From positions 1 to 61,600 of the forward strand of contig JAPPFC010000005.1 of NCBI GenBank assembly GCA_028824015.1: 61,600 nucleotides of DNA, read 5' to 3'. The stretch is from a bacterium (lineage in GTDB: Bacteria; Actinomycetota; Acidimicrobiia; Spongiisociales; ZC4RG35). The position numbers were made by a program, and so were the translations under genes. Under the pieces are notes generated by a model, which saw only the letters and a program-made list of their open reading frames with translations, had not been told where the DNA came from and ran no database searches. Positions within the stretch are counted from its first letter, which is position 1. Every line of letters begins with the position of its first letter. This document shows positions 1 through 61,600 of the stretch, in pieces.

Positions 1-55
1 CAGGAGGTGGGGAATTTCAGTGATCGAGAGTGGGGAATTTCAATGATCGCCAACA
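1..55. mobile_element. IS21-like element terminus
   Basis: Two near-identical 19-nt direct repeats (8-26 and 31-49, one mismatch, 23-nt period) carry the core TGGGGAATTTCA. The outermost bases read, on the minus strand, as an end starting TGTTGGCGATCATTGAAATT. Multiple short tandem terminal repeats and a TGT-type tip are characteristic of IS21-family ends. The repeats cut across an open reading frame that is clearly protein-coding to their right. The body of the element would lie outside the window to the left, so the family call rests on the terminus alone. The limit at base 55 is where the coding sequence stops resembling a defence nuclease domain. Confidence 0.5.
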
Positions 56-413
56 GTAGCTCCTCCCAAGCTTGCCCCACAAAGTCCCCCGCAACCACCG
101 AGCGTATCTGCTGGTCGCTCTTGACAGAGACAGCCCATCTGCGGCACTCTCCATCTTGGTAGGGGAACCACACAAGCATGTCGTCCACGGACCAGCCGCG
201 GGATCTGACCTGGAAATCGACCCTGACCGGTACACCGAGACCCCCAACGACAGGCTCTTCCGCCAACATCGCAGCCGCCAGATACGCACCCACCCTGTCC
301 TCAAAGGCGAACCCACTACCCCCCAGACTCTCTACGGGTTCTACTCTGCCCACAGGTAAAAGCCTAAATCCAGCCCCACCATTTTCTTGCACGACTGCCA
401 ATCGCCAAGCCAT
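56..413 (-). pseudogene. 5' fragment of a nuclease-like defence gene
   Basis: Reading on the minus strand from an ATG at 413 gives an open frame that never stops before the window edge, starting MAWRLAVVQENGGAGFRLL. It contains the blocks FAFEDRVGAYLAAAML, VRVDFQVRSRGWSVDDMLVW and RWAVSVKSDQQIRS, ending VGQAWEELL. The pattern of an acidic DDM(L/V) strand followed by a SVK strand resembles PD-(D/E)xK-type N-terminal domains of large bacterial conflict proteins. About 119 residues survive before the reading frame enters the repeats of an IS21-like terminus, so the gene is probably split and inactive. The domain assignment is by eye; the truncation and the frame are direct observations. The rest of the gene, if it exists, lies beyond the element to the left. 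Confidence 0.5.
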
Positions 414-524
414 CTGTCCTAAGCAACCGGTGGGGGAATGAGAAGTTTCTTGGCGGGTTATTCCTCCATAACGGGTGGCCCAGGAGCCCACCGAGGCATT
501 GGTAGGTTCCAGGCAGCATGGGCA

Positions 525-1625
525 TCAGGCTGCTTTGGCCACCACTTGGGTGCCTGTTATCAGATCAGCGAAACCACGTTGGTAGGGATGGAGACTGCCG
601 AGTCCGTACATCACTACGATCGGAAGGGCCAACACGAATATCCCCATCCCCAAAACCGCATCCAACCTGAGGACACCCACGGCAACAAGCGGGGCATAGA
701 GCACGAAGCTCCGCTTGAAAGCCCGCCACCGCGACAAACGAGAGCCGTCATCAGCCACTACCCGTAGACGGGTTCGCCACTTTCCATAAGTTGTCCCACC
801 GAACGCCACCGCACAGAACCCTTCGTACGCGAAGGCCAGCAAAAGCGTCACCAACAGGGCGGCATCTTCAAACGGCGGCGATCCTTTGACAATCGCCCAA
901 GCGACGGTTGCCACAACCAATAGGGCCACCAACCTATTGTCCTTCCGGCGAGCTTTTCGGATCGTTTCCCAGAGGGGAGATTCCTGCCATGCCTCCATTG
1001 CATCAACCAGTTGGCGGCCGAAAACTGCTATCAAGGGAAGGCGGACAAGCAAGGTAAAGGCCAGCGCGACCCACATCAGAATAAACCCTCCCAGGACTCG
1101 TTGCGCCACAATGCCGTCGAGTATCCACAGTATCTCGGTGTCGAAGTCAGGTACGAGACTATAAGCCAGGACGCCAAGCACGGCACCGATTGTGCCCCCG
1201 AAAGAAAGCAGTTTCAGGAGTGTAAAGTTGCGCTCTTTGGCGCCAAGGGGTAACCCGTTGACGATCGCCTTCACCGCACCGTAAAGGTGCTTTAGCCCGA
1301 AGCCCACCATCACCGCTAGGGGAGTCAACGACAGGTCCAGTGTGTCGCGGAGGGTACCTGGGTCGCTGGTGTATCCAACGAGCCATCCCGCCAGGACCGC
1401 GACCAGTCCGACCTTGCCAAGCAGTAAACCGGGGACGGAATTGGTTAGGCCATCCCAGCCGAATCCTTCGGGCACGGAAGCGGAAGCACCTGTTTGCTCT
1501 TGCGGGGCAAAGCCTTCACCCTCCGATCCGGAAGGCGTCGTTTCGCTGTCGTTCCGGTCAACACCTCCTTGTGCCAAGCTACGAGGGCTGTCTTCGGTTT
1601 CTGGGGACATGTTTGGTCTATTCAT
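525..1625 (-). CDS. RDD-family membrane protein
   Basis: This 366-aa integral membrane protein has a hydrophilic, Ser/Glu/Pro-rich N terminus of about 60 residues. Several hydrophobic segments follow (around 65-85, 95-110, 135-160, 180-205 and 230-290). The C-terminal third is RDD-like: a transmembrane segment, then TTYGKWRTRLRVVADDG, then RAFKRSFVLYAP, another membrane span and a final HPYQRGFADLITGTQVV. RDD proteins are small membrane proteins of mostly unknown function, some linked to ion transport. The N-terminal half has no family I recognise. The gene stands alone, on the same strand as the helicase to its right but about 530 bp from it, so a role in the neighbouring defence genes cannot be claimed. 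The start at 1625 is the first ATG; a second ATG lies five codons in. Confidence 0.75.
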   Translation of the reverse strand: MNRPNMSPETEDSPRSLAQGGVDRNDSETTPSGSEGEGFAPQEQTGASASVPEGFGWDGLTNSVPGLLLGKVGLVAVLAGWLVGYTSDPGTLRDTLDLSLTPLAVMVGFGLKHLYGAVKAIVNGLPLGAKERNFTLLKLLSFGGTIGAVLGVLAYSLVPDFDTEILWILDGIVAQRVLGGFILMWVALAFTLLVRLPLIAVFGRQLVDAMEAWQESPLWETIRKARRKDNRLVALLVVATVAWAIVKGSPPFEDAALLVTLLLAFAYEGFCAVAFGGTTYGKWRTRLRVVADDGSRLSRWRAFKRSFVLYAPLVAVGVLRLDAVLGMGIFVLALPIVVMYGLGSLHPYQRGFADLITGTQVVAKAA

Positions 1626-2152
1626 AGAACGTAATCCTTAGCCGAGGGTCTCCAATCGCTATCGAAGGATGTGCCAGAGCTTCGGGACCCTGGATGGCTC
1701 GACATCCCAAACCGGGCGCACCGCATCAGGCAACCGTTAGAGGGTTGAGCGGTGGTGGTTAGGGAGGAACGATTCGCCGGAGTCGCTGTTCCTGACCATC
1801 CATTGCTTCTGGCATTCACACGGCGAATTATCCCCTGTTGCTGTGACAATCCTCCTTTGCAAGACCGCTCTGTCGCTTGCACGGCCGCCGGGCCGTAACA
1901 TTAACCCGGGTCATTTGGTTTATGTGGAGCACAGGGGTCGTGGTTGGTTCGCTGGTGGCGTGTCTGCCAAACGGTCGCATGTGCGAGATGCACCGATCTG
2001 GTTGACTAGTTGGGCTCTGCTGGGTGATTGCCGCCCCACCTCGCAACGTCTTCAACGCGACCCCGATCCGTGACGAATTCTGGCTGAAACCGTTTCAAGG
2101 ATTCAACAGGCGAAGCTATGACCTGCGCCCATGTATTACGGGCCAACCCCAC
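1626..2152. other. Intergenic region, no gene seen
   Basis: Only short overlapping frames without family resemblance occur here. It lies between the 3' end of the UvrD-like gene and the 5' end of the RDD gene, both on the minus strand, so it should hold the RDD promoter and the helicase terminator. I see no convincing sigma-70 hexamer pair or hairpin. The stretch may be decayed sequence. Confidence 0.4.
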
Positions 2153-4132
2153 TTAGGTAGAGGGACCTTCCAGCGCACCGATGTTCCGCAAGTAAGCCAT
2201 CCCGGCTTCTGATCTCACAGGCCCATGGGCAAGAAGAGACGAGCGCCTTCTCCTCCCTCCAACTCGTGGCACACCGGTGCGGGCAGTCCGCCCAGTTCTT
2301 CTCCCAGACCAGGTGAGGTAAAGGAACTCGGTCGAACGCGTCATAGCAACATACAGCAAGCGTCTTTCCTCATCGGGATCTCGTTCGCCAAGGGGAACAA
2401 CACCCTCCTCTACCCCCACCAAGATTGAGGCGCGTACCGTCAAGCCCTTAGAACTCGTCATCGTCATCAGCCTGACAGCTTCGGCTCCACGCCCACTGCG
2501 TAGGTCTTCCCCCACGGGCTGTATCTGACCTAGAAAACGACCCAACCCTTCTTGCCGGTCCAAGATGTCATCCAACTCCCAAAGGAGTTGACGAAAGCGA
2601 GCCTCACATCCACCAAATTCGTCCGCACGTTCTGACAACCAAGTCCCCCACCCACGATCACCGAGGTCAATTCCCGATAGATCGATGTCTCTGACCAACT
2701 CAAGTATTTGACGCACCGTACGAACAAGGAGAGAGCGTTGCGATGGCATTAACTCTTCAAAGCCGTCTGCAAACTGCAGGAGCAACTGGTCGGCGAAAGT
2801 GCTGGGAACCCCCACCGCGCTCTCATAGAAATAGTCCCTCACCCTAGGGCCGACACCTCGGGTGTGGTGAAGAATGGTCCACCAGGCTAGAGAATCCCTT
2901 TGATTCACGATCAGCCGCGCCAAAGCCAGCAACCTCCGGTTGGACTCTTCGGCAAGCATCTCCTCGACCTCTCCCGGATTCACAACCGGAATGTTCAACT
3001 GTTCAAGTTCAGTAACTAGGTCAGCAGACCAAGCGTTGTTGTAGTTAGTCCTAAAGAGCACCGCGATGTCCTCGGGTGCCACCTTCTGAGTGCCTATTAG
3101 CCATCGCACTAGCCTGGCAACGCCCTGCGTCTCCTGCTTCCAATTCTCGAATCCCAGATACTTCGCCTCGCCTTGTCCGCTTTGTGGAGCCGGCAACAGA
3201 ACAGGCCGCTGAGTACGCTCAGGCAAGCCTTCAATGACGTGCCGGGCCCATCCCAAAATGGACCTGGCGCAACGGTGACTTATGGAGAGCGTGTAGTCCC
3301 TGGCCCCTGGATAGTCACTCAGAAACCGCCTAATACCTACCGGGTGAGCCCGGCGGAAGGAATAGATCGACTGATCATCATCACCAACCGCTACAAGAGC
3401 GTGTCCTCGTGAGGCAATCTGATTCAACACGGATAGATCGCACTGGTTGAGATCTTGATATTCGTCCACCACAAGTACCTGCCAGTAGCCCAGTTCCAAG
3501 TCGGGATGATCCTCAAGGGCTAGCAGGAAGCGATAGGTGAGTTCTGATAGCAGTGAATATCCGAAGACGGCACGGTGCCTCTCCCATATACCAGTGAACC
3601 GATTGCGAACCTCTTCCGGCAGATCCGGATCCTCTGCTGCACAAAGCGACTCCCAGTTTGACGCCATCTCCCGGAAAGCCCGATCAACTGTGCGCACGTC
3701 GCACCCCACCAGAGATTTCAAGTGGTTGCGTATAAGGGTCTTCTGCTCCCATTCGTCCGCAATGCGGATGGGCTCAGGCAATCCTGAAGTTCCAGGGTTG
3801 GCCAACAGAGATGCGATGGAGAAAGAATGGATGGTGCTTGGAGCCAACAACGCTTCGGGGTGCTTTGCTACTTTTTCCTTCAATTCGTTAGTAGCGGATC
3901 TGGTAAATGTCAGCAACTTTCCACGGCCACCTTCTCCTTGCGCTATCCGGAGCATCATCCGTATCACGGTTGCGCTCTTGCCCGTCCCGGGGCCGGCCAG
4001 GACACGACCATGTTGCGCTATGTCGTGGGAGATGATGGCCTGTTGTTCACCTGTTGGGGTCCACGCCACCTGCGAGATTGTAAGAGAATCGCGTGGATTG
4101 TCCCAGAAGCGGCGATAGTCGTTCTGTTGCAC
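2153..4132 (-). CDS. UvrD/Rep-type DNA helicase
   Basis: This 659-aa superfamily 1A helicase is predicted to unwind DNA 3'-5' using ATP. The Walker A motif AGPGTGKS is at residues 46-53. Motif Ia LLTFTRSATNELKEKV, motif II VVDEYQDLN, motif III VGDDDQSIYSFR, motif IV ISHRC, motif V VRLMTMTSSKGL and motif VI RRLLYVAMTRS follow in order, so all catalytic motifs look intact. It starts at a GTG; an Arg-rich stretch lies near the C terminus. It follows the DUF499 gene of the first module on the same strand after a 157-bp gap and could be read from that operon. The second module has no such companion. UvrD-like helicases occur both in repair and in defence islands; the context favours defence. A chromosomal UvrD1 or PcrA is less likely, being longer (about 700-800 aa). 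Confidence 0.85.
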   Translation of the reverse strand: MQQNDYRRFWDNPRDSLTISQVAWTPTGEQQAIISHDIAQHGRVLAGPGTGKSATVIRMMLRIAQGEGGRGKLLTFTRSATNELKEKVAKHPEALLAPSTIHSFSIASLLANPGTSGLPEPIRIADEWEQKTLIRNHLKSLVGCDVRTVDRAFREMASNWESLCAAEDPDLPEEVRNRFTGIWERHRAVFGYSLLSELTYRFLLALEDHPDLELGYWQVLVVDEYQDLNQCDLSVLNQIASRGHALVAVGDDDQSIYSFRRAHPVGIRRFLSDYPGARDYTLSISHRCARSILGWARHVIEGLPERTQRPVLLPAPQSGQGEAKYLGFENWKQETQGVARLVRWLIGTQKVAPEDIAVLFRTNYNNAWSADLVTELEQLNIPVVNPGEVEEMLAEESNRRLLALARLIVNQRDSLAWWTILHHTRGVGPRVRDYFYESAVGVPSTFADQLLLQFADGFEELMPSQRSLLVRTVRQILELVRDIDLSGIDLGDRGWGTWLSERADEFGGCEARFRQLLWELDDILDRQEGLGRFLGQIQPVGEDLRSGRGAEAVRLMTMTSSKGLTVRASILVGVEEGVVPLGERDPDEERRLLYVAMTRSTEFLYLTWSGRRTGRTARTGVPRVGGRRRRSSLLAHGPVRSEAGMAYLRNIGALEGPST

Positions 4133-4289
4133 CGGTTATGGGGGGTCATAACGGCCCGGACTGTAAGCACACCCTCATGCGACCTTCAAGCGCGAGGTGG
4201 CACAGGTTAGGCCGCGTTCTGCAGAAGATCGAGTGGTACCCTCGAACCGGCCACCGGCCAATAGCGCGAGAGCAGTTGGGCTTTCCTGG

Positions 4290-7208
4290 CTACAGATCGG
4301 TGACTGTGGCGTGCATTCCTGTTGCGTTGGCTCTTTCCTCAAGCACCTCCGCGGCGTCGGGTGCCAGGGTGGCTTGCATGGACACTTGCAGCCATGAGAG
4401 TTTTCCTTCATCGACACTGTTGCGGAGAGCGTCGAGCACTACTCGGAGGGAGTCTCTGTTTCCGATGTCGACTGCTAGGGTGGCTGAGAGGGTCACTCGC
4501 TTCTCGCTTGTTGGGGGGTCCCCGCCCGGCGGAGTTGTTTCGTTGTCGTCGCCGTTTGAAACGGTTGGCTCGGTTGGATCTTTGACAGTTTTGGGACCAA
4601 GGCGCTGTATGTCGGATGAAAGGTTGAGATCGGAGCTGCTGTGAGCTTCCCGAGGGTTGCCGTCGCTGTCGACGATTGTCAGTTCTTTGTTTTGAAGGGC
4701 TTGCCAGATGGCTTTGCGCAGGTCCTGTTCGCCGTTTGGCAGGAGAGGGAGACGGGGAACTCGCCAGAAGTCATCGCGTAGTTCCGACAGTGGTTTGCCG
4801 TAGTCACGGTCTTCGAGAATGTGACAGAGTGCTTTGGCGTTGAACTCTCCTGTACCGAATGCTTTTTCGGCGTCCTCTAGCACCTTCCATACGTGCGATC
4901 CGTTGAGTGCTGTCTCGAGGTCGCCTTCGAATCGGTGGTCTGCCCAGCCTCTTTGTCCGTTTCCGATGTCAGCCAGCCAGACTATGTGTTGGTAGGCGGC
5001 CCGGGTTTGTTTGTCGAAGTCTCCGGCGGCCCGGGTGAGTTCTTTGTCGGCCTGGACTTTCAGGTCGGGGTCGTTTTTGACGGACTGTCTTGATGCGACA
5101 CGTTCGGCCGCGAGATGATTCGTGGCTGCTATGACAGCGTTTCGGCGGCGATGGGTATTTACAACAGCAAACACTGCGGAGGAAGCCCAGTTGACGGCGA
5201 GTTTTTTGTTGCCTAGGCCCATTCCTGCCCTAATGGCATCCCGTGTGTTGGTGTCGTTGCCGTTGAGCAGAGAGAACACCCGTGGGTCGAGGATCACGAG
5301 TCGGTTCTTGCGGATGTCGTCTATTGACGCGGCGCTGAGGGTTTCAAGCGGCGAAGCGGTAAGGTTGGGCCGTTCGATGAAGATCGCCGTTGTGAAGGGA
5401 CCGGTGACGACGAGTTGCTCGGCTCGGGCGCGGAGCGCGGTCTCTCGTTCTTCGTCAGGTATTGCGTTTTTGGCGTCTCGTAAGAACATGCCAAAGGTTT
5501 TCCTGGTCGACAGGTAGAGGCGTGGTGGTTGCCCTCCTTTGCCTGGTATCAGCTCCAGTGACGCGAGGCCTTGGTGGGAGTCTTTGAGCGATTCGAGGAC
5601 TACTTGTGCGTCGCCGTATCCATAGGAGAGGTTGGCAACGTGCGTAGCAGCGAGCACCTCTGGAACCGAGCCGCCCTGGCGACCCTGCGGTCGGTCACTA
5701 ATCGAGTAGAGAAGCGTGGCTGTGGCGGCTCGTTCAGCGGCTCGTGGGTTATCCGCTCGGGCAGGGTTGCCGTCGGCGGCAAGATCGATAGCTCGTGCGT
5801 TGCCGCTGGTGTCGTCTTCGTCAACAAGGTCGGTAGCGATGACTTGGCGGTAATTCTGGGCTGTTTTGGCGTCGATTATGAGCCCCGAATCAAGGAGGGC
5901 TTCCCGGACGTCAGCATCGGACAAGACGACATCGCCGGGACCGATCAGAAGGGGTGCCCAGGCTCCGCCCGTCAATAGGCCGGGGTTCTGTTGCGCGGTT
6001 TCTACTGACAATTCGGCTGCCTGGGCTAGACGACGCAGATGAGCGTAAACGGTTGACGCGAATACACGGATGGTGGATCGTACCCGTTGAAAACCGGCAA
6101 CTTGTGACCATTCTTGCTCGGCGAGGTTTATGAGAGCTGGGTGGAACGGGTAACTGCGTTCTACTTGGGCTGCGAAGTCCTCCGTGTCGGCCCACTTGAC
6201 CCTTCCGAACACCTCTTTGGCCCACGCGTGGTCTCGCATTGTCCTCCCAAACACCTCCGTCGTGGCGCTAATTGTTTCTTGTTGGGGGTCGGTTTGGAAG
6301 AGGCGTCTCCTGATGATGTTGGCGAAGTCGTTCGGGGAGGTGACAGCATCGGTAGCTACCTCGCCTCGGGCGGCTTCGGCTTCCAGTTCCTCCCGGCACT
6401 GTTGCCCGAACTGTGACAAAGCGATGGGATCTTTGGTTGAGCCGATCATCACCATGACGGCCACACAGTGTGGAACCTCGTTGGTGTGTCGCATCATCTC
6501 AATCAAGAACGACTGGTCCTTAACAGCCCGCTCGGTCGATCCCGCGGCGGTGACATTGCGCACGTAATGCATGACTTCATCAAACAGAACCAACACAGGC
6601 CTTCCCACGCCGCGGAGTGCGTCCTGGTAGCTGACGGTGTCTTTGTCTTTAGCCCACCTGTTGTGGTCACCTTCATAGAGGCGGAACAAGAATTGCTCCC
6701 ACAAGGTCTTGGCACCGCCGAATGTCTCTGGGTCGGGACGGTCGGGATCCATCTGGTCGCCTGGTAGGGCCACGACGATGGGATTGCCCAGATTCGGATC
6801 AAGCGTCCCTCTCCCGACCCGCTTGGTCGCCTCCTCTATGATTTGGGTTCCGACATCTGTTTCACTGAAACCGGTCGGGTTGGTGGCCATGTGCCACAGA
6901 GCGACCAGAGCATGTGACTTGCCGCCTCCCATGCCCTGATCGAAACGCCACACCGGTTTGGCGGATGCGGATTGTCCACCGCTGCCTCCGAGGCGTAGGG
7001 CGATGTCGGCGGCGATTCGGCACATACTCGGAGATGGATGAGTGATTTCTCCGAAGTAGGAGACTTCTCGGTATGGCGGGTACTCACCAGCGGTTCCGTA
7101 GGCGACTCCTCGGAGACTCATCTGGATGTCTCCTACCGTTCCTGCTGTTTCTACCAGTTCGTCTCGCAGGCGGAGTTCGTTCCACCAAGGCGTCAGTTGT
7201 GTTGTCAT
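4290..7208 (-). CDS. DUF499 ATPase, module 1
   Basis: This 972-aa predicted P-loop ATPase belongs to the DUF499 (COG1483) group. Walker A is GMGGGKSHA at residues 92-100 and Walker B is VLVLFDEVMHYV at about 205-216. A sensor-like VMVMIGSTKD and a motif SYPFHPALI follow. After about residue 860 comes an acidic Pro/Thr/Glu-rich linker (TEPTVSNGDDNETTPPGGD), then a small C-terminal alpha/beta domain. Its start overlaps the stop of the methyltransferase gene by 4 nt (ATGA type), so the two are translationally coupled. It is the third gene of the SNF2/MTase/ATPase operon. DUF499 ATPases accompany DUF1156 methyltransferases in many bacteria and archaea, and PglY/BrxC of BREX are large ATPases of comparable architecture; the exact role is unknown. 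A power source or sensor for a methylation-restriction complex is inferred. Confidence 0.85.
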   Translation of the reverse strand: MTTQLTPWWNELRLRDELVETAGTVGDIQMSLRGVAYGTAGEYPPYREVSYFGEITHPSPSMCRIAADIALRLGGSGGQSASAKPVWRFDQGMGGGKSHALVALWHMATNPTGFSETDVGTQIIEEATKRVGRGTLDPNLGNPIVVALPGDQMDPDRPDPETFGGAKTLWEQFLFRLYEGDHNRWAKDKDTVSYQDALRGVGRPVLVLFDEVMHYVRNVTAAGSTERAVKDQSFLIEMMRHTNEVPHCVAVMVMIGSTKDPIALSQFGQQCREELEAEAARGEVATDAVTSPNDFANIIRRRLFQTDPQQETISATTEVFGRTMRDHAWAKEVFGRVKWADTEDFAAQVERSYPFHPALINLAEQEWSQVAGFQRVRSTIRVFASTVYAHLRRLAQAAELSVETAQQNPGLLTGGAWAPLLIGPGDVVLSDADVREALLDSGLIIDAKTAQNYRQVIATDLVDEDDTSGNARAIDLAADGNPARADNPRAAERAATATLLYSISDRPQGRQGGSVPEVLAATHVANLSYGYGDAQVVLESLKDSHQGLASLELIPGKGGQPPRLYLSTRKTFGMFLRDAKNAIPDEERETALRARAEQLVVTGPFTTAIFIERPNLTASPLETLSAASIDDIRKNRLVILDPRVFSLLNGNDTNTRDAIRAGMGLGNKKLAVNWASSAVFAVVNTHRRRNAVIAATNHLAAERVASRQSVKNDPDLKVQADKELTRAAGDFDKQTRAAYQHIVWLADIGNGQRGWADHRFEGDLETALNGSHVWKVLEDAEKAFGTGEFNAKALCHILEDRDYGKPLSELRDDFWRVPRLPLLPNGEQDLRKAIWQALQNKELTIVDSDGNPREAHSSSDLNLSSDIQRLGPKTVKDPTEPTVSNGDDNETTPPGGDPPTSEKRVTLSATLAVDIGNRDSLRVVLDALRNSVDEGKLSWLQVSMQATLAPDAAEVLEERANATGMHATVTDL

Positions 7209-9985
7209 GGTTGTGCTCCCTGACCGAAGATCGATCGCTGCTGTCCTCTGTCTACTGTCTCTCGTTCCTCGGTTGCCTTCGTGATTTCAATGTTGGCCGC
7301 GGCGTTGGAGACTGGTCTCCGGTTGCGGGTTAGCCATGTGAATATCTCACCGTCGGGGTCTGCTTCGGCGAGTTGGCGGCTTAGTTCGGAGACTACCGAC
7401 CACAGATGCTCATCATCGGCTCGCCCGGACGCGTCAAGAACTTCTGCTGCTCTTATCACATCTTTGCCTGCTCGGGCGAGCGCGAGGGCTACATCAATGA
7501 TTGATGTGTCTTGGTTGATGACCGTGTCGGTGTCGGAGGCGTAGACGAGTTGAACACCTTTCCTTACTTTGGTCATGATGCCGTCAAGATCGAGATCGGC
7601 GCCGGCAACCGCTTGTGCTGTGAGTCGCTGCCAACGTTCTTGAGCTGCGTCGGAGACGTTGCGGCCGTGCTGGCGAACCCAGGACAGAGCGAAACGGGTG
7701 CGTGCGTCGAAGGCCCCGAGAGGTAGCCCGTCGATGCGGATGTCGGCAGCGTCCTCCACGGCCTGCCGGGCAATCAGGAGGAACTTCTCGGCTTCTTCTG
7801 GTTGTGCCTTGTTGTTGAGGATCTGCCTGTAGCGGCCGACGATTTCCATGGCTGGCCCGTAGGCAGCCATCTGTTGGTCCGGAAGGGCCAGCCCGGCCTG
7901 TTCCCACAGCGGTATACGCCGGGCAACCTCTTCCCTGATTTCCCTGGCGACATCGCTGCTTCGCCCGTCCCGGCGGTCAACTGGTGCAGATCGGCAGGCA
8001 AGGGTCATGGTGGTGACAATGTTGGCAGACCCGGCTCCTCCACCTTTTTCGGTTAGAGCCGGCCATGTGCCGGTGAGCACCAGACCCGCATCGGTGATAA
8101 TCCGTAAGAGGCCACGCCACACATCGGGATCGTTGTGGCCGAACACAATCGAGACAACACCGTTAGACGATGTAACGCGACGGGCCTCCATAAGGGCAGC
8201 TGTTAGCTTGGTGTCGTAGAACTTCCGGTCGCGGTGGTCACTAACAGCCGTCCCGCCGCGTTTGACGATGATCTCCTCGGCTTTCTCCTGTACTCCGTCT
8301 GGGTGGGCGGTGATTGAATACCCTGGGTCTGTTGTGTGCAGTGCCCGCTTGAGCCACACATAAAAAAGATCGGACGCGTCTGTGTAGTCAATCATGGCGT
8401 TGTAGGGCGGATCCGTCACAACTGCATCGAAAGTCCCGGTCCTGAAAGGAAGAGCGAGGGCGGACCCTCGCTCTACACGAGCCGGTGTCCCGTCGACTCT
8501 CTCCATCTGAGTCCGCAGGGCCGTCAATGAACCCTTTGAAACTGAATGCCAAGTCCCAGGCCCGTGTCCTGGTCCGGTCTCAAAGTGGTCATAGCCGAAC
8601 CCGATGCTCGACTCGTTGACGAACAGATCTCCCACTTTGGCATTGCCCTTCAAGGTTTCCAGGCGTGCGCCTCGGGTAGCTCGGCGAAGCCGGCGCACCA
8701 CTACCGAAGCCGCGTATCCCACCAGTGCCGACGCGTACTCGTCGCTGGCACCAGCCCGTTGCAACTCCTCCCCGAGATTGGCGATTATGCGGCACAGCCT
8801 GATGAATCCGAGTGTCTGCCGATCGTTGCATAAATCGCCGTAGGTCTTATATCCGTATTTGGAAGGTCGTACCGTGTCGTGGTTTCCGTCAGGGATAGGC
8901 TCCGATGGCACGGCTGGGAGATGTGAAGCGAAAGGACGCTCACGGGTAAGTGCCATGCCAGCGGCTTTGGCGGCGCGGTGTTCGTCTTCAGTGGGGGTTC
9001 GGAACACTTTGCCGAAATCGTCGTCGAGGTCGGCAACGATGAGAAGACGATCCTGCCCGAATCCCTCGTTCATAAGCCTGGTATGGACACCGATGGAGTG
9101 AGAGTGCTGGCAGTTCGGAAACGGACAGACGGCCGATCTGCCTCGCTGGCCGCCGCTTGCGAGCGTGGGTATGGTATCTGGCGGTCCGTCCCGGACTACG
9201 ATGTCAATGACTCCCGAGTTGGGGGCGGCAACAATGCGGTACGACTGTCCGGGGTCGTTCTTCTGAGGATGAGGGCGACGCAGAATCAAAGAACCGGTCA
9301 GAGGGAACCTGTTCCCGCACTCCTGACAGGGAAGGGTTACTGCCCACAGGTATCCCCATGGTTGTTTTCCACCTACTTTGGGATAGAACTCTCCCATGGC
9401 CGCTAAGTAGCGGTCACCGACGGTTCCCAAGACGGTTTCGACGTCTCGGAGGAGTCGGGGTACGTCCTTTGTCCTGAGGTCAAGTTGGCCAGGGTCGGAG
9501 GCGGCTTCTCCAAATGAGAGAGGAGAGTCGCTGTTCCACTTTCGCAATGGGTAGTCGGCGAGGATTTTTCCTGCGAGAGTCGCTACGGGTGAGTAGTCGA
9601 TGGCGGTCCCGCGGACTCCCAGGCGGGCCGCTTCTACGGGAATCATCGCCCGGCCAGAGAACGGGTCGAGCATCCTTACCCCGTTGGGATAATGCTTCTT
9701 TAATTCGGCGGCGAGTTCGGCGTGGCTTGCGTCCCTACCGCCAGGGTTGTTTGGTTCGGGGAAGGCCGACCGGACGAGTCCTTGCAGGCGTCTTTGTTCG
9801 TCGGGACTCTCTGGCCAGGGCAGGAGACTTGTGAGAACTGCTGCTTTCGCCTGGGCGAGGGGCCGTTTGGCGAACCACGTGAACAGATTGGCTTCGCTGT
9901 TGCCGGAGCCCCAGCCTCTCTTCGAGTTATTGGACACTTCCTCGCAGGGAAACCACCGTTCGATCATGCGTGGCCTAGTTGTCAT
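7205..9985 (-). CDS. DUF1156 adenine-specific DNA methyltransferase, module 1
   Basis: This 926-aa protein is a predicted N6-adenine (or N4-cytosine) DNA methyltransferase of the DUF1156/COG1743 type. The DUF1156 block is at the N terminus (MIERWFPCEEVS ... FTWFAKRPLAQAKAA). The AdoMet-binding motif is MLDPFSGRAMIPVEAARLG at about 105-123, and catalytic motif IV DPPYNAMIDY is near 524. A Zn-ribbon-like pair (CQECG near 220 and a CPFPNC motif further on) is embedded between them, and a FGHNDPDVW block lies near 610. The order AdoMet site before DPPY suggests a gamma-type arrangement. The stop overlaps the DUF499 start, and its own start overlaps the SNF2 stop, so all three genes form one tight operon. 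It probably marks host DNA; the recognition site cannot be read from sequence. Confidence 0.88.
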   Translation of the reverse strand: MTTRPRMIERWFPCEEVSNNSKRGWGSGNSEANLFTWFAKRPLAQAKAAVLTSLLPWPESPDEQRRLQGLVRSAFPEPNNPGGRDASHAELAAELKKHYPNGVRMLDPFSGRAMIPVEAARLGVRGTAIDYSPVATLAGKILADYPLRKWNSDSPLSFGEAASDPGQLDLRTKDVPRLLRDVETVLGTVGDRYLAAMGEFYPKVGGKQPWGYLWAVTLPCQECGNRFPLTGSLILRRPHPQKNDPGQSYRIVAAPNSGVIDIVVRDGPPDTIPTLASGGQRGRSAVCPFPNCQHSHSIGVHTRLMNEGFGQDRLLIVADLDDDFGKVFRTPTEDEHRAAKAAGMALTRERPFASHLPAVPSEPIPDGNHDTVRPSKYGYKTYGDLCNDRQTLGFIRLCRIIANLGEELQRAGASDEYASALVGYAASVVVRRLRRATRGARLETLKGNAKVGDLFVNESSIGFGYDHFETGPGHGPGTWHSVSKGSLTALRTQMERVDGTPARVERGSALALPFRTGTFDAVVTDPPYNAMIDYTDASDLFYVWLKRALHTTDPGYSITAHPDGVQEKAEEIIVKRGGTAVSDHRDRKFYDTKLTAALMEARRVTSSNGVVSIVFGHNDPDVWRGLLRIITDAGLVLTGTWPALTEKGGGAGSANIVTTMTLACRSAPVDRRDGRSSDVAREIREEVARRIPLWEQAGLALPDQQMAAYGPAMEIVGRYRQILNNKAQPEEAEKFLLIARQAVEDAADIRIDGLPLGAFDARTRFALSWVRQHGRNVSDAAQERWQRLTAQAVAGADLDLDGIMTKVRKGVQLVYASDTDTVINQDTSIIDVALALARAGKDVIRAAEVLDASGRADDEHLWSVVSELSRQLAEADPDGEIFTWLTRNRRPVSNAAANIEITKATEERETVDRGQQRSIFGQGAQP

Positions 9986-12900
9986 GCTGCCCGTTCCTTG
10001 GCGGCTGAAAGGTCGGAGCCTTTGATACGAAAGACCGGGATGTCCTTGGTAGCACCGGCGAAGACGGTAACGGGGTCACGCCACTTGCCGAAAAGTTCAC
10101 CGGTTCCGTTGGCGCAGTTGTCCACCACGTAAAGCCAGTAGTTGCGCCCTAGCTGTGCTGCTGTGGTTAGTTCGGCGCCGGTCAATGTGATTCCAGAGGA
10201 AGCCGCTGAATCTCGTCTTCCTTTCACCTCTACGGCTCTGACTTTCGATCCTCTGGTGGCATGTAGGTCGTAGCCGAGTTTTTCGGTGTGGACATCGGCT
10301 ACGGACCAGTTTTCCGAACTAAGGAGCGAGATGACATGACGCATAGATACGACTTCAGAGTCGGCGTCCTCATCGGCGGAGTCCGGCGTAGCGGTCGCTG
10401 TGACATGACCCCACCCGGTTAGTTCCACATCGCCCACCTTGAATTCGACCGATGCTTCGAGCGTCGCTATTCGTTGGTTGACAGCTTCGGTGACTTGTTG
10501 GCGTGCTGCTGTGCGGTCTTCGTTGTTGGTGATGTCGTCAGTGAGGTCATTCGGAAGTTTCTGCAGTTGGACACGGGCCTGGTCCAGCCAGACTCCAAGT
10601 TCTGCCCGCCGCGCCGCAGTGTCCTTATTGGCGGCGTGGCGGGCTTGGGCGTTGGCATTGGTGAGCTCTCCAGGATGCGGGGCCCGCGGGTTTTGTGACT
10701 CGGCGGCTTCGAGGTTGGCGAGGATCTCCCACGGAACGACACGAAGTCCGACGGCATCGGCTTTCACTAGATAGGACCAGCGGGTGTGGTGGCGCCACCC
10801 CTCCGGCTGTGTCACGGTCCGTCCTTGATCAACCGAAACGGTGAAGCAGTACAACCGGTAGTCCGTTATCGCAGTCGGGTCGCACATGGCTCCGCCTTGA
10901 TACAGGTCGGCATGCAGGTGCCGGGTTGCCTGTTCAACGAGGTTCCGGAAGTCTTCGTCGTTGGGTCCCAGTGGGATGGCTTTCTCGGCTGAGACCGCTC
11001 CCTGTCGCACAGCAGCGCGTTTGGCGTCTCCGCTGGTGGCTATCAGGGTCCCGGTTGGGCTGCCGAAAGGCAGGGAAACTAGAGCGGCCGGTTTGACATA
11101 CCACAGGCCCTGATCGGCCACAGAAGAACGAGTTAGTTGGAGCAATCCGGCATGGTCAAGACGGGTCAGGTACCGCTCTACAAACTGGGGATTGATCTTG
11201 TTGAGGTGCTGCTGGTGAACACCTGCGATTGCCTGGCCGACATCCACCATAGCGGCTAACGATTGGTCCTCTTCTTGAACAATGGCGTGAATTTGTCGGA
11301 TGCGTTCTTTCGTCATGGCCTGGATCGCCGACGTAACCGCCGATTGGTCTGCGCTCGGTTGGTAAAGGCTTGAGAGAAAGTCCTCCAGCTTTTCAACACC
11401 TGCACTCTCGGACAGAAGGAGTTCGCCCACCACGGCCAGACTGTCGAACATCTTGCCGTCTAGTTCGTTGGCAGCCGCCACCAGATTGTCAAGAAGAGTC
11501 GTGTGTGCGTCTCCTTCTCGGGTCTCGACCGCGATGAGGTTGTACAAGTGAACATCTCTTGTCTGACCCACCCGGTGGATACGACCGAAACGCTGCTCCA
11601 ACGTCACCAAAGACCAAGGAACATCCCAGTTCACCAAGACCCTGGCAGATTGAAGGTCAATACCCTCGTTACCGGCGTCGGTCGAGACGATTACCTGGAA
11701 ATCCCCAGCGATGAACCGAGCACGGATCTCCTCTCGTTCAGCAGGGGTCTGCCTCCCTGAGTACATCTCAGTCTGATAACCCGCCATTTGGAATCTCCTG
11801 GCCAGCCACTCGGCTGTGTCGGCGTACTCGGTGAAAACAACAAGCTGCTCGTCGCCACCGGAAGCCACCCCATTCGGTAAAAGCACCTCTTTCTCAAGGC
11901 GTGGCCACTTTGACACCGGAACCTGATCCTTCGCCAGTTCCTGATCGATCCGCTCCACCAACTCAGTAATCCTGCGCTTCTCCTCCCGGGAAGAGCGAGA
12001 CTCGAAATGCGATATTTCGATCAACTCCTGCTCGTCGGTGTCTTCCTCGCTAATCCCCATCGTCTCATCAGGGTGAACAGGAGTTCCCATCCTTAGCCGC
12101 CTCCGCAGCAGCGTCTCACGCAGGGCAAATAAGGACGACGCAGCACGTTTGCCATACACCATTCGACCCAAACCGACAGCCCTCTCAGGAAAAAAGGCAT
12201 CGACCAGCGCCAAAGCCTCGTCGTAAATGACCTTCTCCCCCAGGTTCAGCGCTATGGGAATGTTGTAGGCCGTCCGCTTCTTGAAAAGCGGTGTGATCCC
12301 GTCAACATCGACAAGGCCCTCCTTCATCCGCCGCAGAAAATGAACCGACCCAGGGCGAAGGCGGCGCAGTGCTTCCACCTCCCCATGCTCGCCAGGCAAG
12401 GGAAACACTTGCGGATCGGTGAGGTACATTAGCGATCGAAACAAATACTCCGACCCTCGATGGGGAGTAGCAGTCATCAAAAGAGCACGAGGGGCCTTGA
12501 CAAGGACGGTGAGCCCCACCTGAAAAAACGTCTGTGCCGTAGGAGTGAGCCGATGCGCCTCGTCAGCCACGACAAAGTCCCACCCAGCCCGGTCAGGATC
12601 GATCGCCGCTTGGACCTTCGGGTTAATGGCTGCAAGCTGCAAAGACACGATCCACAACGGATGTGGGTTTCCTTCAAAAGCATGCTCTCGAATCGTGTTC
12701 GAAGTGATCCGCCGCAACTCCCGTCCGAAGAAACGGGAAAAGTCGTCCTGCCATTTCCCAACGAGATGAGCCGGGCAGACGATCAGCGCCCGGTTTACAA
12801 TCCCCAACCGGCTCGCTTCGGTCAAATACAGAGCTGCCATGATGGTTTTACCAGTCCCTGGTTCGTCAGCTAGTAGAAAACGCAGCCTCGGCTGTGGAAG

Positions 12901-13227
12901 CATGGCTCCGTAAACCGCTTCGTGCTGATGAAGGTAAGAGTTCAAAGGGGCCGACCCCAAGGCGGTGCCCTTGACGCTTTCAGCCGCCTGGCACATCCAC
13001 TGACTCCACAGGCCAGCCAATACGCGCTTGGGATCCGCAGCACCATCCTGAGACAACAAGACAACATTCCTAACTTGGGCCGCAGACAACCTGACCCGGC
13101 GGGGGTGCGAACCACTGTCAAGCACGTACATTTCGACTCCACCGTCAAACTGGTGTTGTAGCATGTCGATAGTTACAAACGACCTTTCGCCCGGCAGGCG
13201 GATCTGATCGCCTCGATCAAAGTTCAT
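9982..13227 (-). CDS. SNF2-type helicase with C-terminal DUF3883 domain, module 1
   Basis: This protein of about 1081 aa is a predicted DNA translocase. Walker A DEPGTGKT lies near residue 121 and the DEAH box near 222, followed by LLMTATPHRG. The C-terminal helicase domain carries VVFTEYADTAEWL, STDAGNEGIDLQSA and RFGRIHRVGQ. The last 110 residues are DUF3883-like: GYDLHATRG near 983 and RAVEVKGRRDS near 1000, the D...E-x-K spacing of a PD-(D/E)xK nuclease fold. I chose the ATG at 13227 rather than one at 13284 because the protein from 13227 aligns with the N terminus of the module 2 homologue. It is the first gene of the operon. A plausible role is translocation on unmodified DNA, with DUF3883 as binding or cutting domain; activity is unproven. 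Confidence 0.86.
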   Translation of the reverse strand: MNFDRGDQIRLPGERSFVTIDMLQHQFDGGVEMYVLDSGSHPRRVRLSAAQVRNVVLLSQDGAADPKRVLAGLWSQWMCQAAESVKGTALGSAPLNSYLHQHEAVYGAMLPQPRLRFLLADEPGTGKTIMAALYLTEASRLGIVNRALIVCPAHLVGKWQDDFSRFFGRELRRITSNTIREHAFEGNPHPLWIVSLQLAAINPKVQAAIDPDRAGWDFVVADEAHRLTPTAQTFFQVGLTVLVKAPRALLMTATPHRGSEYLFRSLMYLTDPQVFPLPGEHGEVEALRRLRPGSVHFLRRMKEGLVDVDGITPLFKKRTAYNIPIALNLGEKVIYDEALALVDAFFPERAVGLGRMVYGKRAASSLFALRETLLRRRLRMGTPVHPDETMGISEEDTDEQELIEISHFESRSSREEKRRITELVERIDQELAKDQVPVSKWPRLEKEVLLPNGVASGGDEQLVVFTEYADTAEWLARRFQMAGYQTEMYSGRQTPAEREEIRARFIAGDFQVIVSTDAGNEGIDLQSARVLVNWDVPWSLVTLEQRFGRIHRVGQTRDVHLYNLIAVETREGDAHTTLLDNLVAAANELDGKMFDSLAVVGELLLSESAGVEKLEDFLSSLYQPSADQSAVTSAIQAMTKERIRQIHAIVQEEDQSLAAMVDVGQAIAGVHQQHLNKINPQFVERYLTRLDHAGLLQLTRSSVADQGLWYVKPAALVSLPFGSPTGTLIATSGDAKRAAVRQGAVSAEKAIPLGPNDEDFRNLVEQATRHLHADLYQGGAMCDPTAITDYRLYCFTVSVDQGRTVTQPEGWRHHTRWSYLVKADAVGLRVVPWEILANLEAAESQNPRAPHPGELTNANAQARHAANKDTAARRAELGVWLDQARVQLQKLPNDLTDDITNNEDRTAARQQVTEAVNQRIATLEASVEFKVGDVELTGWGHVTATATPDSADEDADSEVVSMRHVISLLSSENWSVADVHTEKLGYDLHATRGSKVRAVEVKGRRDSAASSGITLTGAELTTAAQLGRNYWLYVVDNCANGTGELFGKWRDPVTVFAGATKDIPVFRIKGSDLSAAKERAA

Positions 13228-13591
13228 ATGGGCCGCTACCCCCGCCACCCTAGAGCCGAAACCAAGCGCCCACGGTGCTGGCAAGGCAGTCCGTTGAATT
13301 TGCTGTCAACCAACCTCTTCCGAAGACAATCCACTCTCTCCAAGTTTGCGGTCATCCAAGATGTGTTTGTGTCATCCGCATCTTCTACGTGAGGTTGGCG
13401 CATCCCAGCATCAATCTAGCCAACGTGTGCGACAGCAATCCCCACTAAACGACCAGATCCGGACCCATCTCCGCCCAAGAACATCGCTCCGAGGTCTTGG
13501 CATAAGGACTGACCCCGCTCAACGCCGGCTCTGCGAAGTTGATTCGAGGGACCGGTGCTGGCCTCTCGAGGATGTGCCAATCCTCCCATGG
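13228..13591. other. Upstream region of module 1, no gene seen
   Basis: The sequence separates the module 1 operon from a transposase remnant pointing away from it. It should contain the operon promoter. A TTGACA on the minus strand (13303-13308) has no matching -10 hexamer at normal spacing, so I do not call a promoter. No hairpin or family-like frame is visible. Confidence 0.35.
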
Positions 13592-14455
13592 AGGTAGGGA
13601 GGTGCCGGGGCTCTCAACGGCCTCCACGCCGTCTTGGTCGCCCTCGAAACCTTCCCCAACCTGACAACAATCGTCGCCGACATGGGATACACCATCTACG
13701 GAGAAGCCTTCGTGCGGCCTCTCCACCGCCTCGGTATCAACGTGGTCATGGACTACCCCGAAGCCCACCAAGATACAGTCGAGACAGTCGAGATAGGACC
13801 CGAAGGCGAAGAACAGGTGCTGCTGCTCCACTGCGGCACCTTCCTCGTAGAGTGGACACCCGAATACTTCCTAATCCCACCCCCTCACCTCACAGGCAAA
13901 GAACGCGCCGACTGGTACGCCGAACGGGACAAATACACATGGAAACCCATCGGCAAACCCGACAAGAACGGCAACATCAGATTCCGCTGCCCACAATGCG
14001 ACGGCAGAGTCAAAACCAACGCGAAAACCTGCATCCGCAGCAAAAGATCCCAACGCAAAGCACCCCACGTCGCCAACATCGACCAGGAATACTGCTGCAA
14101 CGGCACCATCACCATCCCTGTCGAACAACTCGACACCTACCAGCGCATTCCCTTCGGCACTCCCGCATGGAAGAAAAGCTACGGTCGTCGCATGCAAATC
14201 GAGAACCTCAACAGCCTCGTCAAAAACGACGGCGGTCTCAAAGACGGCTGGTGCCGGGCACTCGGACAGGCCGCCTTCAACTTCGGACTCCTCGCTTTGC
14301 TAGTCGCTCATAACCTCCGCCAACCCAACAACTTCGACAACGACACCGAACCAGACCCAGACGGCGAACAGCCACCTACCCCCAACACCGGTCGGCGCCC
14401 ACCCGTCACACACGACGGCGCCAACGGGCTGAAAACCCGAGGGCCACCCCCATAA
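13592..14455 (+). pseudogene. Truncated DDE transposase (C-terminal half)
   Basis: About 285 residues correspond to the C-terminal half of the intact 570-aa transposase at 37978-39690. Matching blocks include VADMGYTIYGEAFVRPLHRLGIN, a zinc-ribbon CPQCDGR, YCCNGTITIPVEQLDTYQ and RMQIENLNSLVKNDGG, which holds the catalytic Glu. Homology begins upstream of the first in-frame ATG (13634), with the block ALNGLHAVLVALETFP, so the gene has lost its 5' half and start, including the N-terminal part of the catalytic domain. The remnant sits directly upstream of the first defence module. The 3' flank, including a hairpin, is also shared with the intact copy, so this is the right end of an old insertion. 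Differences throughout show the two copies are diverged and not a recent duplication. Confidence 0.85.
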
Positions 14456-14474
14456 CACACACCGGCACCCGGCG

Positions 14475-14500
14475 CCGACAGCAACCAACCCGGCTGTCGG
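14475..14500 (+). terminator. Conserved hairpin after transposase remnant
   Basis: An 8-bp perfect stem (CCGACAGC at 14475-14482, GCTGTCGG at 14493-14500) encloses a 10-nt loop about 20 nt after the stop. The same stem, with a shorter loop, follows the intact transposase at 39711. No T tract follows, only CTTCAAC, so it may be a weak or factor-assisted terminator. Confidence 0.45.
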
Positions 14501-14728
14501 CTTCAACGCGCCCAGAAACCCAAAACCCCTCACCCGGTAACCACCAGAAGGCCATCGCCTAGACCACAACACCCCCCAACCGGCAGGGAACCGCCAAAAC
14601 CAACCGAATAAGGGGAAAACGGGCCCGTCAGCGCCCTAAATCACCAACGAATCAAAAATAAATCGCAGACTGCGCCGGGTGGGCACCTTGCCACCACCTC
14701 TGACCTGGGGCTTAGCCGAGGGTCTCGC

Positions 14729-14763
14729 GAGGACACCACAGTATTGAGGGGAGGACACCACAG
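14729..14763. repeat. Two 13-nt direct repeats
   Basis: GAGGACACCACAG occurs at 14729-14741 and again at 14751-14763, giving a 22-nt period. Short tandem repeats with this spacing resemble the multiple terminal repeats of IS21-type elements, as at the left edge of the window, but the sequence is different. They could equally be an operator for the downstream gene at 14968. The rest of 14501-14967 holds the transposon tail, ending near 14667, and no gene. Confidence 0.35.
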
Positions 14764-14967
14764 ACAAAACCCCTCCGAGGGCTGCTGAGAACACCAACCT
14801 CGATGCCCCATCCAGCGATGCCTACTGACGCGCTCGCTTCACATAGGGATCGCGACGAGCTATGTTTCCCGGGCGGTGGCGACGGTTCGGGGTAGCGAAG
14901 TGCCCTGTTAGGGAGCGGCACTCTCGGCACCCAGCGAAAGCGAAGGAGATAGGGGCAACCCACGATA

Positions 14968-15654
14968 ATGGAAATCCTGCACAAAAAACTCATCAGGAAG
15001 TGGGCAGGCGAATCCCTGTTGCGGGACTTGGAGGGTGCCCTTGAGGGCGAGCCGCTGTCGCCTCGCTTGGGTTGGGGTTTCAAGACGGGGTTGTATCCAG
15101 TGTTGCGAGATTTGGACTCCCGCATACCCGGCGTGGGCATGCACTTCGCCATATGGAGGGGGAGCACCCCCCATCTTCCATTCCCTGGCAGGGTGTTTGA
15201 CGGGGTGGTGAGACCTCTCCGGTATGTTCCCTATTATCTGGCATCCCCCGCCGACACCCAGATGGTGGCTCGCTTCATAGTGGACTGTTCTGGTGCTCAT
15301 GTGGAACAATGTGTCAAGACTATTCGGAGGGCGGGCAGAAAGCCTCTCGGTGCCCTGATACGCCAACCCAAGGTGAGGCGGCGTTTAGGGGAGGACCTGG
15401 CTGTGTCCATAGGGGAGTATGTGCCATCTTGGAATGAGGCCAAACACGAATACGGAACTGGCACTCCTAGTTCGGTTGTGCCAATCGACGATGCCATTGG
15501 CAACTACTTCGCCGCTCGGATTCTGGGATCCAAGGTCCTAGAGACTGCTGGCAAGTTGCAGTTGGTCGTTGATGCCACTCGTTCCGCTACCCAGCTTTAC
15601 CGCACTGGGAACTTGATGGAACCACCCGCTGGTTGGACACCGGCACAGACTTGA
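14968..15654 (+). CDS. Unrecognised 228-aa protein
   Basis: I do not recognise this family. The protein is soluble, mixed alpha/beta in character, with no signal peptide or membrane segment. Its N-terminal half contains VVRPLRYVPYYLASPADTQ, then HVEQCVKTIRRAG. The C-terminal half has YVPSWNEAKHEYGTG and a helix-rich block IDDAIGNYFAARILGSKVLE, followed by LQLVVDATRSATQLYR. The W-N-E-x-K-H and D-A-x-x-x-Y-F-x-A-R pattern is what one sees in all-helical, HEPN-like or abortive-infection accessory proteins, but that is only an impression. Purine-rich AAGCGAAGGAGA (14938-14949) offers a Shine-Dalgarno well upstream of the ATG. It converges with the CBASS nucleotidyltransferase 86 bp away and lies inside the defence island, so a defence role is possible but unproven. 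Confidence 0.6.
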   Translation: MEILHKKLIRKWAGESLLRDLEGALEGEPLSPRLGWGFKTGLYPVLRDLDSRIPGVGMHFAIWRGSTPHLPFPGRVFDGVVRPLRYVPYYLASPADTQMVARFIVDCSGAHVEQCVKTIRRAGRKPLGALIRQPKVRRRLGEDLAVSIGEYVPSWNEAKHEYGTGTPSSVVPIDDAIGNYFAARILGSKVLETAGKLQLVVDATRSATQLYRTGNLMEPPAGWTPAQT

Positions 15655-15740
15655 ATACCCAGCACTCCCCGGGTGGGTGGGAGATCACCACTGTTGGGGG
15701 CCTGCTTAGAAGGCAGAGCCATTGGGGACATCGCCCCCTT

Positions 15741-16619
15741 CTATCTGCTATAACTCGGAAATTCGCTACCGAGGATGATCTTCCAGAGCCTTATGGCCTC
15801 GGCATGGTTTCCTCTCGCCTCTGCGTCCACAGCATTTACTGCCCTTGCGTGGTTTGTGCTGAACGAGTTCTTGATGTTGGACTGCTGCGTCCATGTGAGG
15901 CCTTCCCCAAGGTCTCCACCGTGTCCGTCGGGATCTTGGACATTCAGGTAGCCCGGAGCCCATTCAAAAAACCTCATCAGGCCATTCCGATGATTGCTGC
16001 TCATCGAGGTGAATACGCGACCCACCATGACCTCCAGATGCCACGATCCGAGCCGGGAACTGTGCACAGAGTTCCATCGCTTCAATAGCCGAACCCTCCT
16101 TCGGAATTGCCCGCTCAGGGTTGATTCCCGTTCCTTGATCCATTCTTCTTGGGCTGGCGGATCCGTGGTGATCCACTTGCCGGTGCCAGATGGCAACGCG
16201 TAGCCTCCGCCATTCCAGGCGAAGACGGGTGCTATGTCAACATGAAGACCGTCTTTGTAGAAGAGACGCACTGCCTGCCCGCGAGTGCCCACCTGCTGAA
16301 CCGTGGTCTTTGCATTGACTTGCTCTCGGAGTCTGTAGATGAAAGACTGGGAGTCGTTGCGGTATTTCTCGAATATGTTGTTCTTGTTCTTGAAGGTGGC
16401 GAGCACATCAATGTCGTCCAGCGGTCGGATGATTGTTCCGCGCGCGGCGGAACCCATCAAGGTTGCCTCCCGCAAGGGGATGTCATATGAGTCCGGGAAT
16501 GTTCTACTCAAAAACCCCCGCACTCCCTTTACGCGTGAGGTGGCCTGGTCCCGCTGGGCTGTAGTCAGGCGGATTTTCCTCTCGAACTGATCGAAGGCTT
16601 TAGCGGTCGTATTGGCCAT
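15741..16619 (-). CDS. CD-NTase (CBASS oligonucleotide cyclase)
   Basis: This 292-aa nucleotidyltransferase of the SMODS/CD-NTase family is predicted to make a cyclic di- or trinucleotide second messenger on phage infection. The active-site signature GSAARGT is at residues 56-62, the metal-binding pair D69-x-D71 lies in PLDDIDVL, and the third acidic residue D128 is in HVDIAP. The C-terminal half is helical, as expected of the family. It starts 2 nt after the stop of the S-4TM gene, so the two form an operon. With no Cap2/Cap3 or HORMA genes alongside, this is a minimal two-gene type I CBASS. Which nucleotide it makes cannot be told from sequence. Confidence 0.85.
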   Translation of the reverse strand: MANTTAKAFDQFERKIRLTTAQRDQATSRVKGVRGFLSRTFPDSYDIPLREATLMGSAARGTIIRPLDDIDVLATFKNKNNIFEKYRNDSQSFIYRLREQVNAKTTVQQVGTRGQAVRLFYKDGLHVDIAPVFAWNGGGYALPSGTGKWITTDPPAQEEWIKERESTLSGQFRRRVRLLKRWNSVHSSRLGSWHLEVMVGRVFTSMSSNHRNGLMRFFEWAPGYLNVQDPDGHGGDLGEGLTWTQQSNIKNSFSTNHARAVNAVDAEARGNHAEAIRLWKIILGSEFPSYSR

Positions 16620-16621
16620 GA

Positions 16622-17479
16622 TTATTCACCCCGTTCGGCGATCTGCTTCGCTGCGTAGCGCATATCGTTTTCGAAGCGCCCGGCCACCAATTTGTAGTAC
16701 CACTCGGGAACCAGCGCGGCTCCGCGCCTGAGCGAGAAAACCTCGTCCTGGATTTCCCGCAGATCGGCCTCGGTGGCCGTTGCTGCGTCCAGCAAGTTGT
16801 TGATTCTTTGTTCGGTTTCCTGACGTTGCGTAGCTGCCTTCAGGTGTTCGCGGGCAAGTTCTGAGGCATCGAGTAATGCCGGCAGAGATGGTAACGCAAG
16901 TGCGGCAAGATATGTTGCCAGGCTGGCATCGGATGCGATCCCCACCCCTACGCCCACCAGAAACCAGAGCCCCGCAGCAGCAGTAAGGAGCAGTCCGTAA
17001 CTGCGATGCTGGCGGCGTGCCCAGACAGCATTCGAGCGTTGGCAGATGAGCACGCTTGCTGGCCATGCCGTATCGGCATCGGTCGGGTACCAGGCGGGAG
17101 TATTGGCAAGATTGGCTGCGTCGCCGCTGGCTCGACGGATCTCTTCCTCAGAGACCATGTGTTTTAGCGACAGATTTGGCGTCAGCTGGAGCACTTCGAC
17201 ATCGAATTGTTCCTGGGTTACAGCACCCATCTCTCGGCGGCGGCCACGAAGCGGGCGGACCACGAGACGGGTGAGGAATATCCAGAGACCGGCTACCGCT
17301 CCGAGGATGGGGCCAGCGTCCGGGTCCCAGTATCGTATCAATGGAGCTACAAGGGCGAGCATCAACGCAACCGATCCGCCGAACGTCTGGAGTCGCTTGG
17401 CACCCCTGTAGAAGACCCGCGCGGCGAGCTGTCGGCGAAGGTTGGGTTCTGTGCGTTGGGCTTCTGCGATGTCGCCCAT
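16622..17479 (-). CDS. S-4TM family pore-forming effector (CBASS)
   Basis: This protein of about 285 aa belongs to the predicted S-4TM pore-forming effectors. Two membrane segments lie near residues 30-75 (VALMLALVAPLI and ILGAVAGLWIFLTRLVV), and two more near 165-215 (LLLTAAAGLWFLVGVGVGIA and YLAALALPSLPALL). A Trp/Asp-rich cytosolic stretch WYPTDADTAWPASVLICQ separates the pairs, and a coiled, charged C terminus ends with VPEWYYKLVAGRFENDMRY. In CBASS the messenger made by the paired CD-NTase opens or assembles such proteins to disrupt the inner membrane and stop phage growth. It is first in the operon, 2 nt before the CD-NTase. The ATG at 17479 is preferred; a TTG at 17506 would add nine residues. 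Confidence 0.8.
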   Translation of the reverse strand: MGDIAEAQRTEPNLRRQLAARVFYRGAKRLQTFGGSVALMLALVAPLIRYWDPDAGPILGAVAGLWIFLTRLVVRPLRGRRREMGAVTQEQFDVEVLQLTPNLSLKHMVSEEEIRRASGDAANLANTPAWYPTDADTAWPASVLICQRSNAVWARRQHRSYGLLLTAAAGLWFLVGVGVGIASDASLATYLAALALPSLPALLDASELAREHLKAATQRQETEQRINNLLDAATATEADLREIQDEVFSLRRGAALVPEWYYKLVAGRFENDMRYAAKQIAERGE

Positions 17480-18010
17480 CGAAGGCCGGTTCTTCCCCGC
17501 ACGCAAGATTCAGCCGCCTCGGCGAGCCAGCGACAGGTCAGGTTGACAATAGACCCTCATCCCCGTCGTGTGGGTATGCCCAAGAAGGTTGCTCGGCATT
17601 GTTAGGTCTCCACCGTCAGGGCCTCTCCACTGGAGCAGGTCCGGCGTATGGGTGCTTCGGCGATCACGCTTCCCAAGCACCGGGCTGTATGCCACCATCT
17701 CAGACCTGCACCTTAGCAAGGCTAACCGAGGTGCTCCACATCATCGGAGACCACGGGTGTCGTCGTTGCTCAGCCCAATCCGACTCAACCCGCCCCAAAA
17801 TGCGGCCACGGGTTGTGGCGATGATCGATTTCCCCATAGTCGATCACCGAAGAAGACCACAGAGGCGGGCGGCGCGCTAGCGCGGATGTTCAGTTGACTA
17901 AATCGTAGTCGGTAGCCCTTTCACCTAGCGGGGATGTCTTGAACGATGGCAAGGCCTCCCGTTTACAATCGGTCCCCTCCCAACAGAAACCCGATTGGAA
18001 ACCGCTACCT
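17480..18010. other. Divergent intergenic region, no gene seen
   Basis: This 531-bp gap lies between the CBASS operon (minus strand) and the Abi_C gene (plus strand), so it should hold both promoters. Small frames here have no family resemblance. A TTG at 17939 could extend the Abi_C protein by 24 residues. No clear promoter hexamers or operator repeats are visible. Confidence 0.35.
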
Positions 18011-18868
18011 ATGAAACCCGCCTTTCTGCTGCCGCATGAGGAGCGGCACCGAAACCTCGCGGCTGCGGGTCTTAAGCCAAACGCGCCGCCCAACCTGGTG
18101 CGTTTGGCGCTGAGCCGGTGTGCATTTGACACGATGACCGACACCAAGTGGCGAGAGTTGGCTGAACTGACCAGCGAAGAGGCATCTGTGTGGGTCAATC
18201 GGCATCGACGGTTCCTTCGGAGCTTGAAATGGGGCGATGACGACTATCGCGGCTATGTATTCGAGTTTTTCAGGAGGTTCATGGGCGAGGGTCTCCAGAA
18301 CTTGGATGTCCAGGTGAAATTCCTCGGACTCTCAGCTTGGCTGGAGGCCAACGACCCGGGGTTGCATGCCGACCTGTACGAAGGGACATCGGTTGATGTT
18401 TTGCCCGAGGTGGATCTTGCCAATCTTCCTGACAGTGGAGCGATCCGAGACAACCTAGGCCGTTTACAGAGCCAACTCGAAGGCGGTGATGCTGCAGCCA
18501 CGATCGGAACCGCCAAGGACTTGATCGAATCCACGGCCAAGGTGATTCTTGTGGCCGAAGGCCACCGTCCCGAGGGAGAGGATCTACCGTATCTGATAAA
18601 ACGCGCACACGAGATCGTCAACCTCCATGCTAAGTCTGCAACGCATCGTGATCCGAAGGTCGAAGCGGCGGTGAAGAGGATACGAGGTGGTCTCCAATCT
18701 GTGGCGCTTGGTGTGGTGGAGTTACGAAACCAGGCAGGCACGGGTCACGGGCGTGCAGCGATCATTCCCACCGGCCTGGACGACGCCCGGCTGGCTGCCG
18801 AAGCAGCCGCGGCGTGGATCCGCTCAATACTGACCGCTTATTCCAGATTCACCAACAAGAGCATTTGA
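18011..18868 (+). CDS. Abi_C domain abortive-infection protein
   Basis: This protein of about 285 aa has a C-terminal Abi_C-like domain: ATIGTAKDLIESTAKVIL, then LIKRAHEIVNLH, then the signature VVELRNQAGTGHGR, and a final helix with AAEAAAAWIRSIL. The R-N-x-x-G-T-G-H-G motif is the best-conserved part of the domain and resembles the R-x4-6-H of HEPN ribonucleases, so an RNA-cutting toxin activity is possible. The N-terminal 130 residues are helical and unassigned (LKWGDDDYRGYVFEFFRRFM). The gene stands alone, between the divergent CBASS operon and a ClpP-like gene. Abi_C proteins are known from abortive-infection loci; the trigger is unknown. The start is uncertain because neither candidate has a strong ribosome-binding site. 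Confidence 0.75.
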   Translation: MKPAFLLPHEERHRNLAAAGLKPNAPPNLVRLALSRCAFDTMTDTKWRELAELTSEEASVWVNRHRRFLRSLKWGDDDYRGYVFEFFRRFMGEGLQNLDVQVKFLGLSAWLEANDPGLHADLYEGTSVDVLPEVDLANLPDSGAIRDNLGRLQSQLEGGDAAATIGTAKDLIESTAKVILVAEGHRPEGEDLPYLIKRAHEIVNLHAKSATHRDPKVEAAVKRIRGGLQSVALGVVELRNQAGTGHGRAAIIPTGLDDARLAAEAAAAWIRSILTAYSRFTNKSI

Positions 18869-19065
18869 ACGATTCGCAGATGCTCATGGCGCGGTCGGAG
18901 TGCCACACGCTGGGTTAACGGTCGACTGGCGGTGTTTGCCGGCATTCCTCGCCTGAGGGCTCCACAAGGGGTTCCAAGAGTGTCTGCCGAGACACACTAG
19001 GGTAGGGCACCTGCTGGGCACCCAAGGTGGCTGTGGCTCCGGCCCAGACATGGACAAGGAGACGG

Positions 19066-19599
19066 ATGGGTTCGGCCACGATCTTTTTCATAGACCCGAT
19101 CAATGAAGAATCGGGCAAGGTTCTGATGAATCAATGCATCGCGGCCGTTGACAACGGCGCCACCGGCCTACAGATCCGAATGTCATCACCTGGCGGATTC
19201 ACCCAGACGGGATTCTGGCTAGCCAACATCCTGAGGAGCCTTCCCGTACCACTAGCCACCCACAACATCGGTGAGGTCAGTTCCATAGCCCTTCCGATAT
19301 TCCTAGCTGCTCCAACCCGTTCCGCCGAACCAACCAGTAGGTTTGTCATGCACCCGCTCACCTGGACCGCGTCGGAGCCAGCCACGATACCGCACCACAC
19401 TCTGCGAGAGTGGGTCGCCAGCCTTAACAACGATGTCGCCCGTTATGTCGAAATTTTTGAAGAAGCCACTAGCTCTGCGGAAGAGCGGTTCGACATCAGG
19501 ACCGCTCTGCTTGGCAACGCGCCAAGCGTCATGAACCCCGCCCAAGCCCTCAAAGCCGGGGTTGTCCACAAAGTGGCATCTCTTCCACTTGAACGGTGA
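19066..19599 (+). CDS. ClpP-like serine protease
   Basis: This 177-aa protein has the ClpP/crotonase fold signature. SPGG at 41-44 is the oxyanion loop; GEVSSIALPIFLAA at 69-82 matches the nucleophile region with Ser73; FVMHPLT carries His96; NPAQALKAGVVHKV near the C terminus matches the end of ClpP. Compared with housekeeping ClpP (about 195-210 aa) it lacks the N-terminal axial loop that docks the Clp ATPase, so it may work without ClpX or ClpC. The ATG at 19066 is chosen because AAGGAG lies 4 nt upstream (19056-19061). A GTG at 19027 would add 13 residues. It precedes the 1286-aa nuclease-like gene on the same strand by 221 bp, which suggests but does not prove joint function. Confidence 0.75.
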   Translation: MGSATIFFIDPINEESGKVLMNQCIAAVDNGATGLQIRMSSPGGFTQTGFWLANILRSLPVPLATHNIGEVSSIALPIFLAAPTRSAEPTSRFVMHPLTWTASEPATIPHHTLREWVASLNNDVARYVEIFEEATSSAEERFDIRTALLGNAPSVMNPAQALKAGVVHKVASLPLER

Positions 19600-19820
19600 C
19601 GCACCGAGCGTAGGTGCCACAAACCGAGGTCGGGACAATGCCGCGAATCCCCGCCCATGGGTTAGCCGCTCCTCTGCCAGCAGCAGATCTCCTGCTGGCC
19701 TACTGTGCTGTCGCCCGAATAAGCGGGGTGGTCAGGCACGACGGTGAGCGTTCCCTCTCCCGCTCCCTATCCCAATTCTCTCTCCAACCGCAGCGTTGAG
19801 TGGGCTAGGGTTTAGCGGCG

Positions 19821-22800
19821 ATGGTTGGTCGGGGTCACTTATTCGAAACTGTGCCGGATTCGTTGCGTGTGACCCGCACCCAATTGCTCCATTGGGCATC
19901 GGGGCTCAGTTCTGCTGGAGAGTTGCCCAGGCTGGTTCGGAAGTTGATAGCAGAGACTGTGCCATCTGTGGAGTGGCTCGATATGCCTGCTGGGGAAGGG
20001 GTAGCAGCACCCGGCTGGGACGGTGTGGTGGAGTGCCCGGTCGGTAATCAGTTCGTCCCTGCCGGCCGGTCGGTGTGGGAACTTTCCACCGAACAGAAGG
20101 GTGCTCACGGTAAGGCCTGTGACGACTACGACAAACGCAAGCGGAACACCCCTGAAGCCGAGAGGGCCGAGTTGAACTATGTCGCTGTGATCTGCGCGGC
20201 CTGGACCAAGAGGAGAGATTTCGAGGCCGAGAAGTCCCGGTTCAACGATTTCGGGACGGTGCGGGCAATGAATGTAGACATGATTGAGGCGTGGCTTGCC
20301 TGCGCTCCAGCGACGACGGTTTGGCTGCGTGAGCAGATTGGCGAACCGGTTGATGGAATCGAAACGCTGTTGAGGTGGTGGACTCGGTGGTTAGGGTCCA
20401 CCCAAGTTCCGCTGGATGCTGGCGTGGTGCTTGCGGGACGCAAGGAGAACGCCAAGAAACTGCGGGACTTTTGCCAGCAGGGCACCGGTGGCGTTTTCAT
20501 GATCGGCGGTAACTGGCACCGCGATGAAGTCCTCTCTTTTGTCGCCGCCGCTTTGACTTCAGATGCTGTTGATGGCGACAGGGATGTGTTGTATATCGAG
20601 GACCGGACCACCGCTCAGCGGCTTTTGGCTGCGAGAGGACTTGAAGGTGCTGGTCGGGCAACCTCAGACTCAACAGGGATGATCGTGGTTGTTCCGTCAC
20701 CCGACTTCGCGCGGTATTACCAGCCGGACAGCGGCCACCGGGTCATAGTTCCAGTCCCGAGCAGTTCACAACCCAACATGGTGCTGGAGCCAGTGGATTC
20801 CGGCGAGGTAGCCAGCCACCTGGAAGCAGCAGGCGAGCACACATACACGGCATACGATCTCGGAACCCTTGCGCGAATGAGTCTTCTGACCTTGCGCCGG
20901 AGCCGGGCTGTGGACCCGGCACTGCACAGGCCCACTTGGGCAGAAGGTTCCATTGATGTGAGGCTTCGCAGGTGCTTGCTTTTGAACAGTTGGAAGGAAG
21001 ACAACGAAAGTGACAGGCAACTGGTAGAGGGTTTCGTGGGATGCTCCTACGAGGATGTGGTCGAGGTCCTCCACGGCATCGTCCAAGAAAACGAACCGCC
21101 GATGCTTCTTACCGAGGAACGACGGCATGTAGTGGCCCCGGCTGACGCATGGCATCTGTTTGCAGAGCAGATCACCCGGCAAGACTTGGACTTGTTCGGC
21201 TGCATCGCAGTCGAATTGCTGAGCCAACCGGACCCGCTTGATGCAGCGACCGACATCGAGCATCTCAGAGCGTTGGTCGGTGAAGTGGGACCGAGGTGCT
21301 CACCAGTTCTTCGCCGGGGCGTAGCTACCACACTGGCGCTCCTCGGCAGTTTCCCGCAGCAGATTCATGGGGATGTGGTCTCCGCAGTCAATCGTGCAAC
21401 ACCTCTCGTTTACCGGATTATGAGAGCCGCTAACGAAGACTCGGGCCCGGGAACCTGGGCATCGGTTATTCAGGTGTTGGATCTCTTGGCGGAGGCCGAC
21501 CCAGACGCAGTGTTGGAAGGCTTGCGGACATGCCTGAACGGGCCCCATTCGGCAATGTTCCTCAACGACCGGGACAGGCCACGCTGGTTTTCCCATGCGA
21601 CACCACAGCAGGGTGTCCTAAACGCTCTCAGGGTGTTGGCATGGTCAGCCGATCACCTAATCGGTACGGTTGATGTCTTGGCCCGACTCGTGGCATTAGA
21701 TGAACGAAGTGGGTTGTCCAATGGTCCGTTGAGAGACCTCTCGTGGACAATGACCACATGGATGCCCCAGACCTCGGCTAGCGGGAAGACGCGTTTGGAG
21801 GCCCTTGACATGCTTAGGCGCCAGCACAGTTTGGTTGCTTGGCGTTTTATGCTGGCTCTGCTCTCGAGTGACAGCGTGCCCGACAGGCACGGACCTCGTT
21901 ACCGCGATTGGAAAAAGGCCAGACCTCCTATCACCCGCAGTGAGCGGCTGGACATGGACACCGAGATAGCGAATCGGCTGATAGAGGACGCCGGCTCAAG
22001 TCCAGAACGCTTGAAAGCCCTCATCGAACTGGTCAACAGTCTCCCTTCCGAGGCTCGGAACGCACTTCACGCCACCTTGGTTTGTATTGCTGACTCCGGC
22101 CCAAGCGAGGATGTCAGGTCTGCAATCTGGCCACCACTGAGGCACATGGTCGACAAGCACCGCTCCTACAGCGACACCAACTGGGCTTTGCCCGAAAGCG
22201 AACTCGACCGGTTCGCCCAAGTCTTGGAACGACTGCGTCCATCAGCACCGCTGGATGCCTATGGCTGGCTGTTCGTCAACTGGGTAAGGAGCATCAATGG
22301 GATTACTCCCCGGGACTATGAGGCGTACACAGAGGCACTGGAGGCACGACGGGCGGAGGCGGTCAGAGCGACACTAGAAACGGGTGGTGTGGCTGCTGTG
22401 CTGGAACTGGCAGTAAGAGTCGACAACCCCCGAGCAGTAGGGACAGCCTTAGCCCGCGCTAGCTCCGACATGGATACAAGCATGCTTGCAGCCATGGGCG
22501 ACGCTCCCGAATCAGTGAACCAAGCCGCGTTGGGATACTTCACTGTCAGGTTCCGAGAGTACGAATGGGAAGACCTTGACGGGTTCCTCACACAGCACTC
22601 CCCCTCACAACGAGTCACGGCCGACCTGCTCCGGGCCATTCCACCCATCAAGCAGCCATGGCGCAAAGGTCACGAACTGGGTGCCGACATCGCAGCGGAA
22701 TACTGGGCCCGTGTCAGTTTTGGAGACCTCGGCCCTCCATCAGACCTTGTCAAACTGCTAGAGGTGTGCCAGCGGCTACGGGACGCTCAACGAGTGTATT

Positions 22801-23681
22801 TTGCGGCGGAGTATCTGTGGATCGGAAAGAACAACTTCGGCACAGACCCCCGCTTCGGTGCAGAGACCGCAGCCTGCTTGGAACATCTGGCAAAACAGGG
22901 GACCGGATCAGAGCTGCGGAAGGTGCTGCCGGACATCTACCACCTGTCCGACCTAATGGAATCGCTAGATTATCACCGGCACCATCTCGGCGCTGATCGC
23001 GTGGCTATGCTCGAATGGCAGTACTACCCGATTCTTGAGCACGAAGAGGACTTCAACGCGCCGAATCTATACCGGAGGATGGCGCGTGAACCCGAATTCT
23101 TTGTCTGTCTTGTTGAACTTGTCTTCAGGCCAGCCACGAGACCCTCCGAACCCGGGCCGGACCTGAGTAACGCAGACCAACAGAGAGCAATGAAAGCATG
23201 GGGGTTGTTGCAGTCCTGGCCATCATCGCAGATTGTGCCGGGATTGGACGAGGATGGTGTCCTCCACGGCGAAAGGCTTAAATGCTGGGTTGATCGTGTC
23301 CGCCGATTGTTGGCAGAAAGCGACCGGGCGGGGGTCGGTGACGGGAGAATCGGTGCAGCTCTGGCAGCGACACCTCCCGGTGTTGATGGCGAATGGCCTG
23401 CCCCTCCGGTACGGGATCTGATCGAGCAGTTGAACAGCGACGACATCGACAGTGGCATAGAAATAGCCATGTACAACCAACGCGGCGTAACCTCCCGCTC
23501 GCCGACCGAAGGGGGCGACCAAGAACGAGACCTGGCCGAAACATACCGACAGAAAAGCCAGAGGTTCAACGGTTGGCCACGCCTCAGCGCCATCTTTATA
23601 TCACTGGCCAACAGCTACGAGTTTGATAGCGCGCGTCATGACCGCTCCGCTGAGACGCGCCAGCGTGGGTTGTCACCGTAA
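19821..23681 (+). CDS. Giant nuclease-like defence protein (1286 aa)
   Basis: This large soluble protein has an N-terminal domain that looks like a divergent restriction-endonuclease fold: GWDGVVE (Asp67), then SVWELSTEQK (Glu87, Ser89), then KACDDYDKRKR, and FNDFGTVRAMNVDMIEAWL near 145. The D-x19-E-x-S spacing fits PD-(D/E)xK enzymes with an altered third residue. Around 225-330 a segment such as GGVFMIGGNWHRDEVLSFVAAAL sits where related proteins have a nucleotide-binding domain, but no P-loop GxxxxGK is present, so ATPase activity appears lost or absent. The remaining 950 residues are helical and repeat-like. The plan of nuclease, degenerate NTPase and long helical sensor is that of STAND-like antiphage proteins, though I cannot name the family. 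It lies downstream of a ClpP-like gene and converges with module 2. Confidence 0.65.
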   Translation: MVGRGHLFETVPDSLRVTRTQLLHWASGLSSAGELPRLVRKLIAETVPSVEWLDMPAGEGVAAPGWDGVVECPVGNQFVPAGRSVWELSTEQKGAHGKACDDYDKRKRNTPEAERAELNYVAVICAAWTKRRDFEAEKSRFNDFGTVRAMNVDMIEAWLACAPATTVWLREQIGEPVDGIETLLRWWTRWLGSTQVPLDAGVVLAGRKENAKKLRDFCQQGTGGVFMIGGNWHRDEVLSFVAAALTSDAVDGDRDVLYIEDRTTAQRLLAARGLEGAGRATSDSTGMIVVVPSPDFARYYQPDSGHRVIVPVPSSSQPNMVLEPVDSGEVASHLEAAGEHTYTAYDLGTLARMSLLTLRRSRAVDPALHRPTWAEGSIDVRLRRCLLLNSWKEDNESDRQLVEGFVGCSYEDVVEVLHGIVQENEPPMLLTEERRHVVAPADAWHLFAEQITRQDLDLFGCIAVELLSQPDPLDAATDIEHLRALVGEVGPRCSPVLRRGVATTLALLGSFPQQIHGDVVSAVNRATPLVYRIMRAANEDSGPGTWASVIQVLDLLAEADPDAVLEGLRTCLNGPHSAMFLNDRDRPRWFSHATPQQGVLNALRVLAWSADHLIGTVDVLARLVALDERSGLSNGPLRDLSWTMTTWMPQTSASGKTRLEALDMLRRQHSLVAWRFMLALLSSDSVPDRHGPRYRDWKKARPPITRSERLDMDTEIANRLIEDAGSSPERLKALIELVNSLPSEARNALHATLVCIADSGPSEDVRSAIWPPLRHMVDKHRSYSDTNWALPESELDRFAQVLERLRPSAPLDAYGWLFVNWVRSINGITPRDYEAYTEALEARRAEAVRATLETGGVAAVLELAVRVDNPRAVGTALARASSDMDTSMLAAMGDAPESVNQAALGYFTVRFREYEWEDLDGFLTQHSPSQRVTADLLRAIPPIKQPWRKGHELGADIAAEYWARVSFGDLGPPSDLVKLLEVCQRLRDAQRVYFAAEYLWIGKNNFGTDPRFGAETAACLEHLAKQGTGSELRKVLPDIYHLSDLMESLDYHRHHLGADRVAMLEWQYYPILEHEEDFNAPNLYRRMAREPEFFVCLVELVFRPATRPSEPGPDLSNADQQRAMKAWGLLQSWPSSQIVPGLDEDGVLHGERLKCWVDRVRRLLAESDRAGVGDGRIGAALAATPPGVDGEWPAPPVRDLIEQLNSDDIDSGIEIAMYNQRGVTSRSPTEGGDQERDLAETYRQKSQRFNGWPRLSAIFISLANSYEFDSARHDRSAETRQRGLSP

Positions 23682-23901
23682 GTCAACACCAACCCATGTC
23701 CCCGCAGGAGCGAGAATTGCCTTTGTCGTACAAGTGAAGCGTCGCGCCGGGCGCAACCGAGCCGAGTAATAGGCGGTGTGTAGAGATCAATTCCAACGAA
23801 CTAGCCGTAAGGCACCCATGACTCCTCGAAACTAGGCGATCTAGGTGCCCACCGGCCGCGACGGTGACCCGCCCATCGCACACCCAACCAGCGTTCTTAG
23901 C

Positions 23902-26865
23902 TTAGATTTCTTGGATGTTGATCGTGAAACCTGCATCCTTGGCCAACTGTTCAAGGGTGTGAACATCCTCTTGGTCGCCGATGATGAGTTGCGCCATCTG
24001 GTTGACATGGTCAACTTTTCCCTCTTCGATGCGGTTGGCTAGCTGTCGCAGCAAATAGGCGAGGTCGGCCTTACCTTCTTCGCTGCCCGAAGAAACTGTG
24101 ATGTTGAAGGTCACCTGCCAGTGTTTCTTCGGCGGTGAGCATTGACATTGGGATTTGCCGCATTTGGAGCAGGGTGGCGGCGGGCATTCGCATTTGGACT
24201 GTCCGCATGCGGCGCAAACGGGGGGTTCGGGACATTGGCACTTGTCGGTTGGATGCCCGCAGGTATCGCAAGCGAGCTGAGTCAGGGTGGGTTGTAGTAA
24301 CCGGACCGTGGGCAGATTGAGATTGATGTCGGCAGCTCGGGTTGCTTTGTGTGGTTCCCCACCGTCACCGACTAGTGCCACTTCCCCGTCGGTAACGGCC
24401 TGGTAGAGGGCGTGTTGGAGTTCCTCTTCTCCATCGTGGAGCAGGGGTTTGTGAGGGTTGGACCACCAGATGTCTCGTATTTCCCGCAGGGGCCGGCCGT
24501 AGTCGCTTTCCCGTAGCATGTGCATCAATGCCTGTTGGTTGAACTGGCCCGCAGCGAAGGCTTTTTCCTCGGCGTTTAGGGCGTTCCACACATCTGCGGC
24601 GTGGAGGGCGGTGCTGGTGTCTTTCTTGATCCGGATGTATCCCACCTGTCGCTGGTGGGTGCCCTTGGGAGCGAGATAGACGATGTGCTGGTAGCAGAGC
24701 CTTACTCTCCTGTCCAATTGCTGTTGAGCTTTTCGGGTTTCTTCCTTGGCTTTTTCAAGCATGTCGGAGTCGGCTACGACCGATGGCAGTTCGGAGACTC
24801 GTTTGCGGGCCAGCCATTCGGCGGCAAGACCGCGTGCCTGGGCGCGCAGAGCGGTGTTGGCGCAGGCGAACACCAATGACGATGCCCATTCGGTGCTGAG
24901 TGGTCGGGGTCCAAGACCGAACCCGGCCTCGAGCGCGTCTCGGGTGGCGGAGTCGTCTCCGTTGAACAGGGAAAACCATCGAGAGTCCAAGATGGCGAGG
25001 CGGGTTTCTCGGTTGTCGACCAGCTCCTCCTTCAGCACTTGGAGGCTTCCCTCCAGGGTCACGCCCCCTGCGGGTACAGGCGGGCCTTCCACGAGCAGCA
25101 CCCTGTCGAACGGTTTCCGGGTTCTCTGAGCGATGGCGAAAGCCCGGTCGGTGATTGCCTTGTCCCGGTCGGCGTCGGGAATGCTGGCCTTCTCCGCCCG
25201 GGTGAGCATCTCCAATGTCTTGCGTGTCTCGAACACCCACCGCTTGGGAACGCTCCGGCCCTGCCCGGGAATGGAATCGATCGACACCATCCCCCGGTCC
25301 GATTGGACCAACTGTCCGAACACGGTTTCGGCATCACCCGTCTCATAGCCTGTGATGGGAACGAAAGAGGCGGCGAGGATCTCCGCTTCGGTTGCGCCCC
25401 GTTCGCCTCCCGCCCGGGGATTGAGAGACCGGACGAACATGGCGGTGGCCATCCGCTCCGCGGCGCGGGGGTTGCGAGCAACCCAGGCCCATGTCTGGTC
25501 CCGTGCGGCATCGAGTTGGTGGGCTGTTCCCCGGTCAGGGTTGTGCGGGTCGGTTATGTCGATGGTGGCGACTTCCCGCAGGTTGGCACTGGTCTTCTGG
25601 TCCTCAACCAGTCCTGAGTTGAGCAGAGCGTCTCGGAGGGGAGGATGGTCGAGGGGTAGGTCGCCGCTGTCTATCAGCGGTGGTGTCCACTCGCCGGATT
25701 GTCCCCGGCGGGTTTGTTCGTACACAGCCAGGGCGAACACATTGATCGTGGACCTGACCTTTTGGAAACCGGCATGGGTTGCCCACTCGTCCTCCGCCAG
25801 GGCTATCAGGTTGGGGTGGAACGGATAGGACCGGGCCACCCTCTTGCGGAACTCCTCCCGGCCGGGATGGTTCAGTCTCTTGAACACCTTGTTGTGCCAC
25901 GGTGGTGTGATCGCGTCGGTGTATAGGTCCGCCACTAGGTCGGTGACATCGCCGGGGGGAGGGTTGGCGAACAGGCGCTTTTGGATTATGTCGGCGAAGT
26001 CCCCGCCGGAGGTGACCGCGGTTGTTGAGGCGTGGCGGGTGAGCAGGTCCTCCATCTCGGCCCGCAATTGGAGGCCCTTCTCGGTCATGGCCATGTTGTC
26101 TTTGTCGGAGGCGATCATCGCCACCACCATCGCGCAGTTGGGAGTGGTGTTCACCGCTTCCAGCACCGCCCGAATGAATCCCATGTCCAGCACTGCTTGG
26201 TCGTAGTCGCTGGCGGCCATGACCCGCAGGTAATCCATGATCTCGTCTATGAGCACCAGGATGGGACGGCCCACGGTTTGGAGTGCCTCTCCCAGTTTGG
26301 CTTTGTTGGTGAGGTGGGGTCGGTACTTCTCGTAGAGGTTGTGGTCGGGTTGGAACAGTCGCCACAGGAACCGCTCGCCCAGGGTTTTGGCCGGTCCGAA
26401 GTCCTCCTCGGTGGCGGTGGTGTTGTCGCAGTCCAATACCACGCAGAGGGGACTGTTCAGGTCTGGGTCGACGGGCCGTCCGGTGATGTCAAGAGCCGAT
26501 TTGATGACCTCCCTGCCGAGGTCCGTGTCGGCCAACAGGCGAGGGTAGGTGGCGAGATGCCAAAGGCCCACCAGTCCGTGGGATTTTCCACCTCCCATTG
26601 CCTGGTCAAGTCTCCAAACCGCGGGGGTTTGCGTCGAGTGGGGAACCCCGAGACGCACCGCCACCCGGGCCATGAAATCCACCAGGCTTCCCGCCGGGTG
26701 GGTGATCTCCCCGTAGTAGTCGGGTCGGGAGTAAGGGGGACGGGCACCGCTAGCCAGGGCTGCGCTGTGGAGGGACATTCGCACATCGGAAATGACCCCA
26801 CCAGAGGTGATCACCTCCCGACGGAGGCTCATGATGGTCCACCAAGGTGTCGGAGAGTCGGTCAT
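23902..26865 (-). CDS. DUF499 ATPase with cysteine-knuckle insert, module 2
   Basis: This 987-aa protein is homologous end to end with the module 1 DUF499 ATPase. The starts align (TPWW), Walker A AMGGGKSHG is at 89-97, and Walker B ILVLIDEIMDYL is followed by VVAMIASDKDN and SYPFHPNLI. The clear difference is the linker before the C-terminal domain: instead of an acidic segment it holds three successive CxxCG...CxC units (CDTCG/CQC, CAACG/CEC, CSKCG/CQC) separated by prolines, at about 24117-24275. These probably bind zinc and could contact DNA, RNA or protein. The ATG at 26865 is chosen over a frame opening 62 codons earlier because it aligns with module 1 and lies 20 nt after the MTase stop. 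GAAAGGA upstream may serve as ribosome-binding site. Confidence 0.86.
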   Translation of the reverse strand: MTDSPTPWWTIMSLRREVITSGGVISDVRMSLHSAALASGARPPYSRPDYYGEITHPAGSLVDFMARVAVRLGVPHSTQTPAVWRLDQAMGGGKSHGLVGLWHLATYPRLLADTDLGREVIKSALDITGRPVDPDLNSPLCVVLDCDNTTATEEDFGPAKTLGERFLWRLFQPDHNLYEKYRPHLTNKAKLGEALQTVGRPILVLIDEIMDYLRVMAASDYDQAVLDMGFIRAVLEAVNTTPNCAMVVAMIASDKDNMAMTEKGLQLRAEMEDLLTRHASTTAVTSGGDFADIIQKRLFANPPPGDVTDLVADLYTDAITPPWHNKVFKRLNHPGREEFRKRVARSYPFHPNLIALAEDEWATHAGFQKVRSTINVFALAVYEQTRRGQSGEWTPPLIDSGDLPLDHPPLRDALLNSGLVEDQKTSANLREVATIDITDPHNPDRGTAHQLDAARDQTWAWVARNPRAAERMATAMFVRSLNPRAGGERGATEAEILAASFVPITGYETGDAETVFGQLVQSDRGMVSIDSIPGQGRSVPKRWVFETRKTLEMLTRAEKASIPDADRDKAITDRAFAIAQRTRKPFDRVLLVEGPPVPAGGVTLEGSLQVLKEELVDNRETRLAILDSRWFSLFNGDDSATRDALEAGFGLGPRPLSTEWASSLVFACANTALRAQARGLAAEWLARKRVSELPSVVADSDMLEKAKEETRKAQQQLDRRVRLCYQHIVYLAPKGTHQRQVGYIRIKKDTSTALHAADVWNALNAEEKAFAAGQFNQQALMHMLRESDYGRPLREIRDIWWSNPHKPLLHDGEEELQHALYQAVTDGEVALVGDGGEPHKATRAADINLNLPTVRLLQPTLTQLACDTCGHPTDKCQCPEPPVCAACGQSKCECPPPPCSKCGKSQCQCSPPKKHWQVTFNITVSSGSEEGKADLAYLLRQLANRIEEGKVDHVNQMAQLIIGDQEDVHTLEQLAKDAGFTINIQEI

Positions 26866-26885
26866 GAGAACTCTATCTGTCCTTT

Positions 26886-29582
26886 CTACAAGAGGCTCCC
26901 CTGCCCCACTTCGACTGGTTTGTCGCTGTCGGATTCGGTTCGGGCGGCCTGTTCTCGGATGAAGTTGCGGTTGCGCACCGTCCAAGTCCATGTCTGCCCG
27001 TCCTGGTCGGCTTCGCCCACCAGACGGGACATTTCGCCCATGGCTGCCCACAGTTGCTCGTCGGTTTCCCGCCCCAGGTCATGGAGAAAGGTGGCGATTT
27101 CCCGCGGGTCTCGTCCCAACCTGGCAATGCCAAACAGGACATCTATCAAGGAACTGTCAATGTCCAAAGATGCCTCGGAGTCGGCTCCTAAGGCCAGTCG
27201 CTGTCCCCCTTTGGTTTTGACCAAGATTCCCGCCACATCCGCCTCGGTCACATCGTAGGAGAGCCGCTGCCACCTGGCTGCCGAGCCAGCACCCACTCTC
27301 CTGCCATACAACCGCGCCCATGACAGAGCGAACCGGGTGCGCTCGTCGAAGTCAACCAGGCGGAACTTGTCAATCCGGATGTCGGCAGCGTCCTCCACGG
27401 CTTGGTGCGCCAGGCCTAGGAACATCTCGATAGGTACTTGCTGGCCAGTAAAGTTCAGCACTTTCTCGTACCGTCCAACCACTTCCATAGCGGGGGCGAT
27501 AGCGGCCATGCGCTGATCTGAGTCGGCCAACCCGTCCTCGGTCCAGACTGGAACCCGTTGGGCGATTTCTTCTCGTATCTGTTCGGACACGAAGCGCAAG
27601 TCGCCGATAGGACGATCAGGTTGGGCAGCGCGGGTGGCCATCATGATTGTGTTGTCAATGAACTGCCCTGTCTGTTTTCCGCCCTTTTCGGTGCTACAGG
27701 GCCACGAACCGGTCAGCACCAGGCCAGCATCGGTGATGGCGGTGAGCACCCGAGTCCACGCATCAGGGTCGCCATGGCCAAAGACGATGGAAACGACACC
27801 GTCGGGACGGGTCTTGATGCGGGTCTGGTCTAAGGCCTTTGTGATGGTTGCTTTGTAGTGCGCTTCTGTGCGATGGTCATCGCCGACCGAACCGAACTTT
27901 ACGACAGCCTCATTTGTCTTTTCCTGCAACCCGTTGGGATCGCTGGTGATGCCAAACCACGGCATAGCGGTAGCCAAGGCCCGTTTCAACCACACAAACA
28001 GCAAATCGGACGAGTCGCAATAGTTGATCATCGCGTCATAAGGAGGGTCGGTTACGACCGCATCCAATGACCCGTCGAGGATGGGCAACTCTGTGGCTGA
28101 TCCTCGTTGGATTATCGCCGAGTCTCCATTTACACGGCTCAACTGCTTTTGCAGATTTCGAGTCGTGTGGACGACTAGGGAGGACCAGGTTGCTGGACCA
28201 ACACCGGTAGATGTCTCAAAATAATCGAACCCATGTGAGATACCCGAGTCGTTTACATAGATGTGCCCTACACATTGACGCGGTGTTTGGAGCGATGCTC
28301 CCCTCGTGCTGTATTTGAGGCGTCGTACCAGGTTAGAAGCCGAATACCCTGATAATGCTGTGGCGTATTCGGGACTGATGCCCGATGCGGTCATCTCGCG
28401 AAAGAGGCCATCTATCACTCGGACGAGCCGCGCAAACCCCAGTGTCTGTCGAGCATTGCACAACTTTCCCCAAGTGTCGTATCCGTAGCCAGCTGGCCCA
28501 ATAAATGCCGATAAACCGGGCAGCAGTGCTTCTGTTGGCACGGATGACAGACCTGGACCCAGAGGCGGTTCCACTGCTAGTGCCTCTTCTACGCCCAGCA
28601 GCCCGCCAAAGTCCTTCTGGCTCGGCTTGCGGTACCGCTTTCCGATGTCAGCATCAATGTCGGCCACGACCAAGAGGGCATCCTCCGCTAGGTCGTCACG
28701 CATGAGGCGCTTCAAGGTATCTAGTGGATGGGCCTGTTGACAGAAACTACAAATGGCTGTCTTGCCCCGCTTTCCCCTGATGTTTATCAAGGTGGGCTGA
28801 TCTGTCGGGGGGCCATCATGCACTATTGTCCAGAACTTCCCCAACTTGGCATCGGCGACTATTCGATAGGACTGCCCGGGATCCTCCACATCCTTCCGCA
28901 CCTTGGCGTTTCGTAACTTCAAACTGCCCGTCAGGGGAAACCGGTTGCCGCAGTTGACACACGGCAGGGTGATCGCCCACACATACCCCCAAGGTCGTTT
29001 CCCGTTCACCTTGGGGTAGAACTCGCCCATGGCTTGTTCGTATCGGTCTCCCACCAGGTCAAGAACAAACCGCACATCCTGCAGGAGGCGGGGTTCGGCG
29101 AAGTATGTCGTCTTATGTTTTTGGTATCCGTCAAAGGGCAGGTCGGGTTCATCGTCCCAGTCTTGCATGGGCCAGTCCGCCAGCAACATTCCTGCCAGAG
29201 TTGCGACTGGTGAGTAGTCGATGCCCCATGCTTTGACTCCCAGGCGGGCGGCTTCGAGGGGGATCATGGCCCGCCCGGAGAACGGGTCGCACAGTTTTGC
29301 CCCGTTTGGGTAGTGCTTGGCCAGTTCGTCTCGCAACTCCCGGTTGGCCGCGTCGTAGTCGGTCATCGCCTTTCGTACCAGGTTTTTGAGGCGTTCCTGC
29401 TCGTCGGCGTCGTCGGGCCAGGGCAACAGAGAACAGATCACCGCGGCCTTGGCCTGCGCCAAAGGGCGGGAGGCGAACCATGTGAACAGGCTTTTCTCGG
29501 CAAAGCCCCTGCCCCAGCCTCGGGCGGACTGCTCGGACACCTCGGCGCAGGGGAACCACCGCTCGATCATTCGAACGCTCAT
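26886..29582 (-). CDS. DUF1156 adenine-specific DNA methyltransferase, module 2
   Basis: This 898-aa protein parallels the module 1 methyltransferase. It begins with MIERWFPCAEVSEQ and FTWFASRPLAQAKAA, has the AdoMet motif LCDPFSGRAMIPLEAARLG near 100, a Zn-ribbon CVNCG ... CSFCQQ, and the catalytic DPPYDAMINY near 512. The C-terminal region contains VSIVFGHGDPDAWTRVL, as in module 1. By eye the N-terminal blocks are roughly 60-65% identical between copies, with the rest lower, so the copies are old paralogues or separate acquisitions and may recognise different sites. Unlike module 1 it does not overlap the SNF2 gene: 195 bp separate them. It ends 20 nt before the DUF499 start. Confidence 0.88.
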   Translation of the reverse strand: MSVRMIERWFPCAEVSEQSARGWGRGFAEKSLFTWFASRPLAQAKAAVICSLLPWPDDADEQERLKNLVRKAMTDYDAANRELRDELAKHYPNGAKLCDPFSGRAMIPLEAARLGVKAWGIDYSPVATLAGMLLADWPMQDWDDEPDLPFDGYQKHKTTYFAEPRLLQDVRFVLDLVGDRYEQAMGEFYPKVNGKRPWGYVWAITLPCVNCGNRFPLTGSLKLRNAKVRKDVEDPGQSYRIVADAKLGKFWTIVHDGPPTDQPTLINIRGKRGKTAICSFCQQAHPLDTLKRLMRDDLAEDALLVVADIDADIGKRYRKPSQKDFGGLLGVEEALAVEPPLGPGLSSVPTEALLPGLSAFIGPAGYGYDTWGKLCNARQTLGFARLVRVIDGLFREMTASGISPEYATALSGYSASNLVRRLKYSTRGASLQTPRQCVGHIYVNDSGISHGFDYFETSTGVGPATWSSLVVHTTRNLQKQLSRVNGDSAIIQRGSATELPILDGSLDAVVTDPPYDAMINYCDSSDLLFVWLKRALATAMPWFGITSDPNGLQEKTNEAVVKFGSVGDDHRTEAHYKATITKALDQTRIKTRPDGVVSIVFGHGDPDAWTRVLTAITDAGLVLTGSWPCSTEKGGKQTGQFIDNTIMMATRAAQPDRPIGDLRFVSEQIREEIAQRVPVWTEDGLADSDQRMAAIAPAMEVVGRYEKVLNFTGQQVPIEMFLGLAHQAVEDAADIRIDKFRLVDFDERTRFALSWARLYGRRVGAGSAARWQRLSYDVTEADVAGILVKTKGGQRLALGADSEASLDIDSSLIDVLFGIARLGRDPREIATFLHDLGRETDEQLWAAMGEMSRLVGEADQDGQTWTWTVRNRNFIREQAARTESDSDKPVEVGQGSLL

Positions 29583-29777
29583 GGTTCCACTCCTTGGTAT
29601 GCACTTGGGGATGTGGGGTATGGGTCAGGTGGCTGTTCGGCAGGTGGCGTTTTCACTGGTGTCTATTCTGGCAGAGGTATCCCGAAGGTTGCGAAAACAG
29701 TTTGCGGCAGCCGAACGTGGGTTACGGATGATTCGTCTCTCCGTCGGGATCCTGGGTTTGCTGTCGTTCGGCCGGGG

Positions 29778-32700
29778 TCAGTGGTCCGGTTTGTTGCGAG
29801 CGGCTTTCAGCGCGCTTCCCGGTAGCCGGACCGCGGGTACCGGCTTGAAGTCGTCTCTGAAAACCCTCTCCGGATTCTGCCACGCACTGAACAGCCTGCC
29901 GATGCCGTCTTCGCAGCGATCCACGACATATAGCCAGTATTCGTCTCCCATGGTTCGGGCCGCTTCCAGTTCACCGCCGGTGAGTTCGATGCCTTTGTTG
30001 GATGCCGACCCGCGGCGGCCTTTCACCTCCACGCATCGTTGGTCGGCGCCCCGTTCCGCGAGAAGGTCAAAGCCTATGTTCTCGCCGCTGACATCATCCA
30101 CGATAAAGTGCTCCTGTTCAAGCAGGCGGGTCACATGGCGCATCGACACATCTTCGCTGTCTGGATCTTCTACGATTTGCTGACCTGCGATCACATGTGC
30201 CCATCCCAGCCGGCGGGGTTGGGTGTGGGTGATTTCGGCTTGCTGTTGGGCCTGGCTGATCCTGGTTTGGACATTCGCTTCGAGCCGTTTTCTTTCTCGA
30301 ATGCGGGTTTGCAGGTCGGGAATGTGCTCAGTGGTCACATTTGGGAGGTCCCTCAACTCCCGCTTTAGTCCCGCTGCCCACTTCTCCGCTGCCGATTTGC
30401 GCTGTTTCGTTTCGGCGGCAGCCAGATGGTCGGCATGAGCAGCCGCGGAGGCCTCGGCATGCGCGTCAATCGGCCGGGGGGCAGGTTCGGAAGGCGGAGC
30501 GAGGTTGGGCAGCGTCTCCCACGCCACCCGGTTGGCCTTCCCATGCTGGTCAACACTGATCAGCCACGACACTTTATCCTCGGTGCCGTCGTTCCCGACT
30601 TTGAGAGTGGTCTCGTAGACAAACAGGGTGTAGTCCTGTTGAGCGGACGGGTCGGACAGCGCAGCACCCTGCCACATGGCCGCTTCGGTGCGATCTCGGA
30701 TCGCTTGTGTGAGCTGGTAGAACAGCGGCCGGCTGGGAGTGAGAAGAGTCGCTTTTTCTGCCCTTCGGTTGCCCCCGTCGATGAGTTCTTGGCGGAGCAT
30801 CTCCCTGGTGGACACCAAGGCCCTCCCTCCCGTTTCGGTCGGGAAGTTGCGGGGAAGTTTCCAACCGACAGAACTGAGGTAGTAGAACCCCCGATCAGCC
30901 AAGGGCACCGGATCGCGGGTCACCAACCCGGCAGCTACCAACCGGTCAAGGAAACGTTCCACCGTGTCGGGTTCGATGCGTTGCAGCAACTCGGACCTGC
31001 GGGCCGACTGCGCCAAGTCAAGATCGATGCCGCTTTCAAGGTACTCGGTTTCGGAACGCATCTCGTTGAACACGCGCACGATGTCGTTCTCACTCGCGAC
31101 CCTGCCGCCGGGTACTACAGGGGGGTCGAAACAGCTGGTGATGTCGAGGCGTTCCATGACAGCGTTGAGGCTGTCGAAAATCCTCCCGTCCAGTTGGTTG
31201 GCTGCATTGACCAGGTTGTCCAACAGCGTCTCGTGAGCCTGACTCTCGCGGGTGCCCCGCGCCACCAGGTTGTAGAACCACGCTTTGCGTTGCTGGCCTA
31301 TCCGGTGAATCCGCCCGAGTCTTTGTTCCAAGCGGACCAGGGACCACGGCATGTCCCAGTTGACCAGCACATTGGCCGACTGTAGATCTATTCCCTCGTT
31401 GCCAGCGTCGGTGGATACCAGTACCTGGAAGTCGCCTTTTTGGAAGTCCGCTTGGGTCTGCGCCCTGGTGAGATGATTGTCGTCGCCGGAGTAGCGACGG
31501 CTGGTAAACCCGGCGTCTTGGAATCTGTTGACCAGCCAACCTGCGGTGTCGGCGTACTCGGTGAACACCACCACCTGCCGGTCGCCGTCTGGGGTGATGC
31601 CATGGGGGGTTAGGCAATTGTCGATCATGGGCGGCCATTTCGACACTTCCAACTCCGGGCCCAACAGGGGTTCCAGTTCGTCCAGCATGCCGCGGATCGC
31701 TTCTCTCTCCGCCTTGGCATCCACAGACCTGACTCCCTCAACCCGGCCTTCGCCTCCGTCCTCTGCTCCTTCGTCGTACCAGTCGTCGCCTACCGGAGCG
31801 GTGGGGTCCGTGCCCATCTTTTCGGAACGCCGGTGGAGGGTCCGGGACAGTGCATGGAGAGACGACGCTGCTCGTTTGCCGTACACGAGACCGGCCAGAG
31901 AGCGGGCCTCGGGAGGGAAGAATTCCCTTACGAGAGCTATTGCCCGGTCGTGGAAGTCCTGCTCCACACTGTTCAGGAACACCTTCACATTCTTCGCTTG
32001 CCGAGGCTTGAACAGTTTCCGAGTCCTGTCGTAGTCCACCAGTGGCTCTTTCATGCGTCGCAGGAAGTGAACGGGACCGGGTTTCAGTTTCCGACGCGCC
32101 CCCCTCCGGGGTTGTCTACCCCTCGCAGGTTTTTCGCCTTCGGGGAACAGTTCTGGGTCGACCAGATGCAGCAGGTCTTGGAATAGCCACTCTTTGCCGC
32201 GGTGCGGAGTGGCCGTGAGAAACAGCGCATGGGGAACCTTCATCAGGGCCTTTCCCACATTGTGGAAGGTTTCGGCGGTGGGGGTCATCCGGTGGGCTTC
32301 GTCGAAGATGACCGCGTCCCATCCGCCATTCACAGGGCGGATACCCTCCAACACGGTCGGGTTCTTCGCGGCTCGATGCATCGAAACCACCCAAGTTGCG
32401 TGGTTCGAAATGGACAGTGTCCCTTGCTGGACGGTTTCGAGAGTGACTTCTTGGAGGCCGCCGCCGAAGAACCGGTCGAAATCGGCTCGCCACTTCTGAA
32501 CCAGGTGGGCGGGGCACACTACCAGGGCGCGTTTCACGAGACCCAGCCGTTGGGCTTCCCGCAGCCAAAGACCAGACATGATCGTCTTGCCCGTTCCCGG
32601 CTCGTCGGCCAGCAAGAACCGCAGTTTCGACTGGGGCAGCATTTGCCCGTACACGGCGGACATCTGATGCGGGTAGGGACGCAACCGGCTGGAGGCAAGT

Positions 32701-32978
32701 ACCGTGGAAGTGGCAGACCGGACCGATGCCACCATCCGTTCCGCCCAAAGGCCCGCCAGCACCATCTCAGGTGAGGCCGCTCCGTCCTCGGTGGCTACTC
32801 GCACCCGGCGCAACTCTTCAACAGTGAGGATCAGTTCGCGCCACTTCCCGTCGGGATCTGTGACCCCCAGCACAGTGTTGCCTCCCGAGGGTGTTTGGAT
32901 CTTGACTGTCACGATGCCGGTTTCGTCGGGCAATCGGACTCTCTGCCCGTATTGAAACTCTGGTGTGTTGCCGCTCAC
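29778..32978 (-). CDS. SNF2-type helicase with C-terminal DUF3883 domain, module 2
   Basis: This 1066-aa homologue of the module 1 SNF2 protein has Walker A DEPGTGKT at 125-132, DEAH in VIFDEAHRMTP, LFLTATPHRG, VVFTEYADTAGWL, STDAGNEGIDLQSA and RLGRIHRIGQ. The C terminus is DUF3883-like, with GFDLLAERG near 967 and RCVEVKGRRGSAS near 980. A basic, proline-containing insert (ARGRQPRRGARRKLKPG) lies between the helicase lobes and is absent from module 1. It is the first gene of the second operon, transcribed away from the metallophosphoesterase gene. The 195-bp gap between its stop and the methyltransferase start contains no gene; a separate promoter or attenuator could lie there. The role is inferred as for module 1. 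Confidence 0.86.
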   Translation of the reverse strand: MSGNTPEFQYGQRVRLPDETGIVTVKIQTPSGGNTVLGVTDPDGKWRELILTVEELRRVRVATEDGAASPEMVLAGLWAERMVASVRSATSTVLASSRLRPYPHQMSAVYGQMLPQSKLRFLLADEPGTGKTIMSGLWLREAQRLGLVKRALVVCPAHLVQKWRADFDRFFGGGLQEVTLETVQQGTLSISNHATWVVSMHRAAKNPTVLEGIRPVNGGWDAVIFDEAHRMTPTAETFHNVGKALMKVPHALFLTATPHRGKEWLFQDLLHLVDPELFPEGEKPARGRQPRRGARRKLKPGPVHFLRRMKEPLVDYDRTRKLFKPRQAKNVKVFLNSVEQDFHDRAIALVREFFPPEARSLAGLVYGKRAASSLHALSRTLHRRSEKMGTDPTAPVGDDWYDEGAEDGGEGRVEGVRSVDAKAEREAIRGMLDELEPLLGPELEVSKWPPMIDNCLTPHGITPDGDRQVVVFTEYADTAGWLVNRFQDAGFTSRRYSGDDNHLTRAQTQADFQKGDFQVLVSTDAGNEGIDLQSANVLVNWDMPWSLVRLEQRLGRIHRIGQQRKAWFYNLVARGTRESQAHETLLDNLVNAANQLDGRIFDSLNAVMERLDITSCFDPPVVPGGRVASENDIVRVFNEMRSETEYLESGIDLDLAQSARRSELLQRIEPDTVERFLDRLVAAGLVTRDPVPLADRGFYYLSSVGWKLPRNFPTETGGRALVSTREMLRQELIDGGNRRAEKATLLTPSRPLFYQLTQAIRDRTEAAMWQGAALSDPSAQQDYTLFVYETTLKVGNDGTEDKVSWLISVDQHGKANRVAWETLPNLAPPSEPAPRPIDAHAEASAAAHADHLAAAETKQRKSAAEKWAAGLKRELRDLPNVTTEHIPDLQTRIRERKRLEANVQTRISQAQQQAEITHTQPRRLGWAHVIAGQQIVEDPDSEDVSMRHVTRLLEQEHFIVDDVSGENIGFDLLAERGADQRCVEVKGRRGSASNKGIELTGGELEAARTMGDEYWLYVVDRCEDGIGRLFSAWQNPERVFRDDFKPVPAVRLPGSALKAARNKPDH

Positions 32979-33251
32979 AGTCTCAGCACGATGCTATTCA
33001 GGCAAACTCTCCCACTTGAAAATCAGCACACTAACAGGAGATCCAGCACCCGAACGCAGCATTCGCCACTACAGCCAGCAACAACAATCCCTGTTTGGCT
33101 GGGTGGATGTGGGTTGTCCAAAGCGCACCATCCTTGAACGGAAGCACCTTGAGCCGCCGCAGAGCATCTCCTGAACCGGGAAGACTGATGTGGGTCGTCC
33201 ATTTCGAGACCTGGGTCATCTCGACCCGCCCGCTAATCGTCTGGTTCTGAC

Positions 33252-34110
33252 ATGATGGATGCCAGATATAGCCCGCCAGCGGGCCCGAAGTCTGTGAAAC
33301 TGGGTGGCTGCCAAGGAAGCAGCGTTCTTAGCCTGACAGAGGCTATAGGAACCAAATTCGCGTTGGTGGGCGACATCCACGGCAATTTCGAGATGCTGGC
33401 CGAGGCACTCGAAGCAGCTCGGCGACGGTGGGGCGCGTTCGATTTCGTGCTGGCCGCGGGCGATGTGGAACCCAACCGGGGCCATGAGGATCACCTCGGG
33501 GTGGTGGGCCCGTCCCGCTACCGCAAGGTGGGTGACTTCCCCCGCGTAGCCTCTGGTGACATCGACTTGGGTGTGCCCCTGTACTTCATCGCGGGGAACC
33601 ATGACCCGTATCCGGCGTTGGACCAGGTCGGAGCGGGTGAGTGGGCACCGGGAGTGTGGTGGCTCGGTCGTTGGGGCGTCACCAGAATCCAGAAGGTGAA
33701 TGTCGGGTTCTTGTCGGGCAACTACTCGCCGAAGTACAGCGACACCCCGGAGCCGGAACGCAACAACCCCAAGCAACAGACCTACTGGTCACAGATCGGA
33801 GTTGGAGCAACTCACCCGCATGGCCCGCCGCTACCACAGAGGCGTCGATGTGCTGCTGACTCACGACTGGCCGTCGGATGTGGGAACCAACAAGGCGGGC
33901 ATACCGGTCGGGGATCCGTACCTTCGGCAACTAACGCTGCAACTGCGGCCCGAGATCCACGCCTGCGGCCACATGCACTACGACCAACAGGCCAGGATCG
34001 GCTCCACCCAGGTGGTCTGCCTCGCCAAGCCGCGCAACACTCCCGACCGCCTATATGGCGTGGCTGTGGTTGAACGCGACCGCCGAGGAAACCTGCGGGT
34101 CCTCGCCTGA
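33252..34110 (+). pseudogene. Calcineurin-like metallophosphoesterase, frameshifted
   Basis: All five metal-binding motifs of the calcineurin-like phosphoesterase superfamily are present in the right order but in two frames. The first frame has VGDIHGN, AAGDVEPN and AGNHD. The second has VLLTHDWP and ACGHMHYD, ending LRVLA at 34110. The change, a net single extra base, falls near 33790-33800, where the first frame reads TYWSQIG and the second resumes SELEQLTRMARRY. Left alone, the first frame runs on to a stop at 34073 with a nonsense tail. This is either a sequencing error, a recent inactivation or, less likely, programmed slippage. Such phosphoesterases act on nucleic acids or nucleotides and are common in conflict loci. 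It is transcribed divergently from the module 2 operon, with 273 bp between. Confidence 0.75.
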
Positions 34111-34240
34111 CCTGCCACGAAGCGCCAGCCACCGAGAACGGATATATGCCTTCTCTTTCTGACACCCGCGACCAAAGCGAAACACCCGTGGAACCCGCTC
34201 CGGTTGCCATCTCCCGGTAGAGGATCACTAGGGGGTGGAG

Positions 34241-34276
34241 CCGGTCAAAGAGTCAAAGTGATCCACTATTGACCGG
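34241..34276. repeat. 8-bp inverted repeat downstream of phosphoesterase
   Basis: CCGGTCAA (34241-34248) and TTGACCGG (34269-34276) form a perfect 8-bp inverted repeat around a 20-nt spacer containing GTGATCCACT. It lies 130 bp past the phosphoesterase and 50 bp before the IS481 element. There is no T tract. It may be an operator, a terminator or part of a decayed insertion-sequence end. Confidence 0.3.
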
Positions 34277-34324
34277 AGCATCCCCTCCAGGGAGTCCGGC
34301 CGTGTTGTCGTTCACCGACACCCT

Positions 34325-34330
34325 GCTAGA
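34325..34330. repeat. IS481 target-site duplication, left copy
   Basis: GCTAGA directly precedes the left inverted repeat and is repeated exactly after the right one. It fits the NCTAGN target reported for the founding IS481 element. Confidence 0.85.
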
Positions 34331-35279
34331 TGTCCTTCCCACAGAGGTGGGTTACGAGTCGGGTGATGGGTGGTTGGCCTCCGAGTGAGCTGTGGGGTCG
34401 GTGGTGATTGTAGGTGCGGAGGTACTTGGTGAGGGCTTTGCGTCGGTGGTGGTTGGTGGTGTAGGGGCGTTTGTAGGCCCATCCCTGTAGGAGGGTCTGG
34501 TGGAAGCGTTCTACTTTCCCGTTGGTCTGGGGCCGGTAGGGTCGGATCAGTTTGTGAGCAGCGCCGATCTGGGTGAGGGCATCGGCGAAGGCTCGGCTGT
34601 TGCGGTAGGCCATGGCGTTGTCAGTCATTACCCGGTCGATGCGATACCCCCAGGTGGCGAACCAGCGAGCAGCGCGGAGCATGAACCCGGCACAGGCTTG
34701 GGCGTCCTGGCTGTCGAGCACTTCTGTGTAGGCCACCCGGGAGTGGTCATCGACCATCGAATGCAGATACTCATATCCCACGTTCTGTCTGGGTTCTGAT
34801 GCTTCTCGTCCCAGCACCCGCCATCCACCCCCATCAGGTATTCTGCCCAGCTTCTTGATATCCACATGCACCAGTTCGCCTGGGCAGTCCCGCTCATAGC
34901 GGATCGAGACACCGGTCGTGCGGCCCAGGTCGGAAAGCCGGGACAGACCCCGCCGGCAGAGCACCCGGTAGATGGTCGACCGGGGCACACCCAGCCGCCA
35001 TGCCATCAAATGGGGTCCTTCCTTCTCTGCGACCCGATCCGCAACGATCCGTTCTTCTACTTCAGACCGAACACGGTTGGGACTCCGGTGAGGACGCGAG
35101 GAACGATCCAGGAGGCCCGCTTCGCCTTCCTCCCTCCACCGTCTCAGCCACCGGTAGGCGGTCTGGCGGGAAACCCCCACCGCCTCGGCGGCGTGGGCCA
35201 CCGGCCACCCCTCCACCAGGATTCGATCCACCAACAGCCTAAGCCCGAACGGCGTCAACTTCCTACAGTTGGTTCCCAC
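34326..35279 (-). CDS. IS481-family transposase
   Basis: This 317-aa DDE transposase cuts and joins element ends. An N-terminal helix-turn-helix (VAHAAEAVGVSRQTAYRWLRRW) is followed by a second one (GVPRSTIYRVL). The rve-type catalytic core follows: Asp in LVHVDIKKLG, Asp in RVMTDNAMAY and Glu in NGKVERFHQTLL, then YNHHRPHSSLGGQPP. Length and motif order match full IS481 transposases. The frame has no stop inside the element: it reads through the left inverted repeat, and its TAG lies in the target duplication (34326-34328). The start is a GTG at 35279 with AGGAGG 5-6 nt upstream, inside the stem of a hairpin that could hide it. The gene looks intact. Confidence 0.93.
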   Translation of the reverse strand: MGTNCRKLTPFGLRLLVDRILVEGWPVAHAAEAVGVSRQTAYRWLRRWREEGEAGLLDRSSRPHRSPNRVRSEVEERIVADRVAEKEGPHLMAWRLGVPRSTIYRVLCRRGLSRLSDLGRTTGVSIRYERDCPGELVHVDIKKLGRIPDGGGWRVLGREASEPRQNVGYEYLHSMVDDHSRVAYTEVLDSQDAQACAGFMLRAARWFATWGYRIDRVMTDNAMAYRNSRAFADALTQIGAAHKLIRPYRPQTNGKVERFHQTLLQGWAYKRPYTTNHHRRKALTKYLRTYNHHRPHSSLGGQPPITRLVTHLCGKDI

Positions 35280-35380
35280 GAGGGCCTCCTTCGATTCGAG
35301 GTATTACTAACACCCACGAATCAAACCAGGAGGCCCTCCCACATCAAAGCATTCTGTCAACCACGTCCCTGGGAAGTACA
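34331..35380 (-). mobile_element. Complete IS481-family insertion sequence (1050 bp)
   Basis: Imperfect terminal inverted repeats start TGTCCTTCCCACAGAGGTGG on the left and TGTACTTCCCAGGGACGTGG on the right (read inward). They match at 15 of the first 20 bases. The element is flanked by identical 6-bp sequences GCTAGA (34325-34330 and 35381-35386), so its ends and target duplication are unambiguous and the insertion is probably recent. One transposase gene fills it. The target CTAG core is that of IS481. The insertion falls exactly at the TAG stop codon of a small minus-strand gene (35382-35606), leaving that protein unchanged. Confidence 0.9.
35281..35337 (-). promoter_or_regulatory. Hairpin sequestering the transposase ribosome-binding site
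   Basis: A perfect 10-bp inverted repeat (AGGGCCTCCT 35281-35290, AGGAGGCCCT 35328-35337) with inner complementary bases CGATTCG/CGAATC brackets the leader. On the transposase mRNA the 3' arm contains AGGAGG, the ribosome-binding site of the GTG start at 35279. A transcript entering from outside the element would fold and hide it; one starting inside the loop would not. This is a known strategy limiting transposition from read-through transcription (for example IS10). Operation here is inferred from pairing alone. Confidence 0.65.
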
Positions 35381-35386
35381 GCTAGA
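35381..35386. repeat. IS481 target-site duplication, right copy
   Basis: GCTAGA follows the right inverted repeat and is identical to 34325-34330. It supplies the TAG stop of the neighbouring small gene. Confidence 0.85.
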
Positions 35387-35606
35387 GGGGTGTCTTGGGT
35401 CGGAGGCCGCAGGCCTGTTCCTCGGCGGTGGTGTCTATCCCCCGAGAGCGTTTCCAGGCCAATGGCTTTTCGATGTCGCGGACCGGCGACCCGCCGGCGG
35501 CCACCAGACGCTTGTGGTTCTCCCGCCCTCGGGCCGAAGCCTCTTCCATCGTCAGGATCGTCGGCGGAGGCGAAGCATAGGGATCGATGGTGGTTTGCTC
35601 GGCCAT
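35382..35606 (-). CDS. Small hypothetical protein, 74 aa
   Basis: The frame from an ATG at 35606 encodes MAEQTTIDPYASPPPTIL followed by TMEEASARGRENHKRLVAAGG and ends RPKTPL. GGAG lies just upstream of the ATG, and TATCTT further up might be a -10 element. The composition (Pro-rich start, amphipathic charged helix in the middle) is like that of small antitoxins or adaptor proteins, but I recognise no family. Its TAG stop lies in the CTAG core of the IS481 target, so the element landed at the end of the gene without changing the protein. Any gene formerly downstream is now separated by the 1050-bp element. It is modestly supported because the surrounding 1.5 kb is otherwise gene-poor. Confidence 0.45.
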   Translation of the reverse strand: MAEQTTIDPYASPPPTILTMEEASARGRENHKRLVAAGGSPVRDIEKPLAWKRSRGIDTTAEEQACGLRPKTPL

Positions 35607-37063
35607 GACTCCAAGATAGCACTGTGGGTACGGGCAGCCAACGGCGGTTTGCGGCCACTGCATCCCAGGTAGCGATTCCCCTTAGGGCGTAAAGGAACAG
35701 GTCGGTAATCCAAGCTGAACCACCTACCGACAGATGCTTCTTCGGCATCTCTGGGGGAAGTGTCGCCTTGGTATCCCATTCTGGAGAAGAGTGGTTGCCG
35801 ATTTGTCGGCGCGTGGGGATCGCCGCCGCAGGGGTTGCCAGTTTTCGGTGGAACGAACGCGGAGGCCCTGGGGGGTGTCATCTCTTGGCGTTTCGGGCCT
35901 TCGAGGTGGGGAGGTCGGCAGCCCGACCGAGTCGGGGTGAGGCTGGCCGGCACCCGCCCGGTGCTACACCTCCCAGTATTTCGAATGCCGTCGCCTGCGT
36001 TGGGTCGCACATCTTGAATCCCCCTTCTCAGCCTCTCTGAGAGTGACACATCGGGTCGGTTCCGGCCCCTTTCCTTGTCCGGGCCTCTCCGTCGTGGAGT
36101 CCTGTTGGCACGGAGCACCATTTTGAACCGCCCAGTACTGGCTGCCAGCAGCAGATCGGCGACGAGTGGACAACTTCGTCTATCGACGATTCCTTCGGCC
36201 CTTTGCGGCGCACTTTCCTTGCCATGCAATGTCTGCTCACCTGAGCGATCCCCGTATGCGTTGCTGTGGATGTAGCGAGCCCGGTTGTAGGAGGCGCGAT
36301 GCCGAGGAGTGCTCGATGGCGGGATCCTCATACCGGGCCTGACCAGCTGGTTTGCTGTAATCGCCGGTTCCGAGAGCGAGCCGGAGGCGGGATGTTATCG
36401 CGTTGGGGCGGTAGTACTCCACTTGACCCAGGAGGGCCAATGGCGGACTAGTAACAACCGTCCTTTAGAGCCTTGCTATGGGGGCATTTTCCGGGACACA
36501 GAGGCCCCTCTGCAAAGGTATCGAGAGGGCCAGAAATGTTTTGGTTTGTGACCTAAGAAGTGTCCCACCCCCCGTTTAGTGTACAACGACGCTTAGATGT
36601 GGTCTATGTGGATATCTAAGGTAGCGAAAACGCTACATCCCGGAGTTCCACACGGACCCGAGGTCGGCGGGCTATGGCGAAACAACTCCGCTTCGATCTT
36701 CCACCCTCACATTCACTCCCCCCTCCCTTCTGATTCGACTCAGCGGGTGCCACGACCCCTGCCCGCCCACCCCCGAGGGGACCCCAAAACCGGGCAGCTA
36801 GCAGGCATTCCACCGGGACCGGTCATCCCCGCGCCCAGGGCGGATGTCGGGGCTGGTCGAGCCTCGCGGTCGCCCCGCGATCCCCGCGCGCACAAATGCG
36901 TGCTTGAGGGTCTGGCGCATCGATACGTTGATAACGCCATGTACTACGCATGTGTGGTTCGGATGGCGATAGCCGCGGGTTCTGTATTTGGCGAAACCTG
37001 CCACAACTGGCCGGCTCACATCCCCCAACAGAACCAGTTTGCTGATGGGCGGCGGGTGGTGGC
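35607..37063. other. Gene-poor stretch, probable decayed sequence
   Basis: About 1.45 kb carries several overlapping frames on both strands, the longest a 259-aa minus-strand frame at 35552-36331. Their composition is dominated by Arg, Pro, Ser and Gly without hydrophobic periodicity or motifs, so I reject them as genes. The right end should contain the start of the recombinase/transposase element. A sequence near 36546 resembles the right end of that element in inverted orientation. No RNA gene or CRISPR array is visible. Confidence 0.4.
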
Positions 37064-37981
37064 GTGAACCCTTTGGTGCCCGAAGTGCAGGCGAAGGTGA
37101 TTAGTTGGCGACCGGCTAACTCGACCGAAGCCGATCTGGGGGCGGTCGAACCGCTGTTGCCGACCGTGCGGGCCTGGGTTGAGTTGGCCCGGCCCCGCGA
37201 GGTAAGGCAGGCAGCGCGGTACATGCGGGCTGCGGTGGGTATCGCAGAGTGGGCGGACCGGTCGTTGGGCACCCTCGACCCGACGGTGGTGCTGGATCCC
37301 CGAAATGTCGAGTACTGGTCGATGAAGCTCAACTCTCACCAGTCGGTCCGATGGCGGGAAAGAACCCGCAGTGCGCTCCGAGTCCTCGGGCGGGCTGTCA
37401 ACCCCCAGGGGTGGCCCCCTCCCACCCAGAAGGTCGGCCGCCAGGACGTAGCCCGACCTTACACGCCCAGAGAGGAAAGGGTGTTCCGGCTCGCTTCGCG
37501 CCTACCGGGAAGGGATAACCGCGCCAGGCGTCTGTGGGTGGTCGCCGCCGCTCTCGGAGCGGGACTCTCCGGGGTCGAGATCGCCGCGGCCCACACCGGC
37601 GACCTGTTGGACATCGGCAACGGCCGACTGGCTATCGAAGTGCGGGGACGCAACCTTCGCCTCACGCCGCTCCGACAGGACTACACGGACCTGGCCCGGG
37701 CATCCGCTGACATGGCCGCCACCGAGCGGTTTATCGGAGGAGACATCCACAACGCCGTCCACTCGGTCACCAGGCGCCTGGATCCCGGAAACGGCCAGGG
37801 GTTCAGCCTGCGAAGAGCCCGCTCGACCTGGCTAACCGCGCACCTGGTCGCAGGCACGCCCCTGGCTCTGTTGCGGAAAGTCGCCGGGCCGCTATCCGCC
37901 AACACCCTCGACGGGCTGCTCGGCTACGCCGCCGCCTCGACAGACGACCAAACCGCGGTGACGGGAGCACTCGACGCATGA
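37064..37981 (+). CDS. Tyrosine-recombinase-like protein
   Basis: This 305-aa protein has the layout of a phage-integrase/Xer-type recombinase: a helical N-terminal core-binding-like region (PTVRAWVELARPREVRQAARYM) and a C-terminal domain containing VVAAALGAGLSGVEIAAAHTGDLL and FSLRRARSTWLTAHLVAGTPLALLRKVAGPLSANTL. These correspond to the first catalytic Arg box and the H-x-x-R box of the family, but the first Arg, the His and a final catalytic Tyr are not evident. It may therefore bind DNA without strand exchange. It starts at GTG 37064, and its stop overlaps the transposase start by 4 nt (ATGA), so the two are co-translated and probably work in the same element. An alternative is a diverged, still active recombinase. 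Confidence 0.6.
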   Translation: MNPLVPEVQAKVISWRPANSTEADLGAVEPLLPTVRAWVELARPREVRQAARYMRAAVGIAEWADRSLGTLDPTVVLDPRNVEYWSMKLNSHQSVRWRERTRSALRVLGRAVNPQGWPPPTQKVGRQDVARPYTPREERVFRLASRLPGRDNRARRLWVVAAALGAGLSGVEIAAAHTGDLLDIGNGRLAIEVRGRNLRLTPLRQDYTDLARASADMAATERFIGGDIHNAVHSVTRRLDPGNGQGFSLRRARSTWLTAHLVAGTPLALLRKVAGPLSANTLDGLLGYAAASTDDQTAVTGALDA

Positions 37982-39690
37982 CCCTCAAACAGCGCCGTCA
38001 GCACGCCGCCTCCGAACGTAACAAAGCTCTCAAGGCACGGTTGCCCAAAGGCCATCCCAGCTACGGCTCAAAGCATCCCGATAAGACATCCAAAAGACTG
38101 GCCCGGCGGATCCTCAAAGTCCTCGAATCAAGCAGCCTCCTCCCCGAACTGAACCGCAGGCTCCGCAACCACCCCGGACGGCAGTCCCGCGTCAGCGTCA
38201 AGGTGCTGTTGCTCTGCGTGATCCTCGCCGCCGACGACACCAGCCGGTACCTCCGCTCCGACATCTGCTCGGTAATGAACGGCCTCAATCACCGCCTCGG
38301 CGTGCAGCTGGGACTGTGGACCTTCGATAGCCGGGAACCCATCGGCTACACCGCGGTCGTCAAACAACTCCAACGCTTGGAGATGGCCCTCCTAGAAACC
38401 TGGCACACCTCCAACGGCGAGGTCCGGTCTCTCGACTGGTTCGCGCACCTGATGCTCTCCGACACCATCCATCCCGAAATCAGGGCCCTGATCACCGCCG
38501 CCTCACTGGACTGGACACCCATCTTCGCTTGGGGCATCACACGCGACTTTCGCGTCGAAGCGGAAGTGCGAGCCGAACAAGAACCGGACGACAGCGGCGA
38601 AATCGGCACCGTCGACCATGAGGGCCGCACCGTCCGCAGCGCCGACCGCCACGCTCGGAGCGGCTGGGCCACCGCCACTAACAGCACCCCCGCAGGACCA
38701 TTCTCCGGCTATTACGGACACCTCGTCACTCCCGTCCGCAGCGCCACTTGGAGCGGAAACCCCGCGCTGATATTCCTCGGGTCGCTACCCCCAATGTTCG
38801 TCCCCTACGCCAAAGCGGTTCCCGCCAACACCGACACTGCCCTCACAGGGCGCAACGCCATCCTCGCCACCTTGGAACTCTTCCCAGGCCTCAAAGAAGT
38901 AATAGCCGACCGCGGGTACACCGCTTACAGGGAAAACTTCGTCCGGCCCCTCCACCGCCTCGGCATCAACATCGTCATGGACTACACCGAATACCAGAGA
39001 AAGACCATAGAACTCGTGGAGGTAGGCCCCGAAGACAAAGAACAAACGCTTCGCCTCCACTGCGGAACCTTCTTCCCGGAATGGCTGGCGGAAAAATGGC
39101 ATGTGCCACCCCGAGACAAGAGCGGAAAAGCCCTGGAAGAATGGTATAACAACCGGGCCAAATTCCGATGGACACCCATCGGAAAAGGCAAAAACGGCGC
39201 CATCCGATTCCGCTGCCCGCAATGCGACGGAAGGATCATGACCAGCGCCAAAACATGGAGATACCGCCACCGGCGGACCAAACCCAACCCCGACATCCCC
39301 AACATCGGGGCCATAGACACCGAATACTGCTGCGGAGGGACGGTCACCATCCCGGTAGAAAAACTCGACACCTACCAACTGATTCCCTACGGCACAACCG
39401 CGTGGAAGAAGAGCTACAGCCGGCGCAACCGAATCGAGAATGTCAACGGAATGATCAAAGACAAAGGCGGCCTGAAGAGGGGATGGTGCCGAGCATTCGG
39501 CCTGGCCGCCCACAATCTGGGACTCGTCGCACTGGTAGTCGCGCACAACCTCCAACAAGCCATGAAACATGAAGACTCGCGACCTTCGGCAGAAAGCAAC
39601 GGCCACGAACCACAATCGCCGACAACCACGGCCACGCCACCCAGCGCACGCTCACGCAACGGGATGACAATCCGAGGCCCACCCGACTAG
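37978..39690 (+). CDS. DDE transposase (IS1182-like), full length
   Basis: This 570-aa transposase is similar in plan to IS1182/IS4-type enzymes. An N-terminal region rich in helices (RLARRILKVLESSSLLPEL) is followed by a DDE core with HEGRTVRSADRHARSGWATAT, GYYGHLVTPV, then EVIADRGYTAYRENFVRPLHR (second Asp) and RRNRIENVNGMIKDKGG (Glu). A zinc-ribbon (CPQCDGR ... YCCGG) is inserted between the last two. The start overlaps the upstream recombinase-like gene. It is the intact relative of the fragment at 13592-14455. The exact IS family is uncertain; the inserted ribbon and the partner gene are not typical of textbook members. Confidence 0.85.
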   Translation: MTLKQRRQHAASERNKALKARLPKGHPSYGSKHPDKTSKRLARRILKVLESSSLLPELNRRLRNHPGRQSRVSVKVLLLCVILAADDTSRYLRSDICSVMNGLNHRLGVQLGLWTFDSREPIGYTAVVKQLQRLEMALLETWHTSNGEVRSLDWFAHLMLSDTIHPEIRALITAASLDWTPIFAWGITRDFRVEAEVRAEQEPDDSGEIGTVDHEGRTVRSADRHARSGWATATNSTPAGPFSGYYGHLVTPVRSATWSGNPALIFLGSLPPMFVPYAKAVPANTDTALTGRNAILATLELFPGLKEVIADRGYTAYRENFVRPLHRLGINIVMDYTEYQRKTIELVEVGPEDKEQTLRLHCGTFFPEWLAEKWHVPPRDKSGKALEEWYNNRAKFRWTPIGKGKNGAIRFRCPQCDGRIMTSAKTWRYRHRRTKPNPDIPNIGAIDTEYCCGGTVTIPVEKLDTYQLIPYGTTAWKKSYSRRNRIENVNGMIKDKGGLKRGWCRAFGLAAHNLGLVALVVAHNLQQAMKHEDSRPSAESNGHEPQSPTTTATPPSARSRNGMTIRGPPD

Positions 39691-39710
39691 CACGCGCCCT
39701 CCCCCCAACA

Positions 39711-39731
39711 CCGACAGCCTTCCGCTGTCGG
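39711..39731 (+). terminator. Hairpin after the DDE transposase
   Basis: A perfect 8-bp stem CCGACAGC/GCTGTCGG with a 5-nt loop (CTTCC) lies 20 nt past the stop and is followed by CTTTA. The same stem is kept in the older copy at 14475, which argues for function as a terminator or transposon-end structure. Confidence 0.55.
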
Positions 39732-39911
39732 CTTTAGCGCGCCCGAAAAACCAAACCCGACCGACCGGACTCCGCCAGCAGGCCATCAGCCAGTCCACAA
39801 CACCCCCCGGAACGGCCCACGCCTCCCCCAAACCGAACAAAAACCGGGAAAACCGACCTGGAAGCACCTAAATGGCAAGGAGAAAATAAATAAGTCGCAA
39901 GGATGCCCGGG

Positions 39912-39984
39912 TGGGGCCGGTGGGAATCGAACCCACGACCTCCGGGTTAAAAGCCCGTTGCTCTGCCAATTGAGCTACAGCCCC
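39912..39984 (-). tRNA. tRNA-Lys (UUU)
   Basis: The minus strand folds into a complete cloverleaf of 73 nt. The acceptor GGGGCTG pairs with CGGCCCC, the D arm is GCTC...GAGC, the anticodon arm is ACGGG-CTTTTAA-CCCGG with anticodon TTT, and the T arm contains GGTTCGATTCC. The discriminator base is A, and CCA is not encoded. One weak pair (A-G) closes the anticodon stem. It marks the border between the defence/transposon island on its 3' side and chromosomal genes on its 5' side. tRNA 3' ends are common integration sites, but I found no second copy of its 3' end in the window. Confidence 0.93.
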
Positions 39985-40173
39985 GCCTCACAGGATACGA
40001 CATGGGGCCGGCCTTTTCCATTCGAATAGCGTCGAAATGCGCCGACTATTTGCTGAATCCTCCTGCCTGGGAAACGGGATCTTCCGCCAATTCATGGGTA
40101 CGCGGGGTGCTCCTCCCCCCGGACGGGCCGGATCCTGGCAGGCAGGCGTGGAGCCGGTATCGGTAAGATTCCT

Positions 40174-40872
40174 GTGTCGATGAGTGAACCAACCCCTGAT
40201 GCGCTCCTTCAGGAAGACTGGAGGAGTGTCCTGGATCCTCAGGACATGGCCAGCCTCGCCCGGTACTCCCGGACACGGGAGCCGTACGCGGGAGTGTCAC
40301 CCACCCTGCTGGTGGTCGACGTCACCAAGGCGTTCGTGGGACCCGACCTTCCGGTCGCCGAGGCTCAGGAGACCTGGCGGCAAGCGTGTGGAAACAGAGC
40401 CTGGGCTGCGGTTCCCGCCATTCGCAGGTTGTTGGATTCGTTCCGCCTCGCCAGGCGACCGGTGATATTCACAACTCCCGACGGGGGCCAACGCTGGACG
40501 GGTCCGGTCACCCGGGGCACTACAACTGCCGATATTCCCGAGGGCCGGGAGATCATTCCGGCCGTGGCGCCCCTCAAGAGCGAGTGGGTACTGCGAAAGC
40601 CCAAGGCCAGCGCCTTCTTCGGCACTCCCCTGGTTTCCTCCCTGATTCACAGCGGATGTGACACCCTGGTAATTGCAGGAGGCACGACGTCGGGCTGTGT
40701 CAGAGCCACGGCGGTGGACGGGTCCTCTTACGGATTCGAGATGATGGTGGCCGAGGACGGGTGCTTCGACCGGGCCACGCTCAATCACCTGGTCAACCTT
40801 GCCGACCTCGACGCAAAATACGCCCGGGTTCTGCCCGCCTCCCAGATTCTGGCGCTGCTGGGACTTGAGTGA
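40174..40872 (+). CDS. Isochorismatase-family hydrolase
   Basis: This 232-aa cysteine hydrolase shows the isochorismatase/N-carbamoylsarcosine amidase triad: Asp49 in LLVVDVTKAF, Lys144 in LRKPKASAFFGTPL and Cys175 in GGTTSGCVRATA. The extra N-terminal 35 residues and the AFFGTPL block are more like N-carbamoylsarcosine amidases and related ureido hydrolases than nicotinamidases. It is probably cytosolic, cleaving a small amide or ureido compound; the substrate is unknown. It is the first gene on the chromosomal side of the tRNA. Its stop overlaps the next gene's possible GTG start by 4 nt. The ATG at 40180 is an alternative start. Confidence 0.85.
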   Translation: MSMSEPTPDALLQEDWRSVLDPQDMASLARYSRTREPYAGVSPTLLVVDVTKAFVGPDLPVAEAQETWRQACGNRAWAAVPAIRRLLDSFRLARRPVIFTTPDGGQRWTGPVTRGTTTADIPEGREIIPAVAPLKSEWVLRKPKASAFFGTPLVSSLIHSGCDTLVIAGGTTSGCVRATAVDGSSYGFEMMVAEDGCFDRATLNHLVNLADLDAKYARVLPASQILALLGLE

Positions 40873-41384
40873 AACAGGCCATATTCCACTTCCCGGCCTC
40901 TGCCGCGGCCGTAGCATTCCCCATCGCACTGCCTGGATCCAAGACCTTGGAATCCTCGAGAAGGCACCCGGCGAGGGTGCTGATGGCTCTGGTGTTGTTG
41001 GCGGCACTGGCGTCGACGGCCTGCTCGGAAAACGACGGCTTCACATGTCCGGAGGGAACCGAGGCCTTCGTGCGCTACGAGTTGTTCATGGGACGAAGCG
41101 GCCCGGGAGGCGAGGTGGTCAGCGACCAGGCATGGGAAGCCTTTCTGGGAGACACCGTCACGCCCCGGTTCCCGGACGGTCTGACGGTCCTCGACGCCCA
41201 GGGCCAATGGCGGGGCGCAGACGGACAGATCCTGAGAGAACGCTCCAAGGTGCTGGTGATACTCGCTCCCCCCGGAGATGAACCGAGAGGACTGATCGAT
41301 GAGGTCTCCGACGAATACAAGCGCCGTTTCAACCAGGAGTCGGTGCTCGAAGTCGAGAGCGAGGCCTGCGTCTCCTTCTCCTGA
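40869..41384 (+). CDS. DUF3574 lipoprotein
   Basis: The mature part matches DUF3574: RYELFMGRSGPGGEVVSDQAWEAFL, TPRFPDGLTVLDAQGQWR and RERSKVLVIL. Near residues 32-53 a basic stretch RRHPAR precedes a hydrophobic run VLMALVLLAALASTAC, a lipoprotein signal with Cys52 as the likely lipidated residue, so the protein should sit on the outer face of the membrane. The GTG start at 40869 overlaps the upstream stop but would give a very long n-region; a start at the GTG 40977 or ATG 40983 is also possible. DUF3574 has no established function. Pairing with the hydrolase is by position only. Confidence 0.75.
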   Translation: MKQAIFHFPASAAAVAFPIALPGSKTLESSRRHPARVLMALVLLAALASTACSENDGFTCPEGTEAFVRYELFMGRSGPGGEVVSDQAWEAFLGDTVTPRFPDGLTVLDAQGQWRGADGQILRERSKVLVILAPPGDEPRGLIDEVSDEYKRRFNQESVLEVESEACVSFS

Positions 41385-41678
41385 CGCGGCGGCGCCTCGC
41401 TAGCCGCTTCGGCCGGCAGTGCCCGCGTCACGCAGCCCAAACGCCCGCTGCTGAATGGCGAGGCTTGGGACTGGGGGCTCCTCTTCGGTGTACGGGTGGC
41501 GGCGGCCGGATTCCTGCACACCCCTATTCCAAGAACGCACCCTTGCCGGAGGCATCGGCCTCGGGTAACCCATGCCGCATCTCACCTCTGAGAGTCTCTC
41601 CCGGGCAAGGGATGTGATTAATATCCTGAAACAACCTAGCAACCGTCCAAGCGGTGAATCGGAATCCTCCCTGAGATC

Positions 41679-42113
41679 ATGAAGCGCCTCTTCTTCGACT
41701 TTCTGGCTCTCATCCGCCATCCTTGGATCCTGGCGATTCGTCCCCTGCTGAAGACACGGCGTTTCGGAGTCATCACCGTGACGTTCCTGGGATTCGCCGC
41801 GGTGGCGGGACTCGTGCACTCCCTGTTCGAAGGTACCCACCCAGCTGAAGGACTGTGGTGGGCCCTGGTGACCCTGACAACCGTGGGGTACGGCGATGTT
41901 GGCTCGGTAACAACCGGCGCCCGCATTGTTGGCTCACTGCTAATGCTGACAGGTATCGGAGCTCTGGCTTTCATCACGGCCAACATCGCCGCCTTCTTCG
42001 TGGACAGCGACTTCAAGAAGGAACTCCAGATTGAACTTCATGCCATTCACGAACGACTGGAGCGCATAGAGCAAGCCTTGGCAGACCGGGGGCCGTCTGA
42101 CAGCAAGGACTGA
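41679..42113 (+). CDS. Small two-TM potassium channel
   Basis: This 144-aa protein has an ion-channel pore domain. A hydrophobic helix VITVTFLGFAAVAGLV (31-46) is followed by a pore helix LWWALVTLTTVGYGD, with the K+ selectivity filter TVGYGD at 68-73, and a second helix IVGSLLMLTGIGALAFITANIAAFFV. The C terminus is a charged amphipathic helix (HAIHERLERIEQAL) that probably forms a coiled coil holding the tetramer together. It lacks RCK and cyclic-nucleotide domains, so gating signals are not evident. It stands alone between the DUF3574 gene and the convergent phosphotriesterase-like gene, 10 nt from the latter's stop. Confidence 0.9.
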   Translation: MKRLFFDFLALIRHPWILAIRPLLKTRRFGVITVTFLGFAAVAGLVHSLFEGTHPAEGLWWALVTLTTVGYGDVGSVTTGARIVGSLLMLTGIGALAFITANIAAFFVDSDFKKELQIELHAIHERLERIEQALADRGPSDSKD

Positions 42114-42123
42114 TGCCGGGCCG

Positions 42124-43275
42124 TTATACCTTCGTCAGCACCTCTCGGGGGTTGTCCACGAAGATCCGGTGGATCAACTCTTCTTCGAAGCCCTTGTAGC
42201 GCATCAGGTTCCTGACCGTCTCGGGGAGATGGCGCCAGCCGTGGCCGCCGTATCGTCTCAGCCAGTGCTTCAGGGCGATGTCGGAGGAGACCAGCACCCG
42301 GTCGGGGTATCCGGCGTCGGCCACCGTCTTCAACCAGTTGAGACGGATAGCGTCGTTGGGCTGGTCGACCGGTGAGCGCTGGCGGAACGACCCCTCCCAG
42401 CCGAAGGTGTCGAACGCCAGGTAGACGCCGGTCTTGGCCAACTCGAGGAGCGGCCCGCTGTCGAAGACGTTGGTGCCCGCCGAGGTGTTGAAACGGCTGT
42501 CGCAGTGATCGATGACGGTGCGGCTCAGGTCCCCCCCTGCCTCGTCGACCACCCGGACGATGTCGAACGGCGAGGCCGGGTTGAAGCCGGGATGCACGGA
42601 CAGCGCCACCCCGGTGGCCACCGCAGCCTTGGCCGAGGCGCGCAGTGACTTCTCCTCGTTGGGGTGCATGGGGTGGTCCATGCCCACCTCTCCGATGATT
42701 CCGGCCTTCACTCCCCCGGCCACGCCCACCTCGATGTCCTGGACCATCAACTCCACCAACTGATCCTCGGACAGGTCGTCCATGTCGTCGGGGTGATAGT
42801 CGGCCAGGTACCAGCCGGTGGCCATGACGATGTTCACCCCGGTGGCCCGGGAGATCTCCACCAGGCCGAGGGGGTCGCGGCCCATCCCCCGGGTGGTCTG
42901 GTCAACGATTGTCGAGCCTCCCACCCGCCTGAACTGGTCGAACTCGTAGATGGCGTCATCGATGGAGTCGAGCTTCTGGTCGCCGTAGTAGACCCAGTGC
43001 TTCTGGCGGTCGTTGAGGTTCTCCAGGGTGACCGGCTGTCCCCACTTGGCGCCCCAGGTGGCCGCCGTCCCGGGACCTTCCTGGCCCGGTTCCCAGCCCG
43101 CTTCGGCCCGGCGCATGATCGGCACGTACTTCTTGGCGCCGGTCTTGTACTGCTCGACGCCGGTGATTCCCTTGGTGAGGTCCAAGAGCACGTGCTCGTG
43201 GATGAGGGAGACGCCCGCTTCCTCCGGAGCGATGGGTCCCAGGACAGTCTGGATGTACCCGCCCTGCGACGACAT
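42124..43275 (-). CDS. Phosphotriesterase-family metallohydrolase
   Basis: This 383-aa TIM-barrel amidohydrolase has the binuclear metal site of the phosphotriesterase family: H26 and H28 in LIHEHVLLD, a bridging Lys or Glu in KAGIIGEVG, His in LSVHPGFN, His in VIDHCDSR and Asp in VSSDIALK. Members act as lactonases, phosphotriesterases or amidases. Its ATG overlaps the TGA of the upstream cyclase-family gene (ATGA at 43275), so the two are translated together. A longer frame opening at 43704 is rejected because it lies inside the cyclase gene and its extra residues are Arg/Gly/Pro noise. The substrate is unknown; pairing with a cyclase suggests sequential hydrolysis of a cyclic amide, lactone or formamide. 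Confidence 0.85.
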   Translation of the reverse strand: MSSQGGYIQTVLGPIAPEEAGVSLIHEHVLLDLTKGITGVEQYKTGAKKYVPIMRRAEAGWEPGQEGPGTAATWGAKWGQPVTLENLNDRQKHWVYYGDQKLDSIDDAIYEFDQFRRVGGSTIVDQTTRGMGRDPLGLVEISRATGVNIVMATGWYLADYHPDDMDDLSEDQLVELMVQDIEVGVAGGVKAGIIGEVGMDHPMHPNEEKSLRASAKAAVATGVALSVHPGFNPASPFDIVRVVDEAGGDLSRTVIDHCDSRFNTSAGTNVFDSGPLLELAKTGVYLAFDTFGWEGSFRQRSPVDQPNDAIRLNWLKTVADAGYPDRVLVSSDIALKHWLRRYGGHGWRHLPETVRNLMRYKGFEEELIHRIFVDNPREVLTKV

Positions 43276-44219
43276 CACAGCACCGCCACCGGGGTGACCA
43301 GCGACCCGGTCCCCTTGGGGAGGTTGAGCGGGCCGACCGTCAGCAAGAAGGTGTCCTGGCCGGCCTCTGTGCAGGCGGCGCCCAGGGCCTCGAGGTCCAT
43401 GTTGTGGATGAGCGGCAGCCCGTAGAACACCTCCGCCAGGACGTGGACCGGACTCCGGCAGTAGGCCTCGTGGCGATGCGGGAAGGTGTCGCCCGGCGAG
43501 TCGGTGGCCACCAGGCTGACGTCGCGCGAGGCCAGCAGGTCGATGCAGTCGGTGTCGAGGCCCGCCCAGGTCCCGTGATGCCACGTCCCGTGCTCGCTGA
43601 GTTCGGTGGCCGCCAGGCCGACCCTGACGGTCCCGCCGATTCTGATCACCACGGCGTCGCCTGGCTCGATCCGGTCCAGGACGTACTCGAGTTCCTCGGG
43701 CCACACCGAGTCTCCGGGGTCCAGGGCGTCCTGGCCGCGACGTCGGGCGATGTCGATGAACACCGCACGGGTGGCGATCGCCGCCATGGGGGTGATGTCC
43801 ATCTCGGGGTTCTTCACCCCCTCGGACATGGTCACCACGTCCGGGAAGTAGTAGCCGTTGAAGGTCCTGCCCCGGTACCCCATATGAGCCAGGGCGTCGA
43901 TGTGGGTGTGGGTCATCCCGTGGATCCGGGTGGAAAGACGGTCGGAGGAGGACTGGGTGAGGTCGCCCTCCTCGTATCCCCCCTCGTCGGCCTTGATGAT
44001 CTCGTGCACCACGAACGGGTCCGTGTAACGCTGATGGGTCTCCTTGAGGTCGAGCGGCCGCGACAGGGGAAATGCCCTACCGCTCCGGACCGCCGCCGCG
44101 CCCCGGAGGGTCGAATCGGAGTCGAGCAGGTTGAGGGTTCCCAGATCGTTGGGCCAGCGGTTCCAGTTTCCCGAGTGCCCGGGCCACTGGTCAGCGGGCC
44201 ATTCCTTCATTACGTCCAT
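43275..44219 (-). CDS. Cyclase/kynurenine-formamidase-like hydrolase
   Basis: This 314-aa metal-dependent hydrolase of the putative cyclase family has the signature H100-G-M-T-H-T-H-I-D108 ... H112 (HGMTHTHIDALAHM). ATDSPGDTFPHRHEAY and IHNMDLEAL follow near the C terminus. Family members include bacterial kynurenine formamidase and isatin hydrolase. An unusually strong ribosome-binding site, AGGAGGTGAT, precedes the ATG by 8-12 nt. It is the middle gene of a nitroreductase/cyclase/phosphotriesterase set on the minus strand, 16 nt after the nitroreductase. The combination suggests breakdown of a nitrogen-containing ring compound, which is inference. Confidence 0.85.
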   Translation of the reverse strand: MDVMKEWPADQWPGHSGNWNRWPNDLGTLNLLDSDSTLRGAAAVRSGRAFPLSRPLDLKETHQRYTDPFVVHEIIKADEGGYEEGDLTQSSSDRLSTRIHGMTHTHIDALAHMGYRGRTFNGYYFPDVVTMSEGVKNPEMDITPMAAIATRAVFIDIARRRGQDALDPGDSVWPEELEYVLDRIEPGDAVVIRIGGTVRVGLAATELSEHGTWHHGTWAGLDTDCIDLLASRDVSLVATDSPGDTFPHRHEAYCRSPVHVLAEVFYGLPLIHNMDLEALGAACTEAGQDTFLLTVGPLNLPKGTGSLVTPVAVL

Positions 44220-44235
44220 TGCGTTTCATCACCTC

Positions 44236-44883
44236 CTAGGGAGAAGCGGTGAGCGGCTCTCCCTCGAAAGACTCTTTCCGGGCGAAGCTCTCCACGGGGT
44301 TGCGGGTCAGCCGGGTGGCTCTCCACTCCGGATATCCGATGGTCATGACTGCCGCCAGGCCGTAGCCGTCGGGGACCGTCATCAACCGGGCCCACTCCGC
44401 CTCGGCGGGAATGGCCAGGGCAGTGATCCGGGACCCCACCCCCCGAGCCGACAGGGCGAGTTGAAGGTTCTGCACGAACGGGTATATGGACCCGCCGCCC
44501 ACGAAGCTCACCCGATCGAGGTGGCGGTCGGTGAGCGCGAACGACTCCAGTTCCGCCCACACGAACAGATGGACCGGCGCCTGGTGCATGTTGGCGTGGT
44601 AGTCGGTCCCCTCCTGAAGCTTCCGGGCCTGTTGAGGGGTGATCTCCTCGGGGGAGGGGTACCACTCGGCGGTGTAGGCCCTCCACTCCCGGGAACTGAC
44701 CTCGCTGACTCTCCTGCGAAGGTCGGGATCCCGCACCACCACCACCCGCCACGGCTGGCGGTTGCCGCCGCTGGGAGCGAACCGGGCGTCGTCCAGGGCG
44801 GCGTAGATCACCTCGTCGGGGACGTCGTCGGGCAAATAGAGCCGGACTCCCGACATGGTGCGCATTACTTCGGACAACTCCAA
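44236..44883 (-). CDS. Nitroreductase-family flavoprotein
   Basis: This 215-aa FMN-dependent oxidoreductase has the hallmarks of the nitroreductase fold: R14 in SGVRLYLPDD, ARFAPSGGNRQPWRVVVVRD (FMN phosphate binding), and GGSIYPFVQNLQLALSARGVGSRITAL. It ends in a tail after MTIGYP. The start is a TTG at 44883 with AGGAG 6 nt upstream; no ATG in the frame precedes the FMN motifs except one just before SGVR. It heads the three-gene operon with the cyclase and phosphotriesterase genes. The likely role is reduction of a nitro compound, quinone or enone; BluB-like or iodotyrosine-deiodinase-like activity cannot be excluded. Confidence 0.85.
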   Translation of the reverse strand: MELSEVMRTMSGVRLYLPDDVPDEVIYAALDDARFAPSGGNRQPWRVVVVRDPDLRRRVSEVSSREWRAYTAEWYPSPEEITPQQARKLQEGTDYHANMHQAPVHLFVWAELESFALTDRHLDRVSFVGGGSIYPFVQNLQLALSARGVGSRITALAIPAEAEWARLMTVPDGYGLAAVMTIGYPEWRATRLTRNPVESFARKESFEGEPLTASP

Positions 44884-44994
44884 TATCGCTCCTGTTCGGT
44901 TCGCTGGCGTGTCTGAGGCCTATGAGCCTATCACCCCATTCACAGGCCTCTTCTGCCCACATTCTCGGAAGGCCCGGGTACCCCTTCCTTTGGG

Positions 44995-45022
44995 TTTGCT
45001 AAATCAAGATTGTTTATATAAT
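44995..45022 (+). promoter_or_regulatory. Possible promoter of the iron transporter operon
   Basis: TATAAT (45017-45022) lies in a markedly AT-rich 60-bp block before fbpA, with only a weak -35 candidate (TTTGCT, 44995-45000, 16-nt spacer). I see no obvious IdeR/DtxR or Fur box, though iron control would be expected. Confidence 0.35.
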
Positions 45023-45062
45023 ATTTCGCCAATCCTTATTGTCTAAAATATGCGAGGTGGTC

Positions 45063-46079
45063 ATGTCATCCGAGTCCTTCGCCCGCAGGTGTGGGCGGAT
45101 TCTGCTCCCCGCACTGCTGACGGCGGGTCTGTTGATCGGCGCCTGCGGCGGCGCTGATGATCCTCTCCTGATCTATTCGGGCCGGGGCGAGGAGTTGGTC
45201 GGTCCGTTGATCGAGGAGTTCCGCCGCTCGAGCGGCTTGGAGGTCGAGGTCAGGTATGCGGGCAGCACCGAACTGGCCTCTACCCTTCTCGAGGAGGGCT
45301 CCGGCACCGAGGCGGATGTATTCCTCGCCCAGGACCCTGCTTCCCTGGGACTTGCGGCGCCGCTTCTGGCAACCCTTCCGTCGGAGGTGGTCGAGGCGGT
45401 GCCCCCCCGGTTCCGGGACCGGGACCAGCGTTGGGTTGGCGTTTCGGGACGGATCCGGACAATCGTCTACGACCGGGACCAGGTCCTGGTGAGCGACCTG
45501 CCCGCCGGGATCGACGACCTGCTGGACCCCCGATGGACGGGCATGATCGGCGTGGCCCCCACCAACGGCTCCTTCCTGGCCTTCGTGGCGGCGATGATCC
45601 TCGACCGCGGGGAGGCCGCGACGTTGGATTGGCTGAAGGAACTGGCGGCCCTGGATCCCCTGGACTACCCCAAGAACTCCCCGATCGTGGCGGCGGCCGA
45701 CGCCGGGGAAGTCGGGCTGGGGCTCGTGAACCACTACTACCTGCTGCGCCTGCAGGCCGAAGGAGGCGGCAAGCGAGCCGCCAACCATTTCCTGTCCGCC
45801 GGCGATCCCGGAAGCCTGGTCATGCCATCGGGCGTGGGGGTGCTGTCGGGCTCCGACCAATCGGAGGATGCTCACCGCTTCATCGAATTCCTGCTCTCGG
45901 AGACCGCGCAGCGGCACTTCGCCGAACAGACCTATGAGTACCCCCTGGCGGCCGGAGTCAGGCCGGCGGCGAGCCTCCCGCCCATCGACACGATACCGAC
46001 GCCGCGTATAGACCTCTCCGACCTGCACACCGCGCTGGAGCGGGCCACCGACTTGGTCGCCGAAGCGGGACTGCTGTAA
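45063..46079 (+). CDS. fbpA: Iron(III) ABC transporter substrate-binding lipoprotein
   Basis: This 338-aa periplasmic-binding-type protein begins with a lipoprotein signal (RRCGRILLPALLTAGLLIGACGG) that anchors it outside the membrane. The mature sequence follows the FbpA/FutA pattern: LLIYSGRGEELVGPLIEEF, ADVFLAQDPASLG, RWVGVSGRIRTIVYDRDQV, APTNGSFLAFVAAM, GEVGLGLVNHYYLLRL (the paired Tyr ligand for Fe3+) and YPLAAGVRP. The ATG at 45063 is preferred over a TTG at 45039 because GAGGTG lies just upstream and the signal peptide is then of normal length. It is the first gene of the fbpABC operon and should deliver ferric ion to the permease. Confidence 0.9.
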   Translation: MSSESFARRCGRILLPALLTAGLLIGACGGADDPLLIYSGRGEELVGPLIEEFRRSSGLEVEVRYAGSTELASTLLEEGSGTEADVFLAQDPASLGLAAPLLATLPSEVVEAVPPRFRDRDQRWVGVSGRIRTIVYDRDQVLVSDLPAGIDDLLDPRWTGMIGVAPTNGSFLAFVAAMILDRGEAATLDWLKELAALDPLDYPKNSPIVAAADAGEVGLGLVNHYYLLRLQAEGGGKRAANHFLSAGDPGSLVMPSGVGVLSGSDQSEDAHRFIEFLLSETAQRHFAEQTYEYPLAAGVRPAASLPPIDTIPTPRIDLSDLHTALERATDLVAEAGLL

Positions 46080-46091
46080 CTTGCCACCGGG

Positions 46092-47678
46092 ATGATGGGG
46101 GTAGCGCGCCCGGTTCCGCGCCTGAGGGCGCTGCCTCCCAACACCTGGTGGTGGGTGCTGGCCGGGGTGGTGATGCTCCCCGCCGCCGCCCCTCTCGGGG
46201 TGCTTGCCTACGGGCTGGTGAGCGGCGTGGTCACCACCGTGCCCGTCGGGCGACTGCTGGAACTGGCGGCCAACACCGGGGCGCTGGCCGGCGCCGTCAC
46301 AGCGACCTCCCTGATCATCGGCGGCGCCAGCGCCTGGCTCGTGTCCCGCACCGACCTGCCCGGAAAGAGGCTGGCCACCGTCCTCGTGATAACCCCCTTC
46401 GCCGTGCCCTCCTTCGTCGGCGCTCTCACGCTGTTGGGAGCCACCGGCGCCGACGGGATCCTGTCCGCGGTCTTCACCTGGCTGGGGGGCGGCGCGATCG
46501 GCTATCCCTCGGGCTTCTGGGCCGCGTGGCTGGTGCTGTCCCTCATCTCGGTTCCACTGGTCCATCTGGCCGTGACACCGGCGATGCACTCTTTGAACCC
46601 GTCCCTGGAGGAGGCGGCCCGGGGGCTCGGCGCGGGACGATTGAAGGTCTTCTGGACGGTCACCCTGCCCCAACTCCGACCCTCCCTGACGGCCGGCGCC
46701 CTGCTGGTGGGCCTCTACACGCTTTCTGACTTCGGAGCGGTCTCCCTGCTCCGCTACGACACCTTCACCCGCGCCATCTACCTCGAATACGCCGGCCGCA
46801 TCGATCGGCGCCCGGCTCTCGGGCTGGCGGCCGTGCTGGCGGCGGTGGCCGTGATCCTGGTGTGGGTGGAGAGAAGCACCCGCGCCAAGGGGGTGTGGTT
46901 CACCGCCAGGCCTCGCCGCACCGCGCCGCCCGTCCGTCTGGGGCGGTTCGGGAAGGTGATCGGATGGGGATTCCTCGGAAGCCTGGTGACGCTGTCGCTC
47001 CTGATCCCGATCGCGGTTCTCTCGGCCTGGATGCTCCGAGGGCTCCTCTCGGGGACCCTGGTCGACGCACCCTGGGCGGAAGTGGGCCGCTCGATCTGGG
47101 TGGCCGTGCTGGCCGCCTCGGTTGCGGCGCTGGCGGTGACCCCGCTGGCCATGGTGACCACCCGCTATCGCAACCGATGGGCAGGGTTGCTGGAGGGTGG
47201 GGCATGGTCGCTGTACGGCGTGCCGCACATCGCCACCGGCATGGCGATGATCGTCTTCTCGCTCCGGCTGGCCCGCCCCCTCTATCAGACCCTGGCACTT
47301 CTGATCGGCGTGTACGTGATCATGTTCCTGCCCCAGATCCTCGGCCCCAGCCGGGACTCACTGGGGCGGGTGTCCCCCTCCATGGAGGAGGCCTCTCGCA
47401 GCCTGGGCAGGTCCCCGGCTCGCACTTTCATGACCGTCACCCTCCCCCTGATGGCGCCGGGGCTCCTCTCGGGCGCCGCCTTGGTCTTCCTGACCACCCT
47501 GCGGGAACTCCCCGCCACGCTGCTGCTCCGACCGGCCGGGTTCGAGACCCTGGCCATCCGGGTTTGGAGCGCCACCGGGGAGGGGTTTTACACTCAGGGT
47601 GCGGTAGCCGGCCTGCTTCTTCTTCTGATAGCGGCCCTCCCCCTAGCCGTAGTCGCCCGTCATGAACTCATCCGCTGA
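46092..47678 (+). CDS. fbpB: Iron(III) ABC transporter permease
   Basis: This 528-aa protein fuses two binding-protein-dependent permease units in one chain, about 12 membrane helices in all. Each half has an EAA loop that contacts the ATPase: EEAARGLGAGRLKVFWTV near 176-193 and EEASRSLGRSPARTFMTV near 434-451. The length and two-domain layout are those of FbpB/SfuB-type iron permeases. It starts 12 nt after fbpA and ends 17 nt inside fbpC, so the operon is tight. A long antisense frame across fbpAB is a GC-rich shadow and was ignored. Confidence 0.9.
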   Translation: MMGVARPVPRLRALPPNTWWWVLAGVVMLPAAAPLGVLAYGLVSGVVTTVPVGRLLELAANTGALAGAVTATSLIIGGASAWLVSRTDLPGKRLATVLVITPFAVPSFVGALTLLGATGADGILSAVFTWLGGGAIGYPSGFWAAWLVLSLISVPLVHLAVTPAMHSLNPSLEEAARGLGAGRLKVFWTVTLPQLRPSLTAGALLVGLYTLSDFGAVSLLRYDTFTRAIYLEYAGRIDRRPALGLAAVLAAVAVILVWVERSTRAKGVWFTARPRRTAPPVRLGRFGKVIGWGFLGSLVTLSLLIPIAVLSAWMLRGLLSGTLVDAPWAEVGRSIWVAVLAASVAALAVTPLAMVTTRYRNRWAGLLEGGAWSLYGVPHIATGMAMIVFSLRLARPLYQTLALLIGVYVIMFLPQILGPSRDSLGRVSPSMEEASRSLGRSPARTFMTVTLPLMAPGLLSGAALVFLTTLRELPATLLLRPAGFETLAIRVWSATGEGFYTQGAVAGLLLLLIAALPLAVVARHELIR

Positions 47679-48756
47679 TCATCGCCCCCTCTCCGCCCGT
47701 GCTCTGCACAAGAGCTTTGACGCCACGGTGGCCCTGGATGACTTCAACCTGGAGGTGGAGAGCGGGTCCCTCCTGACCGTGCTGGGGCCGTCGGGGGTGG
47801 GAAAGACCACCGCATTGCGGATCCTGGCCGGTTTCGAGATGCCGGATTCAGGCACGGTGAGGGTCAACGGCCAAACCGTGAACGGTCCCGGCATCTTCGT
47901 TCCGCCCGAGCGCCGCCAGGTGGGGATGGTCTTCCAGGACTATGCGTTGTTCCCGCATCTCAACGTCGCTCGCAACGTGGCCTACGGGCTCGACGCCCGC
48001 CATCGTGACCTCCGGGTGTCGCAGGTGCTGGAGATGGTGGGACTGGCCGGCTTCGAGAAGCGGATGCCGCACGAGTTGTCCGCCGGCCAGCAGCAGCGGG
48101 TGGCCCTGGCCAGGGCCCTGGCGCCCGGACCCCAGGTGATCCTGGCCGACGAGCCCTTCTCCAACCTGGACGCCGCCCTTCGCAAGAGGCTCCGGGCCGA
48201 GGTGCGCTCCATCCTCCGGGAGGCGCGGACCACCACCATCATGGTGACCCACGACCAGGAGGAGGCCCTGGCGGTGAGCGACCAGTTGGCCCTGATGAAC
48301 GAGGGTCGGGTGGTCCAGACCGGCCCTCCCGACCATGTGTACAGGAACCCGGCCACCTCCTGGGTGGCGGAGTTCCTCGGCGACGCCGACTTTTTCGACG
48401 CCCACGCCAAGGGAGGACGGATCACCACCCCATTCGGTACTTTCCCCACCACCCGCTCGGGCAAGGTGAAGGTGATGGTGCGTCCCGAGTCGGTCACCGT
48501 CTTTCCCCATGCACAGGGAGTAGCCGTGGTTACCTACCGGGAGTTCTTCGGACACGACCAACTGCTGTCGGTGAAGCTTCCGGGAAAGATCACCCTCCGC
48601 GCCCGGTGCTGGCCCCAACCGGCGCTGGCGCCCGGAGACCGGGTGGCCGTGTCGGTGGACGGCATCCACATCTTCGACGAGCCTCAGGCGCCCCCCGCCC
48701 CGCCGGAAACCCCTCCCGGAACTCCCCTCCCCCAGCGGGTGGTCATTCCCCGCTAG
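47662..48756 (+). CDS. fbpC: Iron(III) ABC transporter ATP-binding protein
   Basis: This 364-aa ABC ATPase has Walker A GPSGVGKT at 42-49, Q-loop MVFQDYALFPHL, signature LSAGQQQRVALARAL, Walker B VILADEPF and H-loop VTHDQEEAL. A C-terminal TOBE-like regulatory domain (VMVRPESVTVFPH onward) places it with the FbpC/PotA group. A Pro-rich tail ends the protein. It overlaps fbpB by 17 nt and completes the transporter. Confidence 0.9.
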   Translation: MNSSADHRPLSARALHKSFDATVALDDFNLEVESGSLLTVLGPSGVGKTTALRILAGFEMPDSGTVRVNGQTVNGPGIFVPPERRQVGMVFQDYALFPHLNVARNVAYGLDARHRDLRVSQVLEMVGLAGFEKRMPHELSAGQQQRVALARALAPGPQVILADEPFSNLDAALRKRLRAEVRSILREARTTTIMVTHDQEEALAVSDQLALMNEGRVVQTGPPDHVYRNPATSWVAEFLGDADFFDAHAKGGRITTPFGTFPTTRSGKVKVMVRPESVTVFPHAQGVAVVTYREFFGHDQLLSVKLPGKITLRARCWPQPALAPGDRVAVSVDGIHIFDEPQAPPAPPETPPGTPLPQRVVIPR

Positions 48757-49085
48757 CCTCTCCCCAGGTCGGCAGTCCTCAGTTGGGAACCCTTCGGGCT
48801 TTTGTCTAACGGCGTTCGAGAAGCTGGTCCAGGCTCTCACTCACAAAGCGATACCGAAACTGCTTCCCCACTTTGCGGCGCTTCAACAGTCCACGCCAAG
48901 CCACCACTGCTCTTTTGATAAGCCCTCAGGGGGTGGACAGTGCCGTAACTCTTCCCAATGCAAATAACGACCGCCTACCGCCGGACCCACCTGACCCGAG
49001 ACGATCACAGCCGGTATGCCGTCCTCTACAAGGTTCTCTAATAGCTCTTCAAGCTGTGGAACTGGCGGCGGCCTCTTCAAGCTAT

Positions 49086-49117
49086 CTATAGATGCTATAC
49101 GTTTTTGATACGTCTTT
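49086..49117. repeat. AT-rich direct repeat, copy A
   Basis: Copy A reads CTATAGATGCTATACG followed by TTTTTGATACGTCTTT. It pairs with copy B at 49194-49228; shared cores are CTATAGAT, CTATA and TTTGATACGT. Confidence 0.55.
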
Positions 49118-49193
49118 TAGACATGGGTCATTTCTGTAAGAGAATGCCCTACTCTCTTTCAACGTGCTTCCCCATGGCACTCCAATCAGTTTT

Positions 49194-49228
49194 CTATAGA
49201 TTCTATAAACATTTGATACGTTCTTTAT
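49194..49228. repeat. AT-rich direct repeat, copy B
   Basis: Copy B reads CTATAGATTCTATAAAC followed by ATTTGATACGTTCTTTA, 108 nt downstream of copy A in the same orientation. Such paired AT-rich repeats can be protein-binding sites, recombination sites or scars of an excised element. Confidence 0.55.
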
Positions 49229-49433
49229 AGGTCTCCGGTCTGAGCCTGGCGGGTAGATGCACCCGCCAGCTCATGGATCCAGCCAGCAACGGCACCCGGA
49301 GACAGGGTGGCCGCGTCAACGACGGCCATCTCACATTTGATTCCCGTTGGACGCTCTGTACCCCTGGCCGTAAGCCCGCCGCTTGGAATCCCCCATACCC
49401 CCTGCAAGGTGATGATCCCCCACCGGATCCCAC

Positions 49434-49844
49434 CTAGGGGACCAATTTGAAGTGACCGCCATCGAGCGGGCGCAGCACGTTGAAGTGCCTCTGGTCCAGG
49501 GTGAGTATGGTGCGGGTGCGGTAGCGCTCGGCGAGCACCACCAGGGAGGCATCGGTTATGCCGATGCCCAGGTCGCGATAGCGTTCCACGACCTCGGTGG
49601 CGGCTACGAGGTCATCGGCATCTATGGTGGCCAGGTGATAGGCGCCACCCGCCAATTCCCGTAGTACCTCCAACTCCCACTGCACGCCAAGTCGAGTCGC
49701 CACCAGGTAATCGATCTCGCCGACCACGAACGGAGAGACCACCATGTCCGGGTCCTTGGCCTCTATCCAGGTAACGACTGCTTCATGATCGGGATCCGAT
49801 TCGTTGAAATAGGGGATCAGGCCGCTGGTGTCAGCGATGATCAC
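49434..49844 (-). CDS. vapC: VapC-type PIN-domain toxin
   Basis: This 136-aa PIN ribonuclease carries the acidic catalytic residues Asp5 (MIIADTSGL), Glu43 (VVGEIDYL), Asp98 (GITDASLV) and Asp117 (LTLDQRHF). It starts at a GTG at 49844 that overlaps the TGA of the antitoxin gene by 4 nt, the usual antitoxin-first order. VapC toxins cut tRNA or rRNA when the antitoxin is degraded. The protein appears full length and the active site is complete. Confidence 0.9.
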   Translation of the reverse strand: MIIADTSGLIPYFNESDPDHEAVVTWIEAKDPDMVVSPFVVGEIDYLVATRLGVQWELEVLRELAGGAYHLATIDADDLVAATEVVERYRDLGIGITDASLVVLAERYRTRTILTLDQRHFNVLRPLDGGHFKLVP

Positions 49845-50050
49845 CTCTCACCGAATCCCTTCATGTACTCATCGATGTTTCTTCCCCATAGTTCGTCGCT
49901 CGAAAGAAACCCAGACCGAGGCTTGGGGCGGGCCACCGCGTCCTCGATGGCCTGGCGAATCACCTCGGCTTCAGAGCACGAGCGTTGTCGCGCTACGCGC
50001 ACCACGTCACGCTTTAGTGACTCCGGTAGGTAGATGGTGGTCTTGATCAT
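49841..50050 (-). CDS. Ribbon-helix-helix antitoxin
   Basis: This 69-aa protein starts MIKTTIYLPESLKRDVV, the beta strand and first helix of a CopG/RHH DNA-binding fold, followed by SCSEAEVIRQAIEDAV. The C-terminal tail (SSDELWGRNIDEYMKGFG) should wrap the toxin. An ATG nine bases upstream (50059) is an alternative start. No good ribosome-binding site precedes either. The stop overlaps the vapC start. It is expected to repress its own promoter upstream of 50060, a region shared with the divergent decarboxylase gene. Confidence 0.85.
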   Translation of the reverse strand: MIKTTIYLPESLKRDVVRVARQRSCSEAEVIRQAIEDAVARPKPRSGFLSSDELWGRNIDEYMKGFGER

Positions 50051-50263
50051 GCCATACATAGTACCACCCGTCGCAGGGCCGGTCCGGTCGCTATTGAGGC
50101 TGGAAATCGTCTCGGTCTTACCCATCGGCCACATTCTGCAATGAAACGGGTAAGTCTTGGCGCCTGCCGGGCTGGAGATCTTCGCACCTTTCGGTTCTTT
50201 TGCCCAGTCCGGCTTCGAAGGGCCCGTAGCCAGAGCGACCCGTCGGCAACTAGCCTGAGGCGG

Positions 50264-51655
50264 ATGGACGCCGCTGAGTTCCGCAAGCACGGGTACCAGT
50301 TGATCGACTGGCTGGCCGACTACTGGGAGGGGATCGAGAGTCGGCCCATCCTGCCCGGCGTCGAACCCGGAGATATCCGGTCCCGCATGCCGGATCGGGC
50401 TCCCGAGCAACCCGAGCTCTTTGCAGACATCATGGCCGACCTCGACAGGATCGTGATGCCGGGGATCACCCACTGGCAGTCGCCCGGGTGGTTCGCCTTC
50501 TTCCCCGCCAACTCGTCGCCTCCGGCCGTCCTGGGCGAGTTGGCCGCCGCCGGACTGGGCGTGCAGGGGATGCTGTGGGCCACCAGTCCGGCCTGCACGG
50601 AGGTGGAGTCACAGGTGATGGACTGGCTGGTGGACCTGATGGGCCTGCCCCAGGACTGGAAGACCACGGGCCCCGGAGGCGGCGTGATCCAGGGAACCGC
50701 CTCGGAGGCCACCCACCTGGCGGTGGTCATCGCCCGTCATGTCAAATCCCGTCAGGTCGCGGCCGACGAGATGGTGGCCTACACCTCCGCGCAGGCGCAC
50801 TCCTCGGTGGAGAAGGGAGCGCGGGTGGCGGGAATCGGCCACCTGCGGCTGGTGGAGACCGACGAGACACAGGCCATGTCGCCCGCCGCTCTGGCCCACG
50901 CGGTGGCCGCCGACCGGGCGGGCGGCCTGATGCCGGCGTTCGTGGGCAGCACCGTGGGCACCACGGGGACCACCGCGGTCGACCCGGTGCGGGCCATCGG
51001 CGAGATCGCCCGGACAGAGGGCATGTGGCACCACGTGGACGCCGCTTTCTCGGGAACCGCCATGATCTGTCCCGAGTTCCGCCACTACCAGGACGGCCTG
51101 GAGTTGGTGGACAGCTACGTCTTCAACCCCCACAAGTGGATGTTCACCAATTTCGACTGCTCGGCCACCTACTTCGCCGACCGTCGTCCATTGATCGACG
51201 CCCTGAGCATCACTCCCCCCTACCTGCGCAACCAGGCCACCGAGGCCGGTGAGGTGATCGATTACCGAGACTGGCAGGTGCCGCTGGGGAGGCGCTTTCG
51301 GGCCCTGAAGCTGTGGTTCGTGCTCCGCTCGTACGGCGCCGAGGGGATCAGGGCAAAGGTGCGGGAGGACATCCGCCTGGCGCGTTGGTTGACCGAACGG
51401 GTCGAGGCCCATCCGAGCCTCGATATGGTGGCGCCGACCACCTTCTCCCTGGTCTCGTTCCGCCACTCCGGAAGCGACGAGGAGACCTCCCGCCTGGCGG
51501 AGGGGATCAACGCCTCCGGCTGGGCCTACGTCACCGCCTCGGTGCTGGACAACCGGCCTTTCATCAGGGTCTCGATCGGCCAGACCAACACCGCCGCCCG
51601 CCACGTCCACCGCCTCTGGGAACTGATCGAACGCCTATCGAAGGAGCATGCATGA
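50264..51655 (+). CDS. PLP-dependent aromatic-L-amino-acid-type decarboxylase
   Basis: This 463-aa group II decarboxylase has the family N terminus (MDAAEFRKHGYQLIDWLADYW), HWQSPGWFAFFPANSSPPAVLGELAAAGL, a PLP-contacting HVDAAFSG and the Schiff-base Lys291 in FNPHKWMFTNFDCSA. The length matches aromatic-amino-acid decarboxylases (tryptophan, tyrosine or dopa type). The ATG at 50264 follows GAGG and gives the conserved N terminus; an upstream ATG at 50141 would add an Arg-rich extension and is unlikely. Its stop overlaps the start of a racemase gene (ATGA), so the two are coupled. The actual substrate is not decidable here. Confidence 0.88.
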   Translation: MDAAEFRKHGYQLIDWLADYWEGIESRPILPGVEPGDIRSRMPDRAPEQPELFADIMADLDRIVMPGITHWQSPGWFAFFPANSSPPAVLGELAAAGLGVQGMLWATSPACTEVESQVMDWLVDLMGLPQDWKTTGPGGGVIQGTASEATHLAVVIARHVKSRQVAADEMVAYTSAQAHSSVEKGARVAGIGHLRLVETDETQAMSPAALAHAVAADRAGGLMPAFVGSTVGTTGTTAVDPVRAIGEIARTEGMWHHVDAAFSGTAMICPEFRHYQDGLELVDSYVFNPHKWMFTNFDCSATYFADRRPLIDALSITPPYLRNQATEAGEVIDYRDWQVPLGRRFRALKLWFVLRSYGAEGIRAKVREDIRLARWLTERVEAHPSLDMVAPTTFSLVSFRHSGSDEETSRLAEGINASGWAYVTASVLDNRPFIRVSIGQTNTAARHVHRLWELIERLSKEHA

Positions 51656-52311
51656 CCAACGCGACCCAAACCAGCGCCAAGGTGGTGATGATCAACCCCA
51701 ACAGCACCGAGTACATCACCCGGCAACTCGCCCAGGCCGCCTCGGAAACGCCCGGCGACGGACTGGAAGTGGAGGTGATCACCAATCCCGGGGGGCCGCC
51801 TGCGATCTCCTCCGACCAGGATGTGGTGGATGCGGTCGACCCGATGCTCCGGACACTGAGAAAACACCCGGCGGATGCCTACGTGGTGGGGTGCTTCTCC
51901 GATCCGGGACTGGCCCAGGTTCGCCAGGAGTTCGACGCGCCGGTGTTCGGGATCGCCGAATCCTCGATCCGGATCGCCCAGGGAATCTCTCCATCGATCG
52001 GGATCATCGCCGGAATGGAAGGGGCCATCCCCCGCCACACCGTCTACTGGGGGAAGCTGGGCGCCCTGGGCGACATAGTCGGGGAGACCGCCTGCGGCCG
52101 GGGGGTGCTGGACCTGGAGAGCGAGGAGGCCTACCAGGACGTGCTGGCCGCCGGCGCCCGGTTGCGCGAAGCCGGCGCCGGGGTGCTGGTGCTGGGGTGC
52201 GCGGGTATGACCAAGATGGCCGACCGGCTCTCGGGAGATCTCGGGCTCCCGGTGGTAGAACCCTGCCGCGCCGCCCTCCAAAGAGCCGGCGAAGCCCTGT
52301 CGAGGCGGTAG
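51652..52311 (+). CDS. Asp/Glu/hydantoin racemase-family protein
   Basis: This 219-aa cofactor-independent racemase-like protein has the paired cysteines of the family, Cys81 in VVGCFSDPG and Cys183 in VLGCAGMTKM. The N terminus VVMINPNSTEYITRQL is typical of the hydantoin/allantoin racemase branch. AAGGAG lies 5 nt before the ATG. It overlaps the decarboxylase stop and is followed 24 nt later by a VOC-family gene, so the three form an operon. The substrate could be an amino acid, hydantoin or arylmalonate. Confidence 0.85.
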   Translation: MTNATQTSAKVVMINPNSTEYITRQLAQAASETPGDGLEVEVITNPGGPPAISSDQDVVDAVDPMLRTLRKHPADAYVVGCFSDPGLAQVRQEFDAPVFGIAESSIRIAQGISPSIGIIAGMEGAIPRHTVYWGKLGALGDIVGETACGRGVLDLESEEAYQDVLAAGARLREAGAGVLVLGCAGMTKMADRLSGDLGLPVVEPCRAALQRAGEALSRR

Positions 52312-52335
52312 GAGACTTGCGCTAATCTCCCATCC

Positions 52336-52794
52336 ATGAATGGCCGCCCTCCCAGTACAACCCCTATCAAGAACGTCACCGTGGACGCGGCCGACCCGAA
52401 CCGCCTGGCCGAGTTCTGGGCCTTCGCACTGGGATACGTTCTCCAGCCCCCACCCGAAGGCTTCGCGACCTGGGAGGCCTTCGCCGACGCTTTGAACCTG
52501 TCCACCGAGGAACGGGAGCGATACGGGGCGGTGGTCGACCCTCACGGGATCGGCCCCCGGATCCTGTTCCAGAAGGTGCCGGAGGGAAAGGCCGTCAAGA
52601 ACCGGTGGCACCTGGACATAGACGTGGTGGACCCGTCCCTGCCAGCGGAGGAGCAGAACCTCGACCGGGAAGCCAAGATCGCGGCCCTGGTGGAGAGGGG
52701 CGCCACCGAGATAGAACGCTTCGACGAGCCGGTGGGAAGGTGGGTGTTGATGACCGATCCCGAGGACAACGAGTTCTGCGTCCTGGGCCCCTGA
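52336..52794 (+). CDS. VOC/glyoxalase-like protein
   Basis: This 152-aa protein belongs to the vicinal-oxygen-chelate superfamily. Its first half, NVTVDAADPNRLAEFWAFALGY, and last part, VLMTDPEDNEFCVLGP, are typical of the 'glyoxalase-like' subgroup, as are RILFQKVPEGKAVKNRWHLDIDV and a final E-F-C. The metal ligands His and Glu are probably those in HLDIDV and DNEFCV. The activity is not assigned. It lies downstream of the racemase gene in the same direction. Confidence 0.85.
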   Translation: MNGRPPSTTPIKNVTVDAADPNRLAEFWAFALGYVLQPPPEGFATWEAFADALNLSTEERERYGAVVDPHGIGPRILFQKVPEGKAVKNRWHLDIDVVDPSLPAEEQNLDREAKIAALVERGATEIERFDEPVGRWVLMTDPEDNEFCVLGP

Positions 52795-52854
52795 GCAAAC
52801 CCGAGACAGAGGGCAGGACCCTCTCTGGAAACCGCCGCCGTTAGGTAAGGTCCC

Positions 52855-52938
52855 CTATCCGGCGACCGGGTTTCTGATCATGATCGGAAAGCGCTCGAAG
52901 TCGCGGTCGGCGGTCCACAGTTCCACTCCATGTTGATC
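52855..52938 (-). pseudogene. C-terminal remnant of a VapC-like PIN toxin
   Basis: The minus strand encodes DQHGVELWTADRDFERFPIM followed by IRNPVAG and a TAG stop. This matches the last strand and tail of PIN toxins (L-x-T-x-D-x-D-F ... NP). No upstream part of the domain is found in frame, so only about 28 codons remain of a former toxin gene. Confidence 0.55.
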
Positions 52939-53054
52939 ACAGGGACCGGGAGAGGGATCTGCACCAACCACCTGATTCCGTGGCTCTGGGGACCACCCGT
53001 ACCCGGTCCACCCCCCGATGCACTCCGCGCCTGGTCAACGCTAGCCTGCCCCTG

Positions 53055-54662
53055 ATGGCATCGCTTTCCGCCCAGGTGGAGCGTAACCGAACCGCAGCAA
53101 TATACACGCTGGTCGCCGTGGTGGGCATCTCGGTGCTGCCCCTTGTCATGGTGATGGTGAGCGCTCCGGAGAGTCCGCTGCTGTTCGGCGCTTTCCTGTC
53201 GGTCGGCACATCCGCGGGGTCTCTGGCGTTTCTGGCGGGCAGGTATCGCGCGCATCTGCGGGATCGGGACATCCTGGCCCTCATCAGGAAGAACCTGGCG
53301 AGTTGGCCGATTCTCTTCGTCCTGGTGGGCACGTTCGAGTTCACCTTCTTCGCCTGGAGCACCAGGTTCGTCGACCCCTCCGTGGCCACCATCCTGTGGG
53401 GAAGCTGGCCGATCATATTCGTGTTCCTTCTCCGCCGGATCTTCAGCGGCCGCCGGGCGCGGCCCACCCGCTACAAGAGGATCACCCCGTCGCTGGTCCT
53501 GCTCATGGTGCTCAGCCTGGTCGGTTTGGCCTTCGTGGTCCTGGCACAGGCAAGCAAGCAGACCGGATTCGACTGGACATCGGACTCCTCATGGGTCGGG
53601 TTCCTCTTCGCCGTGTTCAGCGGGGTGCTGATCACCCTCAACATCTTCTCCTTCTCCTGGGCGGCGGACCTGGCCGCCAAGTCCGGAACGCTGAACGTTG
53701 CCGGACCGCCGCGGAACATGGAGTTGTTCTTCATGACGGTGGTGGTGTGCATCTCCAACGCCTTCACCGCGCCGATCAAGGCGGGGTTCAGCCTGGCGGC
53801 GTCCGAGCCGATCCGGATGGACGTGATACTGGGAGCCCTGATCATGGGCGGCACGCTGAGGGTGGGCAGTTCCCTGCTTTGGCGTCACGCCAACCAGATC
53901 ACCCATGCGCTCGGGATCAACGCCATCGGGTACGGGGAACCGCTGTTCGGCGTGCTGTGGCTGGCCCTGTTCTGGGAGGTCGACATCTCCCGGGTCGACT
54001 ACCTGGTGCTCGGGACCTGCGCCATCATCGCCTCCAACATCCTGATCAACTCCGAGGTCGAGATAAGCCGGGGATTCAAGTCGGCGATCCTGGCGATGTG
54101 GGCGACCGGCGCCATCGTCTATCTCAGAGACGACGGCCCGCTGTGGGCAAGCGGACGGTTCTTCGGCGTCCTGGCTCTGCTGGCCGGGGCGTTCGCCCTG
54201 CTCCAGGCTCTCCGTGCCACCACCGCCTCTCCTTCCACTGGGGGGAGACACGCCCTGGATCGGCCACCATCGTCGGAGACGGGACCGAGTGGCCCCAAGA
54301 GCCCACTGATCGGAGGCGGCCTCAACCTTGCCCGGACGTTCACCATGGGCCTGTACGGTTCGGTGGCGATCGGGTTGACGATCATCGTCCGACCTGCGGT
54401 GACGGGGTGGGTGGGGCTGGCTGTCGAGATGTTCGCCGTCTCCTTCTGCACCGCCATCGCCGCCTCCGCCTTTCACACCTCCCGTTGGCCCGGGGTGGTT
54501 GGCAGGCCTCCCACACAGGCCGTGGGGACGGAACTTTCGGCAGGGGGGTACGCCGGTTGGGACCAGCGAGAACGCCGGATTGCGAACTGGACCAACGCCG
54601 CGGTGGCGACCGGGACCTATCTCTCCTTCCTGTATCTGCTGTGGGACAAATGGCTCAATTGA
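53055..54662 (+). CDS. DMT-superfamily-like membrane transporter
   Basis: This protein of about 535 aa has ten hydrophobic segments arranged in two halves, like EamA/drug-metabolite transporters: FEFTFFAWSTRFVDPSVATILWGSWPIIFVFLL in the first, and ALGINAIGYGEPLFGVLWLALFW in the second. Instead of ending near 300 residues it continues with about four further membrane spans separated by a Ser/Pro/Gly-rich loop (residues about 395-425), so it is longer than usual. The ATG at 53055 is chosen because the preceding 25 codons (from 52980) are Arg/Thr-rich and lack a ribosome-binding site. The substrate is unknown. Confidence 0.7.
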   Translation: MASLSAQVERNRTAAIYTLVAVVGISVLPLVMVMVSAPESPLLFGAFLSVGTSAGSLAFLAGRYRAHLRDRDILALIRKNLASWPILFVLVGTFEFTFFAWSTRFVDPSVATILWGSWPIIFVFLLRRIFSGRRARPTRYKRITPSLVLLMVLSLVGLAFVVLAQASKQTGFDWTSDSSWVGFLFAVFSGVLITLNIFSFSWAADLAAKSGTLNVAGPPRNMELFFMTVVVCISNAFTAPIKAGFSLAASEPIRMDVILGALIMGGTLRVGSSLLWRHANQITHALGINAIGYGEPLFGVLWLALFWEVDISRVDYLVLGTCAIIASNILINSEVEISRGFKSAILAMWATGAIVYLRDDGPLWASGRFFGVLALLAGAFALLQALRATTASPSTGGRHALDRPPSSETGPSGPKSPLIGGGLNLARTFTMGLYGSVAIGLTIIVRPAVTGWVGLAVEMFAVSFCTAIAASAFHTSRWPGVVGRPPTQAVGTELSAGGYAGWDQRERRIANWTNAAVATGTYLSFLYLLWDKWLN

Positions 54663-54744
54663 GCCCTTAATGGTCTGACCTGATCGAGGTTCCATCCTTG
54701 ACCATTACTTATCATTGCCGGAAGTCGACAAAGGGGAAGACAGA

Positions 54745-55710
54745 GTGACCGTGGACTATGAAGATCGACTCGATGAACAGAGCAAAGCTGTCTTGGAGGC
54801 CATCCCCGAGGAGGCGCTGGACCTCTCCGACATCCCGCGGCTTCGCAACACCCTTGACGTCCTGGTAGACGCCATGTTCGCCGACGCACCGGAGGTGCCG
54901 GGAGTGGATGTGAAGAACCACTGGGCGCCGGGCCCGCCGGGAGAGCCCGACGTGATGGTGCGGGTCTACACGCCGTCGGATCTCGACGGGCCGGTCCCCG
55001 GTTTCTACTGGATCCACGGAGGGGGAATGGTGATCGGGTACGCCTCCATGGAGGACCCTGCCTCCAAGGCCACGGCGGTCGAGATGGGCTGCGTGGTGGC
55101 GCCGGTGGAGTACCGGCTGGCGCCTGAGCATCCGCATCCGGCGCCGATCGAGGACTGCTACGCCGGGCTGAAGTGGTTCGTCGACAACTCCGAGAGCCTG
55201 GGAGTGGATCGAGAACGGGTTGTCATCGGCGGCGGCTCCGCGGGTGGCGGATTGGCGGCCGCGCTGGCTCTCCTGGTGAGAGACCGGGGAGAGATCGACA
55301 TTATCTCCCAGCAACTCATCTACCCAATGCTGGACCACCGGAGCATCACTCCCTCCAGCCATTACGTCCAGCATCCCAAGGTATGGAACCGCAAATGCAA
55401 CATCGCCGGTTGGACCGCTTTGCTGGGAGAATCCAAGGACACCGACGACGTTTCCCCCTACGCCTCCCCGGCCCTCGCCGAGGACCTGTCGGGCCTGCCG
55501 CCGGCCTTCGTCATCGTGGGGGAATTGGACCTGTTCGTGGACGAGGACGTCGATTACGCCATGCGCCTCATACAGGCGGGCGTCTCAACCGAGTTGCATG
55601 TCTTTCCCGGGGCTTTCCACGGAAGCGAACTGATGTTGCCGACGGCCGAGACCAGCCGTCGCTGGAAAGCGGTGCAGGCAGATGCGTTGCGTCGAGCTCT
55701 TTACGGATAG
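54745..55710 (+). CDS. HSL-family alpha/beta-hydrolase (esterase) 1
   Basis: This protein of about 321 aa is an esterase of the hormone-sensitive-lipase group. The oxyanion-hole motif HGGG is at 91-94, the nucleophile Ser165 in GGGSAGGGL, Asp262 in VGELDLFVDE and His292 in FPGAFHGSE complete the triad. The GTG start at 54745 is preferred because AAGGGGA lies 7 nt upstream; a TTG at 54715 is possible. A close paralogue follows 164 bp downstream. The substrate is a short-chain ester or lactone, unknown in detail. Confidence 0.88.
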   Translation: MTVDYEDRLDEQSKAVLEAIPEEALDLSDIPRLRNTLDVLVDAMFADAPEVPGVDVKNHWAPGPPGEPDVMVRVYTPSDLDGPVPGFYWIHGGGMVIGYASMEDPASKATAVEMGCVVAPVEYRLAPEHPHPAPIEDCYAGLKWFVDNSESLGVDRERVVIGGGSAGGGLAAALALLVRDRGEIDIISQQLIYPMLDHRSITPSSHYVQHPKVWNRKCNIAGWTALLGESKDTDDVSPYASPALAEDLSGLPPAFVIVGELDLFVDEDVDYAMRLIQAGVSTELHVFPGAFHGSELMLPTAETSRRWKAVQADALRRALYG

Positions 55711-55874
55711 CATTTCGGGAGATTCAAGCAGGTTCCCGGGTGCGCCGCGATTTGTGCGAACTCCCTGCTCAGGGGAAGAGTGGCTGAAGGACCTCCCCTC
55801 ATGAATCCCCCCGGCGGACCGGGAATGTTACCATCGACTGGGACCACCGCCTTGACGACCGGAGCAGAGCGGTT

Positions 55875-56792
55875 TTGGAGATGATCCCGCCGGCATTGCG
55901 AGACATGTCCGACATCCCGGCCGCTCGTCGGGCCATGGAAGAGTTGACCGCGGCCACACTCGCAGTCAATCCCGACATTCCGGGAGTGGACGCCGAGGAC
56001 CACTGGGTGCGGGGCGCTCCGGGTGATCCGGACGTGATGGTGCGGGTCTACACGCCGTCAGGCGTCGGCAGGCCGTCTCCCGGCTTCTACTGGATTCACG
56101 GCGGGGCGATGGTGGTGGGAAGCGTCGCCATGGACGACCTCCGATGCAAGGAACTGGCCGCCGAGATGGGCTGCGTGGTCGCCTCGGTGGAGTACCGCCT
56201 CGCTCCCGAGCACCCGTATCCGGCGCCGGTAGCGGACTGCTACGCGGGGTTGAAGTGGTTCTTCTCCCAGGCGGAACACCTGGGAGTGGACCGGTCCAGG
56301 ATCGTCCTCAGCGGCACCTCGGCGGGCGGTGGGCTGGCCGCCGCGCTGGCCCTTCTGGCAAGAGACCGAGGCGAGATGGACATTGCCTTCCAGCAACTCA
56401 TCTACCCGATGCTGGACGACCGCAACATCACCCCTTCCAGCCACTCCATCCAGCACCCCAAGATGTGGAACCGTCAGTCCAACATCGCCGCGTGGAGCGC
56501 CTTCCTGGGAAAACCGGCCGGATCAGACGACGTCTCTCCCTACGCCTCTCCGGCCAGACACGAGGACCTGTCGGGCCTGCCTCCGGCGTTCATCATCGTG
56601 GGCGAGTTGGACCTCTTCGTGGACGAGGACATCGAATACGCCCAACGTCTGACCCGGGCCGGGGTGCCGACCGAACTGCACGTGTTCCCCGGCGCCTTCC
56701 ACCTGAGCGACCGTTACCTGCCGATGGCCGAAACCAGCCGACGCTGGGCCGCCGTCACCCGGGCGGCACTGCGCCAGGCCCTCCACGGGTAG
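55875..56792 (+). CDS. HSL-family alpha/beta-hydrolase (esterase) 2
   Basis: This esterase is a clear paralogue of the preceding gene, with HGGA at 75-78, nucleophile Ser149 in SGTSAGGGL, VGELDLFVDEDIEYA and FPGAFHLSD. The homology extends about 17 codons upstream of the first usable start (TTG 55875), into VTIDWDHRLDDRSRAVLEM, yet no ATG, GTG or TTG occurs in that stretch. The codon matching the start GTG of the first esterase is GTT at 55827. Either the start codon has been lost and a downstream TTG or ATG is used, or a rare start is employed. The catalytic domain is intact. The pair looks like a tandem duplication with later divergence. Confidence 0.82.
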   Translation: MEMIPPALRDMSDIPAARRAMEELTAATLAVNPDIPGVDAEDHWVRGAPGDPDVMVRVYTPSGVGRPSPGFYWIHGGAMVVGSVAMDDLRCKELAAEMGCVVASVEYRLAPEHPYPAPVADCYAGLKWFFSQAEHLGVDRSRIVLSGTSAGGGLAAALALLARDRGEMDIAFQQLIYPMLDDRNITPSSHSIQHPKMWNRQSNIAAWSAFLGKPAGSDDVSPYASPARHEDLSGLPPAFIIVGELDLFVDEDIEYAQRLTRAGVPTELHVFPGAFHLSDRYLPMAETSRRWAAVTRAALRQALHG

Positions 56793-56829
56793 CCAACCGG
56801 TACCCGGGGTCTACCGCCGGGAGATTCGG

Positions 56830-57201
56830 CTACCCACCGGCCTGAATGAGAACACGCCCGCCGTCCTCCACTTCGATGAACAGGCTGTGCCGATCCAGCA
56901 ACTGCATGCCTACGAGAGGGACCGAGTCGGACATGTGGGCATCGACACGACGGGGGCGGCCGTCCCAAAGAACAAATGTCCGGTAGACATCGAACATCGC
57001 CGTGCTGCCATCGGCCAGAGTCACTGAGCCATCCGCCAGGCGTAGAAGCTCCAGGGTGGCTACCGATTCCGACGGCAGGGTCAGGAACCCGTTGAAGCCG
57101 GTGTCCACGACGGCCTCGATCTCCGCGCTCTGCCCTGAGGGGCCTAGGACAGTTAGGGTTATGACCGGTTCGTAGGCGGCGTTCACTACGCCCTGTATCA
57201 C
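56830..57201 (-). CDS. Clan AA (retropepsin-like) aspartic protease
   Basis: This 123-aa single-domain protein has the retropepsin motif AVVDTGFNGFLTLP (catalytic Asp in D-T-G), followed by a flap-like VTLADGSTAMFDVYR and VPLVGMQLLDRHSLFIEV near the end. It would act as a homodimer, each monomer giving one Asp. Its GTG start overlaps the stop of the upstream small gene by two bases, so they are co-translated. Such protease/small-gene pairs are frequent in bacterial genomes, and their role is largely unknown. Confidence 0.8.
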   Translation of the reverse strand: MIQGVVNAAYEPVITLTVLGPSGQSAEIEAVVDTGFNGFLTLPSESVATLELLRLADGSVTLADGSTAMFDVYRTFVLWDGRPRRVDAHMSDSVPLVGMQLLDRHSLFIEVEDGGRVLIQAGG

Positions 57202-57515
57202 TCCGCCCTCGGTAGAGACCCGCCCGCAAAGCTGTACACAGTCCGGAACCCGACCCGCTCGCACAAGACGTTGACAGCGTCCGGGCTCTGCTCCCACAGA
57301 CGCTCTACCGCCCCCGACACATCGCGGCCGAGAGCCCAAATGCCGGTCTCCACATCGATGGCGACCACCTCTCTAAAGTGGTCCGCCTCCACCTGCGGGC
57401 GGATGTCCCGCTGGTAGATCTCCCTGCCCAGGCGGGCAGTCTCCTCCTTCGACATGGTAGGCAGCCTGCGGTCCACAACATCCTGTCCCGGCGATGCCAT
57501 CTCCATATCCCTCAT
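57198..57515 (-). CDS. Small partner protein of the aspartic protease
   Basis: This 105-aa soluble protein contains MSKEETARLGREIYQRDIRPQ and HFREVVAIDVETGIWALGRDVSGAVERL. The N-terminal part looks helical, with a beta-alpha core after it. I do not recognise a named family, but comparable proteins precede retropepsin-like genes elsewhere, so it may be an antitoxin-like or substrate partner. The ATG at 57515 is preceded by AAGGAGG at good spacing, better than the ATG at 57548. It overlaps the protease gene by the end of its stop codon. Confidence 0.65.
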   Translation of the reverse strand: MRDMEMASPGQDVVDRRLPTMSKEETARLGREIYQRDIRPQVEADHFREVVAIDVETGIWALGRDVSGAVERLWEQSPDAVNVLCERVGFRTVYSFAGGSLPRAE

Positions 57516-57631
57516 CGTCCATCCCTCCTTCCAAGGCGTCTTCGACATTATTCATAGTACCTTGGGGCCGGACTGTGAGACCGGCGGAAGGCGCCGGACA
57601 ACCTCGAGCGGCGTTCGGTTACCTTCTCCGG

Positions 57632-59113
57632 TCAGGGGACCAGCGCCGCGGCGGCGTCGCCGAAGAAGGTGGCCAGTCCCGGGAACACTCCCACCACCAG
57701 CACAACTACCAGCGCCAGGCCCATGGCCAGGGAGAGAGGCCCGGTGGGGCCGGTCTCGGTTTCCTCGGGGATCTCGTCGGGCGCCGGGTCGAACCAGGCG
57801 CTCTTCACCACCCGGGCGTAGTAATAGAAGGCCACCACCGCGTTGACCGCCGCGATCACCGCCAGCCACACTCCCGCCGGGCCGGTGGAGATGAGCACCG
57901 CCCGGAACATCACGAACTTGGCGAACCACCCGGCCAGGGGAGGCAGTCCGGCCAGCGACAGGAAAAACACCGCCAGCATCACCCCCAAGCGGGGCGAGTA
58001 GGAGCCCAGACCGCGCCAGTCGGGGATCTCGTAGCTTCCTATGCGCCGCCCTCCGGCGATCACCACCGCGAAGGCGCCCAGGTTCATCACCGCGTAGATG
58101 ACCAGGTAGATGACGGTGGCGCCCAGGCCTTCCGACAGGCCGTCGGTGGCAATGGCGCCTCCGGCGAAGGGAACCAGCATGAACCCGGCTTGGGCCACAG
58201 ACGAGTAGGCCAGCAGGCGGATCAGATGGGACTGGCGCAGAGCCGACAGGTTGGCCACGGTCATGGAGACCGCCGCCATCAGCCACAACGCCGGGCCCCA
58301 GAAGTCGGTCACCGCCGGGAGAGCCAGGTAGATCACCGCCAGCATGGCCACGAACCCGGCCAGCTTGGAGGAGACCGAGAGATAGGCGGTCACCGGCGGA
58401 GGAGACCCCTGGTAAGTATCCGGCGCCCAGAAGTGGAAGGGGACCGCCGAGACCTTGAAGCCGAACCCCACCAGGATGAGGAGCACCGCCAGGCCCAGCA
58501 CCGGCTCGGAGGCCATCCCTTCCGCCGAGATCGCCTCCCGGATGCCGTCGAAGGACAGTTCCCCGGTGAGACCGAAGAGGAGCGACATCCCGTACAGCAT
58601 CAGGCCGGTGGACAGCACCCCGATTATGAAGAACTTGAGCGAGGCCTCGTTGGAGCGGAGGTCGCCCTTGCGCCACCCGGCCAGGAGGAACAGCGGGCCG
58701 GTGGTCAACTCCAGGGCGACGAACAGCACCACCAGGTCCCGCGCCGAGGTGAGAACCATCGAACCCAACAGCGAAGACAGAAGGAGCAGGTAGTACTCGC
58801 CCTGGTAGTAGCGGTCGGACTCGATGTAGGAGACCGAGATGAGGAGCACCAGGTAGCCCGCCACCAGGAACACACCCTTCAGCACCAGCGCGAACTCGTC
58901 CACGACATAGGAACCGTCGAACATCGAGTAGTTGTCGCCGGAGACCGCCATGAGGATCACCGGCACCATGGCCAGGGTGGTCCCCACCACGGCCAGCGCC
59001 GCCACCCAGTACTTGCGCTCCCGGGGCAGGAACAGATCGACTGCCAGCACCACCAAGAGTGCTGCGGCCACCACCACCTCGGGCGCGATGGCCAGCCAGT
59101 CGATCCGCGGCAC
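57632..59113 (-). CDS. nuoN: NADH-quinone oxidoreductase subunit N
   Basis: This 493-aa membrane protein has about 14 hydrophobic helices and the proton-translocating core of the Nuo antiporter-like subunits: AALLVVLAVDLFLPRERKY, FVALELTTGPLFLLAGWRKGDLRSNEASLKFFIIG, FGFKVSAVPFHFWAPDTYQGSPPPVTAYLSVSSKLAG and SVAQAGFMLVPFAGG. The Lys residues in the KFF and SKL segments and the Glu in VALEL are the conserved charged sites. It lies last in the nuoL-nuoM-nuoN order, 3 nt after nuoM. Large antisense frames opposite this gene are GC-rich shadows. Confidence 0.95.
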   Translation of the reverse strand: MPRIDWLAIAPEVVVAAALLVVLAVDLFLPRERKYWVAALAVVGTTLAMVPVILMAVSGDNYSMFDGSYVVDEFALVLKGVFLVAGYLVLLISVSYIESDRYYQGEYYLLLLSSLLGSMVLTSARDLVVLFVALELTTGPLFLLAGWRKGDLRSNEASLKFFIIGVLSTGLMLYGMSLLFGLTGELSFDGIREAISAEGMASEPVLGLAVLLILVGFGFKVSAVPFHFWAPDTYQGSPPPVTAYLSVSSKLAGFVAMLAVIYLALPAVTDFWGPALWLMAAVSMTVANLSALRQSHLIRLLAYSSVAQAGFMLVPFAGGAIATDGLSEGLGATVIYLVIYAVMNLGAFAVVIAGGRRIGSYEIPDWRGLGSYSPRLGVMLAVFFLSLAGLPPLAGWFAKFVMFRAVLISTGPAGVWLAVIAAVNAVVAFYYYARVVKSAWFDPAPDEIPEETETGPTGPLSLAMGLALVVVLVVGVFPGLATFFGDAAAALVP

Positions 59114-59116
59114 TGC

Positions 59117-60700
59117 CTAGCCTCCGACGGCCCGGAACGCCGTCTCCACCAGGCCCACCACCGCGTCGGTGGTCGCTCCCAAGACCAGCCTGGGATAGAC
59201 GCCCACCGCCACGATCAGCACTATCAGCGGCGCCCAGGCGGCCATCTCGTAGCGGTCGACGTCGTGGAATTCCTTCCCCGCCCACTCCGACGACGGCTCG
59301 CCCAGGTTGACTTTCTGGAGCATCCAGAGCATGTAGCCGGCGGTGAGGACCGTTCCGATGGCGCCGATCACCATGGCGGTGCGGAAAAAGGAGGTGGAGA
59401 GGCCCGGCAGGGGCTGGTAGGAACCCAGGAGCGCCATGAACTCGCCCCAGAACCCGGCCAGGCCGGGCAGGCCCAGGCTGGCCATGGCGGTGAACCCGAG
59501 GATCCCGCCCATGACGGGCATCAGCTTGAGGTTGCCGCCCAAGCGCGACATCTCCCGGGTGTGGTAGCGGTGGTGGATCGACCCGGCCAGAAAGAACAGG
59601 AGACCGGTGATCAGGCCGTGGGCCACCATCCCGATGATGGCGGCGTTGATACCAACCTCGGTGAGGGTGGCGATGCCCAGCATCACGAACCCCATGTGGC
59701 CCACAGACGAGAAGGCGATCAACCGTTTGACGTCGGTCTGGGCCAGACAGGCCAGGGAACCGTAGATGATCCCGATCACCGCCAGCACCGCGATGGCCGG
59801 CGCCCAGTCGCGGGCGGTCTCGGGGAGGATGGGGATGGCGATCCGGATGAAGGCGTAGGAGCCGAGCTTTAGAAGGATGGCGGCCAGCAGCACCGACCCG
59901 ACGGTGGGCGCGGCGGTGTGGGCATCGGGGAGCCAGGTGTGGAAGGGCCACATCGGAACCTTCACCGCGAAGCCGAGGAACATCGCCCCGAACACCAGCC
60001 AGGCGAAGGTGCCCTGGAAGAGGTGCCCGCGGGCGATCAACTCGGGGATGTCGAAGGTGGACTGCTGGCCTCCCGACCCCGACTTGAAATAGAGGGCCAG
60101 GAAGCCCAGCAGCATGAAGGCCGACCCGAACAGGGTGAAGATGAAGAACTTGATCGCCGCGTACAGGCGGGTCTCCACTTCTTTGCGGAACCCGGGGATC
60201 TTCCGCATGGTGCGGTCTCCCCAGATGCCGATCATGAAGTACATGGGAAGGAGCACCAACTCGAAGAAGATGAAGAACAGCACCAGGTCGAGGGCCACGA
60301 AGGTCCCGTTCATCCCGGTGGCGAGGATCATCATCAGGACCAGGAAGGCCCGGGGGTTGCGGGGCTCGTCCCAGTGGTGCCAGGAGTAGATCACGCACAG
60401 GACCACCACCAGGGCCGAGAGCACCAGGAGCGGCAGGCTGATCCCGTCTATGCCGATGTGGTAGTTGGCGCCGATCGCGCTGATCCAGGGAAGGTCCACC
60501 TCGAACTGGAAACCACCGGCCGCACCGAAGTCGAAGCGGGCGGCCACCACCACGGCAAGGACCAGGGTCACCACGCTCACCAGGAGCGTCCACTGCTTCA
60601 CCGTTTCTTCCCGCTCCTTGGGGATGGCCAGGGCCACCAGCGCTCCCACCAGTGGGAGAAAGACGATCAGGGTCAGAGCCCAGCTATCCAACAAATCCAT
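59117..60700 (-). CDS. nuoM: NADH-quinone oxidoreductase subunit M
   Basis: This 527-aa antiporter-like subunit of complex I has about 14 transmembrane helices. Recognisable blocks are IGIDGISLPLLVLSALVV, FFIFFELVLLPMYFMIGIWG (conserved Glu), FAVKVPMWPFHTWLPDAHTAAPTVGSVLLAAILLKLGSYAF (conserved Lys and His) and FSSVGHMGFVMLGI. It is 16 nt from nuoL coding sequence in the same operon and 3 nt from nuoN. Its role is proton translocation in the respiratory chain. Confidence 0.96.
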   Translation of the reverse strand: MDLLDSWALTLIVFLPLVGALVALAIPKEREETVKQWTLLVSVVTLVLAVVVAARFDFGAAGGFQFEVDLPWISAIGANYHIGIDGISLPLLVLSALVVVLCVIYSWHHWDEPRNPRAFLVLMMILATGMNGTFVALDLVLFFIFFELVLLPMYFMIGIWGDRTMRKIPGFRKEVETRLYAAIKFFIFTLFGSAFMLLGFLALYFKSGSGGQQSTFDIPELIARGHLFQGTFAWLVFGAMFLGFAVKVPMWPFHTWLPDAHTAAPTVGSVLLAAILLKLGSYAFIRIAIPILPETARDWAPAIAVLAVIGIIYGSLACLAQTDVKRLIAFSSVGHMGFVMLGIATLTEVGINAAIIGMVAHGLITGLLFFLAGSIHHRYHTREMSRLGGNLKLMPVMGGILGFTAMASLGLPGLAGFWGEFMALLGSYQPLPGLSTSFFRTAMVIGAIGTVLTAGYMLWMLQKVNLGEPSSEWAGKEFHDVDRYEMAAWAPLIVLIVAVGVYPRLVLGATTDAVVGLVETAFRAVGG

Positions 60701-60723
60701 TTATCAGTCTCCCATTCGGTATC

Positions 60724-61600
60724 TCATAGGACGAAAAGGACCACGACCGCCAGCAGCAGCAGACCCGCCACCAGCAGGCCAGCATACTGCTGAACCCGGC
60801 CGCTCTGAATCCGGCGGATCAGGCCCCCCATTCCCGAGGTGCCCCACGACAGGCCGTGCACCACCCCGTCGATGCCGTGCTGGTCGACCCCGCCGTACAG
60901 CAGGTCGGCCAGGCGCTGACACAGCGCTCCGACTCCGTTCACCACCCCGTCGATCACGTAGTCGTTCACCCAGTTCACCGCCCGGGCCGCCGGTTGGCGG
61001 ATCACCCACACCAACCCCAGGGCGGCGTGGTCGAGGTAGTACTTCTGGCGCAGGAGCGGGTACAGCACCGGGATCTCCACCCGGTCCCGGTCGGGACGGT
61101 GGGCGGCGGACGGCCCGAAGGCGATCCACCCCAGCCACAGACCGGCCACGGCTGCGGCCAGACCCGCCGCGGCGAGGCCCAGGTCGATGGCCTCGGCGTG
61201 GTGATCGCCCATCGGCACGCTCCGCACCGAGAGCCAGTCGGTGAAGCTCCCGATCCACGGCAGCTTCAACCCTGGGATGTTCACCACCCCGACCAGGACG
61301 GCGGGGACCGCCAAGGCCCAGAGGGGGCGGGTCATGATCGGGGGCGACTCGTGAGGTTCGCCATGCCCCCGGTACTCACCGAAGAAGGTGAGCGCCACCG
61401 CCCTCGCCATGTAGAAGGCGGTCACGAAGGCGCCCGCCACCGCGATCCACATCACCAGGGTGTATCCCTCGTAACCGAGGGTGGCCAGGATCTCGTCCTT
61501 GGACCAGAAGCCCGACAGGGGGAAAACCCCGGCCAGCGCCAGGGAGCCGATCACGAAGGTGCGGTAGGTGTCGGGCATGTGGCGGCGCAAACCCCCCATG
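60724..61600 (-). CDS. nuoL: NADH-quinone oxidoreductase subunit L, C-terminal part
   Basis: The open frame continues beyond the right edge. The 291 residues visible are the C-terminal part of NuoL: GSLALAGVFPLSGFWSKDEIL, then AFVTAFYMARAVALTFFGEYRG, then the long amphipathic lateral-helix region and a last membrane helix. The conserved SKD motif (Lys) belongs to the proton channel. The operon order L-M-N is the usual one. Confidence 0.95.
   Translation of the reverse strand, partial: MGGLRRHMPDTYRTFVIGSLALAGVFPLSGFWSKDEILATLGYEGYTLVMWIAVAGAFVTAFYMARAVALTFFGEYRGHGEPHESPPIMTRPLWALAVPAVLVGVVNIPGLKLPWIGSFTDWLSVRSVPMGDHHAEAIDLGLAAAGLAAAVAGLWLGWIAFGPSAAHRPDRDRVEIPVLYPLLRQKYYLDHAALGLVWVIRQPAARAVNWVNDYVIDGVVNGVGALCQRLADLLYGGVDQHGIDGVVHGLSWGTSGMGGLIRRIQSGRVQQYAGLLVAGLLLLAVVVLFVL

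Follow-up and report, generated by a model that had tools for sequence, protein, structure and literature searches.

The question raised by this locus was whether a small ClpP-like gene and the very large gene that follows it form a two-gene defence pair, as the first-pass annotation had proposed, or are neighbours that work independently. The window (the whole stretch of DNA that was analysed, 61,600 nucleotides) holds a dense defence island with Hma operons, a CBASS, an AbiJ-like gene and a GajB-like helicase. The genes were arranged as follows.

2153-4132, minus strand: UvrD/GajB-like helicase, beside the first Hma operon
4290-13284, minus strand: Hma-type operon 1 (HmaA helicase, HmaB methylase, HmaC/DUF499 ATPase)
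15741-17506, minus strand: CBASS-like pair (SMODS nucleotidyltransferase and SMODS-associated 4TM effector)
17939-18868, plus strand: AbiJ-like gene (AbiJ_NTD5 and Abi_C), immediately preceding the ClpP-like gene
19056-19061, plus strand: AAGGAG, a putative ribosome-binding site judged from the sequence
19066-19599, plus strand: short ClpP-like serine peptidase, 177 aa (PF00574, alignment to 9UXT and 16 relatives, tree)
19600-19820, no strand: spacer between the ClpP-like and the large gene, 221 bp
19821-23681, plus strand: large gene, 1286 aa, an Avs/NLR-like protein of a solo family with a P-loop-less STAND core
23902-32978, minus strand: Hma-type operon 2 (HmaA/B/C)

We also observed that the two Hma operons, both complete and divergent from each other in sequence, lie in the same orientation and flank the CBASS/AbiJ/ClpP/large-gene segment, with a local DNA identity of 67-81%.

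Both open reading frames proved to be real genes at these positions, and the gap between them was confirmed. The ClpP-like frame opens at a GTG at 19027, which would give 190 aa. The ATG at 19066 is the likely start, since AAGGAG lies 4 nt upstream of it and the homologues begin at the same place. The frame matched the Pfam family PF00574 (Clp protease) at 6.5e-10, with 39.6 bits against a curated cut-off of 20.2, and its 38-40% identity to phage homologues excludes a chance frame. The ATG of the large gene is backed by a same-genus homologue (79% identity in the N-terminal 131 aa), and here chance is excluded by conservation across phyla.

The large protein found no match in Pfam, NCBIfam or PADLOC. 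Sequence profiles run against the PDB also gave no homologue, and only the comparison of folds produced matches; a viral structure library contained no strong match. The protein could be divided as follows.

19860-20345, plus strand: PD-(D/E)xK-like nuclease domain, aa ~14-175, predicted from the model, fold matches and conservation
20019-20021, 20079-20081 and 20112-20114, plus strand: codons of D67, E87 and K98
20346-20930, plus strand: STAND-like alpha/beta core, aa ~176-370, with an AGR-type motif (R207) and without P-loop or Walker B acid
20931-21230, plus strand: putative winged-helix region, aa ~371-470, named from its topology, with invariant W391 and D398
21231-23678, plus strand: all-helical HEAT-like solenoid, aa ~471-1286, the presumed sensor (model, Foldseek, alignment)

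The D67-x19-E87-x-S89 arrangement that had been noticed at the N terminus was present exactly as described. As D67 and E87 were invariant in the full-length members (83/83) and K98 was kept in 81/83, the motif is better written as D-x19-E-x10-K. This spacing would fit a PD-(D/E)xK site whose lysine is shifted onto the following helix. A conserved NxRGVT...GGxQER block was also seen in the C-terminal part, around aa 1219-1236.

The AlphaFold model of aa 1-480, built from 66 sequences, reached a pLDDT of 92.4 and a pTM of 0.90, and showed a nuclease-like alpha/beta domain, a STAND-like core with a helical lid, and a winged-helix region. For aa 380-1286 an all-helical solenoid was obtained (pLDDT 90.6), which confirmed the long helical region noted earlier. 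When the aa 1-480 model was compared with the PDB using Foldseek, Avs3 came first (E 2.3e-6, probability 1.00), followed by Avs4 (E 2.7e-4, probability 0.98) and Apaf-1 (0.012); taken over the full model, Avs3/4 gave low TM-scores of 0.23-0.26. With VIA-align, the Avs5 filament matched over aa 176-469 (Z 9.3, rmsd 4.9, 240 aligned), while nucleases of the LlaBIII, MspJI and FokI type matched over aa ~10-175 with Z ~9, moderate scores that are only slightly above the tool's background warning. The stronger argument for the predicted architecture is that independent domains agree in the same order. The solenoid matched importin/CAND-type proteins in Foldseek, a likeness of general shape, as is mostly the case for HEAT-like repeats.

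Receptors of the STAND/NLR type are regarded as ATP-dependent switches, and STAND proteins carry a GxxxxGK[ST] sequence after the first strand. At this site the members of the large family show a short turn instead, typically of the form A-x-S-x-[ED]-E-A. A P-loop was present at the aligned site in 0/83 members, and the later strand was without the Walker B acid. The degenerate nucleotide-binding segment without P-loop, first noticed in the single protein of the window, is thus a trait of the family.

We then compared the family with known systems. Like Avs3 and Avs4 (AVAST, STAND NTPase receptors; PDB 8DGC and 8DGF), it is a single large protein with an N-terminal nuclease, a STAND-like core and a helical C-terminal sensor, as far as the models show. 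The N-terminal nuclease effector of Avs1-4 has its likely counterpart in the predicted PD-(D/E)xK-like fold with its invariant D and E and near-invariant K, and the C-terminal helical repeat sensor in the modelled solenoid, to which a sensing role may be assigned. However, unlike Avs3 and Avs4, the family (size ~1250-1360 aa) has neither of the Walker A/B motifs, shows no sequence-level match and carries an N-terminal helix-turn-helix (HTH) domain as an option. Since no described profile of PADLOC, Pfam or NCBIfam matched the core, we rejected an assignment of the large protein to any system known to PADLOC.

The immunity given by PaAvs5 needs Walker A, and mutations in Walker A abolish it, while the nuclease effectors of Avs1-4 act after recognition of a phage protein (PMC12931631). 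Given the need of Avs5 for Walker A, the absence of the P-loop here indicates a different switch. The inactive STAND (iSTAND) modules BrxB, BrxF and PglW of BREX have lost their Walker motifs and were proposed to be a sensor or switch coupled to a nuclease effector (PMC12839542). The large family resembles them in having a STAND fold (from the model) with lost Walker motifs, coupled to a predicted nuclease effector. It differs from them in that a single solo gene fuses the core to the nuclease, the winged helix and the long solenoid. As to the association of BrxB with PglZ/BREX genes, a BREX set was not seen among the recurrent neighbours of the large family (top 25 families listed). In the open-access main texts searched, iSTAND was the only precedent for P-loop-less receptor nucleases, and the published idea that comes closest to such a switch is that of inactive-STAND modules, BrxB for example.

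The family is widespread. Full-length relatives, ~24-36% identical, were found on plasmids of rhizobia, Cupriavidus, Shewanella, Arthrobacter, Adhaeribacter and others, and a member was present in 10/296 genomes of the class, a count that includes the genome of the window. One scan of GTDB species genomes gave at least 568 confirmed candidates, in Actinomycetota, Pseudomonadota, Bacteroidota, Planctomycetota, Acidobacteriota, Chloroflexota, Bacillota and other phyla, and in one archaeal MAG. An N-terminal extension of at least 60 aa was present in 35/83 members, mostly an HTH of the XRE type or the excisionase type, i.e. two unrelated heads on one core; the member in the window has no such extension.

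Two variants were seen among the loci. In two relatives, whose large proteins have a different N-terminal extension of ~80 aa, a gene of 170-176 aa (L044:11384-11896 and L045:7096-7626) precedes the large gene by 14-17 bp and is possibly a subfamily-specific partner. A homologue on a Buttiauxella plasmid (L160:5552-8646) has only 922 aa and matches the query from aa 385 onward; its solenoid is apparently separated from the nuclease, and a 106-aa open reading frame is found just upstream.

These observations have led us to favour, as the probable reading, a single-protein sensor-nuclease of Avs/NLR-like design with an inactive STAND core, placed next to an unrelated ClpP. By analogy with Avs1-4, the helical solenoid would sense the invader through a phage protein or some other ligand, and the P-loop-less STAND core with the winged helix would relay a conformational change or oligomerise. 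The N-terminal PD-(D/E)xK-like domain would then act as a DNase, and the cutting of DNA would lead to abortive infection or interference, as in Avs1-4, which would make it a defence protein. Since the family is without P-loop, its switch would be expected to work independently of bound ATP. A more far-reaching version is that these are NLR-like receptors that fire without any nucleotide switch, binding of the ligand to the solenoid being passed to the nuclease through an ATP-binding-dead STAND core, with XRE and excisionase heads interchangeable; we put this forward only tentatively.

Several observations speak against a receptor-nuclease. The TM-scores are low and the Z-scores near background, the sequence matches neither an Avs protein nor a PADLOC model of the core, and the N-terminal HTH domains of many members could mean a transcriptional role. 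Residence in defence islands is also not universal, since some relatives have housekeeping neighbours. The large protein might be a DNA-acting regulator, or a maintenance nuclease of mobile elements, rather than a sensor of infection. The two types of HTH head fused in many members would fit such a role, as would the several plasmid homologues that lie beside parA/parB genes. However, 48/83 members are without a long N-terminal extension, the order of nuclease, STAND core, winged helix and solenoid fits Avs, and defence genes occur as neighbours of the family: some plasmid relatives lie near SIR2, Abi, SLATT/Shedu or restriction-modification genes (a qualitative reading). We consider the regulator or maintenance nuclease to be unlikely, and retain the sensor-nuclease.

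The ClpP-like protein was examined by alignment, which placed the active-site codons as follows.

19282-19284, plus strand: Ser73
19351-19353, plus strand: His96
19522-19524, plus strand: Pro153, in place of the catalytic Asp

In the 177-aa numbering, Ser73 and His96 fall at the positions of the catalytic Ser and His, as the earlier reading had it. The missing loop was confirmed as well: the N-terminal axial loop is absent, and the protein begins at the first strand. In the alignment with 16 short-ClpP relatives the third position of the triad was Pro, Ser, Ala or another residue, and never Asp; the short ClpPs of phages have an Asp one residue before the aligned position. The nearest solved relative was PDB 9UXT (E 8.8e-30, with the runner-up at 3e-6). 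In a maximum-likelihood tree, the window ClpP and 16 short ClpPs stood apart from 13 other ClpP rows, among them the housekeeping ClpP of the same genome, with a support of 96/97. Because the window protein sits on a long branch, its exact position among the short ClpPs is uncertain. The housekeeping ClpP of this genome is encoded elsewhere, on contig C18 (1643-2182). The window protein has the ClpP fold in common with it, but differs in its separate clade and in the absence of the axial loop and of the catalytic Asp; an identity as housekeeping ClpP was rejected on these grounds.

The protein solved in 9UXT is ClpP1 from Pseudomonas plecoglossicida. It is reported to form a 14-mer that lacks the N-terminal axial domain and has a widened pore and a Ser-His-Pro triad (PMC12900304). 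This ClpP1 alone does not bind ClpX, and together with the housekeeping ClpP2 it forms a mixed 14-mer that is more active; it is an active peptidase, and its deletion slows growth (PMC12900304). The window protein resembles it in being short, in having no axial loop and in its Ser73-His96-Pro triad, with Ser and His kept and the third residue not Asp. A difference is that P. plecoglossicida ClpP1 is only ~35-40% identical to the short-ClpP family of the window. The ClpP-like protein is a short ClpP paralogue, which by this analogy probably serves as an accessory ring subunit or a self-standing peptidase and most likely acts alone or with the housekeeping ClpP.

Short ClpPs occur sporadically. 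They were found in 7/25 genomes in the genus of one Pseudomonas genome, and six besides that of the window were found among 296 genomes of its phylum (E < 1e-6). Among 98 close relatives no short ClpP had a convincing score, and a search of genome contigs and viral contigs with the ClpP alone as query gave no match. From the translations, the flanks in the Pseudomonas and Actinomycetota loci read as ordinary chromosome, with for example a CBS-domain gene and succinyl-CoA ligase. A search of open-access main texts yielded no ClpP-like antiphage system.

A tblastn search of phages and plasmids did give matches, the best being temperate coliphages (38-40% identity); a phage-like plasmid of Enterobacter also carries a short ClpP. 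In the coliphages the short ClpP is paired with a small ribbon-helix-helix-like (RHH-like) ORF. The two lie within the structural region but on the opposite strand, and we regard this two-gene cassette as a phage accessory module. The cassette was seen at different sites in P22-like and lambdoid coliphages, beside antirepressor genes (L037:7744-8528 and L038:7786-8570). The coliphage matches and their setting would suit a phage accessory (moron) protein that was left behind in the island and now has no function, or one that is not related to defence. However, the chromosomal Pseudomonas relatives are intact and include the active ClpP1 with its growth phenotype, and the window protein keeps its catalytic Ser and His. 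A stranded phage product is thus a doubtful explanation, and we hold to the short paralogue.

When the neighbourhoods were examined in both directions, the two families were not neighbours elsewhere. A ClpP-like ORF was present in 0/97 loci of the large family (E 0.01; the 97 include a few duplicate or short ones), and the large gene in 0/16 short-ClpP loci. One genome of the same genus keeps the 5' 395 bp of the large gene at 80% DNA identity, and the homology begins at window position 19815, 6 bp before the ATG; the spacer is therefore not common to this relative. No ClpP was found there in the 11 kb read upstream of the homology, indicating that the large gene travels without ClpP. The only recurrent neighbour of the large family was AbiEi/AbiEii, in ~8 loci.

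An operon of the AbiJ-like gene with ClpP was considered separately and rejected, as an AbiJ homologue was absent from the 16 short-ClpP loci, where no link between the two was seen.

Co-directional adjacency makes local cooperation of the two genes possible, but a local two-gene system, in which the ClpP-like ring processes the large protein upon infection or is regulated by it, is very improbable: the same strand, the 221-bp spacer, the non-housekeeping nature of both genes, their shared island and the absence of a promoter-like site between them (in a scan uninformative for this organism) are outweighed by the empty neighbourhoods, the same-genus large gene without ClpP and the spread of the large family across phyla with no fixed partner. 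Of the first-pass annotation, the apparent nuclease and receptor-like sensor character of the large protein has stood, on the predicted fold and the defence island, as has the non-housekeeping nature of the ClpP-like gene; the ClpP partner, and with it the two-gene defence pair and the idea of proteolysis triggered by infection, was not borne out. Together with the solo receptor-nuclease, and at the same joint strength, we consider it probable that the two genes are functionally independent neighbours brought together by island crowding.

A ClpP pairing would have mattered more had it been real, but it is not conserved. The large protein is the more interesting half of the finding, as a widespread and un-named variant of the Avs/NLR-like design. 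Current defence-finding tools miss this family, since no Pfam, NCBIfam or PADLOC model covers it and its members are mostly named 'hypothetical protein' or 'helix-turn-helix regulator' in the databases. As a P-loop-less, cross-phylum family with invariant nuclease residues, it would be a natural case in which to ask whether such immune signalling can do without nucleotide binding.
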